Source: Olleya sp. Bg11-27 (GTDB lineage: Bacteria > Bacteroidota > Bacteroidia > Flavobacteriales > Flavobacteriaceae). Taken from it: DNA of 64,000 nt. The position numbers were made by a program, and so were the translations under genes. The DNA lies in assembly GCF_002831645.1 (NCBI RefSeq), contig NZ_CP025117.1:62001-126000 (forward strand), given 5' to 3'. The notes below the pieces were generated by a model that saw only the letters and a list, made by a program, of their open reading frames with translations, was not told the DNA's origin and made no database searches. Shown here in pieces: positions 1-64,000 of the stretch (position 1 is the first letter of the stretch; each line of letters begins with the position of its first letter).

Positions 1-47
1 CACTTACAACCATAAATATGATGGACTTATTATAATTCATTTTCAAG

Positions 48-82
48 TAAAAATCCCTTCAATAAAAAATATTGAAGGGATA
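48..82 (-). terminator. Rho-independent terminator after eda
   Basis: A perfect 12-bp stem (ATCCCTTCAATA at 53-64 pairing with 70-81) with an AAAAA loop is followed on the minus strand by five T. It lies just past the eda stop codon and closes the kdgK-eda unit. Confidence 0.85.
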
Positions 83-106
83 TATTTAATAGTGCTAAAT
101 AACGTA

Positions 107-772
107 TTATTTTAACGAATCTATAATTTTCAAAGTACTTTTTGTTGTGGATTCAATTTTACTTAAGTCGTACGTACCATTACTTTCTTTTGCAATTAGC
201 TTAGACCCTATACCGACACAGGTAACACCCGCATTAAACCAAGACTCAAGATTTTCTCTTGTTGGAGAAACACCACCTGTAGGCATAATACTAGTCCAAG
301 GTTGAGGCCCTTTTATTGCTTTAACAAAGTCAGCACCGTATGTTCCACCTGGAAATAATTTTACAATCTCACACCCTAGCTCCTCAGCGCGACAAATTTC
401 TGTCAATGTTCCGCATCCAGGAGACCACATTACTTTACGTCTATTACAAACGATAGCAATATCTTCTCTTAACACAGGAGTGACAATAAAATTAGCACCC
501 AAAGCCATAAACCTTGATGCAGAAGCTGCATCTGTTACAGACCCAACCCCAAGTATCATTCCTGGTAATTCTTTTGTTACATACTTGCTTAGTGCGTCAA
601 AAACTTCGTGAGCAAAATCGCCACGCGCTGTAAACTCTAATAATCTTGCTCCACCATCATAAACTGCTTTTACAATTGCTTTACTAATTTCTATATCGTC
701 ATTATAAAACAAAGGTACTAACCCTGTTTGTTTCATAACTTCTGCTACTTCTATTCTTGTGAAATTTGCCAT
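107..772 (-). CDS. eda: KDPG/KHG aldolase (2-dehydro-3-deoxyphosphogluconate aldolase)
   Basis: This class I aldolase cleaves 2-keto-3-deoxy-6-phosphogluconate to pyruvate and glyceraldehyde-3-phosphate, the last step of cytoplasmic alginate catabolism. It is 221 aa, normal for the family. The Schiff-base lysine is in IVKLFPG (Lys138), the family glutamate is in LLEFTAR (Glu46), and the phosphate-binding PTGGVSP follows at about 164-170. I chose the ATG at 772 over one at 814: the longer start would overlap the kdgK stop by 32 bases and add 14 non-family residues, whereas 772 leaves a 10-base gap. It is the distal gene of the kdgK-eda pair. Confidence 0.95.
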   Translation of the reverse strand: MANFTRIEVAEVMKQTGLVPLFYNDDIEISKAIVKAVYDGGARLLEFTARGDFAHEVFDALSKYVTKELPGMILGVGSVTDAASASRFMALGANFIVTPVLREDIAIVCNRRKVMWSPGCGTLTEICRAEELGCEIVKLFPGGTYGADFVKAIKGPQPWTSIMPTGGVSPTRENLESWFNAGVTCVGIGSKLIAKESNGTYDLSKIESTTKSTLKIIDSLK

Positions 773-782
773 TTTATTTTTT

Positions 783-1805
783 TTATCTTGAAACTTTACC
801 TGAAGAATCTCCACTTAATAATTTTTCGATATCATCCAGTGTTATTAAATTACAATCACCCGAAATGGTGTGCTTTAAGCAGCACGCTGCTACCGCAATG
901 TTTAAAGCTCTTTGCTTATCATCTTCATTATTAACTAATCCGTAAATTAATCCTCCCATAAAAGCATCACCACTACCTACTCTATCTACAACTGGAGTTA
1001 CTTCTTTAACATCTGCATTATAAATAGTTTTTCCATCGTATAAAATCCCACCAATACGTTGATGAGATGCACTTACAGAATATCTTAATGTAGTAGCCGC
1101 TGTGTGTAAATTAGGACATAATTTAAATATTTGATCATATAAAAACGGTAATGATTTTTCGTTTTGATAATTAGGATTTACTTTATCTTTTCCTAACATA
1201 AAAAATGCCGTATCGATATCCCCTAAAATGATATTGCTATATTTTAAAAGCTCTGGCATTATTTGATTGGGCTCTTTACCATATTGCCACAGTTTAGATC
1301 TATAGTTTAAATCTGAAGAAATAGTAATCCCTAATTTATGAGCCACTTTAATTGCTTCTAAACATTCGTCAGCAGCAGATTGCGAAATTGCAGGCGTAAT
1401 ACCGCTCCAATGAAACCATGTCGCTCCTTTTAAAACGTTTTCCCAGTCTATCGCCCCTTTAACAATAGTAGACATAGAACTATGTGCTCTATCATAAACA
1501 ACATTACTACCACGGGTCCCTGCTCCTGTTTCTAGATAATAAATACCTAATCTATCTCCACCATAGATTACATTTTTAGACTCTACGTTAAATTTACGCA
1601 TCTCTTTAAGTGCACAAGCACCAATTTCGTTATCAGGTAGTCTGGTAACAAATTCGGCTGGTATACCATAATTTGCTAATGATACTGCGACATTAAATTC
1701 TCCTCCTCCATAAGAGGCTGCAAATTTATTTGCTTGAGAAAATCTTAAATGACGCTCTGTAGAGAGTCTTAACATAATTTCTCCGAATGTGACAATTTTA
1801 CTCAT
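783..1805 (-). CDS. kdgK: 2-keto-3-deoxygluconate kinase (PfkB family)
   Basis: It phosphorylates KDG to KDPG with ATP, feeding the aldolase encoded 10 bases downstream. The protein has 340 aa and both PfkB/ribokinase signatures: GGGEFNVA near residues 33-40 and DRVGSGDAF, with the catalytic base Asp280. The assignment to KDG rather than another sugar rests on the family match plus the adjacent eda, DEH-type reductase and uronate permease. A 238-base upstream gap with inverted repeats probably holds its own promoter. Confidence 0.92.
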   Translation of the reverse strand: MSKIVTFGEIMLRLSTERHLRFSQANKFAASYGGGEFNVAVSLANYGIPAEFVTRLPDNEIGACALKEMRKFNVESKNVIYGGDRLGIYYLETGAGTRGSNVVYDRAHSSMSTIVKGAIDWENVLKGATWFHWSGITPAISQSAADECLEAIKVAHKLGITISSDLNYRSKLWQYGKEPNQIMPELLKYSNIILGDIDTAFFMLGKDKVNPNYQNEKSLPFLYDQIFKLCPNLHTAATTLRYSVSASHQRIGGILYDGKTIYNADVKEVTPVVDRVGSGDAFMGGLIYGLVNNEDDKQRALNIAVAACCLKHTISGDCNLITLDDIEKLLSGDSSGKVSR

Positions 1806-1839
1806 TTTATAAATTTGATTACTATTCTATTTTAAAAAA

Positions 1840-1928
1840 ACTAAATAGTTTTATTTTTTAAAATCTTTATTAAAAATAAACTATTACAGTTTAAAAAAAG
1901 ACGCTCTTAAAAAATAAAACTATTTAGT
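1840..1928. repeat. Perfect 22-bp inverted repeat upstream of kdgK
   Basis: The arms at 1840-1861 (starting ACTAAATAGTTTTATT) and 1907-1928 are exact reverse complements separated by 45 bases. A degraded copy of the second arm lies between them at about 1869-1889. The repeat sits in the leader/promoter region of kdgK-eda, so a regulatory role or a transcript hairpin is possible. No T-run follows, so it is not a standard terminator. Confidence 0.6.
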
Positions 1929-1936
1929 ATACTAAA
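1923..1936. promoter_or_regulatory. Candidate FadR/GntR-type operator upstream of kdgK-eda
   Basis: TTTAGTATACTAAA is a perfect 14-bp palindrome. Its core fits the TTnGTnTACnAA pattern shared with the stronger TTGGTTTACCAA sites in front of the lyase and susC operons. It overlaps the distal arm of the 22-bp inverted repeat. Function is inferred from pattern and position only. Confidence 0.4.
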
Positions 1937-2043
1937 ACTTATATCACAATTTAGCTAAAAACTCACGCTTCTTTACGAGCAACATTACTTTGAATGTGAC
2001 ATAAAGTTTTATTAACTGCTAAATATGCTATTTAAAATTTAAT

Positions 2044-2808
2044 TTAAATTCCTAAAGCTTGACCACCCCCAATTTGGATAGTTTCTGCTGTAATGAAAGA
2101 GGCATCCTTACTTGCTAAGAATGAGATTACTCCAGCAACATCTTCTGGCTGACCTAATCTACCTAACATGATATTATTTGCCCAAGAAGCGAAAACTTCT
2201 GGTTTAGTTGCTTTAATTTGCGCGTGAAATGGTGTATCAATAGTACCAGGTGATACTGCATTTACTCTAATACCGTATTCAGCCAAATCCTTAGCTAATG
2301 CTCTTGTAATAGCATGAACACCAGCTTTAGATGTTCCATAGATACCTGCTCCTGGCCCACCTGCAGTCCATCCTGCATTAGATGTGTAATTAATTATTGA
2401 AGGATGCTCACCTGATTTAAGGAAAGGTATTGCTGCTCTTGATGCATAAAATACAGAATCCAAGTTTAAAGCCATTACGTTTTTATAAAATTCGGTAGTC
2501 ATTTCTTCAAATCTAGAACGACCTCCTAATCCACCTGCATTGTTTACAAGTACATCAATTCTACCATATTTATTTCCTATCGCTTGAATATTAGACGTTA
2601 CTTCAGCTTCATTTGTTACATCAAAACCATAGTATTCTGCAGTGATTCCTTCTGCTTTCAACACTTCTAATTTTTCAGCTCCCGCTTTATCATCTATACC
2701 ATTTAAAACTACAGTATACCCATCTTTACCTAATCTTTTTGCTACTTCAAAACCGATACCTCCTGTTGCTCCTGTTACTATTGCAACTTTTCCTGTTGTA
2801 TTACTCAT
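2044..2808 (-). CDS. SDR-family oxidoreductase, probable DEH (4-deoxy-L-erythro-5-hexoseulose uronate) reductase
   Basis: A classical short-chain dehydrogenase of 254 aa. It has the cofactor motif TGATGGIG (12-19), NNAGG (89-93), and a catalytic set of Ser143, Tyr157 and Lys161 in YGTSK. In alginate loci such an enzyme reduces DEH to 2-keto-3-deoxygluconate with NAD(P)H, and this gene sits between the uronate permease and kdgK, which supports that role. The KduD-type reaction on a related pectin intermediate is the alternative. It lies 59 bases downstream of the MFS gene, presumably in the same transcript. Confidence 0.85.
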   Translation of the reverse strand: MSNTTGKVAIVTGATGGIGFEVAKRLGKDGYTVVLNGIDDKAGAEKLEVLKAEGITAEYYGFDVTNEAEVTSNIQAIGNKYGRIDVLVNNAGGLGGRSRFEEMTTEFYKNVMALNLDSVFYASRAAIPFLKSGEHPSIINYTSNAGWTAGGPGAGIYGTSKAGVHAITRALAKDLAEYGIRVNAVSPGTIDTPFHAQIKATKPEVFASWANNIMLGRLGQPEDVAGVISFLASKDASFITAETIQIGGGQALGI

Positions 2809-2867
2809 TTTTATATGTGTTTAATTTATTTTTAATTTTTATGTTGAATTCTATCCAACAACTTTGA

Positions 2868-4493
2868 TTATGTTCTAGGTTTTAAAGGTTCAATTTTAGG
2901 ACATAATATCCAAACCGCTAATAACGCGATTATTGCTAATGCTCCACCTATTATAAATGCAGGTGTATAATTACCACCTGTTGTTATAAATGTCACTAAA
3001 AGCGTCAATCCAGCTGCGCCAAGTTTAGCCGCCATACCAGCAAAACCTGAAAGTGTGCCCACTATTTTACCTCCAAAAAGATCACTTGGAAGTGTTTGAA
3101 TATTTCCTATAGCTACTTGAAAACCAAATAATAATATAGCCATAATTATAATTGCAATTAATGCTGCAGTATTTCGAGCCTTATTAATTTCTGATAAAGA
3201 CGCAAGAGCTGCAATTCCAACATCTGAAGGTGGTCCATATTTTGGCAATAAACGTTCTTCTTTTGTTGCATCTGCTTTTGGTGTTTTCCAAACAGCAGAT
3301 TGATATGCTTTCTTAAATCTAGAATTAGATTTAATTTCATTAATGTTATTTCCCGCAATGTCTTCAATAAAATCTTTATCCAATTTTAAATCTTTGAATG
3401 CGTCATTATCCATTATCTTTTTAACTTGTGAATCAGCCATTGTTACAGCAGCAGATTCCTCAACTCCAAAAACCCCTAAAACTTGAGGTGCACCAGGAAA
3501 TTTTAATAGAATAAAACATGGAATCATTATTACACATCCCAATGTAATAACATACTTACGGGTCTTATCCACAGTCCATCCAAAATTGAGCTTCTTTTGA
3601 GCAAGCAAACCACCATACCATGCACCAATCATTGCTCCTACATAAGGAACCCAAGCTGAAAATGCAATTTCTTTTACATTCATACCAAATACCTCAGATA
3701 GATATATAGGAATCCAAACGATAAATAACCACCAAATAGGATCAAGTGCTGCCGAAGCAATTATTACTCCCCAACTTTCTTTATGTTTAAGCAACTCTCC
3801 AGTATCAGGCACATATCCTTCATCATAATTACCATCTTCATCAAGATCTTGATTTTTTTGTCCAGAAAGGATATATTTTCTTTCATCATCAGACAACCAA
3901 GGATGTGTCTTTGGACCTGATTTTACAATGAACAACCAAGGTAATAGCCATAATAATCCAAGTACACCTACAACTATAAAAATGGATTTCCATTCTAAAT
4001 AAGCAGAAAGCAAGCCAATAACTGGATAAGCAACAATACCTCCAATAGCTGCTCCTGAATTAAAAACGCCTTGAGCTAGTGCTCTCTCTTTTGTTGGAAA
4101 CCATTCTGCATTAGCTTTAGCAGCTCCAGGCCAATTACCTGCTTCCGCTAAACCTAATATTGATCTAAAAATTGAAAAACTTAACATCCCTTGGGCTAAT
4201 GCATGAAACATAGTTGCTACAGACCAAACACCAATAGACAAAGCAAATCCCATTCTAGTACCTATCCAGTCAAAAATTTTACCAAAAAGCGCTTGACCTC
4301 CGGCATAAGACAATATAAAGACTGTTGATATGGTACCAAAAATAACCTTATGTCCATCCTTGTCCATCTCAGGAAATAAATCTTTAGCAATGTCAGGCCA
4401 TAGTGCTCCAAAAGCTTGTCTATCTATATAATTTACCACTGCAGCTAAAGCCACCAGTCCTACTACCCACCATCTTAATCCTTTTACTTTCAT
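2868..4493 (-). CDS. MFS hexuronate-type transporter, probable DEH/uronate permease
   Basis: A 541-aa inner-membrane permease of the anion:cation symporter/ExuT-like branch of the major facilitator superfamily. The N-terminus has VNYIDRQAFGALWPDIAKDL, and the loop 2-3 region GKIFDWIGTRMGF follows. About 12 membrane segments are visible. It probably carries unsaturated monouronate/DEH from periplasm to cytoplasm in this alginate locus. It is longer than usual because of a hydrophilic insertion at residues about 332-438 between membrane segments 9 and 10, predicted on the periplasmic side. It heads the MFS-SDR unit, with gntR 140 bases upstream in the same direction. Confidence 0.87.
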   Translation of the reverse strand: MKVKGLRWWVVGLVALAAVVNYIDRQAFGALWPDIAKDLFPEMDKDGHKVIFGTISTVFILSYAGGQALFGKIFDWIGTRMGFALSIGVWSVATMFHALAQGMLSFSIFRSILGLAEAGNWPGAAKANAEWFPTKERALAQGVFNSGAAIGGIVAYPVIGLLSAYLEWKSIFIVVGVLGLLWLLPWLFIVKSGPKTHPWLSDDERKYILSGQKNQDLDEDGNYDEGYVPDTGELLKHKESWGVIIASAALDPIWWLFIVWIPIYLSEVFGMNVKEIAFSAWVPYVGAMIGAWYGGLLAQKKLNFGWTVDKTRKYVITLGCVIMIPCFILLKFPGAPQVLGVFGVEESAAVTMADSQVKKIMDNDAFKDLKLDKDFIEDIAGNNINEIKSNSRFKKAYQSAVWKTPKADATKEERLLPKYGPPSDVGIAALASLSEINKARNTAALIAIIIMAILLFGFQVAIGNIQTLPSDLFGGKIVGTLSGFAGMAAKLGAAGLTLLVTFITTGGNYTPAFIIGGALAIIALLAVWILCPKIEPLKPRT

Positions 4494-4531
4494 AAGGTTT
4501 TTTAATTTTTAAAATAAAACATCTAACAGGA

Positions 4532-4552
4532 TATTTAGGAACAAACTAAATA
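4532..4552. repeat. Small inverted repeat upstream of the MFS gene
   Basis: TATTTAG (4532-4538) and CTAAATA (4546-4552) are perfect 7-bp arms around a 7-base spacer, 39 bases upstream of the permease start. The CTAAATA element also occurs in the inverted repeat before kdgK and near the gntR promoter, so it may be a shared regulatory element. Evidence is limited to sequence. Confidence 0.3.
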
Positions 4553-4632
4553 CCAGCACATTAGACTGATCTGTAATAAATTTGAATAATTGTAATTTAA
4601 AGAAGTGTTACCTTAAATTAATTTCTATATGT

Positions 4633-5334
4633 CTATAAATTGTAACAATATTTATACAATTCGTTAAAGTGATTTTTCATTGCCTGCTTTGCTCCAACGG
4701 GATCTTGCTTTTTAATCGCGTCGAAGATTAGTTGGTGTTCTGCAATAGCCCCTCCTGATAAATTTTTATCACAAACATGATATTTTTCAAAATTTGTAAT
4801 AATTTCAGGGGTGATTATTAACATGAACGTATTCATAGTCCTATTTCCACTAGCCTTTGCTATCGCTAAATGGAATAGTAAATCTTCCTGAACAGCATCT
4901 TCTTTATTCTTAACTTTATTACTATAAGCATCTAAAGCTATTTTCATCTTCTCTAAATCTTCATTTGTACGTCTTAAAGCTGCTAGCCTTACCGTTTTTA
5001 ATTCTAATAAAATTCTAGTTTCAACTAAATCTTTAAATTCTGGAGATTCTAATCTTAAGATATCTTCTATCATTCCATTCATAGCAATAACTCCGATATT
5101 TGCTACAAAAGTTCCGCTTTGCGGAATGGATTTCAATAAACCATAAAATTCTAATTTTTGAATGGCCTCCCTTACATTACTCCTTGAAACTTCAAACTTT
5201 TCAGATAGCACACGTTCCGCAGGTAACTTATCTCCAGGTTCAAGATTTTTAATATTTATTAAATCTCTTATCTGAGCAATAATTTGCTTTTGTAAGCTAA
5301 AATTTTCATTTTTTGTAAGGACTTCCAATTTCAT
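4633..5334 (-). CDS. GntR-family (FadR subfamily) transcriptional regulator of the alginate locus
   Basis: 233 aa with an N-terminal winged helix-turn-helix (about 12-78, including LEPGDKLPAERVLSEKFEVS and SRSNVREAIQKLE) and a C-terminal all-helical FCD ligand domain (about 95-220). FadR-subfamily proteins such as UxuR/ExuR respond to uronate metabolites and bind TGGTnnACCA-type sites. Tandem sites of that kind occur at three promoters in this locus, which makes this protein the obvious candidate. It lies between the susCD-PL7 operon and the catabolic genes. The ligand (DEH, KDG or KDPG) is unknown. Confidence 0.9.
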   Translation of the reverse strand: MKLEVLTKNENFSLQKQIIAQIRDLINIKNLEPGDKLPAERVLSEKFEVSRSNVREAIQKLEFYGLLKSIPQSGTFVANIGVIAMNGMIEDILRLESPEFKDLVETRILLELKTVRLAALRRTNEDLEKMKIALDAYSNKVKNKEDAVQEDLLFHLAIAKASGNRTMNTFMLIITPEIITNFEKYHVCDKNLSGGAIAEHQLIFDAIKKQDPVGAKQAMKNHFNELYKYCYNL

Positions 5335-5367
5335 ATAAATAATATTTTATTTATTCTATTATACCTT

Positions 5368-5375
5368 CAAATTTA
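5368..5375 (-). promoter_or_regulatory. Candidate -7 box of the gntR promoter
   Basis: On the minus strand the bases read TAAATTTG, an exact match to the Bacteroidota TAnnTTTG element, 33 bases upstream of the gntR start. No good TTG element is seen at the expected spacing, so support is partial. Confidence 0.4.
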
Positions 5376-5410
5376 CTAAATATGAACAAATCTTTTATAG
5401 AATTATTTAG

Positions 5411-5448
5411 TTAAACTTTACAGTTTCCTCTATACCTGTAAAGCTTAA
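5411..5448. repeat. 13-bp inverted repeat between PL7 and gntR
   Basis: TTAAACTTTACAG (5411-5423) and CTGTAAAGCTTAA (5436-5448) form a stem with one mismatch and a 12-base loop. It lies 31 bases past the stop of the first PL7 gene and upstream of gntR. No T-run follows on either strand. It may be the 3'-end structure of the susC operon mRNA or an operator. Confidence 0.45.
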
Positions 5449-5479
5449 CTTAAATAAAAGACTAATCATAATATTTCTT

Positions 5480-6382
5480 TTAATGTGTCACTTCTAAATC
5501 ATAAAATCTAACCTTTGCAAAGGCACCTTCGTCTCTGGTTTGAAAATAATTTCCTGCTTTAAAATAATTTTCAAAAACACCCCATTTTTTCATATGAATA
5601 TTTTCGTATACTTTAAACTCGTTTTTATTCAATATAACAACCATTTTACCATCAGAAACCTCAACCTCTAAAGTGAATTTTCCAAATCCAACTTCTTGTT
5701 CAAAATTAAATCCTTCATCATCCCCCCACGCTTCTTCATGTAACATCTCTTCTGGGGTAGAACTTAAATTTTTAAGCACTTTTGTTTTAACTCTAATTTT
5801 CCCTTTATCCCAATATACTTTAAGTATTGGAGGTGCATTATTGTCTTTTTCTCCTATTAAATCTCGCTGCTCATTTGTTAACCTGCCATGAATCTGCATA
5901 ATTATAACACGATGATACTTACCTTCACTATCTTTTGATATATCATCAATAGCAAGTTTACCTTTCATGTAACCTCCATCTTTAAACGTCCAATTTACAT
6001 TATTCTCTCCAGAGACCATTTGTTCTCGTAGTTCTGATCTAGAATATTTAGTATTAGCAGTCGTTGCCTTACTAGGAAAAGCATAAAACACTAATGCTCC
6101 CCTTGTTGAATCATTATACATATAAGGTTTTAAAGACTCATTGGTAGCATAATTTATAATTTCAGGAGGCGAAACCTCTTGAGGTTTTTTACCATTACCA
6201 CCAGGTGTTGTTACTTTCCAATGGGTCAAGTCTATTTCTGGAAGTTTAATTTTCTTCTTCTTTTTACGTTTCTTTTTAGATTTTACTTCCGTCTCTTTTG
6301 TACTAACTTGACTAGATTGGCAGTTAGCATTTAAGACTGAAACAAACACAAACAAGACAATTAATTTAAGTTTTATACGCAT
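5480..6382 (-). CDS. Alginate lyase, polysaccharide lyase family 7
   Basis: 300 aa. The three conserved PL7 jelly-roll motifs are present: YSRSELRE (113-120), QIH (163-165) and YFKAGNY (273-279), which carry the catalytic Arg, Gln, His and Tyr. In this family QIH rather than QVH is usually linked to cutting guluronate-containing stretches. The N-terminus is a secretion signal ending near NANC (Cys21); the lipobox is non-canonical, so surface lipid anchoring is possible but unsure. An unusual lysine/arginine-rich stretch (about 34-46) links the signal to the catalytic domain. It is the last gene of the susC-susD-PKD-PL7 operon, 32 bases after the PKD gene. Confidence 0.93.
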   Translation of the reverse strand: MRIKLKLIVLFVFVSVLNANCQSSQVSTKETEVKSKKKRKKKKKIKLPEIDLTHWKVTTPGGNGKKPQEVSPPEIINYATNESLKPYMYNDSTRGALVFYAFPSKATTANTKYSRSELREQMVSGENNVNWTFKDGGYMKGKLAIDDISKDSEGKYHRVIIMQIHGRLTNEQRDLIGEKDNNAPPILKVYWDKGKIRVKTKVLKNLSSTPEEMLHEEAWGDDEGFNFEQEVGFGKFTLEVEVSDGKMVVILNKNEFKVYENIHMKKWGVFENYFKAGNYFQTRDEGAFAKVRFYDLEVTH

Positions 6383-6414
6383 ATGCTTCAGTCTTTATTT
6401 TTAAAATAATATAT

Positions 6415-7410
6415 TTAGTTAACTGCTTCAATAGTAACAGAATCTGCTCTTATCTCTTCATCTCCTCCTGTATATCCATAAGTACCAATACTATCACCAC
6501 CAACACCTCTAATAAATAAAGCAACACTGTCATTAGCCCCTGCGTTAAATGTATAAGTATAAGTATTATAATCTTCATTATTTGGATTAGAGATAGACTC
6601 TACTAAAAGATTATTTGCAACATCTTCTACTTGCGTAACACTAGTATAACCATAACCTGAACTAGGAAACTCTGTAGCTGTTGCATAATAAGTTGGAGTA
6701 TAATTAGCGATATAACCAGCCCCCGCTAAAACTCTAACTTCAAGCATAGCAGGAAATGCACCTCCTACTGTAAGACTTTTAAAAGAAGATACTAAAGTAA
6801 TTCTATAATCAGCATTTGGTGTAACTGCAAATTCTTGATAAACATGATCAGGCTCATTATTATCAAATTTAACAACATTATCACTACCTCCATTACCCGA
6901 ACTAGATTCGCCTTGCTCCCCTATATCATCATTATCCCAACCTGAACAAGAACAATCACTTGAACTACCATTATTTTTAGGTAATTTATCAAAATCTGCA
7001 TTAACTAATATTGGATCAGCAACTAGTGGCTCATCTGGCTCTACAACATTAAATGTTTCAGAATATGAACTTACAACCCCTAAATTATCTGAAGCGGTTA
7101 AAGACACTGTATATGTCCCTTCTCCTGGATAAGTCGTTGCGCCGTCAACTTCTGACGACACCTGTCCATTACCAAAGTCCCAAGCGTAAGTTGTAGCACT
7201 TGTAGAGGCATTAGCAAAAGAATAATTTCTCCAAGCATCTCCTACACCTTGTCCCTGAGAAACAGTAAATAAAGCATTAGGAGGTGTTTCATCTGCTATA
7301 GAATTTGCACCAATTGGTTCAAACTGCTCTAAATCTTCACAGCTATTAAACATTGAAAGAGTTGCCACTGCAACAACTGACAAAAAACTATTTTTTATTA
7401 GATTTTTCAT
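6415..7410 (-). CDS. PKD-domain lipoprotein, probable surface alginate-binding protein
   Basis: 331 aa. A lipoprotein signal ends SMFNSC (Cys24), followed by a PKD domain (about 45-125, with TTYAWDFGNG) and a C-terminal beta-rich region (about 135-331) that looks like a carbohydrate-binding module, although I cannot name the family. Its position directly after susD is where PULs encode surface glycan-binding proteins, so a role in catching alginate at the cell surface is inferred. No catalytic motif is recognised. It lies 17 bases downstream of susD. Confidence 0.75.
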   Translation of the reverse strand: MKNLIKNSFLSVVAVATLSMFNSCEDLEQFEPIGANSIADETPPNALFTVSQGQGVGDAWRNYSFANASTSATTYAWDFGNGQVSSEVDGATTYPGEGTYTVSLTASDNLGVVSSYSETFNVVEPDEPLVADPILVNADFDKLPKNNGSSSDCSCSGWDNDDIGEQGESSSGNGGSDNVVKFDNNEPDHVYQEFAVTPNADYRITLVSSFKSLTVGGAFPAMLEVRVLAGAGYIANYTPTYYATATEFPSSGYGYTSVTQVEDVANNLLVESISNPNNEDYNTYTYTFNAGANDSVALFIRGVGGDSIGTYGYTGGDEEIRADSVTIEAVN

Positions 7411-7427
7411 TGATTTATTTTTTTTTA

Positions 7428-8867
7428 TTAGTAACCAGGGTTTTGTCCTAAAACACCTTGACTTAAGTTAATTTCTCTTTGTGGTATTGGTAATAAAAGA
7501 TCTGCTGCAGTAAAATTAGCATTTGTTGCAGTTGAAAAAGCAGACAATACATTTTGAGCTTCACCAAAACGAATTAAGTCATATAATCTATGATTTTCAA
7601 AAGCTAATTCCACACGTCTTTCATCCAATAACTCTTGCTTAGTTATTCCAGCAGGCGCGTCTACTGTTGGCATATTAGCTCTTAACCTAATAGCATTAAA
7701 TGAATCTCTAGCGGCTTGAGAAGTTGTAGAACTACCTCCTGCCATAATAGCTTCAACGTGCATTAAAAGCACATCTGCATAACGTAGTACAATCCAATCG
7801 TTACCAGCAGAAGTTGGGTCTGTTGATGTAGCAGCAATACCTAAAGAACTATCTCCATCAGGAATATACTTAGCATTTTGAAACTGTGTAGGTTGTTCTA
7901 TATCTACTCTATAAGAGTAAGGTGTTCTATCTCCTCCAAATGCATCTAAAGCCGTTCTAACATCCGCTGTGGCATAATTCACACCACTAGTTCTACCAAC
8001 AGCATTAAGAAACTCTGCAGAGAACCCTTGACTATCTTGTGAATCTCCAACATATCCAATCGAAAAGATAATCTCATTGTTCAATTCATTATAGAAAACA
8101 TCTTTAAAATCACTTTCTAATGCAAACCCACTAGCCATTACTTGTTCACATAAAATTTGCGCATCCAAATAATTAACTCCTGTTGTTAAATATACTTTAG
8201 CTAACAAAGCTTGTGCGCCTGCTTTAGACGCTCTTGATTTAGATGAATTGTCAATACCACTATCAATAGCTTCTAACAAATCGCTTTCAATTAAATCATA
8301 AACCGAAGCGGTGTCAACTCTAGTAAACTGAATAGCTGTATCTGTAGGTGATAGAATTGAAGTTACCAAAGGAATATCCCCAAATAAACGTACTAGATTA
8401 AAATAAGCATAAGCACGTACAAATTTAGCTTCTCCTTCAATCTTAGCTCTATTTGCATCGGATGCTACATCTAAATTTGCTAAAACAGTGTTTGCTCTAA
8501 AAATAATATTATAAAAACTTATATAATAATCTGAAACAATACCATTTGTTGCTTGAATAGTAAAATTCTCAAACTGAGCAGATTCACCTTCACTACTTTT
8601 TGTTCGACTATTATCACTACGCATCTCTGTAATATAAAATTCATACTGTATACCATGATTATCATCAGTATCAGTAGAATTTACACCTTGAATTCCGTCA
8701 TACATATTAACAAGTGCTGTTTCTAAATCGTCTTCACTTTCAAAAGACGTTGCTGCATTTAATACAGAACTAGGCTCAGGGCTTAAATAATCCTCGCAAG
8801 AGGTAATAGTAAAAAGGACAAAACCTACTACTACTATATGCTTTATTTTATTTATTATATTTTTCAT
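7428..8867 (-). CDS. susD: SusD-like outer-membrane starch-binding-type lipoprotein (RagB/SusD family)
   Basis: 479 aa. A lipobox ends FTITSC (Cys24), then EDYLSPEPSS and the typical N-terminal SusD repeats with TPR-like helices (KFVRAYAYFNLVRLFGDIPL). The conserved C-terminal ERRVELAFENHRLYDLIRFG block is also present. The protein forms the lid of the SusC transporter and captures oligosaccharides, here presumably alginate oligomers. It starts 15 bases after susC. The symbol is used in its generic family sense. Confidence 0.95.
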   Translation of the reverse strand: MKNIINKIKHIVVVGFVLFTITSCEDYLSPEPSSVLNAATSFESEDDLETALVNMYDGIQGVNSTDTDDNHGIQYEFYITEMRSDNSRTKSSEGESAQFENFTIQATNGIVSDYYISFYNIIFRANTVLANLDVASDANRAKIEGEAKFVRAYAYFNLVRLFGDIPLVTSILSPTDTAIQFTRVDTASVYDLIESDLLEAIDSGIDNSSKSRASKAGAQALLAKVYLTTGVNYLDAQILCEQVMASGFALESDFKDVFYNELNNEIIFSIGYVGDSQDSQGFSAEFLNAVGRTSGVNYATADVRTALDAFGGDRTPYSYRVDIEQPTQFQNAKYIPDGDSSLGIAATSTDPTSAGNDWIVLRYADVLLMHVEAIMAGGSSTTSQAARDSFNAIRLRANMPTVDAPAGITKQELLDERRVELAFENHRLYDLIRFGEAQNVLSAFSTATNANFTAADLLLPIPQREINLSQGVLGQNPGY

Positions 8868-8882
8868 GTTTAATTTGTTTTT

Positions 8883-11800
8883 TTAAAATTCTACGTTTAA
8901 GCCTACAGAAACCGTTTGGTTAATTGGCGACCCTCCTCTTTGATACCCGTAAGTAGTACCAGAAGTTTCATCAATAGATTCAGGATTCCAACCTGTATAG
9001 CCATCTGCAGTAAAATACATTAAATTTTGACCTGATATATATAATCGAAGTTTATTCACTTGTAATTTTTCAACTACATCACGAGGTAAGTTATAACCGA
9101 TATTTATTGTTCTTAAAGCAACATACGACGCATCTTGAACAATAGAATTTGTGAATATTTTCTCTTTAATAAATTCTTGATTAGGAGTACTAGAAATAAA
9201 GTCTTGAGCAGAATTAAAATGGTTGAACAAATATTGATCTGCCATATTTCTAACTTGCGCACCATGACTTCCCTGAAACATAAAAGAAAAGTCAAAATTG
9301 TAAATTTTAAAATCATTTGATAAACTCCACACTAAATCTGGATAAGGATTACCTAAAATAGTTTTATCATCATCATCAATTATACCATCTCCATTTAAAT
9401 CTTTTACATACACATCTTGAGCCTGACCTCCAAGCGGGTGATACGGATCACTTAAATACTCTAAAGGAATTTCTGAGTCTACAACCCATCCATAAAAAGA
9501 AGAAATTGGCTGCCCTTCTAAGTTAACCCATTCTGCAGCACGCTTTGAATCTACATTTTGTATCTGACCATTAGAATCTGCAAAATCAACTAACTCATTT
9601 TCATTTTTAGAAGCTATCAAAGTCGTATTCCATGAGAAATTTTCATTAGACACATTACGAGAACGTAATTCCAATTCGATACCACTATTTTTCACCTTTC
9701 CAAGGTTAACTAAAGCACTAGTAAATCCTGTTGTAGCCGATACTGGATTATTCAATAACAATTGATCACTTGTTCTATTATAATAATCTAAAGATCCTGT
9801 TATAACATTATTTGCAAAACCAAAATCTATACCTGGATTAAATTCAACTAAACGTTCCCATTGCAAGTCTTCATTCGCAATATTAATCGGATTATACGCA
9901 TTAGTTATATTACCATTCACTACGGCTGTAGATGGGTCTAACAAAGAATATGAAGGGTAGAAATCTACTTGATTGTTATTTGTGTCTAATGCATTACTCC
10001 CTGTAAAACCATAACTAGCACGTAACTTTAATGTACTAATAAAATCACTTTCTTCCAAAAAGCTTTCATTACTAACTATCCATCCAGCAGAAAAAGCTGG
10101 GAAATTTCCAAATTTATTGTTTGCACCAAAAATTGAACTTCCATCTCTTCTAAAACTAACAGATGCTAAATACTTATTATTGAAAGCATAATTAGCTCTT
10201 GCAAACATAGAAAACAAAACATCCTCATACTCTTCAGAACTAAAGTCTATAATTGAAGTTGCTGCAGATATAGTCTGTAATTTATCTGATGTAAAACCAT
10301 TTCCTGATATTGCATCATTACTATATTTCCAACGCTCTGTAGCCATACCCCCCACAAACGAGATTTCATGATTTCCTAAAGATTTATCATATGCAAAATA
10401 CCCATCTAAAGATCCATGCACTCTTTTTTCATTAAATAAATCTAATTGTGCTGCAGCAGCTCCATTTCTACTAGCTTGCACACCTTGCCATCTACGTCTC
10501 TTAGTATATTGAATATCTCCACCTCCTGTTAATTTAAAACTTAGTGCATCACTGATATCATATTTACCATATACGCTACCAAATATTTTAAACTTATTAT
10601 CCGTACGATCACGTTCTAATATTTTTGCCGCAGGGTTTGTATTAGATGTATTACTAATACTTGTACCTCCTGAAGCTAATGGAGTACCAGTAGCTAAGTC
10701 ATAATTATCAAACATACGTTGTTGAGCATAGTCTCCGATTTGAGCATCAGCATAAACACCGCCATCTCTTAATCTATTTACAAATTGAATACTATGTTCG
10801 TCCAAATACACTGGCAACCAAGAAGGCTGACGTAGAATATCATGAGTAGAACCGTCAAAACGACGTCTATCAGTAACAGACGGAGTTAAATTTACACCAA
10901 AGGAAAACTTATCATTTAACTGTGTATCTACTTTTAACTTAAGACTGTATTTTTTATAATCATCAGTTAACAAAACCCCCTCATCATGTAAGTAACTTAG
11001 AGCCGTACTAAATTTTGTTTTTTTACTTCCTCCTCTAGCTGCAAAAGAATGACTAGTGATATTACCACCATCAAAAATTATATCTTGCCAATTAGTATTA
11101 TCTCCTAATAATTGCTTGTATTTGGTTCTATCAGAATTAGTTCCAGTTGCTGCCAATTCTGCTGCTGCAGTTTCAGCCACAGAAAAAGTATAGGCATCAC
11201 TATGCTTAGCTTGCTTAAACCCAGTAAAGGTGTTATAGCTAAATTTCGTCTTACCCTCTTTACCATCTTTAGTTGAAATCATTATAATACCATTCGCACC
11301 ACGAGATCCGTAAATAGAGGTTGATGCAGCATCTTTTAAAACCTCAAAAGATTTTACATCATTCATATCTAACGACCCTAAATAATCGCTATCAACAACC
11401 AAACCATCGACAACAATTAAAGGTGTAGAACTACCTGTAATCGAACCAGCACCACGAATTGTAATTGTTGGAGCAGATCCCGCCGAACCATCGGTTGACT
11501 GAATATTAACACCAGAAACCTGACCTACAAGTGCATCATCAACACGAGCTACAGCAATATCCTCTAAATCTTCATTGACGACTTTAGAAATAGCCCCAGT
11601 TAAATGACTCTTTTTTCGTGTTCCGTACCCAACAACAACAACTTCTTCTAAGGTATTAGCATCTACACTTAATGACACGTCAATTATCTTTTGATCACCA
11701 ACTACAACCGTCTGAGCTGTGTAACCTATGTATGAGAATTGTAAAACATCTCCAGACTTCACTTGTATTTGATACTGACCATCAAAATCTGTACTTGCAC

Positions 11801-11957
11801 CATTACTGGTTCCTACAACAACAACATTAACATTGGGTAATGGCATGTTGTACTCCGCGTCAACCACTGTTCCGTTTATTGTCACACCGTCTTGAGCAAA
11901 AGCAGCAATACACATGAAGAGCATTGCAAATAGTGCTGATTTAGCTTTTAAATTCAT
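8883..11957 (-). CDS. susC: SusC-like TonB-dependent outer-membrane transporter
   Basis: 1024 aa. After a Sec signal ending AFAQ there is a CarboxypepD-regulatory-like domain (VTINGTVVDAEYNMPLPNVN), the EEVVVVGYGTRKKSHLTGAI segment typical of SusC, and a plug domain with YGSRGANGIIMISTKDG. The remainder is a large 22-strand-type barrel ending in an aromatic residue (NVEF). It energises uptake of glycan oligomers via TonB, here predicted to be alginate. It is first in the operon, with an unusually long (about 200-base) structured leader and tandem operators at its promoter. Confidence 0.96.
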   Translation of the reverse strand: MNLKAKSALFAMLFMCIAAFAQDGVTINGTVVDAEYNMPLPNVNVVVVGTSNGASTDFDGQYQIQVKSGDVLQFSYIGYTAQTVVVGDQKIIDVSLSVDANTLEEVVVVGYGTRKKSHLTGAISKVVNEDLEDIAVARVDDALVGQVSGVNIQSTDGSAGSAPTITIRGAGSITGSSTPLIVVDGLVVDSDYLGSLDMNDVKSFEVLKDAASTSIYGSRGANGIIMISTKDGKEGKTKFSYNTFTGFKQAKHSDAYTFSVAETAAAELAATGTNSDRTKYKQLLGDNTNWQDIIFDGGNITSHSFAARGGSKKTKFSTALSYLHDEGVLLTDDYKKYSLKLKVDTQLNDKFSFGVNLTPSVTDRRRFDGSTHDILRQPSWLPVYLDEHSIQFVNRLRDGGVYADAQIGDYAQQRMFDNYDLATGTPLASGGTSISNTSNTNPAAKILERDRTDNKFKIFGSVYGKYDISDALSFKLTGGGDIQYTKRRRWQGVQASRNGAAAAQLDLFNEKRVHGSLDGYFAYDKSLGNHEISFVGGMATERWKYSNDAISGNGFTSDKLQTISAATSIIDFSSEEYEDVLFSMFARANYAFNNKYLASVSFRRDGSSIFGANNKFGNFPAFSAGWIVSNESFLEESDFISTLKLRASYGFTGSNALDTNNNQVDFYPSYSLLDPSTAVVNGNITNAYNPINIANEDLQWERLVEFNPGIDFGFANNVITGSLDYYNRTSDQLLLNNPVSATTGFTSALVNLGKVKNSGIELELRSRNVSNENFSWNTTLIASKNENELVDFADSNGQIQNVDSKRAAEWVNLEGQPISSFYGWVVDSEIPLEYLSDPYHPLGGQAQDVYVKDLNGDGIIDDDDKTILGNPYPDLVWSLSNDFKIYNFDFSFMFQGSHGAQVRNMADQYLFNHFNSAQDFISSTPNQEFIKEKIFTNSIVQDASYVALRTINIGYNLPRDVVEKLQVNKLRLYISGQNLMYFTADGYTGWNPESIDETSGTTYGYQRGGSPINQTVSVGLNVEF

Positions 11958-12035
11958 AATTAATTTTTAAGTTTTTAGTTAATTAATTTAGTTTCACTAA
12001 AAACACAAACATTAGGCGAGTAACAATTTGTTTGT

Positions 12036-12130
12036 TACTTTTGTGATGTTATGTTTTTAACATAATTACTTCCCGTCAAAGAAGTGTTTTTTTTTTTAAA
12101 AGGATAGATTTTTTAATCTGTCCTTTTTTT
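12036..12130 (+). ncRNA. Candidate antisense small RNA opposite the susC leader
   Basis: A plus-strand hairpin (12098-12110 with 12115-12127, one G-U pair) is followed by seven T, a good terminator only in the plus direction, yet no plus-strand gene precedes it. An exact TAnnTTTG element, TACTTTTG, lies at 12036-12043, although no clear -33 TTG is seen. An RNA of about 80 nt would be antisense to the susC 5' leader, recalling PUL-associated antisense RNAs of Bacteroides such as DonS. The coordinates run from the -7 box to the last T. This is a prediction. Confidence 0.35.
12098..12130 (+). terminator. Plus-strand terminator hairpin in the susC leader region
   Basis: The 13-bp stem has a TTTT loop and a T7 tail on the plus strand. 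On the minus strand the same hairpin has a C-A mismatch and only four T before an A-run. The asymmetry favours plus-strand termination over susC attenuation. Confidence 0.55.
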
Positions 12131-12154
12131 ATGGTTTTAACCCAATAAATATAA

Positions 12155-12179
12155 TTGGTTTACCAGATTGGTTTACCAA
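12155..12179. promoter_or_regulatory. Tandem operator upstream of susC
   Basis: TTGGTTTACCAG (12155-12166) and TTGGTTTACCAA (12168-12179) repeat at 13 bp. Each is close to the UxuR/ExuR-type FadR-family operator TTGGTATACCAA. The second site overlaps the -7 element of the susC promoter, so bound protein would block transcription. The GntR protein of this locus is the likely binder. Confidence 0.8.
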
Positions 12180-12206
12180 ATATATATAAATATTTGTTAA
12201 TTACAA
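12177..12206 (-). promoter_or_regulatory. susC operon promoter
   Basis: Reading the minus strand, TTG (12206-12204) is followed after exactly 19 bases by TATATTTG (12184-12177), a full match to the Bacteroidota primary-sigma consensus. Transcription would begin near 12170, giving a leader of about 200 nt. Confidence 0.8.
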
Positions 12207-12447
12207 CGTTTTCGTGATTTTTCTATGTTAAAAAACCACATGTTTAAGTTAAAATAGTGGAGAATCACTTAGAAAACAAGCGTTTCATTGCTATTCTATA
12301 AAGTCTTCATATACAAGACTAAACAGATTTATCAAAATTATTACTTGACACTAATTACTTCATTTGGCAAAATAGTTTGAATTTTCACTCAACTTATGAG
12401 TCAAATAAAACCGATTTTAACGTTTCGCACTAGTCAGTCAATTCACT

Positions 12448-12822
12448 TTACTTCTTATCTCCAAAATAAGAGACCTCAGCTCCGCTTAAAAAATCTTCTC
12501 TTACAGGACTGAATGTATCTATCAACTCACCTTCTTCTAAACATACAGCACTGTGTAATAAATTGGGCTCGATATATACACCATCTCCAGCTTCTACAAT
12601 TTGTTTTACGCCATCAATTTCAAATTCGAATTTACCGGAAACACAGTAAGTTGCTTGCGTATGAAAATGTTGATGCGGTGCGCCTAATGCACCCTCGTCA
12701 AATTTTACTCTGACCATCATAATTTGATTATCATAACCTAAAAATTTTCTTGATACGCCACCACCAAGCACTTCCCATTCCATGTCTTTTGTAATGACGT
12801 ATTTTTCACTAGATCGATTCAT
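12448..12822 (-). CDS. kdgF: KdgF-type cupin, uronate ring-opening (linearising) protein
   Basis: A single-domain cupin of 124 aa. The metal-binding cluster His50, His52, His54 and Gln56 (APHQHFHTQ) and the second-motif His90 (PNLLHS) are visible. KdgF converts the cyclic 4,5-unsaturated monouronate released by exolytic lyases into its linear ketone (DEH) and is regularly found in alginate and pectin loci. It follows the PL17 gene by 24 bases and ends the PL6-PL17-kdgF operon. Confidence 0.92.
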   Translation of the reverse strand: MNRSSEKYVITKDMEWEVLGGGVSRKFLGYDNQIMMVRVKFDEGALGAPHQHFHTQATYCVSGKFEFEIDGVKQIVEAGDGVYIEPNLLHSAVCLEEGELIDTFSPVREDFLSGAEVSYFGDKK

Positions 12823-12846
12823 TTTTTTATTTATTTAAGGATTAAT

Positions 12847-15138
12847 TTATTCAAAGTAATAAGCACCACTCCATTGATAATCAACACCATTGATTTTTAA
12901 AGCATGCTTTGCTTCTTCTGAAGCATTTTTATTTGCTGTTATAAAAAGTTTAGTAACACTGTTTATATTAGTTATTGCAATTGCGGTATATTCTTCAGTA
13001 TCTAAAATAACTTTCAATTCTTTTATATTACTATTTGAATTTACAGCAGATTCTGAAACAGGACTATAACTACCATGTGCTTCTATAGTGGACACAAAAA
13101 GTGTGTTCTTAGTGTTTTTTCGTCTTAATAACAATGCAGGGTCCCGACGTAAATTAAACTCAGGATCGTTTGCTCCTATTCTAGTAAACAACAAGTCATC
13201 ATTAGTATTAGTCACCGTGGTTAACGTATAAAACTTACGATTATTTAACCACGAAAATTTACTATTAACATCAGAAGCTTTAGCAGTCGCCTCCACATAT
13301 AAATGTTGATACCCATTTTTACTTCCTAATGGCTTTAACGTTTCTGGTGTTTTGTATTCAAAATTTGTAGCTAATACTTGACCAAAAAAGTAATATGGGA
13401 AATCATATTGATTGATTTTATTGGATACAATTTTCATAATATCCAACACATATGGTTTTTCGAAATCTGGATCTTTGATAATTGCCATAGTACGAAGCAT
13501 TTCTGTCCCGGGATAAGCATTCACCTCTTTTGCACTAACAACTTGTACACTCTGATTGTCCGAAGAAAAATAGTGTAGTACGGAATGGTTTTTACTTCCT
13601 ATTTCATACTTCCCGTTAAAATGAGACGTTTCATTTTGTGTTACAGTATTATGTGCTATAGTTTGTTTTGCCCAGGTCTTATTTTCCTTTAGATAGTTCC
13701 CACCTCCCTTTTGTTCAATATTTACAAAACGTGCTAAACCATAATCCTGAATAACTTCTTCACCATTTTCATATAAAGAATATGATAATTTATCATAATG
13801 ACCATGACTAGACCCCTGAGCTGCATATTTAAAAACAAGTTCTAATTCTTCATTTCTCAAAATACCAACACCTCCTTGTGTTCCATTTGGTCCATCAGAT
13901 AAATTAATCGCCTTTTTATCAAACGGTTGTGCTTCTCCATTTTTAATCCCGAGTGCTACTGCTAACCCCGAATCATCTAATAACACTTTGTCCTGTTTTT
14001 CTGCTACACTTAGTAATCCTGGATTCTGATCTCCAAATTTATATGAAATATCTACAGCCGTAACTAAAGCATCATTATAGTAAGACATTCCTTTTTGACC
14101 ATCATTAAGTGGAAAAAAATCACCATCCGCATCTGATAAATTCAAAAGCGCATTAATCGATTTTAATAACACCCCATCTTTATACTCAAAAATCTTTAAT
14201 TCTGGTTTAACATTATGCAATCCTTCAGCAAAAACTAAAAATGGATACATTGCATAGCGTTGATAATATGGTCCTTCATTATAATAACCATCTGGAGAAA
14301 ATGGTTCTTCTATATTCGCTAAAAAACCAGCTTTACCATCTTTATTTAAAAACCCACCATCATCATCTTTTTCTTTAGTATCTAATTTTAAATCCTTAAT
14401 ACCATATAAAGCACGATCAATTAATTCTTGATCATTCATTACCAAACCAATCATACCCACTGCTGCATTACCCCAAGTACTATGGTTATGCACTCTCTGG
14501 TAAAATTGTGGACTATCTACAGAAATATGATCTGCAAATGGCTTAAATAAATTTGCCTCTAAAGTATTACGTTCTTCTTCAGTCAAATAATTATAAACAC
14601 AATCATAGGCTTGACTCACGTATACTAACCAATTAGCATCGTTTAAACATTGCCAAAACAATTTACCTCTTGCATACGATCTAGTTTTTGGATGCAGTGG
14701 TAATGTTTTATACATAGCCTCATATTGCATCAACATATCCTTTACATATTTAGCATATTTTTCGTCGTCCAAAATCTGATATAATACACCTGCTTTTTGT
14801 AATACAACCATATTACGCTTATGACGCACATGCGTATAACCTCCAGAATAATCTAATGGAATTGGTGTGTCGATTCCTAATGCAATCTCAGCATCTATTT
14901 CTTCTTGCACCGTTTTTAAGGTTCTATCAAAAATAGGAATGCTCCCTAATTGCGCTCTAATATCTTTAACTCCTTGAGCCGTTAAAATCAAATTAGGATG
15001 CATTGTTGTTTTTATTGTTGTCGCGGCTTCCGTTTTACTATTTGTATGCTCTGCATTTTCTTTTTTACAAGAAAATGCAGTCAATACAGTTGCGACTAAA
15101 GCAAATCTTAATATGAAGTTTTTATTAAATGTCATCAT
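12847..15138 (-). CDS. Oligoalginate lyase, polysaccharide lyase family 17
   Basis: 763 aa. A lipoprotein signal ends TAFSC (Cys24). An alpha/alpha-toroid alginate_lyase-type N-half is followed by a heparinase II/III-like C-half. Catalytic-type motifs are RVHNHSTWGN (Asn218, His219), YYNEGPYYQRY (285-295) and GSSHGHYDKL (His445/His447), matching exolytic PL17 enzymes that release monomers from oligoalginate ends. Its ATG overlaps the stop codon of the upstream PL6 gene by one base (TAATG), implying translational coupling. A second ATG follows immediately. It is probably attached to the periplasmic side of the outer membrane. Confidence 0.93.
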   Translation of the reverse strand: MMTFNKNFILRFALVATVLTAFSCKKENAEHTNSKTEAATTIKTTMHPNLILTAQGVKDIRAQLGSIPIFDRTLKTVQEEIDAEIALGIDTPIPLDYSGGYTHVRHKRNMVVLQKAGVLYQILDDEKYAKYVKDMLMQYEAMYKTLPLHPKTRSYARGKLFWQCLNDANWLVYVSQAYDCVYNYLTEEERNTLEANLFKPFADHISVDSPQFYQRVHNHSTWGNAAVGMIGLVMNDQELIDRALYGIKDLKLDTKEKDDDGGFLNKDGKAGFLANIEEPFSPDGYYNEGPYYQRYAMYPFLVFAEGLHNVKPELKIFEYKDGVLLKSINALLNLSDADGDFFPLNDGQKGMSYYNDALVTAVDISYKFGDQNPGLLSVAEKQDKVLLDDSGLAVALGIKNGEAQPFDKKAINLSDGPNGTQGGVGILRNEELELVFKYAAQGSSHGHYDKLSYSLYENGEEVIQDYGLARFVNIEQKGGGNYLKENKTWAKQTIAHNTVTQNETSHFNGKYEIGSKNHSVLHYFSSDNQSVQVVSAKEVNAYPGTEMLRTMAIIKDPDFEKPYVLDIMKIVSNKINQYDFPYYFFGQVLATNFEYKTPETLKPLGSKNGYQHLYVEATAKASDVNSKFSWLNNRKFYTLTTVTNTNDDLLFTRIGANDPEFNLRRDPALLLRRKNTKNTLFVSTIEAHGSYSPVSESAVNSNSNIKELKVILDTEEYTAIAITNINSVTKLFITANKNASEEAKHALKINGVDYQWSGAYYFE

Positions 15139-17486
15139 TAGTTTTTAGCAATAATTCCTATTTCTTTTTTATCTGTCCCTTTTCCTTGTAATGAAGATCC
15201 CTCTAGCAATTGAAATGTTCCTTCCTTAAAGTCAGATTTAATACTATAAAGATTTTCTACATTATATTTCTCGTCTCCAGTAACTTCTATTTCACCAGAC
15301 TTGTAATAGTTATTATTAACGACGTTTACAATTGGCTCTCCTACGACTAAGTGCATTTTTAAACCCTTCGTATTGTTAAAATTATTATTCTGGATATCAT
15401 TTACTTGCACACCATATAAAGACATCGCTGCTTTGTATTTATTTTTCTTACCAAAACCTACATTATTAAATACGTTATGATCGACTTCTAGAAACGGCCC
15501 GAAGGTACTTTCGTCTTTTCCTCCTCTATACAATCTTAAAGCAGCACCTTGCATGTCGGTAACTGTATTGTTTTTCATTAACATATATTCTACATTATAA
15601 GCTCCAATATCATCAGTTTCCTTGTCTAATGCTGCAATATGTCCTGATATATTTTTGAATGTAGAATTTTGAATACTAATTGTATCTGCAAATGTCCCTT
15701 TGGACACTCTCAAGACATCAAAAGAATGATTAACCACCATATCTTTAAACTCGCAATTATCAATAAACAATTTGTAATTATCTAACATAGAATTTTTACT
15801 TGTACTTATCACTGAATTACCTGCGTAATCCGGTGATTTTGTACCATCAAACGATACATTCTCCAAAGATAAACTTCCACCATTCTGGATTTCGAAAGCC
15901 ATCATACGTTCAAATAAAATCGTTGCTTTTTTTGTTCCTGAAGTTTTAAATGTTAAAGGATGATTAATCTGAACCGCTTTAGTAATTAGATAAGTACCAC
16001 CTTCCTCTAATTCTATTATATCACCACCTTCAGAGTCCTTAACAATTTCATACAGCGTATTAATACCAGCTTTAACTTTGATCGTTTTACCAGAATTTAA
16101 AGCAATGTTTGTATCTGCTTTAGAATACCAAGTCGTCCCTGTATTTTCTTTAGTTGCGACATTTGGATTAATAGTAACTTTCGATTTTATTTTATCAGAA
16201 GTTGGTATTAAAAATCCTTGTTCGTTTTTTACTAATCTTATTTCTGCGTTTTCAAAACCGCTAGTAATACTGGTTTTGCCATTTGAACCTAAAAGATTAT
16301 CTTTAAATGTAATGCCACTAATATCATCATACACCGTAAATGTGTCGTCTTTAGTGTCATTATAAAAGATATTTCCTGAAATCTCTGACGTTCTTGGCGC
16401 TTGACTTCTTTCAGAATCACTACCTGCACCTAATTGAATATGATCACAATTTACAAACGTGTTATTATTTAGCTTAGAATCTATAACAGGTACGTAACGA
16501 TTTGGTGGCGAATTTGGCACACCATTCATCATTACAAAAGCACCTCTAAAACGATAGCCCGTTAATCCAACATGGTAATTATTAATTACAGTTTGTGATT
16601 CATTAATGATACGTACACCTCCAGTACTTGGTTTTCCGTTTCCTATAAACACATTCCCATCTACCAAAGTTTCATTTCCATGACGCATGGTTAAGGTTCC
16701 TGTACATTCAAAAAAGGTATTGTATTTAAAAGTATTTTGACACGATTTATTTGAGATAATTTCGTGTTCTCCGTTAGTTCTATCAAAATAGTTAGATTCT
16801 ACTAATGTTTTAGAATTTTCTAATGCCGTATGACTGGTACCAATACGTAATGTTTCTCCACCATTGTTTCCGTAGGTTGGACGTGGTCCGAAATAGTTAT
16901 GATCAATTTTATGATTATTCTTTACACTTTCTTTTGTATCCAAACCGACAATCATAGTCACCCCTAAATTCTTTTTCCCTACAATATGATTGTGATCTAT
17001 ACGATTATTTTTTCCGTAGATAGTGACCCAATAATCTTGTACTTGACGTTCAGGATTATTAAAATTATCAATAACACATTCTGTTAATCTTGTATTATTT
17101 GCTAATTCCTCTCTATTTTTTCTAAATGAAATAACGGCATTTGTTGGTGTATATCCATTTTTAAAAACAAGACCATTAATAATCAAGTGTTCTCCTGCCA
17201 ATTGAAGATTTGAAGCCCCTTCTAGAGTTACCTTCCCTTTAGTTTCCACTGTTAAAGTAATAGGCTTTTCTGTGGTTCCGTGCCCCTCAAAAACCAATTC
17301 CGCATCTTTCCAAACACCATTAGCTAATGTAATTACATCTCCTGGATTTGCGTTTTTAACAGCGTCATTAAACGCTGCTACATCTTTAACTAACAAACCA
17401 TTAGTGCTTGACTCTTTTTCTTTACAAGAAAATATGACAAATAAACAGACGATTAATACTAGCGAAAAGCGTGGTTGTTTTTTCAT
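15138..17486 (-). CDS. Alginate lyase, polysaccharide lyase family 6 (first copy)
   Basis: 782 aa. A lipoprotein signal ends VIFSC (Cys21), followed by a chondroitinase-B-like parallel beta-helix. The PL6 catalytic pair appears as Lys247 (IISNKSCQN) and Arg268 (TLTMRHGNE), with an acidic calcium-site residue at GGETLRIG (Glu211). The C-terminal half, from about residue 455, is a second beta-helix as in long two-domain PL6 enzymes. I chose the ATG at 17486 because the one at 17516 lies inside the tandem operator and upstream of the predicted transcription start. It is the first gene of the PL6-PL17-kdgF operon. Confidence 0.93.
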   Translation of the reverse strand: MKKQPRFSLVLIVCLFVIFSCKEKESSTNGLLVKDVAAFNDAVKNANPGDVITLANGVWKDAELVFEGHGTTEKPITLTVETKGKVTLEGASNLQLAGEHLIINGLVFKNGYTPTNAVISFRKNREELANNTRLTECVIDNFNNPERQVQDYWVTIYGKNNRIDHNHIVGKKNLGVTMIVGLDTKESVKNNHKIDHNYFGPRPTYGNNGGETLRIGTSHTALENSKTLVESNYFDRTNGEHEIISNKSCQNTFKYNTFFECTGTLTMRHGNETLVDGNVFIGNGKPSTGGVRIINESQTVINNYHVGLTGYRFRGAFVMMNGVPNSPPNRYVPVIDSKLNNNTFVNCDHIQLGAGSDSERSQAPRTSEISGNIFYNDTKDDTFTVYDDISGITFKDNLLGSNGKTSITSGFENAEIRLVKNEQGFLIPTSDKIKSKVTINPNVATKENTGTTWYSKADTNIALNSGKTIKVKAGINTLYEIVKDSEGGDIIELEEGGTYLITKAVQINHPLTFKTSGTKKATILFERMMAFEIQNGGSLSLENVSFDGTKSPDYAGNSVISTSKNSMLDNYKLFIDNCEFKDMVVNHSFDVLRVSKGTFADTISIQNSTFKNISGHIAALDKETDDIGAYNVEYMLMKNNTVTDMQGAALRLYRGGKDESTFGPFLEVDHNVFNNVGFGKKNKYKAAMSLYGVQVNDIQNNNFNNTKGLKMHLVVGEPIVNVVNNNYYKSGEIEVTGDEKYNVENLYSIKSDFKEGTFQLLEGSSLQGKGTDKKEIGIIAKN

Positions 17487-17491
17487 ATAAA

Positions 17492-17516
17492 TTGGTTTAC
17501 CAAATTGGTTTACCAA
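17492..17516. promoter_or_regulatory. Tandem operator upstream of the PL6-PL17-kdgF operon
   Basis: Two exact copies of TTGGTTTACCAA (17492-17503 and 17505-17516) lie 13 bp apart directly before the PL6 start codon. The sequence matches the sites before susC and the second PL7 gene. The distal copy overlaps the -7 element. Confidence 0.85.
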
Positions 17517-17543
17517 TATACAAGTTTTTTAATCCTAACCAAA
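17513..17543 (-). promoter_or_regulatory. Promoter of the PL6-PL17-kdgF operon
   Basis: On the minus strand TTTG (17543-17540), a 19-base spacer and TATATTGG (17520-17513) give one deviation from TTTG-N19-TAnnTTTG. The predicted start near 17507 leaves a leader of only about 20 nt, which contains the operator. Confidence 0.65.
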
Positions 17544-17602
17544 ACAATCTATTGACAATTAACTCCAAACTATGCTATTTTGACAACACAAAAAAAACTA
17601 TT

Positions 17603-18877
17603 TTAAAAGTATTCCGTCAAAGCGATAATACCATTATAAGAAATGACACACGCAAAAAGTAATGCTGCAAACAACCCAATATTCACAAAAAGACTTGTTT
17701 TATAATCCCCCATAACCTTTTTACTATTCACCATGATTATAATACCCAAAATCACAAGAGGTAAAACAAACACATTAAACACTTGAGATAAAATCTGAAT
17801 TTCAATAGGGTTTGCTCCAAAAGCAGGCCCGATTAAAGCTACCAAACACGCTACAAAAGTTACAACTCTAAACTGTTTAGAACTTGTATCTAATTCTCCC
17901 GACTGATAATCCGCTAGTAACAAAGGTGCTATTAAAAGACATGGAAATATAGACGACAAACCAGCACTTAATGCTCCAAAGAAAAATATAGTAACAGCCC
18001 ATTTACCAGCAACTGGCTCTAAAGTATTAGCCATATCTAACACACTATTAACTTCTTTTCCTTGATAAAATAGCGCTCCCGCTGCCACAGCCATTATAGT
18101 TGCACTTATGATAAATATCAAAATTGCAGCTGTTATAGAATCCTTTTTTTGTTGTTCTAAATTTTTAATAGTCCATCCTTTTCCTTTTACAAATAACGGT
18201 CTAGATAAAAATGTAGCAGATGCCATAGTAGTACCAACAAATGCAGCAACTAACATTTTTCCTCCCGGAACATCTGGTATTGTCGGAATTAACCCTTTAA
18301 CCACGTCCAAAGGAAGTGGTTGCACAAAACATAAGGACAACACAAAAGAAAAACCCATCAATGTCACAAATATGACTAATATTTTTTCAAAAAAAGTATA
18401 CTTACCAACTAGCATTAATAAATAAAATGTAATAATAATTACAATTGCTGTTATTAAAACAGTTTCGTATTTATAAGCACCTAACCCATCAAAATTGACA
18501 GCTAATATTTCAAAAATAATATTGGATGAAATCCCAAGAATCCCCATCAAAGAATTCCATTGTCCAAACGTAATACCTACTATAATTAAGATTGCTAAAG
18601 CTTTACCATATTTTAAATGCTTTTTAAAACCAAAGAGCGCTGTTTCTCCAGTTATCAAACCATAGTTTCCATAAGCAAACATTAATATTCCAGAAAACAA
18701 ACAACTTAAAAGCAAAACCCATAATAATTGCATATTAAACTTACTTCCCGCAACAATCATTGAAGTAACACTTCCAGTACCTATAGTATAACCAATAGCA
18801 AAAATACCAGGACCGAAACCTAATATTATGGCAATAATTTTTTTGAAAAATGAATTTTTAGGTGTTGTTACATCCAT
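17603..18877 (-). CDS. Nramp-fold (SLC11-like) membrane transporter lacking canonical metal-ligand motifs
   Basis: 424 aa with about 11 membrane segments and overall Nramp similarity (IVAGSKFNMQLLWVLLLS resembles the segment-1/2 region). The helix-1 DPGN motif is replaced by GTGS (33-36) and the helix-6 MPHN motif by ASAT, so the usual manganese/iron ligands are absent. Substrate is therefore unknown; magnesium or a non-metal solute are options. I chose ATG 18877 because an earlier ATG (18961) lies within the upstream gene and adds an unrelated leader. It is the last gene of the PL7-PL6-lyase-gntK/gnd operon, 43 bases after the fusion gene. Confidence 0.7.
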   Translation of the reverse strand: MDVTTPKNSFFKKIIAIILGFGPGIFAIGYTIGTGSVTSMIVAGSKFNMQLLWVLLLSCLFSGILMFAYGNYGLITGETALFGFKKHLKYGKALAILIIVGITFGQWNSLMGILGISSNIIFEILAVNFDGLGAYKYETVLITAIVIIITFYLLMLVGKYTFFEKILVIFVTLMGFSFVLSLCFVQPLPLDVVKGLIPTIPDVPGGKMLVAAFVGTTMASATFLSRPLFVKGKGWTIKNLEQQKKDSITAAILIFIISATIMAVAAGALFYQGKEVNSVLDMANTLEPVAGKWAVTIFFFGALSAGLSSIFPCLLIAPLLLADYQSGELDTSSKQFRVVTFVACLVALIGPAFGANPIEIQILSQVFNVFVLPLVILGIIIMVNSKKVMGDYKTSLFVNIGLFAALLFACVISYNGIIALTEYF

Positions 18878-18920
18878 AATATGTGTGTTAGTTTTTTTTG
18901 GGATTAGTTCGTTTGTTTTA

Positions 18921-20804
18921 TTAGTTCCATTTGGTATGATGAGACTTACCTGAAGCATCATCTAATCTTAGATAAGTATGTGCACCGAAGAAATCACGCT
19001 GGGCTTGGATTACATTTGCCGAAGCATATTCTGTTGTTATTCCATTTAAAAATTGAATAGCTTCACTTAGAGCTGGTGTCGCAATATCATTAAGAACAGC
19101 TTCCGACACTACTTTTTTAGCTGCAGGTCTGTAACTATTAATTTTTGTTATTAATTCTGCATTAGTTAATACGTTGACTGTATCCTTAAACACCGCAACT
19201 AATTCTTCCATTAGAGAAGATCTAATAATGCAACCATTAGTCCAAATTCTAGCAATTTCACTAAGATTTAAATCCCATACAAATTTACCAGAAGCTTCAG
19301 CTATTAACTTAAACCCTTGATAATGGTTAATAATTCGTGCAAACTGATACCCCTTCAAAACCTCATCAGTACTAATTTGTAAATCAGATTTATTACTGCG
19401 ATCAAATTGTTTACTTAATTCGATTCGTTCTTCTTTATAAAACGAAATATATCTTGAAAACAACGCTGAAGCAATTAAAGTACTTGGCACTCCTAGTTCC
19501 GCAGATGCAATCGTCGTCCAGTTTCCTGTGCCCTTATTACCTGCTTTATCTAATATTTTTTTCACCAACCAATCGCCGCCTTCTTTCTTTTTAAAAATAG
19601 TTGTTGTTATTTCTAGCAAATAACTATCTGCTGTATCTGCCCAAGACTGTAAAGTATTAGCTATTACATCTGGACTTTGCCCTAAAGCTTCCAAAATAAC
19701 GGTTACCTCAGCTAGCAATTGCATTTCTACATACTCCACACCATTATGCACCATTTTAATAAACTGACCACTTCCTTCTGGACCAACGTACGTACAGCAC
19801 GGCAGGCCGTTTTTATCTTTAGCTGCAATAGTTTCTAAAAAAGGGGCCACTTTATCATAAGCTTCTTTATCTCCACTTGGCATTATAGATGGGCCTTTTA
19901 AAGCACCTTCTTCCCCCCCAGAAACTCCTGTCCCAATAAAATTAATGCCTTTAGTCTTTAAATAATCGTAACGTTCTTTAGTTTTTTTATAGTTCGAATT
20001 CCCACCATCAATTATAATATCATCTTTTGTTAAATGAGGCAATAAGTCTTCAATAACATAATCTATTGTTTTACCCGCATTAACCATAAGCATAATCCGT
20101 CTTGGCTGTTGTAAAGAATTTACAAAGGCTGAAATATCATCAAAAGCTTCCGCTTGCGACAACTCAGAATATTGTGCTTTAAAGTTTTTAGCAACATCTA
20201 CCTCTACATTCTCCACATACCTATTAAACATCGAGATTTTAAATCCATTATTAGCTAAATTTCTACACAGGCTTTTTCCCATGACACCCAAACCAAATAA
20301 TCCAAACTCTGAGGTATTCATTAATTCTTGTTTTATTTTTTTAATAATATTTTCTGGTGTTGCGCTGATATCTATTTGAATAGCATTTTTCGGAATTTCT
20401 AAAGTATCAAATTGCGACTGCAGTAATTCTGCAGGCATAAAATGATCTGCTCTGTTATTTACTCTTTCAAATATCTGATTGAAAGACCCAGATAAATGTA
20501 CCCAAGCCGTATCGTCTTCAATAGTATGACTTAATAGATCACGATACTTTTGCTTTAAAGCAGAGCACACGATTACACAACCCCCTTTATTAAGCTGCCT
20601 TTTTGCTAAGTCATTTAAAGTCTCTAACCAACCTTGCCTGTCAGCATCATTCAAAGCTTGTCCGTTAGACATTTTTGTAATATTACGTTCAGGATGGAAA
20701 TCGTCACCATCAAAAAAAGGAATATCTAATGCTTCAGACAACAACTTTCCAATAGTACTTTTTCCACAACCCGAAACACCTATAACAAATATTACTTTTT
20801 TCAA
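18921..20804 (-). CDS. Bifunctional gluconokinase / 6-phosphogluconate dehydrogenase fusion
   Basis: 627 aa in one frame. Residues 1-160 are a GntK-type gluconokinase with P-loop GVSGCGKST (9-17) and FFDGDDFHPERN. From Met162 there is a complete decarboxylating 6-phosphogluconate dehydrogenase of 466 aa: GLGVMG (171-176), DGGNSNYKKT, GTGVSGGEEGALKGPS and the lysine motif FIKMVHNGVEY. Together they would turn gluconate plus ATP and NADP into ribulose-5-phosphate and NADPH. Position inside the lyase operon suggests supply of NADPH for DEH reduction, or use of an oxidised sugar. An internal start at 20321 (Met162) could also yield free dehydrogenase. Confidence 0.92.
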   Translation of the reverse strand: MKKVIFVIGVSGCGKSTIGKLLSEALDIPFFDGDDFHPERNITKMSNGQALNDADRQGWLETLNDLAKRQLNKGGCVIVCSALKQKYRDLLSHTIEDDTAWVHLSGSFNQIFERVNNRADHFMPAELLQSQFDTLEIPKNAIQIDISATPENIIKKIKQELMNTSEFGLFGLGVMGKSLCRNLANNGFKISMFNRYVENVEVDVAKNFKAQYSELSQAEAFDDISAFVNSLQQPRRIMLMVNAGKTIDYVIEDLLPHLTKDDIIIDGGNSNYKKTKERYDYLKTKGINFIGTGVSGGEEGALKGPSIMPSGDKEAYDKVAPFLETIAAKDKNGLPCCTYVGPEGSGQFIKMVHNGVEYVEMQLLAEVTVILEALGQSPDVIANTLQSWADTADSYLLEITTTIFKKKEGGDWLVKKILDKAGNKGTGNWTTIASAELGVPSTLIASALFSRYISFYKEERIELSKQFDRSNKSDLQISTDEVLKGYQFARIINHYQGFKLIAEASGKFVWDLNLSEIARIWTNGCIIRSSLMEELVAVFKDTVNVLTNAELITKINSYRPAAKKVVSEAVLNDIATPALSEAIQFLNGITTEYASANVIQAQRDFFGAHTYLRLDDASGKSHHTKWN

Positions 20805-20816
20805 TCGCTTTGTGCT

Positions 20817-23039
20817 TTAATTTGCTTTTACTGAACAATTAATTTTTTGCTTTATCCCTTTCTGAATAATTTCAGCTTTACATTCCTTTTTACTAAGCAA
20901 CTGTAACTTCAACCCTTTAGACTCAGTATTGACTAACACATCAACAACTTCTTCAAACTTAATTTTGGTATCTCCAAATTCTAATGTTTTCACTGAAAAG
21001 AATATGGAGACCTCTGCTTTAGTTAAAGAAACAGCCTCACTATTATCAGCAATCCACTTTGATGCATTAAGCTTCCAACCATTAAATTGTTTGTCTTTGG
21101 CATTCTCATTTATACGCTTGTCATAAGTTTCAAAAGGATAAACAATTGTTATAAAACTGAATTGTTTTGTATTCGATTTTGACACTACAGACCATTCTTT
21201 ACCTCTTGCGCCGTCTGTTTCCACTTTGTCTGTTGTATTCAACTGAAAAATATCTAACCCTGAACCATCATCGAAAGAAGATCGTAATAAATCTCCCCCA
21301 TTTTCTTTCGTGTAATGTCCTTGCCAAACTTGTTTGTATTCGTGACTGTCTTTCGACTTAAAATTATCCTTAACAATCCAGAAATCATTTTTAATAGAAA
21401 TAACTTGTCTGTTATAGTCTACACCAATATTTTCAAAACCATCATGACTACCTACAAAAATATCTAAATGATCACTAGTATCAAAAGCAATTACTTTTGG
21501 TTGCGCCAATTGTTTAAACTTACCAAATCCACTACCTCCTTTATTACTTGTATATTGCTTACCAAGCAGCTCGTTATCTACTAAAGCTACATTTTTAGTC
21601 ATTGAGTTTTTAAACAACTCTAAATCTTTTAAAGAATAACGGACTTGATAATTTGGCATTACAACTTGGCCATTAGCCATTGCTTGAATCCCTAAAATAT
21701 CGCCATGTTGATGATCTGGTTTTAAAGGATCCAATCCAGCCGAAATCACCATCATATTATCCTTTACCTTCCACCCTTCTCGCAGTACATAATACCCTGT
21801 ATCCGGAAAAGACAAAGACAGGTGTTTTGGAGCTACAGAGTTAATGTTTTTTAATTTCTCTAATTGTTCTGCACTAGCATCCCAATAAAATTTTGTACTT
21901 AATTCATTTTTTGCAAAGTATCCCATCTCAGGATCTTCAAAAAGTAAATACCCTAAAGTCATCGCTCCAGAAATATCATTTTTTACGGCCCAAGGAGTAT
22001 CTGTATCGTCAGACAACACAGGCGCTGATTTATCCGGAAATGCAATTTTAGTAAGTGTTGTAAACAACGACTCTAATTTATTTTCCCATACTGGGTTTAT
22101 TGGCAACTTGCTTTTCTTCGCTAATTGGTACACATAAAAATAAGTCCCAATATCACTCATGTGATAATGGATTGTACGTTCAAACTGAAACCCATCGTCA
22201 TTAATTTCTTTATCTAAGTGCTCTCCTAAAAGCGTCATAGAATGCTCATACCACTCGTCTGCACCTTTAAAATCTCTCAACACAATAGACAACATTGCTA
22301 AGGCTGATAACCCTCGCGTTTGGTGGTTCCCAGATTTAAACGTTTTATTATGCTCGTATAAATGTTGAGCATGTTGTAAAAACGTTGCAATAGTTACTAA
22401 TTGCTCCGCATCAGAGTATCCAGACTGTCCTAAAAACAAGCTGTGTAATTGCAACCAATTAATCATTCGATATCCAGACCGGAAGGCTTCGTACACGCCA
22501 TTACCACCTTCAATACGTTCATATTGCTTATTGGTTAAGGCTGTATTTAAAGACGCTAATTGTTCTGTAAAATAATCAAGATATTGTTCATCTTTATTCT
22601 GATAAAAATAATAGTACCCAATATCTATCATTTTATGCTGCCTAGCCAAATGACGCAAGGCATAAGCATTTACTGGATATCCATTTTGATAATTAAAAGG
22701 TAATTCCCATTGCGCTTTCGCGGGAAATTTAGCCAAATGATCCAAAGCGCGTTCCGTGTGTTTTATTTTGGCCTCAGGATAAATTTCTGTATACTCCTTA
22801 AATCGCTTCTCGTTAGTTTCCCAATTATAGAAGTAACGTTCCGTAAATTTTGTTCTAAAGAACTGCGCTAAGTCCGCTTCAGAAATAGTTCCATTGGTTT
22901 TTAAATCTTGCTGAACAGCGTTTGTTAAATAAGATGCTAAATCTTGATTAGACAAAATCTTATCAGAAGGTATCGTTTGCCCTTCAACAGTTTGAAACCA
23001 TCCTAATAAACTTATAAAAAGTAGTGTTATTGACTTCAT
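20817..23039 (-). CDS. Heparinase II/III-fold polysaccharide lyase, probably uronate/alginate-active
   Basis: 740 aa with a Sec signal (no lipobox, ending near VEGQ), an N-terminal alpha-toroid (about 90-390) and a C-terminal beta-sandwich. Candidate catalytic motifs are GNHQTRG, TIHYHMSDIG and PDHQHGDILGI, which resemble PL12/15/17/21/39 enzymes, but I cannot assign the family. It differs clearly from the PL17 enzyme of this locus. It lies one base after the second PL6 gene and 12 bases before the gluconokinase fusion. Alginate is the likely substrate from context; another acidic polymer cannot be excluded. Confidence 0.75.
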   Translation of the reverse strand: MKSITLLFISLLGWFQTVEGQTIPSDKILSNQDLASYLTNAVQQDLKTNGTISEADLAQFFRTKFTERYFYNWETNEKRFKEYTEIYPEAKIKHTERALDHLAKFPAKAQWELPFNYQNGYPVNAYALRHLARQHKMIDIGYYYFYQNKDEQYLDYFTEQLASLNTALTNKQYERIEGGNGVYEAFRSGYRMINWLQLHSLFLGQSGYSDAEQLVTIATFLQHAQHLYEHNKTFKSGNHQTRGLSALAMLSIVLRDFKGADEWYEHSMTLLGEHLDKEINDDGFQFERTIHYHMSDIGTYFYVYQLAKKSKLPINPVWENKLESLFTTLTKIAFPDKSAPVLSDDTDTPWAVKNDISGAMTLGYLLFEDPEMGYFAKNELSTKFYWDASAEQLEKLKNINSVAPKHLSLSFPDTGYYVLREGWKVKDNMMVISAGLDPLKPDHQHGDILGIQAMANGQVVMPNYQVRYSLKDLELFKNSMTKNVALVDNELLGKQYTSNKGGSGFGKFKQLAQPKVIAFDTSDHLDIFVGSHDGFENIGVDYNRQVISIKNDFWIVKDNFKSKDSHEYKQVWQGHYTKENGGDLLRSSFDDGSGLDIFQLNTTDKVETDGARGKEWSVVSKSNTKQFSFITIVYPFETYDKRINENAKDKQFNGWKLNASKWIADNSEAVSLTKAEVSIFFSVKTLEFGDTKIKFEEVVDVLVNTESKGLKLQLLSKKECKAEIIQKGIKQKINCSVKAN

Positions 23040-23040
23040 A

Positions 23041-25377
23041 TTAATACATCAATTTCATTTTCAAATTCTCTTCCGTGTTAATTTGCCCTGAATTAACTAG
23101 GGTGTTTTCGGATTCTACATTATTCTTTGCTCCCCATAATGTAGAGACAAACTGTACTTTGTTGTTTTTAAATGTGTTTTTAGTGATATTCACATTTACA
23201 ATCCCGTTATGATTTAACAATGTTTTGTTCTTTTCTTTAGCTCCACAATTAGTAAAAGTACTATTCGAAATTAAAAGGTTCCCACCGATAGTAGACTCAT
23301 CATACCCTCCTCTATAATAGTCAATCACATTTCCTTTTACAGCTTTAAAACTACAGTTATTAATGGTTAAATACTCTGTATTATAATCTCCTTTATCGTT
23401 CGTTTCTTCTGATAATTCTATTCCGTTTTCGCAGTCTGTGATTGCCGTATTTTGAAAAGTAATACGTTCTGAAAATGATTCTTTATAAACTTTTAAAACA
23501 TAACCAAAATTACTAATTTCAGTATTTGAAACGGTTAGCCCGAAATGGTTAGCCATGTTTTCTTTTAAACTTGCAAAGGCATAGTTATTTTCATTTCCTT
23601 CTAAAACAATATTATTAATCGTTAATTTACCTTTAGATTGTAATGAAAACAATGGTGTCTCAGACGGTCCAACATATACTAATTTAGCTTTCTTTTCTCC
23701 TTGAGATTGTATTGTAATTGTTTTATTGATCACTAAAGCCTTCTTAAAAGTATACCCACCTTCCGCTATAGCGATAATATCTCCATTATTTGCTTTATTT
23801 ATTTCAGCCTGTAAATCCTCTGCTTCGCTTACAACATGTGTCACTGGGGCTTTGTCTTCTGCTTCATTTGAATACCAAGTTGTACCGTACTTAGATTTAT
23901 CCAAAATACTAGGATTAACCGCCTCTGTACCGATTACTGCGCCAATACTGGTATTATCTTTTCTTGACGTTCCAAATAAGTCTTTCTCAATCGTATTAAA
24001 ATCGAAACCTTTATAAGCTTTTATTTCTTCAGGAACTCCTATTGGTAAAAACAGATTATCCGTTAACTTTTTCAACTCTAAAGATGCCGCTATAATACCA
24101 CCATCAAAATCATTAAACGACACGCCTTTATTATCGACTACATTATTTACAAATGTTACACCGTCTGCTTTATCGTTTTCCACAACAATAGCTTCCAACC
24201 CTTTTTCATTATACACAACGTTATTAGCAACCGTTGTTCTAATTGCTCGAGCCGATCTAATTTCTGATTTTGGTAACACATCTGCTTGCGCGATATTTGT
24301 ACCCACACCAAATTGCCAAGGCGAACTACAATTAACGTAAGTATTATAAGCAACAACCACATCTGTGACTTGGTTATAACGGTTTAATGGTGATTTAGGA
24401 ATTCCATTCATAACCGCTAAAGGACTTCTAAAGCTTTTCCCTTTTAAATTGTAAAAGAAATTATTTGTAACCCAATGCCCTGTGTTAATTATTCTAATCC
24501 CACCATAATTCTCGTTTACACCATCACCTATAAAATAATTCCCATCGATTTTACAGTAATTACCATGACGTGTCACTAAAGACCCCTCACTTTTATAAAA
24601 CACATTATTTCTAAACTCGTTGAAATTAGTTTTACTAGAAATCACCTCAACTTCACCATTACATTCTTCAAATAAATTATTAGCAACCATAGTATGGCTT
24701 GGAGACATAGACGTATAACTATTACCTAATTGAATAGTTTCTCCGCTTGGCCCACCTTTTACAGGTCTTGGTCCAAAATGATTATTAATAATTTGATGAT
24801 AATTATTAATACTTTCAACACCTTCTATACTAACTCTTACTGTTGGGCCTCTGTTTGTTTTACCTGCAATATAACTATTGCTCAACTCATTATGTCTTCC
24901 CCAAAATTGCACCCATAAATCACTATTATCCCTTTTAGGCTTATTAAAATCTTCAATAACACAATTAGTCACCTTACAATGGTCAGCGATTTCATCCGGC
25001 GCATCCTTATGACTAATTTTAAAATCTATTACAGCACTAGATGGTGAAAATCCATTTTTAAAATGCAACCCTTCAACCACTAAGTATTTCCCTCCAAATT
25101 TCAAATACGACTGTCCTTCAATGGACACTTTACCTGCCGTTTCCGCCTTTAAGGTTATTGGATTGTCTTCAGTTCCTTTTCCTCTAAATTTTATTTCAAA
25201 ATCCTTATAAGTTCCATTAGCCAACACAATATTATCACCAGGCTTAGCATCTTTAATAGCGCTATTTAATGCTTCTATATTAGATACCGTAGTAACACTA
25301 GCTTGTGTTGTTATTGTTTTTTTTCCACAAGAGATAAGGAAAAGAGATAAAACTAAAATATATACTGTTTTTTTCAT
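23041..25377 (-). CDS. Alginate lyase, polysaccharide lyase family 6 (second copy)
   Basis: 778 aa. A lipoprotein signal ends FLISC (Cys17), followed by a two-part parallel beta-helix. The catalytic pair is Lys249 (VISSKTNFNEF) and Arg270 (LVTRHGNYC); SGETIQLGNS holds the calcium-site acid (Glu213). It shares architecture with the first PL6 gene but is well diverged, so the two may prefer different block structures (MG versus G) or act endo versus exo. A short spacer of 72 bases separates it from the upstream PL7 gene and contains direct repeats of AAAAGACTT. Confidence 0.93.
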   Translation of the reverse strand: MKKTVYILVLSLFLISCGKKTITTQASVTTVSNIEALNSAIKDAKPGDNIVLANGTYKDFEIKFRGKGTEDNPITLKAETAGKVSIEGQSYLKFGGKYLVVEGLHFKNGFSPSSAVIDFKISHKDAPDEIADHCKVTNCVIEDFNKPKRDNSDLWVQFWGRHNELSNSYIAGKTNRGPTVRVSIEGVESINNYHQIINNHFGPRPVKGGPSGETIQLGNSYTSMSPSHTMVANNLFEECNGEVEVISSKTNFNEFRNNVFYKSEGSLVTRHGNYCKIDGNYFIGDGVNENYGGIRIINTGHWVTNNFFYNLKGKSFRSPLAVMNGIPKSPLNRYNQVTDVVVAYNTYVNCSSPWQFGVGTNIAQADVLPKSEIRSARAIRTTVANNVVYNEKGLEAIVVENDKADGVTFVNNVVDNKGVSFNDFDGGIIAASLELKKLTDNLFLPIGVPEEIKAYKGFDFNTIEKDLFGTSRKDNTSIGAVIGTEAVNPSILDKSKYGTTWYSNEAEDKAPVTHVVSEAEDLQAEINKANNGDIIAIAEGGYTFKKALVINKTITIQSQGEKKAKLVYVGPSETPLFSLQSKGKLTINNIVLEGNENNYAFASLKENMANHFGLTVSNTEISNFGYVLKVYKESFSERITFQNTAITDCENGIELSEETNDKGDYNTEYLTINNCSFKAVKGNVIDYYRGGYDESTIGGNLLISNSTFTNCGAKEKNKTLLNHNGIVNVNITKNTFKNNKVQFVSTLWGAKNNVESENTLVNSGQINTEENLKMKLMY

Positions 25378-25449
25378 AAGTATTAATAGTGTTGTATTTA
25401 TAAAAGATAAAAGACTTTTATTTTATTAAAAGACTTGATTATTATTATT

Positions 25450-26379
25450 TTAATGTGCCACGCTTAAGTCATAATACTTAACATAAGAAAAAGCATCCGT
25501 ATCTATAGTTGTCAAGTAATTTCCTGCTTTAAAGTAGTTTTCATAAGGCCATTTATCTAAACTTATATCTTCATAGACAAACGCATCGTCATTATTTAGC
25601 TGCACTTCTATCCTAGCATCACTAGCTGTTATTCTAAAATCAAATGCTTCAAAACCAACATAACCCAAATTCACTTTAACATCCAACCAAGTCTCATTAG
25701 AAGTCTCTAATAACGCATCACCTTCAGTTGCTTCATCAATAAGCGATTTTTTATGAGACCAAACAAACCCATCCTTCCAATAAATCTTAATTAAAGGCGG
25801 ACCATTACTAGACGAAAAACCATGTATACTCATATCTTCTGGAGAAATAATACCATGAATTTGCATAACAATTACTTTATGGTAGTCATCTCCAGATGCT
25901 GTGTTTTCTGAAACAGCATCGACTTTTAATCTCCCTGTCATTTCTCCACCTTCTAATAACGTCCAATTCTCATTAGAACTATTTGTATCTATTAACTCCC
26001 GTAATTCTGTTCGAGAATACGAACTATTTGTTGTAGATATATCTGGAAATGCGTAAAAGACTAAAGAAGCATCTGTCTCATCATCATACATATAAGGCTG
26101 GACGGCTTCTAAAGTTTGATAACCGTAATCTACTAATTGTGCAGGCTGATACTCGTCAGGACTTCCATTACTATTTTCATCTACAGGTAAAGTAACTTTC
26201 CAATTAGACAAATCGATAGCTGCCCAATTTCCTGTATCTGACCCAGAGTCCGTTTCTTCTGGTGCGTTATTATCGTCAATAACCTCTACTTCCGCTGACT
26301 CTGTTAACAAAGCCGTTTCATCACTGCTACAAGCGTAACAGGCAAATATTAAAAATAAATAAAAGTGCGTTCTTTTCAT
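25450..26379 (-). CDS. Alginate lyase, polysaccharide lyase family 7 (second copy)
   Basis: 309 aa. A lipobox ends CYAC (Cys17), followed by an acidic linker (about 29-48) and a PL7 jelly roll with YSRTELRE (121-128), QIH (173-175) and YFKAGNY (282-288). It should be a lipid-anchored, probably surface-exposed endolytic lyase. Its acidic linker contrasts with the basic linker of the first PL7 protein. It is first in the PL7-PL6-lyase-gntK/gnd-Nramp operon, directly behind the tandem operator. Confidence 0.94.
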   Translation of the reverse strand: MKRTHFYLFLIFACYACSSDETALLTESAEVEVIDDNNAPEETDSGSDTGNWAAIDLSNWKVTLPVDENSNGSPDEYQPAQLVDYGYQTLEAVQPYMYDDETDASLVFYAFPDISTTNSSYSRTELRELIDTNSSNENWTLLEGGEMTGRLKVDAVSENTASGDDYHKVIVMQIHGIISPEDMSIHGFSSSNGPPLIKIYWKDGFVWSHKKSLIDEATEGDALLETSNETWLDVKVNLGYVGFEAFDFRITASDARIEVQLNNDDAFVYEDISLDKWPYENYFKAGNYLTTIDTDAFSYVKYYDLSVAH

Positions 26380-26834
26380 ACTTACTGCAACTGGTTAACC
26401 AAACTGGTTTACCAAATATAGGATTTTTTAGGACACTAGTAAAACAATAAACTTAATAAATAGTATCTAAAATTAATTATTCCACAATAACCCACCCTTT
26501 TTAATACACAAAACCATCATTTTGCTTAAAAAAATAGCAGTATCCCAAATACATCTAATCTTAAAAATAGATCAAGAATATCCATTCCTTTTTTATCCAA
26601 AATTTACTTTCAATTAAAAGTTTATAGTCTTTAATTAGATATAAAAACAAAGATTAAAAACCTTAAAAAGAAGACCTTAATCCTAAAAACAAAAGACAAA
26701 ACCATGCAAATCTTGACAATTGAGGTGATAAAAGCTGTTTTTTGTCTAAAATGTTAAAATTATGTTATAATTACTGTAGCTTTTTGAAATTAACTTATTA
26801 ATTTTGAATTAATATAACACTAAAATAGAATCTA
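26380..26834. other. Divergent intergenic region between the PL7 operon and the LEA-like lipoprotein
   Basis: Apart from the operator/-7 box near 26391-26420, this 455-base AT-rich stretch shows no gene. It must also carry the plus-strand promoter of the lipoprotein, but I cannot find a clear TAnnTTTG with a paired TTG. TAGCTTTT near 26777 is the nearest match. Confidence 0.6.
26391..26420 (-). promoter_or_regulatory. Tandem operator and -7 box of the second PL7 operon
   Basis: CTGGTTAACCAA (26391-26402) and CTGGTTTACCAA (26404-26415) are spaced 13 bp like the other two sites, with a C in place of the first T. The minus-strand TATATTTG (26420-26413) is an exact -7 element overlapping the distal site. 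The -33 region is weak. Confidence 0.75.
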
Positions 26835-27290
26835 ATGAAAAAATTATTATTAAGTGCAGTTCTAGTTGCTGCCGTATTATTTACATCTTGTAGAGATGAA
26901 AAAGACAATGTTGACAAAACTGAAGACACTTTAGAAAACGCTGCTGAAGCGACAGGTGATGCTTTAGAAAATGCAGCCAATGCTACTGGTGACGCTGTAA
27001 AGGGTGCTGCTAACGCAACAGGCGAAGCTCTAGAGGACGCTGCTAACACTACTGGTGATGCTATAAAAGACGCAACCAACGCAACAGGCGAAGCTTTAGA
27101 GAACGCTGCTAATGCTACTGGTGATGCTGTAAAAGACACAGCTGAAGGTGCTAAGAAATTAGCTACAGACGCAGTCGATGGTGCTAAAAAAATGGGTACT
27201 GACGCTGCAAACGCAACAAAAGAAGCTGCCTCAAAAACAGGAGCTGCTGTTGAAGAAGCAGGTCAAGACATTAAAAAGAAAATGAACTAA
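26835..27290 (+). CDS. Small lipoprotein with 11-residue LEA-like repeats
   Basis: 151 aa. A lipobox ends LFTSC (Cys19), then residues about 36-130 are built from 11-residue units such as ATGDALENAAN, ATGDAVKGAAN and ATGEALEDAAN, at least six in register, ending in a lysine-rich tail. Alanine-rich amphipathic 11-mers resemble group-3 LEA/apolipoprotein-like proteins, which are disordered or helical and often linked to desiccation, cold or envelope stress. That role is inference. The codons of the repeats also repeat closely, suggesting recent internal duplication. Confidence 0.75.
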   Translation: MKKLLLSAVLVAAVLFTSCRDEKDNVDKTEDTLENAAEATGDALENAANATGDAVKGAANATGEALEDAANTTGDAIKDATNATGEALENAANATGDAVKDTAEGAKKLATDAVDGAKKMGTDAANATKEAASKTGAAVEEAGQDIKKKMN

Positions 27291-27324
27291 AGAGTTCTTT
27301 TTAAAAAAGCAATCTTTTTGAAAT

Positions 27325-27362
27325 AAAAAAAACCTTATCAAAATCTGATAAGGTTTTTTTTT
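27325..27362. terminator. Bidirectional terminator between the lipoprotein and the tRNA genes
   Basis: AACCTTATCA (27331-27340) pairs with TGATAAGGTT (27346-27355) around a 5-base loop, with A-run before and T-run after. It ends the plus-strand lipoprotein transcript and can serve the converging tRNA transcript. Confidence 0.85.
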
Positions 27363-27469
27363 ATATTAAAAACTTAATTCATCTAAAAGTGCACACTCAA
27401 AATAATTGAGAGGCTACTTTTACATAGCAAAAAACCTCTTGAAAATCGTTTGATTAACAAGAGGTTTAG

Positions 27470-27553
27470 TACTCGGGACGGGACTTGAACCCGTACGTCC
27501 TAATGGACATTGGATTTTAAGTCCAACGTGTCTACCAATTCCACCACCCGAGC
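27470..27553 (-). tRNA. tRNA-Leu (UAA)
   Basis: The minus strand folds as an 84-nt class II tRNA: acceptor GCTCGGG paired with CCCGAGT, D-arm GTGGAATTGGTAGACAC, anticodon TAA in GGACTTAAAATCC, a variable arm and T-arm GGGTTCAAGTCCC. CCA is not encoded. It lies 26 bases downstream of tRNA-Gly and is probably co-transcribed. Confidence 0.95.
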
Positions 27554-27579
27554 TTGGTATATTTTAAAGAAAGTCTCAG

Positions 27580-27651
27580 AGCGAAAGACGGGATTTGAAC
27601 CCGCGACCCCCACCTTGGCAAGGTGATGCTCTACCCCTGAGCTACTTTCGC
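27580..27651 (-). tRNA. tRNA-Gly (GCC)
   Basis: A 72-nt tRNA on the minus strand with acceptor GCGAAAG/CTTTCGC, D-arm GCTCAGGGGTAGAGC, anticodon GCC within ACCTTGCCAAGGT, and T-arm GCGGGTTCAAATCCCGT. CCA is not encoded. Confidence 0.95.
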
Positions 27652-27746
27652 AGTCTTTATATGAACGTGCAATATCGTATTGCGGTTGCAAATTTAGGAC
27701 TTTTATTCAAAGTACAAAGCTTTTTTTGAAAAAATTTTAAAACAAT

Positions 27747-30359
27747 TTATACTTGCTTCTTTTTCAACAACATACGTTTGATCTCATTTAGCTTCATTAA
27801 AGCTTCCACTGGTGTTAATGTGTCAATATCGATGTCTATGATCTCTTCTTTGATATTTTCAAGTATTGGATCGTCTAAATTAAAGAAGCTTAATTGCATC
27901 TCATCTTGCATAGATTTTACTTTATCTGTCAATTCTTCACTAGAATGACTCTTCTCTAGCTTTTTTAAGATCTGATTTGCGCGTCTTAATACTTGTTGTG
28001 GCATTCCAGCCATTTTTGCTACATGTATACCAAAACTATGCTCGCTACCTCCTTCTACAAGCTTACGCAGAAATAGCACATTGTCTTTTAGTTCTTTTAC
28101 AGAGACATTGAAATTTTTAATACGCTCAAAAGTTTCTGTCATTTCATTTAACTCATGGTAATGCGTTGCAAATAACGTTTTAGGCTTCGCAGGGTGCTCA
28201 TGCAAATACTCACTAATAGCCCAAGCAATAGAAATCCCATCATAAGTACTAGTCCCTCTTCCTATTTCATCTAATAAAACTAAACTCCTATCAGAGATGT
28301 TATTCAAGATTGAAGCTGTTTCATTCATCTCTACCATAAACGTAGATTCACCCATCGATATATTATCACTAGCTCCTACACGTGTAAAAATTTTATCTAC
28401 CACACCTATTCTAGCCTCTTTTGCGGGCACAAAACTTCCTATTTGAGCCAACAGTACTATTAAAGCGGTTTGACGCAAAATAGCGGACTTACCAGACATG
28501 TTTGGCCCCGTAATCATAATAATCTGTTGCGCTTCCCTATCTAAAAACACATTATTAGCGATATAAGGCTCTCCTATTGGTAATTGCTTTTCAATAACGG
28601 GATGACGCCCCTCAACAATATCCAAATCATGCGACTCGTCTAAAGTTGGATACACATAATTGTTATCTGAAGCTAACTGTGCAAAACCGCACAAGCAATC
28701 AATTTTAGCAATTAGATACGCATTTTGTTGTACTGGCTTAATATACTGGTTCATCCATTGCACTAAATCCGCAAACAACTTTTGCTCTATAGCCATAATA
28801 CGTTCTTCCGCTCCTAAAATTTTAGCTTCGTATTCTTTTAACTCTTCAGTGATATAACGTTCTGCGTTTACTAAAGTTTGCTTTCGTATCCATTCTTCAG
28901 GAACTTTATCTTTATGTGTATTTCTTACTTCTATATAATAACCAAAAACATTATTAGATGCAATTTTAAGAGACGTGATTCCCGTACGCTCACTTTCACG
29001 TTTTAACATTTTATCTAAATAATCCTTACCGGATGTAGATAATGCTCTAAGCTCATCTAGTTCTGCAGAAAAACCAGCAGCAATAGAACTTCCTTTTAAA
29101 ATATTTACTGGTGCTTCTTCGTTTACTGTTTCTTTAATTTTTTCACGAAGCACATTACAACTTTGTAAGTTATCCCCAATAACTTGTAAAGACTCATTTT
29201 CACAATTAGAAGCTAGTTCTTTTATAGGGATTATGGCTTCTAGAGAATTTTTAAGCTGAATTACCTCACGTGGACTCACCTTCTGAGTTGCTATTTTAGA
29301 AATTAAACGCTCTAAATCACCAATCAACTTTATGTTATGCTGAATTTTACCCAAAACAATAGTATCTGTTTTTAAATAAGACACCACTTCGTGACGTTGC
29401 TTAATCTGATCTATCTGTTTTAATGGTAAAGCCAACCATCGTTTTAATAAACGCCCTCCCATTGGGGAAATCGTTTTATCGATGATATTTAATAAAGTGA
29501 CCGCATTATTATTAGTCGAATTATAAAGCTCTAAGTTTCGGATAGTAAAACGATCCATCCACACATAATCATCTTCTGCAATACGCGAAATAGAAGAAAT
29601 ATGCTCTAATTTATTATGTTGTGTTTCTGCTAAATAATGCAGTATCGAACCCGATGCGATAATACCTTCATTTAAATTTTCAATTCCAAACCCTTTTAAA
29701 GATTTAGTATCAAAATGTTTTAATAACGTCTCATTAGCATAATCTGGCTGATATACCCAATCTTCCAAATTAAACGTGTGAAAATCTTTACCAAAACATT
29801 CCGTAAACTTATTACGCTTAGGTTTAGCAACCAAAACCTCACTTGGGCTAAAATTTTGAAGTAATTTATCGATATACTCTTGATTACCTTGAGAGGTCAA
29901 AAACTCTCCAGTTGAAATATCTAAAAATGAAACTCCGATATTGACTTTACCAAAATATACAGAGCATAAAAAATTATTAGTTTTAGATTGAAGTACTTCG
30001 TCATTTAAAGCAACTCCAGGTGTCACTAATTCTGTGACCCCACGTTTTACAATATTTTTAGTTTGCTTTGGATCTTCCAATTGGTCGCAAATAGCAACAC
30101 GTTCTCCTGCTTTTACCAATTTAGGCAAATAGGTATTTATAGAGTGGTGCGGGAAACCAGCTAATTCAATTTCACTTTCACTTCCTGCGCCTCTTTTAGT
30201 AAGAGTAATACCTAATATTCCAGCTGCTTTTATTGCATCCGCGCCGAAGGTTTCATAAAAATCTCCTACTCTAAATAATAATAGCGCATCAGGATATTTA
30301 GCCTTGATCGCATTATACTGCTTCATTAACGGAGTGACTTTTTTGCTTTTTGTTGCCAA
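27747..30359 (-). CDS. mutS: DNA mismatch repair protein MutS
   Basis: 870 aa. The mismatch-binding Phe-x-Glu motif is in DFYETFG (Phe34, Glu36). The ATPase has Walker A GPNMSGKS (about 618-625) and Walker B/switch [12 protein letters not shown] (about 695). Connector, clamp and C-terminal helix-turn-helix regions fill the expected length, so it is an intact MutS1 that recognises mispairs and recruits MutL. It faces away from the methyltransferase gene across a 99-base gap. Confidence 0.98.
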
Positions 30360-30384
30360 AGGATATACGTTTTTAGTAAGTTTG
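30353..30384 (+). promoter_or_regulatory. Candidate promoter of the RNA methyltransferase gene
   Basis: TTG (30353-30355), a 21-base spacer and the exact -7 element TAAGTTTG (30377-30384) precede the start codon by 74 bases. The -33 element overlaps the first codons of mutS on the other strand. Confidence 0.5.
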
Positions 30385-30458
30385 CAATGTAACTAAATAT
30401 TGATTTTTATTGAAGTCAATTCAGTTTAAGTTATTGAAAATTATTCACAATTATTGTA

Positions 30459-30998
30459 ATGAGAAAACTAAAGAACAACGAACTAGACAGATTAAGTGTT
30501 AACGACTTTAAAACAGCTAAAAAAACGCCCTTAATTATTGTTTTAGATAACATTAGAAGTTTGAATAATATTGGAAGTGTTTTTAGAACTAGTGATGCCT
30601 TTTTAGTTGAAAAGATTTACTTGTGCGGCATTACAGCCACTCCTCCACACAAAGACATACACAAAACAGCTTTAGGAAGTACGGATACTGTTGCTTGGGA
30701 GCATGTTGAAAACACGATTGACCTAGTAGAGAAATTAAAATCTGAAAATATAGTGGTTTGCGCTATTGAGCAAGCAGAACACGCTACACTACTTAATGAC
30801 TTTAAAGTTGAAACTAATAAAAAATATGCTTTAATTTTTGGTAACGAAGTAAAAGGTGTTGCTCAAGACGTTGTTAATGCCAGCGATGTTACTATTGAAA
30901 TTCCGCAATTTGGAACAAAACACTCGCTAAACATTAGTGTCAGTTGTGGCGTTGTAGTTTGGGATGTTTTTTCAAAACTGACCTTAACAAGCAAGTAA
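30459..30998 (+). CDS. SpoU/TrmH-family RNA 2'-O-methyltransferase
   Basis: 179 aa. The three SPOUT knot motifs are present: LNNIGSVFRTSDAF (about 35-48), IFGNEVKGV and IPQFGTKHSLNISVSCGVV. It methylates a ribose in tRNA or rRNA using SAM. The protein lacks the extra N-terminal substrate-binding domain of RlmB-type enzymes, so it looks more TrmH/TrmL-like, but the target nucleotide cannot be read from sequence. It is a single-gene unit with its own promoter. Confidence 0.9.
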   Translation: MRKLKNNELDRLSVNDFKTAKKTPLIIVLDNIRSLNNIGSVFRTSDAFLVEKIYLCGITATPPHKDIHKTALGSTDTVAWEHVENTIDLVEKLKSENIVVCAIEQAEHATLLNDFKVETNKKYALIFGNEVKGVAQDVVNASDVTIEIPQFGTKHSLNISVSCGVVVWDVFSKLTLTSK

Positions 30999-31024
30999 GT
31001 TGTTTCTAAAAAAGATTAAAACAT

Positions 31025-31048
31025 AAAAAAAAGGTTATAAAACCTTTC
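31025..31048 (-). terminator. Terminator between the methyltransferase and the acidic orphan gene
   Basis: AAAGGTT and AACCTTT form a stem around ATAA. On the minus strand it is followed by a long T-run, so it best serves the acidic orphan gene that ends at 31089, and it may also stop the converging plus-strand transcript. Confidence 0.7.
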
Positions 31049-31088
31049 TCTAAATAAATATTACAAACTACACAACACCTGAGCCTTT

Positions 31089-31493
31089 CTAGCGTCTACG
31101 TTTTCCAAAAAAGCCGCTTTTCATGCGCTTCTGATAAGTACCCGCTGTATCTGTAGCACTAGCACCTGAAGCTTGCTGACCTACCTCACCTGAAAGCCCC
31201 TGGTCCTCTTCAACTAAAACCATTTCCTTTTCTACTTGCACCTCTTCAACTTTAGCATCTTCTTCAACTTCAATCGATTCTTTTCTAACAAAAAGCTCTT
31301 CTACAACAGAGCTTTCAGTTTCAACAACATTATCTTCCTCAATAACAATTGCTTCTTTAGATACAACATCCTCAATAATCACTTCCTCATCATCTGAAAA
31401 TATTTCAGGATTAATTCTAAACGAATTAAACTTTATTTTCTTCTGTTTCAAAACTCCCATCAAAACCATTTCTGGCATCTCTCTAAATTGCAT
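31089..31493 (-). CDS. Acidic low-complexity protein of unknown function
   Basis: 134 aa, not recognised. A short N-terminal block (about 1-35) leads into a Glu/Val-rich acidic central stretch (about 35-96) with repeated VEE/VEVEE motifs, then Gly/Ser/Ala and a strongly basic tail ending GKRRR. This charge-segregated shape suggests a disordered adaptor or nucleic-acid-contacting tail, but no function can be assigned. There is no signal peptide. It diverges from the Roadblock gene pair across a region with a 27-bp palindrome. Confidence 0.6.
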   Translation of the reverse strand: MQFREMPEMVLMGVLKQKKIKFNSFRINPEIFSDDEEVIIEDVVSKEAIVIEEDNVVETESSVVEELFVRKESIEVEEDAKVEEVQVEKEMVLVEEDQGLSGEVGQQASGASATDTAGTYQKRMKSGFFGKRRR

Positions 31494-31659
31494 ATTATAT
31501 CATTCTTTACGGCAAAATAATGCTTTTTAAATGTAACCTTAATCATTAAATTCGTTAAAAAATATTTTACTCGACAAAAAGCAAATTTTCACCACTAACT
31601 ACACTATATCTTATTTAAAATACTAAACACCACTATTTTAATCTACACGACTACCTTTA

Positions 31660-31686
31660 AACCGATAAATATGATATTTATCGGTT
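31660..31686. promoter_or_regulatory. Perfect 27-bp palindrome in a divergent intergenic region
   Basis: Arms AACCGATAAATAT (31660-31672) and its exact reverse complement (31674-31686) flank a single G. It lies 167 bases upstream of the acidic orphan gene and 88 bases upstream of the first Roadblock gene. There is no T-run, so an operator bound by a dimer is more likely than a terminator. The binder is unknown. Confidence 0.6.
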
Positions 31687-31743
31687 CATACTGAAAACCT
31701 ACAATTTACTCACAAAAAATATAGCTGTTTTCAAAAAAGATAT

Positions 31744-31751
31744 TACATTTG
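31744..31751 (+). promoter_or_regulatory. Candidate -7 box of the Roadblock gene pair
   Basis: TACATTTG is an exact TAnnTTTG match 23 bases upstream of the first Roadblock start codon. No clear TTG is present 19-21 bases further upstream, as might occur in an activator-dependent promoter. Confidence 0.45.
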
Positions 31752-31773
31752 CCGCCCAGAACACTTCGAATTA

Positions 31774-32094
31774 ATGATTGATATAGAACAAATTAAAGCT
31801 GATACAGGAGCAAACATCGTGATTATAGTAGATAACTACGGTACCATTATTAACTCTACAGAAACGGAGTATGTAAAAAACTTTGCATTAATGACTGAAT
31901 CTGCTTTCTCCATGTGCGATGCTCTACTTAAAGACATGACCAACAACAACCTAGAGCAACTAATAGCCAAATCTAAAGAAAGTCTTTTTATAGCGAATAG
32001 ATTAGACGAAAACTCTATCATACTTATAACCACTGACAATTTATCTAAATTCGGCTTACTTCTTAAGCACATGAATTCAATAAAAAACAAATAA
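31774..32094 (+). CDS. Roadblock/LC7-like domain protein (first of a pair)
   Basis: 106 aa forming a single domain. The pattern of an opening strand (ANIVIIVDNYGTIINSTE), a central helix (FALMTESAFSMCDALLKDM), and strands SLFIANRLDENSIILITTD followed by a closing helix matches the Roadblock/LC7 fold (MglB-like). Such proteins dimerise and often regulate small Ras-like GTPases. No MglA-like GTPase is encoded within the window. The second Roadblock gene follows after 22 bases. Confidence 0.7.
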   Translation: MIDIEQIKADTGANIVIIVDNYGTIINSTETEYVKNFALMTESAFSMCDALLKDMTNNNLEQLIAKSKESLFIANRLDENSIILITTDNLSKFGLLLKHMNSIKNK

Positions 32095-32116
32095 CTCAAA
32101 TCAAATAAATAAAATT

Positions 32117-32491
32117 ATGTCAAATTTTTTAGAACAATTTTCAACAGAGATTAAAGCTAATGTACCAGGATACATTGCAGTAACAGTTACAGAGGTTGCT
32201 ACAGGTATTTGCTATGTATCTCACTCTGAAAAAGCAGATTTTGATCCAGAAATGGCTTCTGCATACAACTTAGAAGTTGTTAAAGCTAAACAAGGCGCTA
32301 TTAAAGCATTAGGTTTAGATTCAAAAATCCAAGATATCCTAATTACACTTACAGATCAAATCCACATTATTGATGTTGCTGAGAATGGCGAATATTTCAT
32401 CTATTTAGCTGTTGATTCAAGCAAAGCAAACTTAGGAATGACTAGAGCATTACTTAAAAAGTACAAAAAAGACATCGTTAACGAATTATAG
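32117..32491 (+). CDS. Roadblock/LC7-like domain protein (second of a pair)
   Basis: 124 aa. It has the same fold order as its neighbour: GYIAVTVTEVATGICYVSHS, a helix around EVVKAKQGAIKALG, strands DILITLTDQIHIIDV and EYFIYLAVDSSKANLG, and a closing helix. A heterodimer of the two products is a reasonable guess because they are adjacent and diverged. The cellular role is unknown; a GTPase-regulating or scaffold role is inferred from the family. Confidence 0.65.
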   Translation: MSNFLEQFSTEIKANVPGYIAVTVTEVATGICYVSHSEKADFDPEMASAYNLEVVKAKQGAIKALGLDSKIQDILITLTDQIHIIDVAENGEYFIYLAVDSSKANLGMTRALLKKYKKDIVNEL

Positions 32492-32549
32492 AAACAACTT
32501 TAGCATTACAATAAACTTTTTATGTAACTGCACTTTCTATTTAACAAAA

Positions 32550-32593
32550 AAAAAAACCATCTTAAATACTTGATTTATGATGGTTTTTTTTTG
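32550..32593. terminator. Bidirectional terminator between the Roadblock pair and the GyrI-like gene
   Basis: AAACCATC (32554-32561) pairs with GATGGTTT (32579-32586), flanked by an A-run and a T-run. It separates converging units. Confidence 0.85.
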
Positions 32594-32602
32594 TTTTAGA
32601 CA

Positions 32603-33082
32603 TCAAACAATAGGCACCCAAATCTCCTCTTCAACTTCTAAATTTGAAGGATGATAATCTTCAGGGAGCTTTTCAAAATGAGGCCTATCATCCAACGTAA
32701 ATCCTGAGCTAGGCAACCAGTTTTCATGTATAAATTGCCAAGCACTTAAAAAACCCTCTGGTTTCCCCTTATAATTAAACACAGCATATTTACCCGACTC
32801 CATTTTTAATGTTTCCAAACCTTCAGGCACGTTTAAAAATCCAGACACCTCCACACCAACCCACTTTATATATTCTGTTTTTGGAGATATTTTATTATAA
32901 TCAAACTGATCGTAAATCTGAATAGAAAATTTTTGATCACTAACCTGATTTAAAATCTGGTGTCGTTTAGGCATAAACCGCCTAGCTAAAGCCCCAGTTC
33001 CTTGCCCATTAGTCATAAAAGTCAATACATCCTTAAGACCAACAATTAAAATAGATTTTGATTGTATTATCCTAGGCGTCAT
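32603..33082 (-). CDS. GyrI-like / effector-binding (SOUL-fold) domain protein
   Basis: 159 aa. A single GyrI-like small-molecule-binding domain is suggested by the YKGKPEGFLSAWQFIHENWL helix and the ending PSNLEVEEEIWVPIV. This fold occurs as AraC/MerR effector domains and as stand-alone proteins; the stand-alone role here is unknown. I prefer the ATG at 33082, which overlaps the end of the FolK-dNK gene by 11 bases, over a GTG six bases upstream. It appears translationally coupled to that gene. Confidence 0.8.
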   Translation of the reverse strand: MTPRIIQSKSILIVGLKDVLTFMTNGQGTGALARRFMPKRHQILNQVSDQKFSIQIYDQFDYNKISPKTEYIKWVGVEVSGFLNVPEGLETLKMESGKYAVFNYKGKPEGFLSAWQFIHENWLPSSGFTLDDRPHFEKLPEDYHPSNLEVEEEIWVPIV

Positions 33083-34208
33083 GCTCACATATTTGTTCCA
33101 TCAACCACAAATAATCCGCCCTACTTTTGACAAAATCTTTATCTGAAATATCAATAATCTTAATATTAAAATCCGTTTGGCTTTTCAAGAACTCTAAATA
33201 CCCGGCATTAATCTTATCAAGATAATCATCTGCTATGTCACTTTCATACTTCCGTCCACGCTTTTTAATATTAGCTTGGAGACGCTCTGTATTTTGATAT
33301 AAATAAACATACAAATCCGGTTTTGCAATATCCTTGTACATAAGATAAAACAACTTTCTGTACAACTTAAATTCATCTGGTTGCAAAGTGATTTTAGAAA
33401 AAATTAACGATTTAAAAACATCATAATCACTAACAATAAAATCTTTAAACAAATCCAGCTGTCCTAAGTCGTCCGTAATCTGCTGATAACGATCCGCCAA
33501 AAAGGACATCTCTAAAGTAAACGCATAACGTTGTGGTTCTTTATAAAATTTTGGCAAAAAGGGATTATCCGCAAAACGCTCTAACACTAATTTAGCATTA
33601 AAATCCTCAGAAATCCGAGTCGTTAAACTTGTTTTACCTGCACCAATATTACCTTCAATAGCAATATAATTATGATTAGAAAAATTATAATTTTTATTAG
33701 GGTTTTTCAACCAAATCTTAACTTCTTCTAATTCGCTTTTATCCTCACAGGTGATTAACAAGTCCTCAATAGACTTTTCCAATACAGGATGTATTAAACC
33801 ACTTGCAATTAATTGTAAAGGAGCTAATACAAATCGTCGTTTATGAGCTTCAGGATGTGGAATTATCAAGTTTTTATCATCAACAATTTCATCTTCAAAA
33901 AAGATTATATCTAAATCTATAACTCTAGACTCATATCCTTCTAATTGTTTTGGTGTACGTCCTAACTTTTTTTCAATTTGCAGCAAAAGACTTAAAACCT
34001 TCTTAGGTTTAAATACCGTACTTACCGCGATACAAGTGTTTAAAAAATCCTCACCTTCAAAACCAAAAGCCTTGCTTTGAAAAACTTTAGCAATACCAAC
34101 TACATTACCTACCTCTGCAAACACAGCGTCTACAGCGTTTTGCAAGTTTTTAAACTTATCGCCCTTATTACTTCCTAATGCTATGTATACTGTTTTTTGG
34201 TCAGTCAT
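33072..34208 (-). CDS. folK: Fusion of HPPK (FolK) and a deoxynucleoside kinase
   Basis: 378 aa. Residues about 5-155 are 6-hydroxymethyl-dihydropterin pyrophosphokinase (IALGSNKGDK, RVIDLDIIFF with the metal-binding aspartates, HPEAHKRRFVLAPL). Residues about 180-378 are a deoxynucleoside kinase with P-loop GNIGAGKT (186-193) and ERFADNPFLP. The first makes the activated pterin for folate synthesis; the second phosphorylates salvage deoxynucleosides, substrate not determinable here. The ATG at 34208 fits HPPK N-termini; an upstream start adds 18 atypical residues. Confidence 0.93.
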   Translation of the reverse strand: MTDQKTVYIALGSNKGDKFKNLQNAVDAVFAEVGNVVGIAKVFQSKAFGFEGEDFLNTCIAVSTVFKPKKVLSLLLQIEKKLGRTPKQLEGYESRVIDLDIIFFEDEIVDDKNLIIPHPEAHKRRFVLAPLQLIASGLIHPVLEKSIEDLLITCEDKSELEEVKIWLKNPNKNYNFSNHNYIAIEGNIGAGKTSLTTRISEDFNAKLVLERFADNPFLPKFYKEPQRYAFTLEMSFLADRYQQITDDLGQLDLFKDFIVSDYDVFKSLIFSKITLQPDEFKLYRKLFYLMYKDIAKPDLYVYLYQNTERLQANIKKRGRKYESDIADDYLDKINAGYLEFLKSQTDFNIKIIDISDKDFVKSRADYLWLMEQICEHDA

Positions 34209-34280
34209 AATTTCTTCGACAAAATAACTAAAAGAAATCCACTTAGTTCTTATCTTTATCAAATCTGTTAATAAGTTTTT

Positions 34281-34985
34281 ATGACCTTAAAAGACAAATT
34301 ACTTGCTCAAAAAATCTATTTACTTCTAGGTGGGCTTTTTATAACCTCTTTAGTTGTTTCCAATCTAATATTCCAAAAATTTTTTTACTGGCACCCATTT
34401 AACATAACCCTTTTTGGCGCTAAATTATTTGAGATTTCCGTTGGCATCCTCCCCTATCCTATTACATTTTTAATCACAGATCTAATCAGTGAAATATATG
34501 GCAAAAAGCGTGCAAACCAAATTGTTATTGGCGGTATTTTTGCTTCAATTTTTTCATTACTCATTGTGTTTACAGCCAATTCTGTACCTGCGACAAATTG
34601 GTCTCCTGTTAGCGACAGCTTGTTTACCAACGTTTTTGGAAATACCATCATCGCGGTATTTGCTAGCATGATGGCTTATCTTCTCGCTCAATTAGTAGAT
34701 ATTCAAATTTATCATTTTTGGAAACGCATCACTAAAGGGAAACATCTATGGTTGCGTAATAACTTTTCAACCTTTTTATCACAATTTGTAGACACCTTCT
34801 CCGTCTTGATTCTATTGTGCTCATTTGGAGAAATACCATGGGACCGATTTACAGGCTTACTTATAAGTGGTTTTATTTTTAAAGTATTGATTGCTATTCT
34901 AGATACTCCCTTTCTATATTTAGGTGTTTATCTATTCAGAAAACGCTTTAAACTAAACCCTAATGAAGAATTACGACTACTTTAA
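34281..34985 (+). CDS. Queuosine precursor transporter (YhhQ/VUT family)
   Basis: 234 aa integral membrane protein with about six segments. The conserved ILPYPITFLITDLISEIYGKK block, typical of YhhQ-type queuosine-precursor importers, is present. It would bring preQ0/preQ1 into the cell for tRNA queuosine. It starts 72 bases from the divergent FolK-dNK gene. Confidence 0.88.
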   Translation: MTLKDKLLAQKIYLLLGGLFITSLVVSNLIFQKFFYWHPFNITLFGAKLFEISVGILPYPITFLITDLISEIYGKKRANQIVIGGIFASIFSLLIVFTANSVPATNWSPVSDSLFTNVFGNTIIAVFASMMAYLLAQLVDIQIYHFWKRITKGKHLWLRNNFSTFLSQFVDTFSVLILLCSFGEIPWDRFTGLLISGFIFKVLIAILDTPFLYLGVYLFRKRFKLNPNEELRLL

Positions 34986-35007
34986 CGAATCCTAAATTTT
35001 TATTAAA

Positions 35008-35015
35008 TACTTTTG
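35008..35015 (+). promoter_or_regulatory. Candidate -7 box upstream of the AsmA-like gene
   Basis: TACTTTTG exactly matches TAnnTTTG, 60 bases upstream of the start codon. No paired TTG is found at 19-21 bases. Confidence 0.4.
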
Positions 35016-35075
35016 TATAAACAACTATTTAATATAAATCCACGTAAATAGATTGAAGAAAAACTTAAATATTTT

Positions 35076-37748
35076 ATGAAGAAAAAACTTAAAATCGTAG
35101 GTATATCATTACTAATAATTGTAACATTATTAGTTGCTAGCCCATTTATATTCCAAAGCCAAATAAAAGACATGGTGCGTAATTACATCAACGACAATGT
35201 AAACGCTAAAGTCAGTTTTGACGATGTTAATTTAAGTTTTATAAGTAGCTTCCCTCAAGCTAATGTCACATTAGACAATTTAGTTATAACAAATTTAGCT
35301 CCCTTCGAAAATGATACGCTTGCTAAAGTTAAGTTACTGTCTCTTGATATGTCGATAAAAGAATTGTTTAAAAATTCATCAGAAGATCCAATTATCGTTA
35401 ATACCATAGCCATTGACGAAGCAATAATTAATCTAAAAACGAATACAGAAGGACAAGCAAATTGGGATATCGCCAAAACCAGTGATACTAGCACAGCTTC
35501 TGAAACAACTAAAAGTAAAGGTTTTGCTTTTGACATCGAAAATTACAGCATCAAAAACAGTGCCTTTAACTATTTAGACCAAAGCACAAATACCATATTT
35601 AATATCGCCAATTTAAATCATTCTGGTAACGGAAGGTTCTCTGGTGATGTTTCAGAATTGGAAACAAAAACCGAAGCTAATGTTTCATTTAGCCTTGATA
35701 GCACCGAATATTTAAGCAATAACAGCTTAAAACTAGATGCTTTAATAGATTTAGACTTAACCAATAGCAAATACACTTTTAAGGACAATAAAGCTGTAAT
35801 TAACAATCTACCAATCGAATTTAAAGGGTTTGTCCAATTAACCGAAGCTGGTCAGAATATCGATATTAGTTTTGAAAACCCAGGATCTACATTCAAAGAT
35901 TTTCTAGCTGTGATTCCAAAAGCATATGCAAAAAACTTAGATGATGTTGACACCACAGGTAGTTTTAAAATTAATGGTGTAGTTAAAGGAGAGGTTACAG
36001 AAACTAAAATCCCAACTTTAGATATAAACATACTATCTAACAATGCTTCCTTTAAGTTTGCAGATTTACCTAAACGTGTTGAAAACATAACCATCAATAC
36101 ACAAATAAAAAACGATACAGGTAATGTGGATGATACTTATGTGAATATTAATACACTGAATTTTAAAATTGACCAAGACGAATTTAAAAGTTCGGCTTCC
36201 ATTAAAAATTTAACCAAAAACATGTTAGTTAATGCTAATATAGATGGTGTTTTAAACTTAGGTAATCTTACAAAAGCGTATCCGATAGAACTAGAAAACG
36301 AATTAAAAGGAATCTTAAAAGCAAAACTTAACACTAGTTTTGATATGAATGCTATTGAAACCAATGCGTATGACCGTATAAAAAACAGCGGGTCTCTGAG
36401 CTTATCAGATTTCGTGTTTTCTTCAGCAGACATTGTTAATCCATTAAACATCACGCAAGCTTCCGTCAACTTTAATCCTGGAACTATTACGCTAGACAAT
36501 TTTATCGCAAAAACAGGAGACACCGATTTAAATGCAACTGGAACGATTAATAACTTACTTGGTTTTTTATTAAGCGACCAAAAACTTACAGGAAACTTTA
36601 ATCTAAAATCTAATGTCTTTAAGATAAGTGATTTTATGGCTGAAGGTGGTAGCGATGCGCCAATCAATCAAAGTGCAGAACCTGCAACAGCCTTAAAGAT
36701 ACCTGCTTTTTTAGACTGTACTATTACGGCTGATGCAAAATCTGTATATTATGACAATCTAATATTAAAAGACGTCAAAGGACAACTTAAAATAGCTGAC
36801 GAAAAAGCGCAACTTAACAATGTAACATCAAGTATTTTTAATGGTAATCTAACTTTGGAAGGTCTTGTAGATACAAAAACTGCTAGACCAACCTTTAACA
36901 TGAATGTTGGCGCCAAAAATTTTGACATTGCACAATCATTTACTGATTTACATTTATTACAAGCATTAGCACCAATTACAAAAGTTTTACAAGGTAAACT
37001 AAACAGTACTATTAATCTATCTGGAAGTTTAGGCGAAGACTTTACTCCACTTTTAAATAGCATTTCAGGCGACGCTTTCGCGGAATTAATGACAACAAAA
37101 ATTGAACCTAAAAATGAACAGCTATTTTCTATGTTAGAAAGTAAATTGACCTTTTTAGACTTTAGTAAACTAGACTTAAAAGATTTAACCACTAAATTAT
37201 CTTTTGATAATGGTCAAGTCACTGTTAAGCCTTTTGACATAAAATACAACGATATTAAAATGACAATAGATGGATCACACACTTTTAGTAATACCATGAA
37301 TTATAAAGTCGTTTTAGACGTTCCTTCAAAATACCTAGGTAGTGATGTAACTGGTCTAATTAATAAAATTAATGATCCAGCGGTGGACACGATTACCATT
37401 CCTGTTACTGCAACTATTTCAGGAAACACGTTAAAACCAAACGTACAAACCGATTTAACAAGTGGTGTAAAAAATCTAACCGCAAAATTGATTGAAATTG
37501 AAAAACAAAAGCTTTTAAACAAAGGAAAAGATAAACTAACAGATGTAGTAGGGAACCTTCTAGGAAGTAACACACCTAAAGACAGTACAGGAACACAAAG
37601 TGGCAGTGGAGTTAAAGACCTACTAGGAGGTATAATAAATAATACTAACACTCCTAAAGACACTACCAAAACAGAAGACAACACTCCTAAAGACAAAGTC
37701 AAGGATGCGCTTAATGGTTTGTTTGGAAAAAAGAAGACAAAAGAGTAA
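35076..37748 (+). CDS. AsmA-family protein
   Basis: 890 aa. One N-terminal membrane anchor (about 5-25) is followed by the AsmA N-terminal pattern (FDDVNLSFISSFPQANVTLDNLVI) and a long beta-rich region with an AsmA C-terminal-type block (about 620-790). The tail (about 795-890) is low complexity: Thr/Asp/Pro-rich repeats of NTPKDTTKTEDN type, then a basic end. AsmA/TamB-like proteins bridge the inner and outer membrane and move lipids; here that is inferred by family. It is a single gene unit. Confidence 0.85.
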   Translation: MKKKLKIVGISLLIIVTLLVASPFIFQSQIKDMVRNYINDNVNAKVSFDDVNLSFISSFPQANVTLDNLVITNLAPFENDTLAKVKLLSLDMSIKELFKNSSEDPIIVNTIAIDEAIINLKTNTEGQANWDIAKTSDTSTASETTKSKGFAFDIENYSIKNSAFNYLDQSTNTIFNIANLNHSGNGRFSGDVSELETKTEANVSFSLDSTEYLSNNSLKLDALIDLDLTNSKYTFKDNKAVINNLPIEFKGFVQLTEAGQNIDISFENPGSTFKDFLAVIPKAYAKNLDDVDTTGSFKINGVVKGEVTETKIPTLDINILSNNASFKFADLPKRVENITINTQIKNDTGNVDDTYVNINTLNFKIDQDEFKSSASIKNLTKNMLVNANIDGVLNLGNLTKAYPIELENELKGILKAKLNTSFDMNAIETNAYDRIKNSGSLSLSDFVFSSADIVNPLNITQASVNFNPGTITLDNFIAKTGDTDLNATGTINNLLGFLLSDQKLTGNFNLKSNVFKISDFMAEGGSDAPINQSAEPATALKIPAFLDCTITADAKSVYYDNLILKDVKGQLKIADEKAQLNNVTSSIFNGNLTLEGLVDTKTARPTFNMNVGAKNFDIAQSFTDLHLLQALAPITKVLQGKLNSTINLSGSLGEDFTPLLNSISGDAFAELMTTKIEPKNEQLFSMLESKLTFLDFSKLDLKDLTTKLSFDNGQVTVKPFDIKYNDIKMTIDGSHTFSNTMNYKVVLDVPSKYLGSDVTGLINKINDPAVDTITIPVTATISGNTLKPNVQTDLTSGVKNLTAKLIEIEKQKLLNKGKDKLTDVVGNLLGSNTPKDSTGTQSGSGVKDLLGGIINNTNTPKDTTKTEDNTPKDKVKDALNGLFGKKKTKE

Positions 37749-37841
37749 TTTACAAAATTTAACAAAATTTAATTGGTTGTACGATTTTTTTTAATGAATT
37801 TTAATCGTTTGAGCCCTTTTTTAAAAAGAAAGTGTTAAATA

Positions 37842-37871
37842 TTTGGAAATGTCAAAAAAAGCATTAGATTG
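37842..37871 (+). promoter_or_regulatory. Candidate promoter of the primary sigma factor gene
   Basis: TTTG (37842-37845), a 19-base spacer and TAGATTG (37865-37871) lie 30 bases upstream of the rpoD start codon. The -7 element deviates from TAnnTTTG in its second half. Confidence 0.4.
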
Positions 37872-37901
37872 TATCTATAACATTAAAACAATTTGGACTG
37901 A

Positions 37902-38765
37902 ATGAGGCAATTAAAAATTACCAAGCAAGTTACCAACCGTGAATCAAAATCACTAGATAAATACTTACAAGATATAAGCAAGCTTCCTATGATTACTGCT
38001 GAGGAAGAAGTGGAACTAGCCCAAAAAATAAGGGAAGGTTGTCAAAAATCTTTGGATTTATTGACTACTGCTAACTTACGTTTTGTGGTCTCTGTTGCGA
38101 AGCAATATCAAAATCAAGGTTTAACTTTACCCGATTTAATAAATGAAGGTAACGCTGGATTAGTTAAAGCAGCAAAACGTTTTGATGAAACCAGAGGGTT
38201 TAAATTTATATCCTACGCCGTTTGGTGGATTAGACAAGCTATATTATCTGCTTTAGCAGAGCAATCTAGAATTGTTAGATTACCATTAAACAAAATTGGA
38301 TCTATTAATAAAATCCGAAAAGTAACCTCTCACTTAGAGCAAGTCAATCAAAGACCTCCAAGTGCCTCTGAAATTGCTAAAGAACTTGACTTAACGATTA
38401 GTGACGTTAAGCAATCTATGAAGATTTCAAGTAGACACGTCTCTATGGATGCGCCTTTAAAAGAAGGTGAAGACTATAGTCTTTATGATTTAGTAAGCTC
38501 TAACGAGTCTCCAAATCCAGATAACAACTTAATGCGCGAATCTTTAAACACAGAGATTGACAGAGCATTAGAAACGTTAACACCTAGAGAAAGCGATGTG
38601 ATTAGACTTAATTTTGGATTAAGCAATCAACCTGCGATGACTTTAGACGAAATTGGACGTACATTTGACTTAACACGTGAGCGTGTAAGACAAATTAGAG
38701 AAAAAGGAATCAGACGTTTACGTCAAACTTCAAAAAGTAAAATACTAAAAACATATTTAGGATAA
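37902..38765 (+). CDS. rpoD: Primary RNA polymerase sigma factor (sigma-70 family, RpoD/SigA)
   Basis: 287 aa. Region 1.2 ([14 protein letters not shown]), region 2 ([33 protein letters not shown]), region 3 and region 4.2 ([17 protein letters not shown]) are intact. The protein is short because Bacteroidota primary sigma factors lack the long region 1.1. It recognises the TTTG/TAnnTTTG promoters seen across this window. Confidence 0.97.
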
Positions 38766-38815
38766 ACCTAAATATTGATTTGTATATTAAATAACAAAAA
38801 AAAGTGCATTATTAA

Positions 38816-38847
38816 TTTGAATTATATTTTAATTTAATTGATATTTG
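38816..38847 (+). promoter_or_regulatory. Promoter of rpsU
   Basis: TTTG (38816-38819), a 20-base spacer and GATATTTG (38840-38847) give one mismatch to the consensus, 21 bases upstream of the ATG. The leader is therefore very short. Confidence 0.55.
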
Positions 38848-38868
38848 CACCAGATTTAAAATTTAGAT

Positions 38869-39063
38869 ATGTTAAGAATTGAAATTAAAGAAGGTGAAAA
38901 CATAGAACGTGCACTTAAACGTTACAAACGTAAGCACAGAAATGTAAAAGTTATGCAAAACTTAAGAGACAAGCAATACTTTACAAAACCATCTGTAAAG
39001 AACAGACGTCAGATTCAGAAAGCTAGTTATATTCAAGGTCTTAGAGACGCAGAGAATATCTAA
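38869..39063 (+). CDS. rpsU: 30S ribosomal protein S21
   Basis: 64 aa and highly basic, with the family signature ENIERALKRYKRKHRN and the arginine/lysine-rich C-terminal half. It acts at the 3' end of 16S rRNA during initiation; in Bacteroidota, bS21 with bS18 and bS6 is associated with the hidden anti-Shine-Dalgarno. It is a single-gene unit with its own promoter and terminator. Confidence 0.97.
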   Translation: MLRIEIKEGENIERALKRYKRKHRNVKVMQNLRDKQYFTKPSVKNRRQIQKASYIQGLRDAENI

Positions 39064-39081
39064 TAACTTTTTATTTTATAT

Positions 39082-39119
39082 AAAAAAACCACGCATTTAT
39101 AAATGTCGTGGTTTTTTTG
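39082..39119. terminator. Terminator after rpsU
   Basis: AACCACG and CGTGGTT pair, with a weaker inner stem ATTT/AAAT, preceded by A-run and followed by T-run. It separates rpsU from converging murI. Confidence 0.85.
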
Positions 39120-39273
39120 TTGTCTTAAATATAGATTATTATAATACATAAATTTAATAGAAGACTCTCAAGTGTTCTTGATTAAGTTTATCTCTATAGT
39201 TTTTTATCTTTCATAATAACTGTAACTAAAACACCTTCACTTAAGCTAAGAATGTAACCACTATGTTATTTAA

Positions 39274-40053
39274 TTAAAAATTTAAATACTCTACTTTATA
39301 TCTTTTTTTTAATAAGACATGCATAACTTCAGGATTACCATTAGAAAAGAAATTTAAATTTGGACCTGTAATCGTGGTGTTCGATAATTCAAATTCTTCT
39401 AAAACAGTTTTAGTCTGTCTTGCTACTGCCGCACCAGAATCTATTATTTTAACATTGTTAGGTAACATATTGACTAATTGATCTATCAAATAAGGATAAT
39501 GTGTGCACCCCAATACTAAATAATCAATATTAACCTCCAACATTGGTTTAAGATACCCTTTAAGCAACTCCACCATTTGAGGAGAATTAATTTGACCACT
39601 TTCTATTAATTGCACTATACCTTCTCCTTCCTGCTCTATTATCTTAATACCATTACTGTAAAGCTGTGTGGTATTACAAAATAATTCACTGCTTAAGGTA
39701 CCTCTAGTTGCTAAGACGCCTATGGCCTTAGTTTGCGTCTGTAAAGCTGCAGGTTTTATTGCTGGTTCGATACCAATAATGGGAACATTATAATGTTCTC
39801 TTAAATAACCAATAGCATTCGTTGTGGCCGTATTACAAGCCACTACAATAAGCTTACAATTCTGACTAAGCAAATACTCCGTGTTTTTTATAGAAAGGGC
39901 TAAAATAGCTTCTTTTCCTTTAGAACCGTAAGGTGCGTTAACACTATCGGCAAGGTAAATTGTATTTTCATTAGGCAGTAACGCATGGATTGCGCTCCAA
40001 ATAGATGTGCCACCTACTCCTGAATCAAAAATACCTATGGGTTGTTTATTCAT
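39274..40053 (-). CDS. murI: Glutamate racemase
   Basis: 259 aa. Asp10 in GIFDSGVGG and the two catalytic cysteines, Cys73 (VVACNTATTNA) and Cys183 (LGCTHYPYL), are present. It supplies D-glutamate for peptidoglycan. A terminator hairpin sits between it and the upstream Skp gene, so it probably has its own promoter within a very short gap or depends on read-through. Confidence 0.97.
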   Translation of the reverse strand: MNKQPIGIFDSGVGGTSIWSAIHALLPNENTIYLADSVNAPYGSKGKEAILALSIKNTEYLLSQNCKLIVVACNTATTNAIGYLREHYNVPIIGIEPAIKPAALQTQTKAIGVLATRGTLSSELFCNTTQLYSNGIKIIEQEGEGIVQLIESGQINSPQMVELLKGYLKPMLEVNIDYLVLGCTHYPYLIDQLVNMLPNNVKIIDSGAAVARQTKTVLEEFELSNTTITGPNLNFFSNGNPEVMHVLLKKRYKVEYLNF

Positions 40054-40063
40054 AATAATTAAG

Positions 40064-40095
40064 CAAAAAAAAAGCTGTCTAAAGTTAGACAGCTT
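40064..40095 (-). terminator. Terminator after the Skp/OmpH gene
   Basis: AAGCTGTCT (40072-40080) pairs with AGACAGCTT (40087-40095) around a 6-base loop. On the minus strand it is followed by an uninterrupted run of T, so it ends the skp transcript just before murI. Confidence 0.85.
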
Positions 40096-40120
40096 AATTT
40101 AAATTTGAAAGGAATTTTAA

Positions 40121-40630
40121 TTAAAATCCTAATTCTTTTTGTACGTCACTCATTAAATCTTTTCCTGCTGCCATAATTACACCAGAACCTTCAGAAGAAT
40201 CCAATACATAATTAAACCCTTGAGCAGCACCTACCTTTAAAATAGCTGCTTTAGCTTTATCAGTAATAGGTTTTAATAAGTCAAATTCTTTTTTCTGCAA
40301 TTGTGTTTGAGCATCTGCCTGAAATTGACGAATACTTTGTTGCATTCCTTGTAATTCTTCTCCTCTAGACTGGTTCTGCTCATTAGTTTTAGTTGCAGCC
40401 TCTCCTTCGTATAATTTTGCTTTAGATTGATATTCCTTAAGCATTTCTTGTATATCTGCCTCGAAAGTTTTACCCATTTTTTCCATTTCCGACTGCGCTG
40501 CTTTCATTGCTGGCATTGATGCCACTAGTTTTTGTGTATCAACATGTGCTAGTTTAGTTTGAGCATTAGTAAAACTTGTCGCTCCAATAAATAAGGCTGC
40601 AGCAAATAAAAGTGTCTTGATCTGTTTCAT
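40121..40630 (-). CDS. skp: OmpH/Skp-family periplasmic chaperone
   Basis: 169 aa with a Sec signal ending TNAQ. The mature part has the OmpH core: KLAHVDTQKLVASMPAMKAA, a coiled-coil arm (about 50-115) and the returning strand GFNYVLDSSEG. Skp trimers hold unfolded outer-membrane proteins on their way to BamA, which is encoded about 1.3 kb upstream on the same strand. It lies 42 bases after the longer Skp paralogue. Confidence 0.93.
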   Translation of the reverse strand: MKQIKTLLFAAALFIGATSFTNAQTKLAHVDTQKLVASMPAMKAAQSEMEKMGKTFEADIQEMLKEYQSKAKLYEGEAATKTNEQNQSRGEELQGMQQSIRQFQADAQTQLQKKEFDLLKPITDKAKAAILKVGAAQGFNYVLDSSEGSGVIMAAGKDLMSDVQKELGF

Positions 40631-40672
40631 TTTTAAAATAGTATTTGTGTGTTATAAATATTTGTATTTGTC

Positions 40673-41683
40673 TTAGTTTTCTTCGTCGTCTATGTTTTGT
40701 TTTTCTTCCTTAGCTTTCTTACGGTCATCTAAGATTTTTTGTTTTTTAGCAGCAAGATCAACTTGTCTTGCTTCCCTGTCTGCTAATTTCTTTAATCTTC
40801 TTTCCTCTAGAATCTCCTCTCTCGTTTTTGGAGTATTTTCCTGGTCTACTTTACTTTCTTCCTCAATAGAGCTAGGCTTTTCTTCTCCTCCTTCTTCCCC
40901 GCCAACTCTTTCATTTAATTTATCTTCTCTAGCTTTAGCGCGATCTTCTAATATTTTAGCTCTTTTATCTGCTGCTGCTTTTTTCTTAGCCTCTCTAGCT
41001 TCCAAAATTTCATTCTTCCTCAATTCTGCAGCTGTCGCTCTTTCACTAATCTTATCATCTATAGCTTTTTGACGCGACTCCTTATCTTCATTGATTTCAA
41101 CAACAACATCTTCCTCTTTAGCATTTTTCCGTTCAGATTTATTCTTTGCCTGAATACGTTTAGACGCTCTTGATATAGTTCTTATAATTAATTCACTCAT
41201 ATCAAAACGTTCAGCAGAATAAAGCATTACAACATCCGCTGACTTATCAAAAACAAAATCATATTTCTTTGCTTTTGCAATATCTTGAACAGCCTGAAAA
41301 ATTTGATCTTGAACAGGTTGCATTAATTGCCTTTTCTGAATCATTAAATCACCATTAGGACCAAACCGTTTCTGTTGATAATCCAAAATTTCTTTTTCTT
41401 CAAAGATTATATCCTCTTCACGTTCCTCAATTAATTCTTTAGTCAATAAAGCTTTTTCGTTATTTAACGACTCACGCTTCAGCTTTATATCATTTAGCTT
41501 ACCCTCTATTTCAGTTTTCCATTTCTGAACTTTACTATCTAATTGGCCTGTTGCTTCAGTATATTCAGGAATATTTTCTAAAATATACTCAGTATCAATA
41601 TAACCAATTCTAACCCCACGTTGGGCATTAGCAGTAAAACCTGCTGAAAGCATAACCAATACAATAAGAACTTTTAATTTCAT
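40673..41683 (-). CDS. OmpH/Skp-family protein with a long charged C-terminal extension
   Basis: 336 aa. A signal peptide ends ANAQ, then a normal OmpH domain (about 22-175: VRIGYIDTEYILENIPEYTE ... KYDFVFDKSADVVML). From about 180 there is an added region of alternating Lys/Arg/Glu with internal similarity (KILEDRAKAREDK versus KILDDRKKAKEEK), likely coiled coil or disordered. The chaperone role is inferred from the core and from the bamA neighbourhood; the extension is unexplained. The gene precedes skp. Confidence 0.88.
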   Translation of the reverse strand: MKLKVLIVLVMLSAGFTANAQRGVRIGYIDTEYILENIPEYTEATGQLDSKVQKWKTEIEGKLNDIKLKRESLNNEKALLTKELIEEREEDIIFEEKEILDYQQKRFGPNGDLMIQKRQLMQPVQDQIFQAVQDIAKAKKYDFVFDKSADVVMLYSAERFDMSELIIRTISRASKRIQAKNKSERKNAKEEDVVVEINEDKESRQKAIDDKISERATAAELRKNEILEAREAKKKAAADKRAKILEDRAKAREDKLNERVGGEEGGEEKPSSIEEESKVDQENTPKTREEILEERRLKKLADREARQVDLAAKKQKILDDRKKAKEEKQNIDDEEN

Positions 41684-41907
41684 TTTGGGTTTTGTTTAAT
41701 TATTTCTTTAATTATAAACTCAAATTAATTACAAAGATTATAAAACCAGTGTTCTTTTTTGAATTAATTTTTTCAAAATAACGAATTTTAATCTGAAAAT
41801 TTCAATTCTTTAATCAAATCCTTGTAATGTTATTAGAAAATATCGTGCCAAAAACAAAAAAACTATGTCTGTTATTTAATAATTTTATTAGAATTAACTA
41901 CAATTAA

Positions 41908-44484
41908 TTAAAATTGCTGACCGATTATAAAGTGCGTCTCCCAACCGTGCTTTGAAGTTTCACCTAATTGTGGATCAAATCCATGTCCAAAATCAATACC
42001 TAACAATCCAAAGGCCGGCATAAAAATTCTTAAACCAAATCCCGCTGATCTCTTAAGTGCAAATGGATCATAATCATTAAAATTATCATAAGACCCTCCC
42101 GCTTCTAAAAACCCTAACGCATATATCTTAGCAGACTGCTTCAAAGTAATTGGATAACGTAATTCTAAAGAAAACTTATTATAAATAGTACCTCCATCTG
42201 AAGAAGAAAGTGCTTGATTTGCATAACCACGAAGCGCTACAGCTTCTCTACCGTCTAAACTATAACTACCCAATCCATCACCTCCAACAAAGAAACGCTC
42301 AAAAGGAATTATACCTCTATCTTGATTATAAGCCCCAAGAAACCCAAACTCTACACTTGGACGTAATACAAATTTACCTGCTAATCTTGTGTACCAGTCT
42401 CCTTTAAATTTAATCTTATAAAATTCTAACCACTTATAACGTTCTTGATCAATTTCACTAACTCTAGTTTGAGCAGCTGATCTTAAAATGGTGTTGGCGT
42501 CGCTATCATTAACAATAGCCTCATTAATGTCTCTTTCTGATTTAAGTGCCTCATAATCCGTGCTATTAAACAAAGAATATGGTAAAGAAAATTTTGCTGT
42601 TGCAGAAAAACTAGATCCACCCATTGGAAAAACAGGATCATTGAACGTATTATTTCTACTTAACCCTAAAGTATAAGATAAGTTATTAGAGTATCCGTCT
42701 CCAAAAGTAAACAACCCCGTGTTATAATTTTTCAAGTCATAATGTTGAAAACTAATCGCCTGAGATAAAGTAAAGAAATCATCCGGAATTGATAATCGTT
42801 TAGCTAAACCAAATGTAATACCTGTAATATTAAATCGGCTATCTTTATCCGCATTTCCAGTTGTTGCATCATACAAAAATTGTTTTGTTTGTGAAATAGA
42901 AGTTGAAAACTGAACTGGCTTCTTACCCCCTAACCATGGTTCTGAGAATGAAAAACTATAGGTCTGAAAAAAACGACTAGCTTGTAAACGCAATGCTAAT
43001 TTCTGTCCATCCCCTGAAGGTATTGGCTTATAAGCATCCTTTTTAAATAAATCTTTTATAGAAAAGTTATTAAAAGAAAGACCTAAAGTACCTATAAATC
43101 CTCCCCCTCCATATCCACCTTGAAGTTCTATTTGACTAGATCCAGACTCAACGACAACATACTCCATGTCTATGGTTCCTTCTTCCGGATTAGGGTTTTT
43201 AAAATTCGGTGATAATTGTTCTGCATCAAAGAATCCTAATTGACTAAGTTCTCTAATAGTTCGAACAACATTCTCTTTACTGTACAATTGACCCGGCCTT
43301 GTTCTAATCTCTCTATAAACTACGTGATCATTAGTTTTTTGATTACCAACAATTGACACTTTATCAAAATAAACTGCTTTACCCTCAGAAATTCTAATTT
43401 CCATGTCAATAACATTTCCGTCAGCATTAATCTCGACTGGGTTAATAGTAGAAAATAAATAACCATTATTTTGATATAAGTTAGTTAAGTCATCCCCGTC
43501 TGGTTTTGTATCATCTGCAATACGCTTTTGAAGTTCAACACCATTATATGTATCCCCTTTTTCTATTCGTAATTTCCTTTTTAAGTATTCATCTGAATAT
43601 ACAGTGTTACCAATGAAAGTAACCTCTCCAAACGTATACTTTTCACCCTCTTCAACTTTAATTTTTAATGATATTGTTTTATCATTATTATTAAACATAG
43701 AGTCAGAGACAATTCTAGCATCCCTATAACCAACTTCTTTATATTTGTTTACCACACTGGTAAGGTCTTCCTTATAATCTGCTTCAATAAACTTTGAACG
43801 TTTTAAAACTCTAATAGGGTTTTTCTTTTTAGTGTTTTTCATAGCTTTTCTAAGATTTTTATCACTTAGAACACTATTACCTTCAAAATCTATGTTTTTA
43901 ACTTTAACTTTTTCTCCTCTATTAATAGCCACAACCATATTTACAATAGACTTATCTATTGAGTCATTAACCACTTCTATAGTATTTACATTTACCTTAG
44001 TATTAAGAAAACCATCTTTCTTATACTTACTTTCTAAATAATTTTCGGTGGTAGTTATTAAGTTCTCTGTAACTTTAGTACCTTTTAAAAGCTTATTTTC
44101 TTTTAAAATAGATTCGTGTTTCCCCTTTTTAATTCCCGTTATTACAATCTCTTTTAATTCTGGTAAATCAGATAGTCTAATTTCTAAAAAAGCACTATCC
44201 TCTTCAACCTTCACTAAATACATTTCGATATCACTAAACAAATTAGATTTCCATAGTTTTTTTATGGCATCGCTAATTTCTTCACCAGGAATCATAATCT
44301 CCGCTCCTTTTTTCAAACCGGAATACGTAATTATAGTTTGTTCGCTAAAGCTTGTATTTCCTTTAACTGTAATTTCTGCAAGATTATATTTCTTACCGTT
44401 TTCGTAACTTAAATCTTGAGCGCTTATTGTTATTGTACTTAAAAATGCAAATACAAACAAAGTGTAGTTTAATATTGTTTTCAA
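41908..44484 (-). CDS. bamA: Outer-membrane protein assembly factor BamA
   Basis: 858 aa from a TTG start. Five POTRA domains (about 25-420, each with motifs such as AEITVKGNTSFSEQ and GEVTFIGNTVYSDEYLKRK) precede a 16-strand barrel ending in Phe. BamA inserts beta-barrel proteins into the outer membrane. I chose TTG at 44484 because translation from it begins MKTILNYTLFVFAFLSTI, a good signal peptide with 10 bases after the uppS stop. The upstream ATG (44562) lies inside uppS and would bury the signal 26 residues in. Confidence 0.94.
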   Translation of the reverse strand: MKTILNYTLFVFAFLSTITISAQDLSYENGKKYNLAEITVKGNTSFSEQTIITYSGLKKGAEIMIPGEEISDAIKKLWKSNLFSDIEMYLVKVEEDSAFLEIRLSDLPELKEIVITGIKKGKHESILKENKLLKGTKVTENLITTTENYLESKYKKDGFLNTKVNVNTIEVVNDSIDKSIVNMVVAINRGEKVKVKNIDFEGNSVLSDKNLRKAMKNTKKKNPIRVLKRSKFIEADYKEDLTSVVNKYKEVGYRDARIVSDSMFNNNDKTISLKIKVEEGEKYTFGEVTFIGNTVYSDEYLKRKLRIEKGDTYNGVELQKRIADDTKPDGDDLTNLYQNNGYLFSTINPVEINADGNVIDMEIRISEGKAVYFDKVSIVGNQKTNDHVVYREIRTRPGQLYSKENVVRTIRELSQLGFFDAEQLSPNFKNPNPEEGTIDMEYVVVESGSSQIELQGGYGGGGFIGTLGLSFNNFSIKDLFKKDAYKPIPSGDGQKLALRLQASRFFQTYSFSFSEPWLGGKKPVQFSTSISQTKQFLYDATTGNADKDSRFNITGITFGLAKRLSIPDDFFTLSQAISFQHYDLKNYNTGLFTFGDGYSNNLSYTLGLSRNNTFNDPVFPMGGSSFSATAKFSLPYSLFNSTDYEALKSERDINEAIVNDSDANTILRSAAQTRVSEIDQERYKWLEFYKIKFKGDWYTRLAGKFVLRPSVEFGFLGAYNQDRGIIPFERFFVGGDGLGSYSLDGREAVALRGYANQALSSSDGGTIYNKFSLELRYPITLKQSAKIYALGFLEAGGSYDNFNDYDPFALKRSAGFGLRIFMPAFGLLGIDFGHGFDPQLGETSKHGWETHFIIGQQF

Positions 44485-44494
44485 TGGTAATTGT

Positions 44495-45235
44495 TTAGCT
44501 AAGTTGTTCACTTGTTTTCCCAAATCGTCGTTCTCTTTTTTGATATTCTGTAATCGCTTCATTTAAGTGTTTCTTTGTAAAGTCCGGCCAAAGTACTGGT
44601 GTAAAATATAATTCTGCATAGGCTATTTGCCACAACAAAAAATTACTAATACGTTGCTCTCCACTTGTCCTTATAAGTAAATCAACATCAGGTAAACTCT
44701 GCGTGTAAAGATGTGCATTAAATACCGATTCGTCAATATTTTCTGTAGAAATTATATTATTTTTAACTTTAATACTGATTTCTTTAACAGCATGTAATAG
44801 CTCTTCTCTAGACCCATAGCTAAGTGCTAATGTCAGATCCATATGTGTATTATCCTTAGTTAATTCAATAACTTCATGTAATTCTTTATAAACTTTTTTA
44901 GGTAATGATTCTAGATTACCAATTGCCTTTAGTTTGATTTTGTTATCTAAAAGCGTTTTAATTTCTTTTTTTAGAGAAGACACTAAAAGCTTCATTAAAG
45001 TATCCACTTCTAATTTGGGACGTTTCCAATTCTCTGTAGAAAACGCATATAATGTTAGATGTTTTATACCTAATTCGGCACAAGCCTCAACTGTTTCGCG
45101 CACAGATTTTGTACCATTCTCATGACCAAAAGCACGCAACATACCTTGTTTTTTAGCCCATCGACCATTACCGTCCATAATTATGGCAATATGCTTTGGA
45201 AGGTTCTGTTTTTGTATGTGATTTTCTGTTTTCAA
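44495..45235 (-). CDS. uppS: Undecaprenyl diphosphate synthase (cis-prenyltransferase)
   Basis: The catalytic Asp is in HIAIIMDGNGRW (Asp21 in this numbering), and LYAFSTENWKRP, DLLIRTSGEQRISNFLLWQ and YTPVLWPDF complete the family signature. It makes the C55 carrier lipid for cell-wall synthesis. A TTG at 45235 gives 246 aa and a family-like N-terminus one base after the preceding stop. The ATG at 45268 would give 257 aa and overlap that gene by 32 bases, so the start is not certain. Confidence 0.93.
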   Translation of the reverse strand: MKTENHIQKQNLPKHIAIIMDGNGRWAKKQGMLRAFGHENGTKSVRETVEACAELGIKHLTLYAFSTENWKRPKLEVDTLMKLLVSSLKKEIKTLLDNKIKLKAIGNLESLPKKVYKELHEVIELTKDNTHMDLTLALSYGSREELLHAVKEISIKVKNNIISTENIDESVFNAHLYTQSLPDVDLLIRTSGEQRISNFLLWQIAYAELYFTPVLWPDFTKKHLNEAITEYQKRERRFGKTSEQLS

Positions 45236-45236
45236 A

Positions 45237-45926
45237 TTAATATCCGCAATAACAAGGGTTTTTACCAAATGTATACGTTAAGGTTACTCCTGTAAACATA
45301 TACCAATCATTATTATTTAAGTTTCCAAAACGTCTTTGTGTTAACTCTTCTGCATCTGGTGCACTTCCATCTAAGTTATCCGAAAAAGTATACCGCGCAC
45401 CTACTTCTAAAGCTAGAATTATATTAGAAGTAACCAAAGCTTTAAAACCTATTATCATTGGAATGCCCAAAGCAATATTAGTATCGTCATTGGCCGCTAC
45501 CTCTCCTAAACTATTATAGTAAAAATTGTCGTGTTGCGTTGCACTTATACCTGTAGATAGATATGGTGTAGAGACAAACCCGCCCTCGTGTAAATTAAAG
45601 TCAAAAAAAGTAAACTCGACACCTGCTGATAATTCTATAATTTGATTATTAAACTCTACCCCTCTTAACTGTCGACTAGGATCGTCTGAGTTTTTATCAA
45701 TACCTTCTAATTCTGCAAAAGTTAAAGAGACCCTGTAAGAATGTCTCGGGCTTCTGTTCCATTTATATATAGCACCTATTGCCAATTGGTTTGGAGCGAT
45801 ATAATCAGTAGCGCCCACATCTCCTACAAAATTAGCACCACCCAAATACAACCCAAATTCGTTGATTTGTGCATTACTATACTGTATGCCAAAAAATGTT
45901 AGTATTACTAAGGTTAACTGCTTCAT
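45237..45926 (-). CDS. DUF6089-type outer-membrane beta-barrel protein
   Basis: 229 aa. A signal peptide ends SNAQ, followed by a small barrel starting INEFGLYLGGANFVGDVG and ending TLTYTFGKNPCYCGY. This family is regularly found upstream of uppS and bamA in Flavobacteriia, but its function is not established. It heads the DUF6089-uppS-bamA operon. Confidence 0.8.
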   Translation of the reverse strand: MKQLTLVILTFFGIQYSNAQINEFGLYLGGANFVGDVGATDYIAPNQLAIGAIYKWNRSPRHSYRVSLTFAELEGIDKNSDDPSRQLRGVEFNNQIIELSAGVEFTFFDFNLHEGGFVSTPYLSTGISATQHDNFYYNSLGEVAANDDTNIALGIPMIIGFKALVTSNIILALEVGARYTFSDNLDGSAPDAEELTQRRFGNLNNNDWYMFTGVTLTYTFGKNPCYCGY

Positions 45927-45942
45927 AAATCTTCAAAGTTTG

Positions 45943-45974
45943 CAAATATAATAAATAAGACTAGTCTATAACAA
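45943..45974 (-). promoter_or_regulatory. Promoter of the DUF6089-uppS-bamA operon
   Basis: On the minus strand TTG (45974-45972), a 21-base spacer and the exact -7 element TATATTTG (45950-45943) lie 17 bases upstream of the start codon. Confidence 0.6.
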
Positions 45975-46024
45975 TTTGATTGAAATAGTTACACTTAAAA
46001 ACAGATTTAACAGCAATTTATTGT

Positions 46025-46894
46025 TTAATTACGTTTGTCTTCTCCCCAAAGTAGTTTTTTTCGGAGTGTATCCAGAAAAGTTTCGTTGTTTAGCACGATC
46101 ATTTTAATAGTAAAAGGTGCCTTTTTAATGGTCATTGTAGTCCTATTTGAAAGGGTCGCAATTCTAGAGTCCATAGATACTAAATGCTTTTTCTCTCTCC
46201 CATCTACTTTTAGAGTAATTACAGTAGAATCATCAATAACCAATGGTCTTGCACTTAAATTATGCGGCGCAATTGGTGTCAAAACTAAACTCGTTGTATC
46301 AGGGGTTATTACTGGCCCCCCACAACTTAAAGAATACCCTGTAGATCCTGTTGGTGTTGATATAATTAAACCATCACTCCAATACGACGTTAGATACTCG
46401 CCATTTAATTCGGTTTCAACCGTAATCATAGACGTTGTGTTTTTTCGACTAACCGCTATTTCATTTAAAGCAAAATTACAGGTGTTAATTTCTGAATTAT
46501 CCTCAGAACTTTCAATCGTTAACAAGCTTCGTTCTGAAATAGAGTATTTTTTTTCTAAAATGCGATGTATCGCCGTTTCAATGTCTTCAATTTGTATGGT
46601 AGCCAAAAAACCTAGACGACCAGTATTTATACCAACAATAGGAATATTTAAATCTCCAACGACAGTTATCGCTCGTAAAATAGTACCATCTCCTCCAATA
46701 CTAACTAAAAAATCAAAACTATCATCTAACGTTGAAAACGTATTATATTCAGATTTTATGCTTGGCGACACCCCCTTATAGAAAGCGGCTTCAATAACAA
46801 CCTCTATTTTCTTTTTTTCTAACACGTCTAGCAACACTTCTAGTGATGCTAATGGCTTTTTTTTCTGAAACTGACTAAAAATAGCAACCTTCAT
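46025..46894 (-). CDS. nadK: NAD kinase
   Basis: 289 aa. The signature GGDGT (67-71), GINTGRLGFL and TPTGSTGYSLSCGGP are all present. It makes NADP from NAD and ATP. The start follows the CBS gene: two adjacent ATG codons at 46897 and 46894 overlap or abut its stop, and MKVAIF from the second fits the family. It is the end of a two-gene unit. Confidence 0.96.
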   Translation of the reverse strand: MKVAIFSQFQKKKPLASLEVLLDVLEKKKIEVVIEAAFYKGVSPSIKSEYNTFSTLDDSFDFLVSIGGDGTILRAITVVGDLNIPIVGINTGRLGFLATIQIEDIETAIHRILEKKYSISERSLLTIESSEDNSEINTCNFALNEIAVSRKNTTSMITVETELNGEYLTSYWSDGLIISTPTGSTGYSLSCGGPVITPDTTSLVLTPIAPHNLSARPLVIDDSTVITLKVDGREKKHLVSMDSRIATLSNRTTMTIKKAPFTIKMIVLNNETFLDTLRKKLLWGEDKRN

Positions 46895-46896
46895 CA

Positions 46897-47556
46897 TTAC
46901 ATGTTTAAGTATTTATTAAGATAATCCGAGCGTTCCTTTAAAGCATCAATATAACTATCTTCTTCATGCCCCGAAACGATATTATAGCTATAGCGTCTAA
47001 AGGTTTGCATAATTTCGCTTAGACCAACATTACCTATTTTTAATGTAATCTGAGCAATATCGTTTTCGATTTTAGAAATAAAAGCACCATATAATTTACC
47101 ATCATTGCTTTCTACAATTTGACTTATTTCGCTAAACGAATAATCAGGCAATCCTTTTTCAATAATTAAAACGGCTCCATTCTCGGCAAAAAATGGCGTT
47201 TCATTAAACAAACCAATAACATCATTAAGTTCGTAATAGCCCAAATACTTACTATTACTATCTAAAACTGGCATAATATTAGTCGAATTTTGTGCAAAAG
47301 CTTCTAAAACATCCAGCCAATTAGTATCATCTCTTACAAAAAAACCTTCGGTAGCATATGCACAATCAGAAATAACCTCAACTTTTTGAAAACAATGCGC
47401 ATCATTCTCCGAGATACAGCCCAAGTAGACGCCGTCTTCGTTTTTTATTGGTATATGAGAATAAGTTAATTGATTAAACAGCAATTGCAAATCACTAACC
47501 AAACCTGTGTTAAGCAATGGTTTTATATCGTTTATTACGTAATCTGGAAGATTCAT
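46897..47556 (-). CDS. CBS-domain protein
   Basis: 219 aa from ATG 47556. Two CBS motifs (about 10-65 and 75-130) are followed by a C-terminal ACT-like stretch (about 140-205). CBS pairs sense adenine nucleotides; a partner cannot be named. It is fused by overlap to nadK, which suggests a link with adenylate or NAD status. A start 45 bases upstream would only add a poor N-terminus. Confidence 0.85.
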   Translation of the reverse strand: MNLPDYVINDIKPLLNTGLVSDLQLLFNQLTYSHIPIKNEDGVYLGCISENDAHCFQKVEVISDCAYATEGFFVRDDTNWLDVLEAFAQNSTNIMPVLDSNSKYLGYYELNDVIGLFNETPFFAENGAVLIIEKGLPDYSFSEISQIVESNDGKLYGAFISKIENDIAQITLKIGNVGLSEIMQTFRRYSYNIVSGHEEDSYIDALKERSDYLNKYLNM

Positions 47557-47619
47557 TTTAGAAAAACTTTTGTTTTGCAAATTAATTAAAAAATAGAACA
47601 AAAAGCCTCTTATACTTTG

Positions 47620-47627
47620 TATTTTTG
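47620..47627 (+). promoter_or_regulatory. Candidate -7 box of pdxJ
   Basis: TATTTTTG matches TAnnTTTG exactly, 22 bases before the pdxJ start codon. The -33 element is unclear. Confidence 0.4.
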
Positions 47628-47649
47628 TGATTTAAATTCTAGTATAGTT

Positions 47650-48363
47650 ATGACAAAATTAAGCGTAAATATCAATAAGATTGCTACTTTAAGAAATTCT
47701 CGTGGTGGCAACACTCCCAACGTCGTTCAATTTGCAAAAGACGTCCAACGTTTTGGAGCAGAAGGCGTGACTATACATCCACGACCAGACGAACGTCATA
47801 TTACTTATCAAGATGCTTACGATTTAAAACCTGTTGTACATACCGAGTATAATATCGAAGGTAATCCTATCCCGAAATTTATGGATATGGTTTTAGAATT
47901 GCAACCAACACAAGTAACCTTAGTCCCTGATAGCATTGATACATTAACTAGTAACGCTGGTTGGGACACGATTAAAAATAAAGCCTTTTTAGTTGAAGTT
48001 ATTGCCGAGTTCAAGAAAAAAGGCATCAGAACATCCATATTTGTAGATCCTGATTTAGCACAAATAGAAGGCGCTAAGGCCACGGGTACCGACAGAATTG
48101 AATTATATACTGAAGCTTTTGCACATCAATATAGTTTAGGCAACAACAAAGCGATTGAACCTTATACTAAATGTGCAGAATTAGCAAATAGCTTAGGACT
48201 TGGAATAAATGCAGGACACGATTTATCTTTAGATAACATCCTGTTTTTTAAACAAAACATGCCTGGTTTATTAGAAGTATCAATAGGTCACGCTTTAATA
48301 TCAGAAAGTTTGTATTTAGGTATTGAAAACGTGGTTAATATGTACAAAAATAAGCTGAAGTAG
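47650..48363 (+). CDS. pdxJ: Pyridoxine 5'-phosphate synthase
   Basis: 237 aa. The TIM-barrel motifs KLSVNINKIATLRNSRGG, GVTIHPRPDERHI and GINAGHDLSLDN identify PdxJ, which condenses 1-deoxyxylulose-5-phosphate with 3-amino-2-oxopropyl phosphate. I start at ATG 47650, since the family begins at MTKLSVNIN; the upstream start falls next to the -7 box. Confidence 0.97.
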   Translation: MTKLSVNINKIATLRNSRGGNTPNVVQFAKDVQRFGAEGVTIHPRPDERHITYQDAYDLKPVVHTEYNIEGNPIPKFMDMVLELQPTQVTLVPDSIDTLTSNAGWDTIKNKAFLVEVIAEFKKKGIRTSIFVDPDLAQIEGAKATGTDRIELYTEAFAHQYSLGNNKAIEPYTKCAELANSLGLGINAGHDLSLDNILFFKQNMPGLLEVSIGHALISESLYLGIENVVNMYKNKLK

Positions 48364-48400
48364 TTAGAGAAGAAAAACAATTAATCTTAATCCAAAATTA

Positions 48401-49162
48401 ATGTTGTTACATTCAAATATTATAGGTGAAGGCCAACCATTCGTAATTCTTCATGGTTTTTTAGGCATGAGTGATAACTGGAAAACACTAGGTAATCGAT
48501 TTGCCGAACATTTCCAAGTCCACCTAGTAGACCAACGTAATCATGGACGCAGTTTTCATGACGACAACTTTTATTACGAAGCTTTAGCTGAAGATTTAAA
48601 ACACTATTTTGAACAGCACAATATTAAAAACGCCATAGTATTAGGGCATTCCATGGGAGGAAAAACAGCCATGCTTTTTGCAACCTTATACCCTGAGCTA
48701 GTAAGTAAGTTAATTGTTGCCGATATTTCTCCACGTTTTTACCCAGTGCATCATGATGCCATCTTAGAAGGATTAAATAGTTTAGATTTTGACGTATTAA
48801 AAAGCAGAGGTCAAGCTGATAAACAATTAGCTAATTATGTTTCTGATTTTGGAACACGACAGTTTTTATTAAAAAACTTGTATTGGATAGGAAAAGGAAA
48901 GCTAGCCCTAAGAATAAATCTAGACGTTTTAACAGAAAATGTGTCTGATGTTGGAGAAGCACTTCCATTGCACGCTAAATTTGACGGTGACACCTTATTT
49001 TTAAGAGGAGACAAAAGTGAATACATTGGTAATCAAGACGAAACCTTAATTAAAAATCATTTTCCACAAGCAATAATTGCAACTATTTCTAATGCGGGGC
49101 ATTGGCTACATGCAGAAAACCCTGAAGATTTCTATAATGCTGTAACAAATTTTGTAAATTAA
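48401..49162 (+). CDS. Alpha/beta-fold hydrolase (YbfF-like esterase)
   Basis: 253 aa. The oxyanion loop is LHGFLG (18-23) and the nucleophile elbow is GHSMGG (Ser84). The acid is probably in LFLRGDKSEYI, and the base is the His in NAGHWLHAE. Cytoplasmic, with no signal peptide. It resembles YbfF-type esterases; substrate is not known. It lies 37 bases after pdxJ, possibly co-transcribed. Confidence 0.88.
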   Translation: MLLHSNIIGEGQPFVILHGFLGMSDNWKTLGNRFAEHFQVHLVDQRNHGRSFHDDNFYYEALAEDLKHYFEQHNIKNAIVLGHSMGGKTAMLFATLYPELVSKLIVADISPRFYPVHHDAILEGLNSLDFDVLKSRGQADKQLANYVSDFGTRQFLLKNLYWIGKGKLALRINLDVLTENVSDVGEALPLHAKFDGDTLFLRGDKSEYIGNQDETLIKNHFPQAIIATISNAGHWLHAENPEDFYNAVTNFVN

Positions 49163-49184
49163 GGTCTAACATTAAAACTTTAAT

Positions 49185-49538
49185 ATGAACTTAATAATAA
49201 GATTACTCCTAAATGCAGTCGCGGTCTTTTTTTTAGCTAACATCCTAGGTGGTGTCGCTGTTGAAAATTACACCACAGCTATAATTGTAGCTGCCGTAAT
49301 ATCCATCTTAAACTTACTAGTCAAACCCATCTTAGTTATTTTAACGTTTCCAATTACTATCATAACATTGGGATTGTTTCTATTTGTGGTTAATGGGCTA
49401 ATTATATTACTCGCAGACAACTTTATTTCCGGCTTTTCAGTATCAAGTATTTGGACTGCCATTCTATTTAGTATTTTATTATCCATCCTTCAATCCGTAT
49501 TCCATTCGTTTTTAAAGACAGATAGTAAATCCAACTAA
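49185..49538 (+). CDS. Phage-holin-4 superfamily small membrane protein
   Basis: 117 aa and almost entirely hydrophobic, with four predicted membrane segments. The family-like ILNLLVKPILVILTFPITIITLGLF motif region is present. These proteins are named for similarity to holins but are chromosomally conserved and of unknown function. It follows the hydrolase by 22 bases. Confidence 0.8.
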   Translation: MNLIIRLLLNAVAVFFLANILGGVAVENYTTAIIVAAVISILNLLVKPILVILTFPITIITLGLFLFVVNGLIILLADNFISGFSVSSIWTAILFSILLSILQSVFHSFLKTDSKSN

Positions 49539-49576
49539 TACTCAAAAATCGGTCTGTAACACAACACGTTAAAAAC

Positions 49577-49607
49577 TTTGTAATACTGTAAAAAAGTAGT
49601 ACTTTTG
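49577..49607 (+). promoter_or_regulatory. Promoter of tig
   Basis: TTTG (49577-49580), exactly 19 bases, then TACTTTTG (49600-49607) is a perfect Bacteroidota promoter. The predicted leader of about 58 nt contains a GCCC/GGGC hairpin just before the start codon. Confidence 0.85.
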
Positions 49608-49670
49608 CACACCTTTTTAATTAAAAAAAACTAGTGTTAATGCCCTTTTTTGGGCTTTATATCATTTATA

Positions 49671-50999
49671 ATGAATATTACAAGAGAAAACATTGATGCA
49701 TTAAATGCTGTAGTAAAAATAGAAATCGTTAAAGAAGATTACAACGATAAAGTAGAAAAGATCTTAGTCGACTACAGAAAAACAGCTAACATTCCAGGAT
49801 TTAGAAAAGGTCAAGTACCAATGGGAATGGTAAAAAAACAATACGGTCAATCTGTATTAGCTGATGAAGTAAACAAATTACTTCAAGGCGCATTAAGCAA
49901 CTATTTAACTGAAGAAAAATTAGATGTTTTAGGGCAACCATTACCTAAGCAACAAGATGAGATAAACTGGGACGCCGATTCTTTTTCTTTTGAATTTGAG
50001 TTAGGTCTTTCTCCTAAATTTGACGTCGAGTTAAAAAGCAAAAAAGCAATCACACATTATAACATCATTGCTGATGATAAAATGATTGATGAACAAATAG
50101 AGCGTATCCAAAAGCAATACGGTAAAGTTACACCTCAAGAGGACGTTACAAAAGACAGCGAAATCACTGGTACTTTTAAAAATGAAGAAAAAGAAATAGA
50201 CAACACCGTAACGATTACTTTAGATCAATTTAAAGGAAAAGCTACAGAAAAGTTATTTATTGGCGCTAAAGTTGGAGATGTAATCACTTTAAAAACTAAA
50301 GGATTATATGCTGACGATCATGAATTAATGAATGCTTTAAAAATAGAACATGACGATGCACATGGTTTAGATATCGAAGTTTCTTTTACTATCACAGGGA
50401 TCAACAGTCGTGAAGCAGCAGATTTAGATCAAGAGCTATTTGATAAATTATTTGGTAAAGATGGCGTGAAATCTGTTTCAGAACTGAAAGGAAAGATTAA
50501 AGAAGATGCTGAAAAGCAATTTGTACAACAATCTGACCAAAAATTATTAAATGATATTACAGAATATTTAGTTGATAATACTAAGTTTGATTTACCAGAA
50601 GCATTCCTTACAAAATGGATGCAAGTAGCAGGTGAAAAGCAATTAGATGAAGCGGCTGCTAAAGAAGAATACAACAAGTCAGAAAAAAGCTTACGTTACC
50701 AATTAATTGAAGGTAAATTAATGCAAGACAATGATCTTAAAGTAGACTTTGAAGACGTTAAAACAAACGCTAAAGGCATGATCAAAATGCAAATGGCACA
50801 GTTTGGTCAATTAAATCCTTCTGAAAAAGAATTAGACGATATTGCTGCACGTGTATTAGGTAACCAAGATGAAGTAAGACGTATTTCTGAGCAAGTTGTA
50901 AGTCAGAAATTATTGGACCTTTACAAAGAAAAAGCAAACATCAAGACTAAAGAAATGTCTTACGAAGCTTTTGTAAAAGAAGTTTATGGTGACAAATAA
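49671..50999 (+). CDS. tig: Trigger factor (ribosome-associated chaperone)
   Basis: 442 aa. The ribosome-binding tail motif is FRKGQVPMGMVKKQYG (GFRKG in the family). A PPIase-like middle region (about 155-245) and a C-terminal helical arm domain follow. It shields nascent chains at the exit tunnel. Bacteroidota trigger factors often have a degenerate PPIase domain, as seems the case here. The start at 49671 matches MNITRENID; the upstream start lies in the leader. Confidence 0.95.
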   Translation: MNITRENIDALNAVVKIEIVKEDYNDKVEKILVDYRKTANIPGFRKGQVPMGMVKKQYGQSVLADEVNKLLQGALSNYLTEEKLDVLGQPLPKQQDEINWDADSFSFEFELGLSPKFDVELKSKKAITHYNIIADDKMIDEQIERIQKQYGKVTPQEDVTKDSEITGTFKNEEKEIDNTVTITLDQFKGKATEKLFIGAKVGDVITLKTKGLYADDHELMNALKIEHDDAHGLDIEVSFTITGINSREAADLDQELFDKLFGKDGVKSVSELKGKIKEDAEKQFVQQSDQKLLNDITEYLVDNTKFDLPEAFLTKWMQVAGEKQLDEAAAKEEYNKSEKSLRYQLIEGKLMQDNDLKVDFEDVKTNAKGMIKMQMAQFGQLNPSEKELDDIAARVLGNQDEVRRISEQVVSQKLLDLYKEKANIKTKEMSYEAFVKEVYGDK

Positions 51000-51072
51000 G
51001 ACCTTCACTTTTTCATTTTTATCTTTTTGATAAGATTGTATTAGTACAGGTTTAACAAAATAATCATTATCT

Positions 51073-51113
51073 TTAGGCGTTGTTTAGCAAGACTAAACAA
51101 CGCCTAATTTTTT
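51073..51113 (+). terminator. Strong terminator between tig and clpP
   Basis: A perfect 15-bp stem (TTAGGCGTTGTTTAG at 51073-51087 with 51093-51107), a 5-base loop and six T. It ends only 26 bases before the clpP start codon, so it either ends tig or acts in the clpP leader. Confidence 0.9.
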
Positions 51114-51139
51114 CAATTATAATAACAATTAAGCAAACT

Positions 51140-51814
51140 ATGGATTACGGAAAAGAATTCGAAAAATTCGCTATAAAAGATCAGGGTATAAGTAGTACAT
51201 ATTACAATAAGATTATTAGTAGCATGTATCCTCAGGATATGACGCCTTATATTATAGAAGAACGTCAATTAAACATATCTCAACTTGATGTGTTTTCAAG
51301 ATTAATGATGGACCGCATACTTTTTTTAGGTACAGGAATTAACGATAATATTGCAAATATTGTACAAGCACAACTTTTATTTTTAGAAAGTGTTGATGCT
51401 AATAAAGATATCCAAATGTATATTAACTCTCCTGGAGGAAGTGTTTATGCTGGATTAGGTATTTATGATACCATGCAATTTATTAAACCTGACGTGGCAA
51501 CAATATGTACAGGTATGGCTGCCTCAATGGGAGCAGTACTTTTATGTGCTGGAGCAAAAGGGAAACGTAGTGGTTTAACACACTCACGCGTTATGATACA
51601 CCAACCTTTAGGTGGTGCACAAGGACAAGCAAGTGATATCGAGATTACTGCACGTGAGATTTTGATCTTAAAAGAAGAACTTTACAAAATTATTAGTAAG
51701 CATTCTGGTCAAGATTACGACAAAGTATATGCAGATAGTGATAGAGACTACTGGATGAAATCAGATAAAGCTAAGGAGTACGGAATGATTGACGAAATTT
51801 TAGCTCGTAAATAA
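51140..51814 (+). CDS. clpP: ATP-dependent Clp protease proteolytic subunit
   Basis: 224 aa. Catalytic Ser129 (GMAASMGAVLL), His154 (VMIHQPLGG) and Asp203 (DRDYWM) are present, with the handle motif YINSPGGSVYAGL. It forms the tetradecameric chamber paired with ClpX, encoded 73 bases downstream. The ATG at 51140 fits the family; an upstream start at 51080 lies inside the terminator hairpin. Confidence 0.97.
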   Translation: MDYGKEFEKFAIKDQGISSTYYNKIISSMYPQDMTPYIIEERQLNISQLDVFSRLMMDRILFLGTGINDNIANIVQAQLLFLESVDANKDIQMYINSPGGSVYAGLGIYDTMQFIKPDVATICTGMAASMGAVLLCAGAKGKRSGLTHSRVMIHQPLGGAQGQASDIEITAREILILKEELYKIISKHSGQDYDKVYADSDRDYWMKSDKAKEYGMIDEILARK

Positions 51815-51887
51815 AACTATATTATAGTGAGTTAATACCCTTTTGAAAAAATCAAAACGTTTAACTTATCACTTTTAACTAAAGAAG

Positions 51888-53120
51888 ATGGCAAAGGAAG
51901 AATTAGAATGTTCATTTTGTGGTAGAAAAAAACCGGAAACCAGTTTATTAATAGCAGGTTTAGATGCACATATATGTGATAGATGTATAGAGCAAGCTCA
52001 TGGAATTGTTATAGAAGAATCTAAAGAAGAAGATTCTAATGACCTTTCTGCTGAGATGATGCTTAAGAAGCCTCAGAAAATAAAAGCTTTTTTAGATCAA
52101 TATATTATTGGTCAAGAATACACAAAAAAGGTAATGTCTGTTGCGGTTTATAACCACTACAAACGTTTATTACAACCTCAAACTACGGACGATATTGAGA
52201 TTCAAAAATCTAATATTATAATGGTTGGTCAAACAGGAACAGGAAAAACGTTAATGGCTAAAACCATTGCAAAAATGTTAAATGTTCCTTTAGCTATTGT
52301 TGATGCAACAGTGTTAACAGAGGCTGGTTATGTTGGTGAAGATGTCGAAAGCATTTTAACTCGTCTATTACAAGCTGCCGATTACAGTTTAGAAAAAGCA
52401 GAAAAAGGTATTGTTTTTATTGACGAGATTGATAAAATTGCTCGTAAAAGTGATAACCCATCAATTACAAGAGACGTTTCTGGAGAAGGTGTACAACAAG
52501 CTTTACTTAAACTTTTAGAAGGGACAGTTGTTAATGTTCCACCAAAAGGAGGTCGTAAACATCCAGATCAAAAATTTATTGAAGTTAACACAGAAAACAT
52601 CTTATTTATTGCTGGTGGTGCTTTTGATGGTATAGATCGTGTGATTTCAAAACGTTTAAATATGCAAGCGGTTGGATACAGTGCTTCTATAAAAGAAGAC
52701 GTTGTAGATCATGACAATTTATTACAATATATTATACCAAAAGATTTAAAAGACTTTGGTTTGATTCCTGAAATAATTGGTCGTCTACCCGTTTTAACTT
52801 ACATGGATCCTTTAGATGGTAAAACATTAAGAGCTATACTTACTGAGCCTAAAAACGCGATTATTAAACAATACAAAAAATTGTTTGAAATGGACGATAT
52901 AGAGTTAAGTATCACAGATGGTGCCTTAGATTTTATAGTAACAAAAGCTATAGAATATAAACTAGGTGCACGTGGTTTAAGAAGTCTGTGTGAAGAGATA
53001 CTTACAGATGCTATGTTTGAGCTACCAGGTGGAGACATAAGAAAGCTTAACGTAACAAAGGCTTATACTGAACAAAAATTAAGTAAGACTACTATTAAAA
53101 AACTTAAAGCAGTTTCTTAA
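51888..53120 (+). CDS. clpX: ATP-dependent Clp protease ATP-binding subunit ClpX
   Basis: 410 aa. The N-terminal zinc domain has Cys8, Cys11, Cys30 and Cys33. The AAA+ module has [20 protein letters not shown], the pore loop GYVGEDVE and the sensor 2 [13 protein letters not shown]. It unfolds substrates into ClpP. Confidence 0.98.
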
Positions 53121-53140
53121 TTATACAATTTACTCAAATA

Positions 53141-53178
53141 AAAACCACTTTAGACAAAATGTTTAAAGTGGTTTTTTT
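53141..53178. terminator. Terminator after clpX
   Basis: AACCACTTTA and TTAAAGTGGTT form the stem, with an A-run before and seven T after. It separates clpX from the converging GH3 gene. Confidence 0.85.
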
Positions 53179-53363
53179 GATTAAATAAAAATGACTTTCC
53201 AAAAAGTCAGATTAACAGCAATTACAATATACATTATAACAATTTGAAAAAACAAACCATTACGCGGTTTGTTAATGATAAATTAAACCCTATATCTAGA
53301 AGGTGTTTTTCTCAGTACATAACTTAATTTTAAAATAATATTACCGCCAATACCCCAAATAAT

Positions 53364-54878
53364 TTATTTATTTAACACCAGCAACTCATCTAAATATTGA
53401 CGTGTATTAGATAATCTAGGTACTTTGTGTTGCCCACCTAATTTATTATTTTGTTTTAACCAATCATAAAACAACTGCGTTCTAGCAACATGTATTTTCG
53501 GTTTGTTTAATGTCATATTATTATAACGCTTAGCTTCATAATCTGAATTTAAACTTTTAAGCGCATTATCAAACAACTCATTAAAGTAGTCAATGTCCTT
53601 AGGCGGTGTTTTAAACTCGATTAACCATTCATGCGCCCCTTTCTCTTTACCATCCATAAATATGGGAGCAGCAGTGTAGTCTACAATCTCTGATTTTGTT
53701 TTTTTACAGACTTTTTTTAAGGCGTCTTCTGCATTTTCAATAATCAACTCTTCTCCAAAAACATTAATATGGTGTTTTGTACGACCAGATACTTTTATAC
53801 GATATGGGCTTATAGACACAAACCTAACTGTGTCCCCTATTTTATAGCGCCAAAGACCAGCATTAGTTGTTATCACTACGGCGTAGTTTTTATTAAGTTC
53901 TACCTCACTTAAAGGAATGACTTTTTGATCTAATGTTCCGTAATTATCCATTGGTACGAATTCGTAAAAAATACCATAGTCCAACATTAATAATAAATCC
54001 CCTGAGTAGTTTTGATCCTGAATAGCAAAAAAGCCTTCCGATGCATTATAGGTTTCGTAGTATTTAAAATCTTTTTTAGGTAATATATTTCGGTATTGCT
54101 CTATGTATGGATTAAAGCTAACCCCACCGTGAAAATAAACTTCCAGGTTTGGCCACACATCAAACAGACTTGTTTTTTCTGTTTTATCTAATACATTGTT
54201 TAGTAATACCAACATCCAACTAGGCACACCAGCCAAACTGGTCACATTTTCATTAATGGTTTCATTAACTACCGCAGCCATTTTAGTTTCCCAATCACTC
54301 ATTAAACTAACCTTACTACTTGGTGTACTACTAAATTCTGCCCAAAAAGGCATATTATCTATTAAAATAGCACTTAAATCACCAAAAACAGTCCCATTTT
54401 CTTTATACAATTCTTGACTCCCTCCTAACCGTAAACTTTTACCAGTAAATAATTGTGAGTCTTCATTGTTATTTAAATACATACATAACAAATCTTTACT
54501 TGCTGCATAATGGCAATCCTCCAAACTATCTATACTAACCGGGATAAACTTACTTTTAGCATTGGTTGTACCACTAGATTTTGCAAACCATTTGATTGGC
54601 TTAGGCCAGAAAATATTGTTTTCCCCTTGCCTAGAGCGCTCTATCTTATCTTGAAAATCTTCGTAAGTTGTTATGGGCACACGTTGGGCAAACGTCGCGT
54701 AGTTTTTTATTGAAGCAAAGTCGTGCTGCTTACCAACTTCGGTATCTTTTGCTATGTCCAATAAGCTAAATAATAGCTCTTGTTGCACTTCATTTGGATA
54801 TTTTAAAAACAACTCTATTTGATGAAAACGCTTCTTTAAAAACCATGAAGCAATAGAATTAACGAGAGGAATTGACAT
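53364..54878 (-). CDS. GH3-family (auxin-responsive promoter family) acyl-adenylating protein
   Basis: 504 aa spanning the GH3 fold. Motifs include WFAKSSGTTNAKSKFIPVS (the nucleotide-binding loop), YNASEGFFAIQD and GLWRYKIGDTVRFV. In plants, GH3 enzymes join amino acids to auxin or jasmonate through acyl-adenylates. Bacterial members are widespread in Bacteroidota but their substrates are unknown. It has no signal peptide and is a single gene. Confidence 0.9.
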   Translation of the reverse strand: MSIPLVNSIASWFLKKRFHQIELFLKYPNEVQQELLFSLLDIAKDTEVGKQHDFASIKNYATFAQRVPITTYEDFQDKIERSRQGENNIFWPKPIKWFAKSSGTTNAKSKFIPVSIDSLEDCHYAASKDLLCMYLNNNEDSQLFTGKSLRLGGSQELYKENGTVFGDLSAILIDNMPFWAEFSSTPSSKVSLMSDWETKMAAVVNETINENVTSLAGVPSWMLVLLNNVLDKTEKTSLFDVWPNLEVYFHGGVSFNPYIEQYRNILPKKDFKYYETYNASEGFFAIQDQNYSGDLLLMLDYGIFYEFVPMDNYGTLDQKVIPLSEVELNKNYAVVITTNAGLWRYKIGDTVRFVSISPYRIKVSGRTKHHINVFGEELIIENAEDALKKVCKKTKSEIVDYTAAPIFMDGKEKGAHEWLIEFKTPPKDIDYFNELFDNALKSLNSDYEAKRYNNMTLNKPKIHVARTQLFYDWLKQNNKLGGQHKVPRLSNTRQYLDELLVLNK

Positions 54879-54920
54879 AGTTATTTGTATCTTTAAGTTT
54901 TAAAAATAATACTTTTTTTT

Positions 54921-55715
54921 ATGACCTACCAAGGTGTGTTGACAAAAATGCAAACGGAGTTTACTAACCCCATTAATTACTACCTAGTATTTAAAAATGA
55001 CTTTATAAACCTTAATCAATTATTAAACAAAAACTTAGAATTTAGTTTTGTAAAATACGAGTGTTTAAACTGCCATTTAGACAAGCCTATTTACCGTCAA
55101 GGATTTTGCAAAAATTGTTTTTTTGAGATCCCACAAGCAGCAGATTGGATCATGAAACCCGAATTAAGTAAAGCACATCTAGGTATTGAAGAGCGTGATT
55201 TAGACTACGAAAAGCAGGTCCAACTAAAACCACATATTGTGTATTTGGCTAATTCTAGCAATGTAAAAGTTGGAGTTACAAGAAAAGGACAAGTCCCTAC
55301 ACGATGGATAGATCAGGGTGCACATGAAGCTATTGAAATTGTAGAAGTGCCTAACAGATATCTTGCAGGTATTACTGAAGTTGCTTTAAAAGATTATGTT
55401 GGTGACAAAACCAATTGGCGCACGATGTTAAAAAACGAGATTAAAGATGAAAATTTAATTGAATGGCGTGATAAGCTGAAACAATACATTCCGGACGAAG
55501 CCCAACAGTACTATATTGAAGATAATGAAGAAACCAATATTGAATTTCCAGTATTGCGCTACCCAACAAAACCGAAGTCATTAAACTTTACAAAAACAGC
55601 ACATTATACTGGTGTTTTAAAAGGAATTAAAGGACAGTATTTGATTTTTGAAGATGATACTGTTTGTAATATTAGAAGTAACGAAGGTCTCGTTGTAAAC
55701 ATAACTATTTTGTAA
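54921..55715 (+). CDS. DUF2797 protein with zinc ribbon and GIY-YIG-like region
   Basis: 264 aa. Cys48, Cys51, Cys63 and Cys66 (CLNC...CKNC) form a zinc-ribbon pattern. The next segment, IVYLANSSNVKVGVTRKG with Trp/Arg following, resembles the GIY-YIG nuclease core order. Catalytic activity is not established. A second ATG at 54948 is possible. It diverges from the GH3 gene with 42 bases between. Confidence 0.75.
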   Translation: MTYQGVLTKMQTEFTNPINYYLVFKNDFINLNQLLNKNLEFSFVKYECLNCHLDKPIYRQGFCKNCFFEIPQAADWIMKPELSKAHLGIEERDLDYEKQVQLKPHIVYLANSSNVKVGVTRKGQVPTRWIDQGAHEAIEIVEVPNRYLAGITEVALKDYVGDKTNWRTMLKNEIKDENLIEWRDKLKQYIPDEAQQYYIEDNEETNIEFPVLRYPTKPKSLNFTKTAHYTGVLKGIKGQYLIFEDDTVCNIRSNEGLVVNITIL

Positions 55716-55745
55716 TTATTACAATTGTGCAACGACTTAGTGTTT

Positions 55746-56111
55746 ATGGATACATTAATTTTTGTTTACAATGCTGACTCTGGAATTAAAAATCTGGCAA
55801 TAGATATTGCGCATAAATTATTTAGCCCAAAAACATATGCTTGTAATTTATGCGCATTAACTTTTAATACATTTTCGGAAAATACGATTTGGAAAGATTT
55901 TAGAAATAGAACCAATTTAAATATTGCGTTTTTACATACGGACGAGTTTAAAACCAAACACCCCAATCACGTTTTTGAATACCCGATTATTTTAAGTAAA
56001 AATAACAGTACTCTTGACGTCTTTTTATCTAAAGATGACATCAACGCACTATCCACAGTTGAAGAACTAATCCTTAATATTGAATCTAAATCTTGCGACA
56101 TGCTGCGTTAG
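55746..56111 (+). CDS. Conserved hypothetical protein
   Basis: 121 aa, not recognised beyond being a small soluble alpha/beta protein. It starts with a hydrophobic strand and NADSG-containing loop (TLIFVYNADSGIKNLAIDIA), then has Cys35 and Cys38 (YACNLCAL) and FLHTDEF. A redox or metal role is possible from the cysteines but unsupported. The ATG at 55746 is preferred to 55725, which sits only 9 bases after the DUF2797 stop; the two genes may be one unit. Confidence 0.6.
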   Translation: MDTLIFVYNADSGIKNLAIDIAHKLFSPKTYACNLCALTFNTFSENTIWKDFRNRTNLNIAFLHTDEFKTKHPNHVFEYPIILSKNNSTLDVFLSKDDINALSTVEELILNIESKSCDMLR

Positions 56112-56163
56112 CGGTAGTAATGGCATCCTTTTTTTACTGCCATATATGGTAAAAAAAGATATA

Positions 56164-56195
56164 ACCCTTCGACTACGCTCAGGATAAACTCCGAC
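56164..56195. repeat. Probable dispersed intergenic repeat
   Basis: The stretch beginning CCCTTCGACTACGCTCAGG is GC-richer than its surroundings and resembles an intergenic element found repeatedly in many Bacteroidota genomes. It lies in the 132-base gap between converging genes. Only one copy is visible here. Confidence 0.35.
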
Positions 56196-56243
56196 GCGCC
56201 CCTTGTGGTAACGCCCAACTTTGGCAAGCTAAATGCAGAAAAA

Positions 56244-56759
56244 CTACTCCTTAAACCAACCTGAATATTTAACGTAATTTTCTGCAATACGGTTTATCTC
56301 GCCATTGATTAACTCTTGACTAATATCTTTGACCTTTTTTGCTGGAACACCTGCGTAAATGCTACCAGACTCAACGGTTGTATTTTGAGTGACAACTGCT
56401 CCGGCTGCGACAATACTATTGCTTTCTACGACACAATTATCCATTACAATACTTCCCATACCTATCAAAACGTTATCATGGATTGTACATCCGTGGACAA
56501 TAGCATTGTGACCAATGGACACGTTATTACCTATTATGGTTGGATATTTTTGATACGTACAGTGTACAACTGCTCCATCTTGAACATTAACTTTGTCGCC
56601 TAATTTTATGTAATTAACATCACCGCGTAGTACGGCATTAAACCAAATACTGCATTGCTTACCTATTTGGACATCCCCAACGATGGTTGCATTTTCTGCG
56701 ATGTAACAATCTTCTGTTATTTGTGGTGCTTTACCGTTTACTGGTTTTATTATTGGCAT
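56244..56759 (-). CDS. Gamma-type carbonic anhydrase family protein (left-handed beta-helix)
   Basis: 171 aa of hexapeptide repeats. His66, His84 and His89 match the three zinc ligands of the gamma-carbonic anhydrase/YrdA family. Whether it hydrates CO2 or is a YrdA-like protein of unknown role cannot be read from sequence. Confidence 0.88.
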   Translation of the reverse strand: MPIIKPVNGKAPQITEDCYIAENATIVGDVQIGKQCSIWFNAVLRGDVNYIKLGDKVNVQDGAVVHCTYQKYPTIIGNNVSIGHNAIVHGCTIHDNVLIGMGSIVMDNCVVESNSIVAAGAVVTQNTTVESGSIYAGVPAKKVKDISQELINGEINRIAENYVKYSGWFKE

Positions 56760-56829
56760 GTGTTATTTATTTTATTGTTTTCGCTACTTTTATTTGTGCT
56801 TCTTAAAACACTCAAACTAACGTGTTGGA

Positions 56830-57564
56830 TTATTTAAAGTAAGACAATAGATCTGATTTTTTAGAGGCTGATACCATAATTTCTTTTCCGTTACTTAAAA
56901 CAACACTTCCGCCTTTTCCTTTTATATATTTAACAACCTCGCCTACGTTAACAAGGTAACTTTTGTGGACACGTGCAAATCCTGATGGTGTTAATGCATC
57001 TTCAAAATATTTTAGTGTCTTACTAACTACTTTCTTTTTATTGTTGTTTAAATAGATCTCTGTGTAATTATCGTCTGCTTTACAATATAATATATCTTTG
57101 GTGTTTAATACTTCAAATCCATCTTGCTGTGGTATGGTTATTTTTCCCGCTACGGTATTTGTTTTTGGTATTAAAACCTGGTCCTGTAAAGCATCTTCCT
57201 TTGACTTAATTTCGGAAACATAGTCTACAGCTTTAATCAACTCGTCAATATCAATAGGTTTCATTAAATAGTACGAGGCGTGTGCATTTAAAGCATCTAT
57301 CGCATAGTTGTTGTAAGCAGTTACAAATATAGTTTCGAAATCACGATCACCAACTTTATCTAACAAATCAAATGCGTTTCCATAAGGCATCTCTACATCA
57401 AGAAATACTAAATCTAAATCTAATGTACGAATCAGCTCTAAAGCTTCATTTACATTAGCTGCTTCGCCTAAAATATTGACTTTTGGACAGTATTTGGTTA
57501 AGTAGTTTTTTAGTATAGCTCTACTTTGTTCTTCGTCTTCTACTAGTATTGCGTTTAACGTCAT
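56830..57564 (-). CDS. LytTR-family response regulator
   Basis: 244 aa. The receiver domain (1-120) has acidic Asp10/Glu11 and phosphoacceptor Asp56 (VFLDVEMP). The LytTR DNA-binding domain (about 140-240) has KADDNYTEIYLNN and FARVHKSYLVNVG. It is coupled to the histidine kinase two bases upstream and is presumably phosphorylated by it. The target genes are unknown. Confidence 0.95.
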   Translation of the reverse strand: MTLNAILVEDEEQSRAILKNYLTKYCPKVNILGEAANVNEALELIRTLDLDLVFLDVEMPYGNAFDLLDKVGDRDFETIFVTAYNNYAIDALNAHASYYLMKPIDIDELIKAVDYVSEIKSKEDALQDQVLIPKTNTVAGKITIPQQDGFEVLNTKDILYCKADDNYTEIYLNNNKKKVVSKTLKYFEDALTPSGFARVHKSYLVNVGEVVKYIKGKGGSVVLSNGKEIMVSASKKSDLLSYFK

Positions 57565-57566
57565 GT

Positions 57567-59729
57567 TTAGTCTTTTTTTATTGTTACTACTACTTTAGTT
57601 CCCACATCTCCTTCAGTCCCATTATCATCTATAAGCACATCTACTTTGTCTTTATACATTTGATTTAAAATAGACACTCGTTTTTTAATATTACCTAAGC
57701 CTTTAGAGTTGTGCTTTTGTTGATTTTCTGTCTTTAAACTTTTAGACTTTTTACGTCCAATACCATTATCTGCAATAGTAATTGCAATAACACCTTTTTG
57801 CTTTTTGATTATCGAAATATGTAATACTCCCATATCCGTTTTATAACGTAGTCCGTGCCACACAGCGTTTTCAATATAAGGCTGAAGTAACATAGGCGGA
57901 ATCTGATATGCTTCGATATCTATAGTTTTATCGACTTCTATTGTATATTCAAACTTATCCTTAAACCTAAAGTGCTCTAGTTTGGTATATAATTCTATCA
58001 ATTCGATTTCTTTTTGAAGCGGAATAAAATCTTCTTCAGAATTCTCTAAAACAGCGCGCATCAATTTTGAAAAATCTGACAGGTATTTGTTTGCTGTACG
58101 CTCATCATTGGTCGCAATAAAACTATTAACCGAGTTTAACGCGTTGAAGATAAAATGCGGGTTCATCTGACTCCTTAAAGACTTTAAAGCTAATAAATTA
58201 TTAGCTAATTTTTGTTGTTTAATATACTTATACATTAAATACGCTGTTAAAGCTAGCAAGAATAAACCACCAATTAGAGAATAAATAATTAACTCCTGTC
58301 TCTTGTTTTTTTCTTCCGATAGTTCAACTTGACTTAGCGTTAATTTACGATCGGTTTCTAATGTTGCAATTCGGTTTTGCTTTTCGGTAATACTTTTATT
58401 AAATCGCGCTGCTTGCGATATTTCCTGTTCTTTTTTTATATAAAGTTGATCAACCGTTTTTATGTATTCATCAAATGTTTTTTTAGCTTCGTTAAAATTC
58501 CCTGATTCCACATAAACATCTGTTAGCTTTTTAATCGCATCCTTTTTAACTGTTAAATCCTCTTTTTTATCTGCCTCTTCTATGCTTTTTTCTAAATAAG
58601 GAATAGCTTCTTGATAGTCTTTTTGAAGAAAATAAGCACTCCCTATTTTATAATTTTGCTTTTGTTTAGTGATACTACTTTCATTAGCAATAATAGAATC
58701 CTTTTCAATAACATCTATATCTTTAATAATTTCTTTTCTAGTTGCAATCTCTTCATCATACGATTGATTTACATTTTGAAAATCTGCAAACTTAACTTTC
58801 TGTTCTACTTCTCTAGTTTTATTTTCTTGAGCAGCCATAACTACAGAGTTTTCCAATAACACTTCTGCTTTTTTCTTTTTACCCTCCGTATTATAAACCG
58901 CTCCTAACTTAGAGTTTAAATCAGTTATTTTAGGTTGAATTTTATTAGTTGTCGCTATTTTTAAACCTTCAGTATAGGCTATTCTCGCTTTTTTTGAATC
59001 GTTAATTTTAGCATACACATCCCCTAAACCTTCTAAACGTATAACCGCTTGCCAATTTGATAAATCATTAGATTTAACACTGTTATAAATAGCTAAACTC
59101 TCTTGGTGATTTTTGTTATTAAAATAAGCCTTAGCCAATTTTAAATTAACATCATTAGAGTTTACATTATTCAAACTTATTCTATAATTAGTTACTGCCA
59201 AATCATACTGTTTCCAATATGTATAAATATCTGCTAATAATTCAAAAGCTTCTGCATTTTGTTTAACAGAACTACTTTTAGGAATACTCTCTGTAATAAA
59301 TTGAATGCTTTTCTCTGCAGATACCTTCTTATAAAATAACGCCGAATCTAATGTGCTTTTAAAAGAATTTTCTTTAGTTTTCTTTCTAAACACCAAAGCA
59401 TCTTCTATAATTGACTGTACTTCTACCCTTATGTCTTCATCATTTTTAATAGTATAATAGATAGTTTCGAAGTCTTTGTGACTTATCATTATCTCATCCC
59501 CTTTTTTTACTTCTACTCTAAAATCACCACTTAATCCTGTACTTGTATAAGAGCCGCCATTAACTTGGATGTTAACGTCTGAAATAGGGTTATAACTATC
59601 ACTTTCAAGCACTAATCCTTTTACCGTAAAAGTCTCTGATTTTACTTTAGGCTCGGCCTGTTGCGCACAACTTATCCCTTGTAAAATAATACTCAAAATA
59701 AGAGTTAATATTAAATGTGTATTTTTCAT
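57567..59729 (-). CDS. LytS-type sensor histidine kinase with CarboxypepD-like and TPR domains
   Basis: 720 aa. A signal peptide is followed by a carboxypeptidase-regulatory-like domain (about 30-110), a run of TPR helices (about 130-440), a coiled coil, one membrane segment (about 483-503) and a His_kinase module with SQMNPHFIFNALNSV (His about 525) and the ATP-binding ADNGIGRKKS. The sensor half would lie in the periplasm. The signal is unknown. It is co-transcribed with the LytTR regulator. Confidence 0.93.
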   Translation of the reverse strand: MKNTHLILTLILSIILQGISCAQQAEPKVKSETFTVKGLVLESDSYNPISDVNIQVNGGSYTSTGLSGDFRVEVKKGDEIMISHKDFETIYYTIKNDEDIRVEVQSIIEDALVFRKKTKENSFKSTLDSALFYKKVSAEKSIQFITESIPKSSSVKQNAEAFELLADIYTYWKQYDLAVTNYRISLNNVNSNDVNLKLAKAYFNNKNHQESLAIYNSVKSNDLSNWQAVIRLEGLGDVYAKINDSKKARIAYTEGLKIATTNKIQPKITDLNSKLGAVYNTEGKKKKAEVLLENSVVMAAQENKTREVEQKVKFADFQNVNQSYDEEIATRKEIIKDIDVIEKDSIIANESSITKQKQNYKIGSAYFLQKDYQEAIPYLEKSIEEADKKEDLTVKKDAIKKLTDVYVESGNFNEAKKTFDEYIKTVDQLYIKKEQEISQAARFNKSITEKQNRIATLETDRKLTLSQVELSEEKNKRQELIIYSLIGGLFLLALTAYLMYKYIKQQKLANNLLALKSLRSQMNPHFIFNALNSVNSFIATNDERTANKYLSDFSKLMRAVLENSEEDFIPLQKEIELIELYTKLEHFRFKDKFEYTIEVDKTIDIEAYQIPPMLLQPYIENAVWHGLRYKTDMGVLHISIIKKQKGVIAITIADNGIGRKKSKSLKTENQQKHNSKGLGNIKKRVSILNQMYKDKVDVLIDDNGTEGDVGTKVVVTIKKD

Positions 59730-59934
59730 TTATAAATTTCTAAAACATAAACTTACGCACTTTAAACCATTAAATAAAACACCCTTTTTTATTTTAATCG
59801 TATAAAACAATTTAAATAGATCACTTTACTCATTTATAAATCGATCTCACTCATTTAAAGCTCACGTTCCCTCATTTTTAATTTATTTTTAAAAAAGATA
59901 CCCCTAGGTTTACTTAAACAAAATATAAAAAATA

Positions 59935-60948
59935 ATGAAAATCACTAAGCTAACTTATTTATTTCTATTACTTACTGTTTGTATTCAAGCACAACATAAA
60001 GGGAATTACAACCAAGATATCTCTAGACAAAATATTGCTACGGGAAATGCAATTATTTATGGACAATCTCCGAAGCATATAACTCAAAATCTAAACCCAA
60101 GCAGCACAATAATTATAGACGTAAGAGCATTACAAAATGTAAAAGCGAATACTTATACAGCTATTTTTAATGTCTCACAGATTGGAAAAACAGCCGAGAC
60201 TACAAATCAATTAATGAATGATCGTATAAGTAATATAAAACAAGAACTCGCTTTTAAAGGTATTTCTGAAAAAGACATTGCCATTGATGTTATTTCATTT
60301 GTACCTGTTTATGAAGTTGAAGTCACTAAAAAATTATTTAGTAAGACCTATACTGAAGTCCCGAAAGGATTTGAGTTACAACAAAATATTCATATTAAAT
60401 TTACAAAAACGCAGCAATTTGAAAATATCTTAACTGCATGTGCTAAAAATGAAATCTACAATCTTGTTAAGGTCGATTATTTTATTGAAAACATAGAAGA
60501 AGTCTATAAAAACCTTCAAACCAAACTATTAGCACTTATAGCACAGAAAAAAGACTACTATAATCTTTTAGGATTTAAACTTGATGACTATAACGCAATT
60601 ATAGCTGATCAAAAGTATTGCTATTTCCCTAAAGACTTCTATCAGCACTATCAAGCGTATAACAGTATTTCGTTTCAAGCATTAAATAAAGACAAGGGTA
60701 TTACAGAAGTAAAAAAACAAACATCATATTATTATCAACCATTATCTTATGAAAAATACGATATCGTTATCAACCCTTCCATTTTAGAACCTGTTGTACA
60801 AATAGGTATGGAAATAAAACTACACTTCACACCAAAGCCTAAGGAACAAAAAGCAAAACCTATAGTTAAAACTGAAATCAAGCACAAATATTATGTGATT
60901 TCTCCCGATGGAAATATTGATATTAAAGAATTGAATACAACCATTTAA
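59935..60948 (+). CDS. SIMPL (DUF541) domain secreted protein
   Basis: 337 aa. A signal peptide ends IQAQ, then a region (about 45-300) whose pattern VRALQNVKANTYTAIFNVSQ and RISNIKQELAFKGISEKDI is typical of SIMPL/DUF541 proteins, found in the periplasm or outer membrane. Function is unknown. It stands alone, divergent from the kinase gene across 205 bases in which I see no clear promoter. Confidence 0.7.
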   Translation: MKITKLTYLFLLLTVCIQAQHKGNYNQDISRQNIATGNAIIYGQSPKHITQNLNPSSTIIIDVRALQNVKANTYTAIFNVSQIGKTAETTNQLMNDRISNIKQELAFKGISEKDIAIDVISFVPVYEVEVTKKLFSKTYTEVPKGFELQQNIHIKFTKTQQFENILTACAKNEIYNLVKVDYFIENIEEVYKNLQTKLLALIAQKKDYYNLLGFKLDDYNAIIADQKYCYFPKDFYQHYQAYNSISFQALNKDKGITEVKKQTSYYYQPLSYEKYDIVINPSILEPVVQIGMEIKLHFTPKPKEQKAKPIVKTEIKHKYYVISPDGNIDIKELNTTI

Positions 60949-60958
60949 ATTATAGTCA

Positions 60959-60994
60959 CAAAAAAAGCCTCAGTAAAATGAGGCTTTTTTTTAT
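60959..60994. terminator. Bidirectional terminator between the SIMPL and PorP/SprF genes
   Basis: AAAAAAGCCTCA and TGAGGCTTTTTT pair around GTAAAA. The A- and T-runs allow function on both strands for the converging genes. Confidence 0.88.
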
Positions 60995-61014
60995 GTTTTA
61001 TGATATGTTGCTTA

Positions 61015-62025
61015 TTAGTTAATTGCAGGGCAATTACAACTGTATCTTTCTTTTCCGCAGTTAAAATTAAGTCCCAATGTTAATTGATGAAAACCTCCAT
61101 TATTAAACACGACAGAATTAGATTGATAACTATACGTATAAGCAAAAACAAAGTTATTAACTTCTACACCTAAAATAGGTGTAATATATTGTAATTTTTG
61201 ACTACTAACTCCTGACCCATCCAAAAACTCAGCACCATCCAAAGAACGTCTATAAGACAACCCTCCCCAAACTTTACCAAATTCTATAGATTTATATGCT
61301 TTAAGATTGATATCAAAAGACGCCTCTTCCGTAGCGTCTCTATACATAAACATTGCTGAAGGTTCAAAACTCCAATCACTACCGTAACTACCAAAAGTAT
61401 TTCCAACAGAAACCAGGTAAGTTCTTAAGTTATCATAACTCAAACCTTGTTCGTTAAAATTTACACCTTCGTTATTTAACAAGTTTTTAATTGTCCCATG
61501 TGCATAAAAATTATACAAGAAATATGAAAAACCTAAATCTACATTAAAATTAGTTGCAGATTGTTCTATTCCAGATATTATTGGATCAAATCCATCAGCT
61601 AAAAAGCTAGTTTCATCTAATTTATATTGTATTGCACCAGCACTTAAACCAAAAGATAATTGATTTAAATCCGTAGTACTTCTAGAAAACATTAAGTGAT
61701 GTGCATAAGTAAAATAAGCCCCCGTTTGTGAGTGGTATCCATTTTTATCACTGTATACAATCGCTCCAATACCAGATTGGGATTCACCAATACGACCATT
61801 AACACTAGCCGTTACTAGCTTTGGTGCATTATCATCCCCAAACCATTGTTGTCTACCGGTGATTCTCAGCTTAGCACAATTTGCAGCACCAGCCATAGAT
61901 GGGTGTATTAAATAATAGTTGTCTGTTAAATAATCAGAGTAGATAGGTAACCCCTCCTGGGCTTTAGACAACTGAGTACCAAACAAGGCAACAATTGCTA
62001 TTAAAAATATGCGTTTTAATCTCAT
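61015..62025 (-). CDS. PorP/SprF-family type IX secretion outer-membrane protein
   Basis: 336 aa. A signal peptide ends SKAQ, then the family start EGLPIYSDYLTDNYYLIHPS MAGAANCAKLRI and a beta-barrel body ending LGLNFNCGKERYSCNCPAIN. In gliding Bacteroidota, PorP/SprF proteins serve type B cargo secretion by T9SS and often sit next to the cargo gene. A type B cargo 3' end lies about 1.6 kb away here, but on the other side of nfu and dodecin genes. Confidence 0.88.
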   Translation of the reverse strand: MRLKRIFLIAIVALFGTQLSKAQEGLPIYSDYLTDNYYLIHPSMAGAANCAKLRITGRQQWFGDDNAPKLVTASVNGRIGESQSGIGAIVYSDKNGYHSQTGAYFTYAHHLMFSRSTTDLNQLSFGLSAGAIQYKLDETSFLADGFDPIISGIEQSATNFNVDLGFSYFLYNFYAHGTIKNLLNNEGVNFNEQGLSYDNLRTYLVSVGNTFGSYGSDWSFEPSAMFMYRDATEEASFDINLKAYKSIEFGKVWGGLSYRRSLDGAEFLDGSGVSSQKLQYITPILGVEVNNFVFAYTYSYQSNSVVFNNGGFHQLTLGLNFNCGKERYSCNCPAIN

Positions 62026-62256
62026 AATCTCTAAATTCGAAGTAGATAGGTTTAAATGGTCAGTTGTTAGGTTTATAACTCTTTTTTAACTTAAAAATTA
62101 TAAATAAGATTCAAATATATAAATTTACTCCATATAAAGTCACTCCTAAAAGTTAAAGGTTCAAGATAAAAATGTTTTATCAAATAAACTAAAAAAAAAC
62201 AAATTTTGATAGTTTTATAAAATTAGCATATCCTAGATACCTATACTTTTCTTTAG

Positions 62257-62264
62257 TATTTTTG
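62257..62264 (+). promoter_or_regulatory. Candidate -7 box of the Nfu gene
   Basis: TATTTTTG matches TAnnTTTG exactly, 15 bases upstream of the preferred ATG. The -33 element is unclear. Confidence 0.35.
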
Positions 62265-62279
62265 CATAAAAAAGTACCG

Positions 62280-63182
62280 ATGAGCAATTTTAAAGTTTCC
62301 ATTCAAGAAACCTCAAACCCGACTATAATTAAATTCGAACTTAATCAGTTTATAACTAAACATCAAAGCTTTGAGTTTAATAACATTGACGAAGCCAAAG
62401 ACTCTCCTTTAGCTCAGCAATTGTTCTACCTTCCTTTTGTCAAAAAAGTGTATATTTCTAGTAATTTTATAGCTATTGAACGTTATAGTATTGTGGAATG
62501 GGACGCTGTTAAAACAGAAGTGTCAGAACAAATAGAATCGTATCTAAATGATGGCGGAAGCGTTGTCTCAGATTTAGCTGAAACAAAAAAAGTAGCAGTT
62601 ACCGTTTACACGGAAAGTACGCCAAACCCATCCGTATTAAAATTTGTAGCAAACAAAAAATTAGTTACGGCATCATACGAATTCACTTCAATTGAAACAG
62701 CAAAGCCATCACCTATGGCTACTGCATTATTTCACTTCCCTTTTGTAAAGAGCGTGTTTTTTGATGAAAACTTTGTTTCTATTACTAAATATGACATTGC
62801 AGAATGGAGTGATATATCTTTTGAATTAAGAGAATTTATAAGAACTTATATTGAAGATGCAAAAGAAATTGTTTCACCAAATGCTCCTGAAGTTGTAGAA
62901 AAATCAATTGAGAAAGTTGAAGCACATTTTGAAACACTTGATGATACTTCTAAAGAGATTATAAATATCTTGGAAGAATACGTTAAGCCAGCTGTTGCAA
63001 GTGACGGAGGAAATATTCAGTTTGAATCTTATGATCAAGCTACAAAAACAGTAAAAGTAATTTTACAAGGCGCTTGTAGTGGTTGTCCATCGTCTACTTA
63101 TACATTAAAAAGCGGAATTGAAAACATGTTAAAAGAAATGTTAGCAGGTAAAGTTGATTCTGTCGTTGCCATAAACGGTTAA
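62280..63182 (+). CDS. Nfu-type Fe-S scaffold/carrier protein with duplicated Nfu N-domain
   Basis: 300 aa. Two Nfu-N domains (about 3-90 and 105-190) show the paired motifs TSNPTIIKFELNQ and STPNPSVLKFVANKK. The C-terminal NifU domain (about 220-300) ends with the cluster-binding Cys pair in GACSGCPSS (about 264 and 267). It carries Fe-S clusters to client apoproteins. The ATG at 62280 is preferred to a TTG at 62262. Confidence 0.93.
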   Translation: MSNFKVSIQETSNPTIIKFELNQFITKHQSFEFNNIDEAKDSPLAQQLFYLPFVKKVYISSNFIAIERYSIVEWDAVKTEVSEQIESYLNDGGSVVSDLAETKKVAVTVYTESTPNPSVLKFVANKKLVTASYEFTSIETAKPSPMATALFHFPFVKSVFFDENFVSITKYDIAEWSDISFELREFIRTYIEDAKEIVSPNAPEVVEKSIEKVEAHFETLDDTSKEIINILEEYVKPAVASDGGNIQFESYDQATKTVKVILQGACSGCPSSTYTLKSGIENMLKEMLAGKVDSVVAING

Positions 63183-63302
63183 TTTCATCCTTAAAAAACT
63201 ACTGTTCATCTGTTTACTCCTTTTATTAGAACCTTTAAAACAGCGATAATTATATTAATATTCGTAAATTGAAGGAACAAACAATAATTAAAAAATATTA
63301 TT

Positions 63303-63503
63303 ATGGCAGTATTAAAAGTAATTGAAGTATTATCTAACTCAGATAAAAGCTGGGAAGATGCAACCAAAAAAGCAGTAAAGCATGCTTCTAAAAGTGTGAA
63401 AAACATTCGTTCTGTATATGTACAGGATCAAAGCGCTAGTGTTAAAGATGGTGAAGTTGTTGACTTTAGAGTAAACTTAAAAATCACTTTTGAAGTTAAT
63501 TAA
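63303..63503 (+). CDS. Dodecin family flavin-binding protein
   Basis: 66 aa with the family pattern VIEVLSNSDKSWEDATKKAV, ending in a strand (VNLKITFEVN). Dodecins form hollow dodecamers that store flavins. It is a single-gene unit. Confidence 0.93.
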   Translation: MAVLKVIEVLSNSDKSWEDATKKAVKHASKSVKNIRSVYVQDQSASVKDGEVVDFRVNLKITFEVN

Positions 63504-63529
63504 TTACATTTTTAATCTTACCTAAGTAT

Positions 63530-63565
63530 AAAAAAAAGCCTGAACATATGTTCAGGCTTTTTTAT
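63530..63565. terminator. Bidirectional terminator between dodecin and the T9SS cargo gene
   Basis: A perfect palindrome around GCCTGAACAT/ATGTTCAGGC is flanked by A- and T-runs, fitting both converging genes. Confidence 0.88.
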
Positions 63566-63592
63566 TTATTATAATTAAGTGACGATTTAAAT

Positions 63593-64000
63593 TTATCGCT
63601 TTAAGGTAAAGTGTGCCTTAAATTGTTTTTTAGCATTGTTTGGATCGTTTGGTTCTCTATAGTCAACCGTAAACCAATAGTCACTAGTTGGCATTGGGTT
63701 GCCGTTATACGTTCCATCCCATCCTAGTCCTGTTGGACTTAGTTGTTTTAATAACTTTCCATAACGATCAAAGATGTATATCACTGCATCAGGCTGATCA
63801 TCGATTCCGTAAATATTCCAGGTGTCATTAAAACCATCGTCGTTTGGCGTAAAGAAGTGTGGATAATCCATTATAGGGATTGGTAAACTAAACTCTCCAC
63901 AACCATTGATATCTCTTACCGTTACAATATGATCTCCTGCGCCAACATCGGTAAAGGTATACGTCCCGTCATTTGGCACATTAACTTCCCATGGTCCGTC
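63593..64000 (-). CDS. Partial T9SS type-B cargo protein, C-terminal sorting domain
   Basis: Only the 3' end is in the window; the frame stays open to the right edge (135 residues seen). It carries a gliding-motility-associated C-terminal domain: HFFTPNDDGFNDTWNIYGID, IYIFDRYGKLLKQLSPTGLG, WDGTYNGNPMPTSDYWFTVD, ending FKAHFTLKR. This marks secretion and attachment by the type IX system. The upstream stretch is the end of a beta-sandwich repeat (TYTFTDVGAGDHIVTVRD), as in long SprB-like adhesins, but the rest of the protein is unseen. Confidence 0.92.
   Translation of the reverse strand, partial: DGPWEVNVPNDGTYTFTDVGAGDHIVTVRDINGCGEFSLPIPIMDYPHFFTPNDDGFNDTWNIYGIDDQPDAVIYIFDRYGKLLKQLSPTGLGWDGTYNGNPMPTSDYWFTVDYREPNDPNNAKKQFKAHFTLKR

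Follow-up and report, generated by a model that had tools for sequence, protein, structure and literature searches.

Paired operators that overlap the -7 box mark a predicted AusR-type alginate regulon in Olleya sp. Bg11-27

The tandem palindromes that stand before the alginate genes of Olleya sp. Bg11-27 are best explained, with high confidence, as predicted operators for a repressor of alginate genes, of AusR type, whose own gene lies at 4633-5334 of the window, that is, of the whole 64,000-nucleotide stretch of DNA analysed here. By computation, this reading draws on the sites, their spacing, their register with the -7 box, the co-occurrence of arrays and regulator, and the alginate genes that the arrays precede. 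The AusR regulon of Zobellia galactanivorans was reportedly described by Dudek et al. in 2020 (Nucleic Acids Res.). In the papers that cite the Zobellia work, AusR is a GntR-family repressor of alginate genes that is released by an alginate metabolite (PMC7874173, PMC8286568, PMC8073546) and its operators are single, double or triple (PMC7874173); repression, copy number and release would carry over by analogy, and the likeness is one to these descriptions, not to Zobellia sequence. The predicted operators here, in two or three copies at alginate promoters, fit AusR's one to three. The system is therefore already published for Zobellia, and the present case adds another AusR-type regulon, which differs in belonging to another genus and in having a gluconokinase/6-phosphogluconate dehydrogenase (6PGDH) fusion and an Nramp-related gene in a controlled operon.

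Co-occurrence was assessed in 249 genomes of the family, drawn evenly from a larger group, with the genome classes (regulator, array, Nramp, RNA) assigned by hand. A close relative of the regulator is present in 63 of them (E at most 1.6e-71), while the next-best match, in G242, has an E value of 1.6e-56 and that genome holds no array. The paired pattern, with one mismatch allowed, was found in 61 of the 63 genomes with the regulator versus none of the 186 without it, and the array with its fixed -7 fusion is thus specific enough for alginate regulons to be listed from the sequence only. The two exceptions, G025 and G225, possess triple arrays before SusC-like genes, which fall outside the A/T centre of the paired pattern and were recognized by a looser rule that was not applied to the other 186 genomes. 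Taken with the alginate targets, this co-occurrence points to the GntR protein as an AusR-type alginate repressor, and it lends support to the preliminary description, which had placed an alginate regulon under this very protein.

Table 1. Features of the predicted regulon (window positions unless a contig or locus is named)
Feature	Coordinates	Strand	Basis or remark
KDPG aldolase, pfkB-type kinase, SDR, MFS transporter (uronate catabolism)	107..4493	-	Domain profiles
GntR/FCD regulator, AusR-type	4633..5334	-	Pfam GntR and FCD; co-occurrence with arrays; fold
PL7-type alginate lyase	5480..6382	-	Domain profiles
SusD-type protein	7428..8867	-	Domain profiles
SusC-type outer-membrane receptor	8883..11957	-	Domain profiles
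Possible -7 box of predicted antisense RNA, TACTTTTG	12036..12043	+	Sequence pattern
Predicted antisense RNA core, hairpin and terminator-like hairpin	12061..12140	+	Model R1, 63.9 bits, E 6e-10
Double AusR operator (predicted)	12155..12179	-	Serves susC-susD-PL7-ausR-uronate genes; -7 box TATATTTGG at 12184-12176
KdgF-like cupin and PL17-like oligoalginate lyase	12448..15138	-	Domain profiles
PL6-type lyase	15138..17486	-	Pfam Chondroitinase B
Double AusR operator (predicted)	17492..17516	-	Serves PL6-PL17-KdgF-like genes; short -7 form TATATTGG at 17520-17513
Nramp-related protein, GTGS in TM1, no MPH in TM6	17603..18877	-	In AusR-controlled operon (predicted)
Gluconokinase/6-phosphogluconate dehydrogenase fusion	18921..20804	-	Inside AusR-controlled alginate operon (predicted)
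Heparinase II/III-like protein, PL6-type and PL7-type lyases	20817..26379	-	Domain profiles
Double AusR operator (predicted)	26391..26415	-	Serves PL7-PL6-lyase-GntK/Gnd-Nramp-related genes; -7 box TATATTTGG at 26420-26412
Triple array, fourth in genome	G000:C1:2742737-2742774 (outside window)		Precedes CBM6-PL7 alginate lyase gene
CBM6-PL7 lyase, fourth regulon member	L086:7665-9218 (G000:C1, about 2742.7 kb)		Behind triple array

The alginate locus lies on the minus strand, from 26379 down to 107, and falls into three groups of genes, the first gene of each being preceded by one array. The first runs PL7, PL6, heparinase II/III-like protein, gluconokinase/6PGDH fusion and Nramp-family protein; the second, PL6, PL17-like oligoalginate lyase and KdgF-like cupin; and the third consists of SusC, SusD, a PKD protein, PL7, the GntR/FCD regulator, an MFS transporter, an SDR, a pfkB-type kinase and KDPG aldolase. 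Each array is a tandem of TTGGTWWACCAA palindromes spaced at exactly 13 bp and was found where the preliminary description had put it (12155-12179, 17492-17516 and 26391-26415). The overlap or contact with the -7 box that it reported was likewise recovered: at all three arrays the minus-strand -7 box ends inside copy 1, the final bases being common to both, and the TATATTGG of the middle array is one base shorter than TATATTTGG. The start codon of the PL6 gene behind this middle array is the ATG at 17486-17484, versus a TTG at 17516 in the ORF list; the array therefore belongs to the leader, upstream of the start codon.

Searching for the 25-bp pair of site 1 with up to three mismatches returns sites 1 and 2 in the window, where none is expected (100 shuffles); the third pair diverges more from site 1 and was recovered with a degenerate pattern. 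Across the 4.31-Mb single-contig genome this degenerate pair pattern, again with up to three mismatches, matches only the three window arrays and one triple array, and its reversed control matches once. All three arrays of the preliminary description are therefore real, although the fourth, triple one had been overlooked. Single-copy sites were dropped as regulon markers, since the single 12-bp motif has 19 matches genome-wide versus 17 for its reversed control; as the single motif is at chance level and the pair pattern is not, it is the array that carries the information.

Arrays were called distant when over 45 kb separated them from the regulator or when they were on a different contig, and 35 of the 36 distant regions among the matches listed were analysed (G014:C1:260355 was left out). 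Thirty-three of the 35 contain arrays at up to two mismatches per copy, at least 39 arrays altogether, and the remaining two (L108 and L164) have no array within that limit. The distant arrays stand 9-251 bp before the chosen ORF, which, where several were close, was the longest on the strand with the -7 box. We scanned 37 proteins behind the 39 arrays, leaving out two of L189. Polysaccharide lyases account for 29 of the 37 (17 PL6-type, 9 PL7-type and 3 with Pfam Polysacc_lyase, two of them below the cut-off), and the others comprise three SusC proteins, three with a secretion-sorting domain only, one gluconokinase-like kinase (L107) and one Nramp-related protein (L188). Unrelated genes, whose dominance among paired-site matches the preliminary description had regarded as fatal to its proposal, thus make a poor showing. 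Arrays also point to genes for alginate use other than lyases, namely the gluconokinase/6PGDH function, which may be a route to NADPH in alginate-fed cells, and the Nramp-related protein without a metal site. The kinase of L107, in G184, is a lone gluconokinase-like gene with its own AusR array, and scores 89 bits against an NCBIfam cut-off of 113.75.

For the Nramp-related protein, we took as start the ATG close to which the majority of matches to orthologues begin. When aligned to solved MntH chains, it has GTGS in place of DPGN in TM1 and ASA in place of MPH in TM6, and so lacks the canonical motifs of Nramp metal importers; among 26 distinct GTGS proteins aligned, GTGS is kept and MPH is absent in all. 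An AlphaFold model was poor (pLDDT 54) and was set aside. Orthologues of at least 57% identity occur in 32 of the 249 genomes, 31 of which are among the 63 with AusR, and 28 orthologues lie within 19 kb of the AusR gene. In 13 of the 32, the window included, the Nramp gene directly adjoins a gluconokinase gene, which may stand by itself, be fused to 6PGDH or have 6PGDH beside it (coordinates compared by eye). More distant relatives can also be found behind arrays: that of L188 lies 17 bp behind an AusR array in G236, and G184:C3:14562 lies, by coordinates, 168 bp after an array at 14370-14394.

Of 23 GTGS-type matches of about 35-41% identity, 16, a small and similarity-chosen sample, were examined for neighbours, using Pfam or NCBIfam on representatives and BLAST on the rest. 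NagA-like and/or NagB-like genes are near 10 of the 16 (one with NagA only, two with NagB only, and one NagB-like gene 2.9 kb off), a UxaC-SDR-Nramp-UxuA row is seen in two, a ManA-like neighbour in two, GH10 in one, and none of these in one. Relatives in nagA-nagB and uxaC-uxuA operons, together with the loss of the metal site, suggest a carbohydrate permease. We judge it an evenly balanced proposition that the GTGS clade gave up metal transport and imports carbohydrates, which would be a sugar acid here, proposed to come from the alginate or gluconate pathway, and amino sugars, hexuronates or mannose-type sugars in the relatives. That the protein still imports a divalent metal, to supply lyases or other alginate-pathway enzymes, is possible but doubtful: its best solved match, 7qia, is annotated as a divalent metal cation transporter, and EleNRMT moves Mg2+ without the canonical metal motif according to the available text of PMC12873925, whereas both motifs are replaced in the window protein and its relatives adjoin nagA/nagB, uxaC/uxuA and manA-like genes.

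In the same text, the Nramp-related groups apart from NRMT-like and G-motif 3, which make up most of them, are described as entirely uncharacterized (PMC12873925). The proteins treated there share with ours the Nramp family in Pfam and the absence of DPGN and MPH, but the GTGS members here, compared by description rather than by tree, are found in sugar and sugar-acid operons. A search of titles and abstracts returned no report of Nramp genes in alginate or sugar operons. If the carbohydrate permease reading is true, proteins described as uncharacterized would gain a function, that of a sugar permease with an Nramp fold, and the link to AusR arrays makes the function of such a transporter group testable. 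Three further Nramp proteins of 29-30% identity (L207, L208 and L209) have LamB/YcsF genes as neighbours, and those of L207 and L209 have carboxyltransferase-domain genes close by as well, a make-up that we take to be that of 5-oxoprolinase operons; these proteins possibly serve 5-oxoproline uptake. TM1 reads IGPGT in L207 and L209, and the L208 match leaves TM1 uncovered.

For the geometry of the arrays we used a locus sample made up of the best 80 of 371 relatives of the GntR protein plus the window (1.62 Mb). Between copies that have no more than one mismatch, the distance is 13 bp in 127 cases, 26 bp in 28, 39 bp in two and 33 bp in one, and up to 40 bp no other distance is seen; the spacing is thus 13 bp or a multiple in 157 of 158 close pairs. 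At up to two mismatches, arrays are present in 78 of 81 loci (the 80 plus L086 from the window's own genome) and absent in three. There are 118 of them (77 two-copy, 36 three-copy and 5 four-copy), with SusC downstream of 75, arrays before PL6-type genes having been counted under a neighbour gene or as "none". Nine of the 118 precede ausR. An array of its own before ausR was ruled out in the window, where TTGGTTTACCAA has no match within two mismatches between 688 and 9811, and the window gene may share its transcript with susC.

Register was read in 106 of the 118 arrays, after dropping 10 without an assigned gene and 2 near a locus end. TAnnTTTGG starts exactly five bases before copy 1 in 94 of the 106 and a form one base shorter is present in 8, so that 102 have a -7 box in fixed register; at the far end of the array the box is never found (0/106). 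The flavobacterial sigma-A -7 consensus is given as TAnnTTTG in the available text of PMC9723704, and an exact TTG 17-23 bp upstream is present in only 50 of the 94 canonical promoters. This fixed register of -7 box and copy 1 indicates that operator and -7 box form one composite element. Conservation of the palindrome itself should not be used as evidence, because the motif was defined on AusR loci and the copies were chosen by closeness to it.

Without alginate, AusR dimers would occupy the 12-bp palindromes, copy 1 taking in the end of the -7 box and further copies covering the transcription start region, and RNA polymerase would thereby be kept off the promoter. On alginate breakdown, an inducing metabolite would bind the FCD domain and AusR would let go, so that the susC, PL6/PL17 and PL7/PL6 operons and the distant CBM6-PL7 lyase would be expressed together. 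We infer the steric mechanism, the binding of one dimer per copy, the cooperativity and the identity of the effector. A spacing of 13 bp corresponds by arithmetic to 1.24 turns of B-DNA, which would set neighbouring dimers some 44 angstrom apart, with a rotation of about 86 degrees between them. Close packing of FCD-type dimers has a precedent in NanR of Escherichia coli, likewise an FCD-type GntR repressor with a repeated operator, on which several dimers sit close together and cooperatively; NanR, in the account of PMC8012715, differs in its GGTATA direct repeats about half a turn apart and in cooperating through an N-terminal extension. Such packing argues against a simpler arrangement, rather unlikely in our estimate, in which a single copy serves as operator, the other is kept in reserve, and dimers bind singly and without cooperativity. 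Copy 1 is indeed the better preserved (79 perfect copies versus 28 for copy 2, of 106), and single operators are reported for Zobellia (PMC7874173), yet the 13-bp period is almost exclusive in arrays of two to four copies. The available text of PMC4494728 reports, for 13 FadR-subfamily groups, weaker half-sites situated 7-12 nt from the centre of the site; a second palindrome placed 13 bp away falls at such a distance too.

The susC leader is predicted to encode, in addition, a conserved antisense RNA resembling DonS. A strict pattern for a conserved hairpin between array and susC matches 50 of 76 leaders (75 relatives plus the window). The window's own leader fails this pattern and scores as listed in Table 1 with a later model, the window sequence itself being among those used for it. 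On the strand opposite susC, a -7 box is followed by a hairpin, in most cases with a C-rich loop, then by a terminator-like hairpin and finally by a T run. TAnnTTTG precedes the hairpin by 25-60 bases in 40 of 51 leaders when the antisense strand is read; mononucleotide shuffles give 3.1 on average and 9 at most, and the opposite strand gives 0. In alignments holding 46 and 38 of the 51 leaders (A3 and A4), four stem pairs are changed on both sides, and another feature is a stem pair that on the antisense strand reads U-G in 36 of 46 sequences, which in the sense RNA would be a C-A mismatch; both features favour the antisense strand. It is on these grounds, and on the placement of TAnnTTTG, that we consider it unlikely that the hairpins work as an attenuator or plain terminator of the sense mRNA with no antisense RNA, even though the stems fold on the sense strand too and a loose rule finds a sense-direction terminator-like hairpin in 43 of 75 leaders.

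With the covariance model at E at most 1e-5, the predicted antisense element is found in 46 of the 249 genomes, all with AusR, which makes it alginate-specific in the family at this threshold, and 47 of the 48 matches are no more than 76 bp away from an array; a further seven genomes have matches between 1e-5 and 1e-3, three of them lacking AusR. This co-occurrence arises partly by construction, since the model was made from AusR loci, some of which are probably in the searched genomes, but the absence of the element from other genomes is not by construction. Rfam has no match in 11900-12500 at E 1 or, with gathering scores as the cut-off, in the 6 loci searched out of the 80, and no title or abstract among those searched reports an RNA antisense to the susC of an alginate locus. 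The DonS family of Bacteroides is described in the available text of PMC7366714 as RNAs of 78-128 nt that are divergent to susC homologues and repress them. The predicted RNA here is similar, at about 90 nt in a susC leader with its own predicted promoter and terminator, but it belongs to an alginate locus of Flavobacteriaceae, is tied to AusR arrays and is recognized from its sequence. If the prediction is true, marine Flavobacteriaceae would have a second brake on their uptake of alginate, one that acts at the RNA level.

Turning to the regulator itself, the protein at 4633-5334 has a GntR helix-turn-helix and an FCD domain (Pfam, fold), and its predicted structure (pLDDT 79) matches GntR/FCD proteins. 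Seven residues are invariant in an alignment of 29 relatives, namely R41, R51 and R55, which we take to be the DNA-contacting arginines of FadR, and D151, H155, H200 and H222, presumably the FCD metal site. The preliminary description had called the sites UxuR-like, which holds for their shape, as the UxuR palindrome has a 2-nt centre between GT and AC like that of the window arrays (PMC4494728), but not for the protein: membership in UxuR/ExuR was rejected, with NCBIfam scores of 74 (73.8) and 71 bits versus cut-offs of 442 and 396. UxuR and ExuR of E. coli are FadR-subfamily repressors, as here, although they act on hexuronate genes and the window regulator is tied to alginate genes. Because the motif is a generic FadR-subfamily palindrome (PMC4494728) and GntR binding to the arrays is a prediction, a LacI-type or second GntR regulator might read them with the 4633-5334 protein a mere neighbour, but this is highly improbable given the tight co-occurrence with this protein even in genomes whose arrays lie far from it, and given that no second relative is present in the window's genome at E 0.001. 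As a point against the AusR reading, next to the three loci without arrays and the promoters without an exact TTG, G171, the sister genome from this genus, lacks the regulator and the paired array alike, and the system therefore varies within the genus. The two nearest relatives of the window protein are both from Olleya, at 91 and 88% identity.
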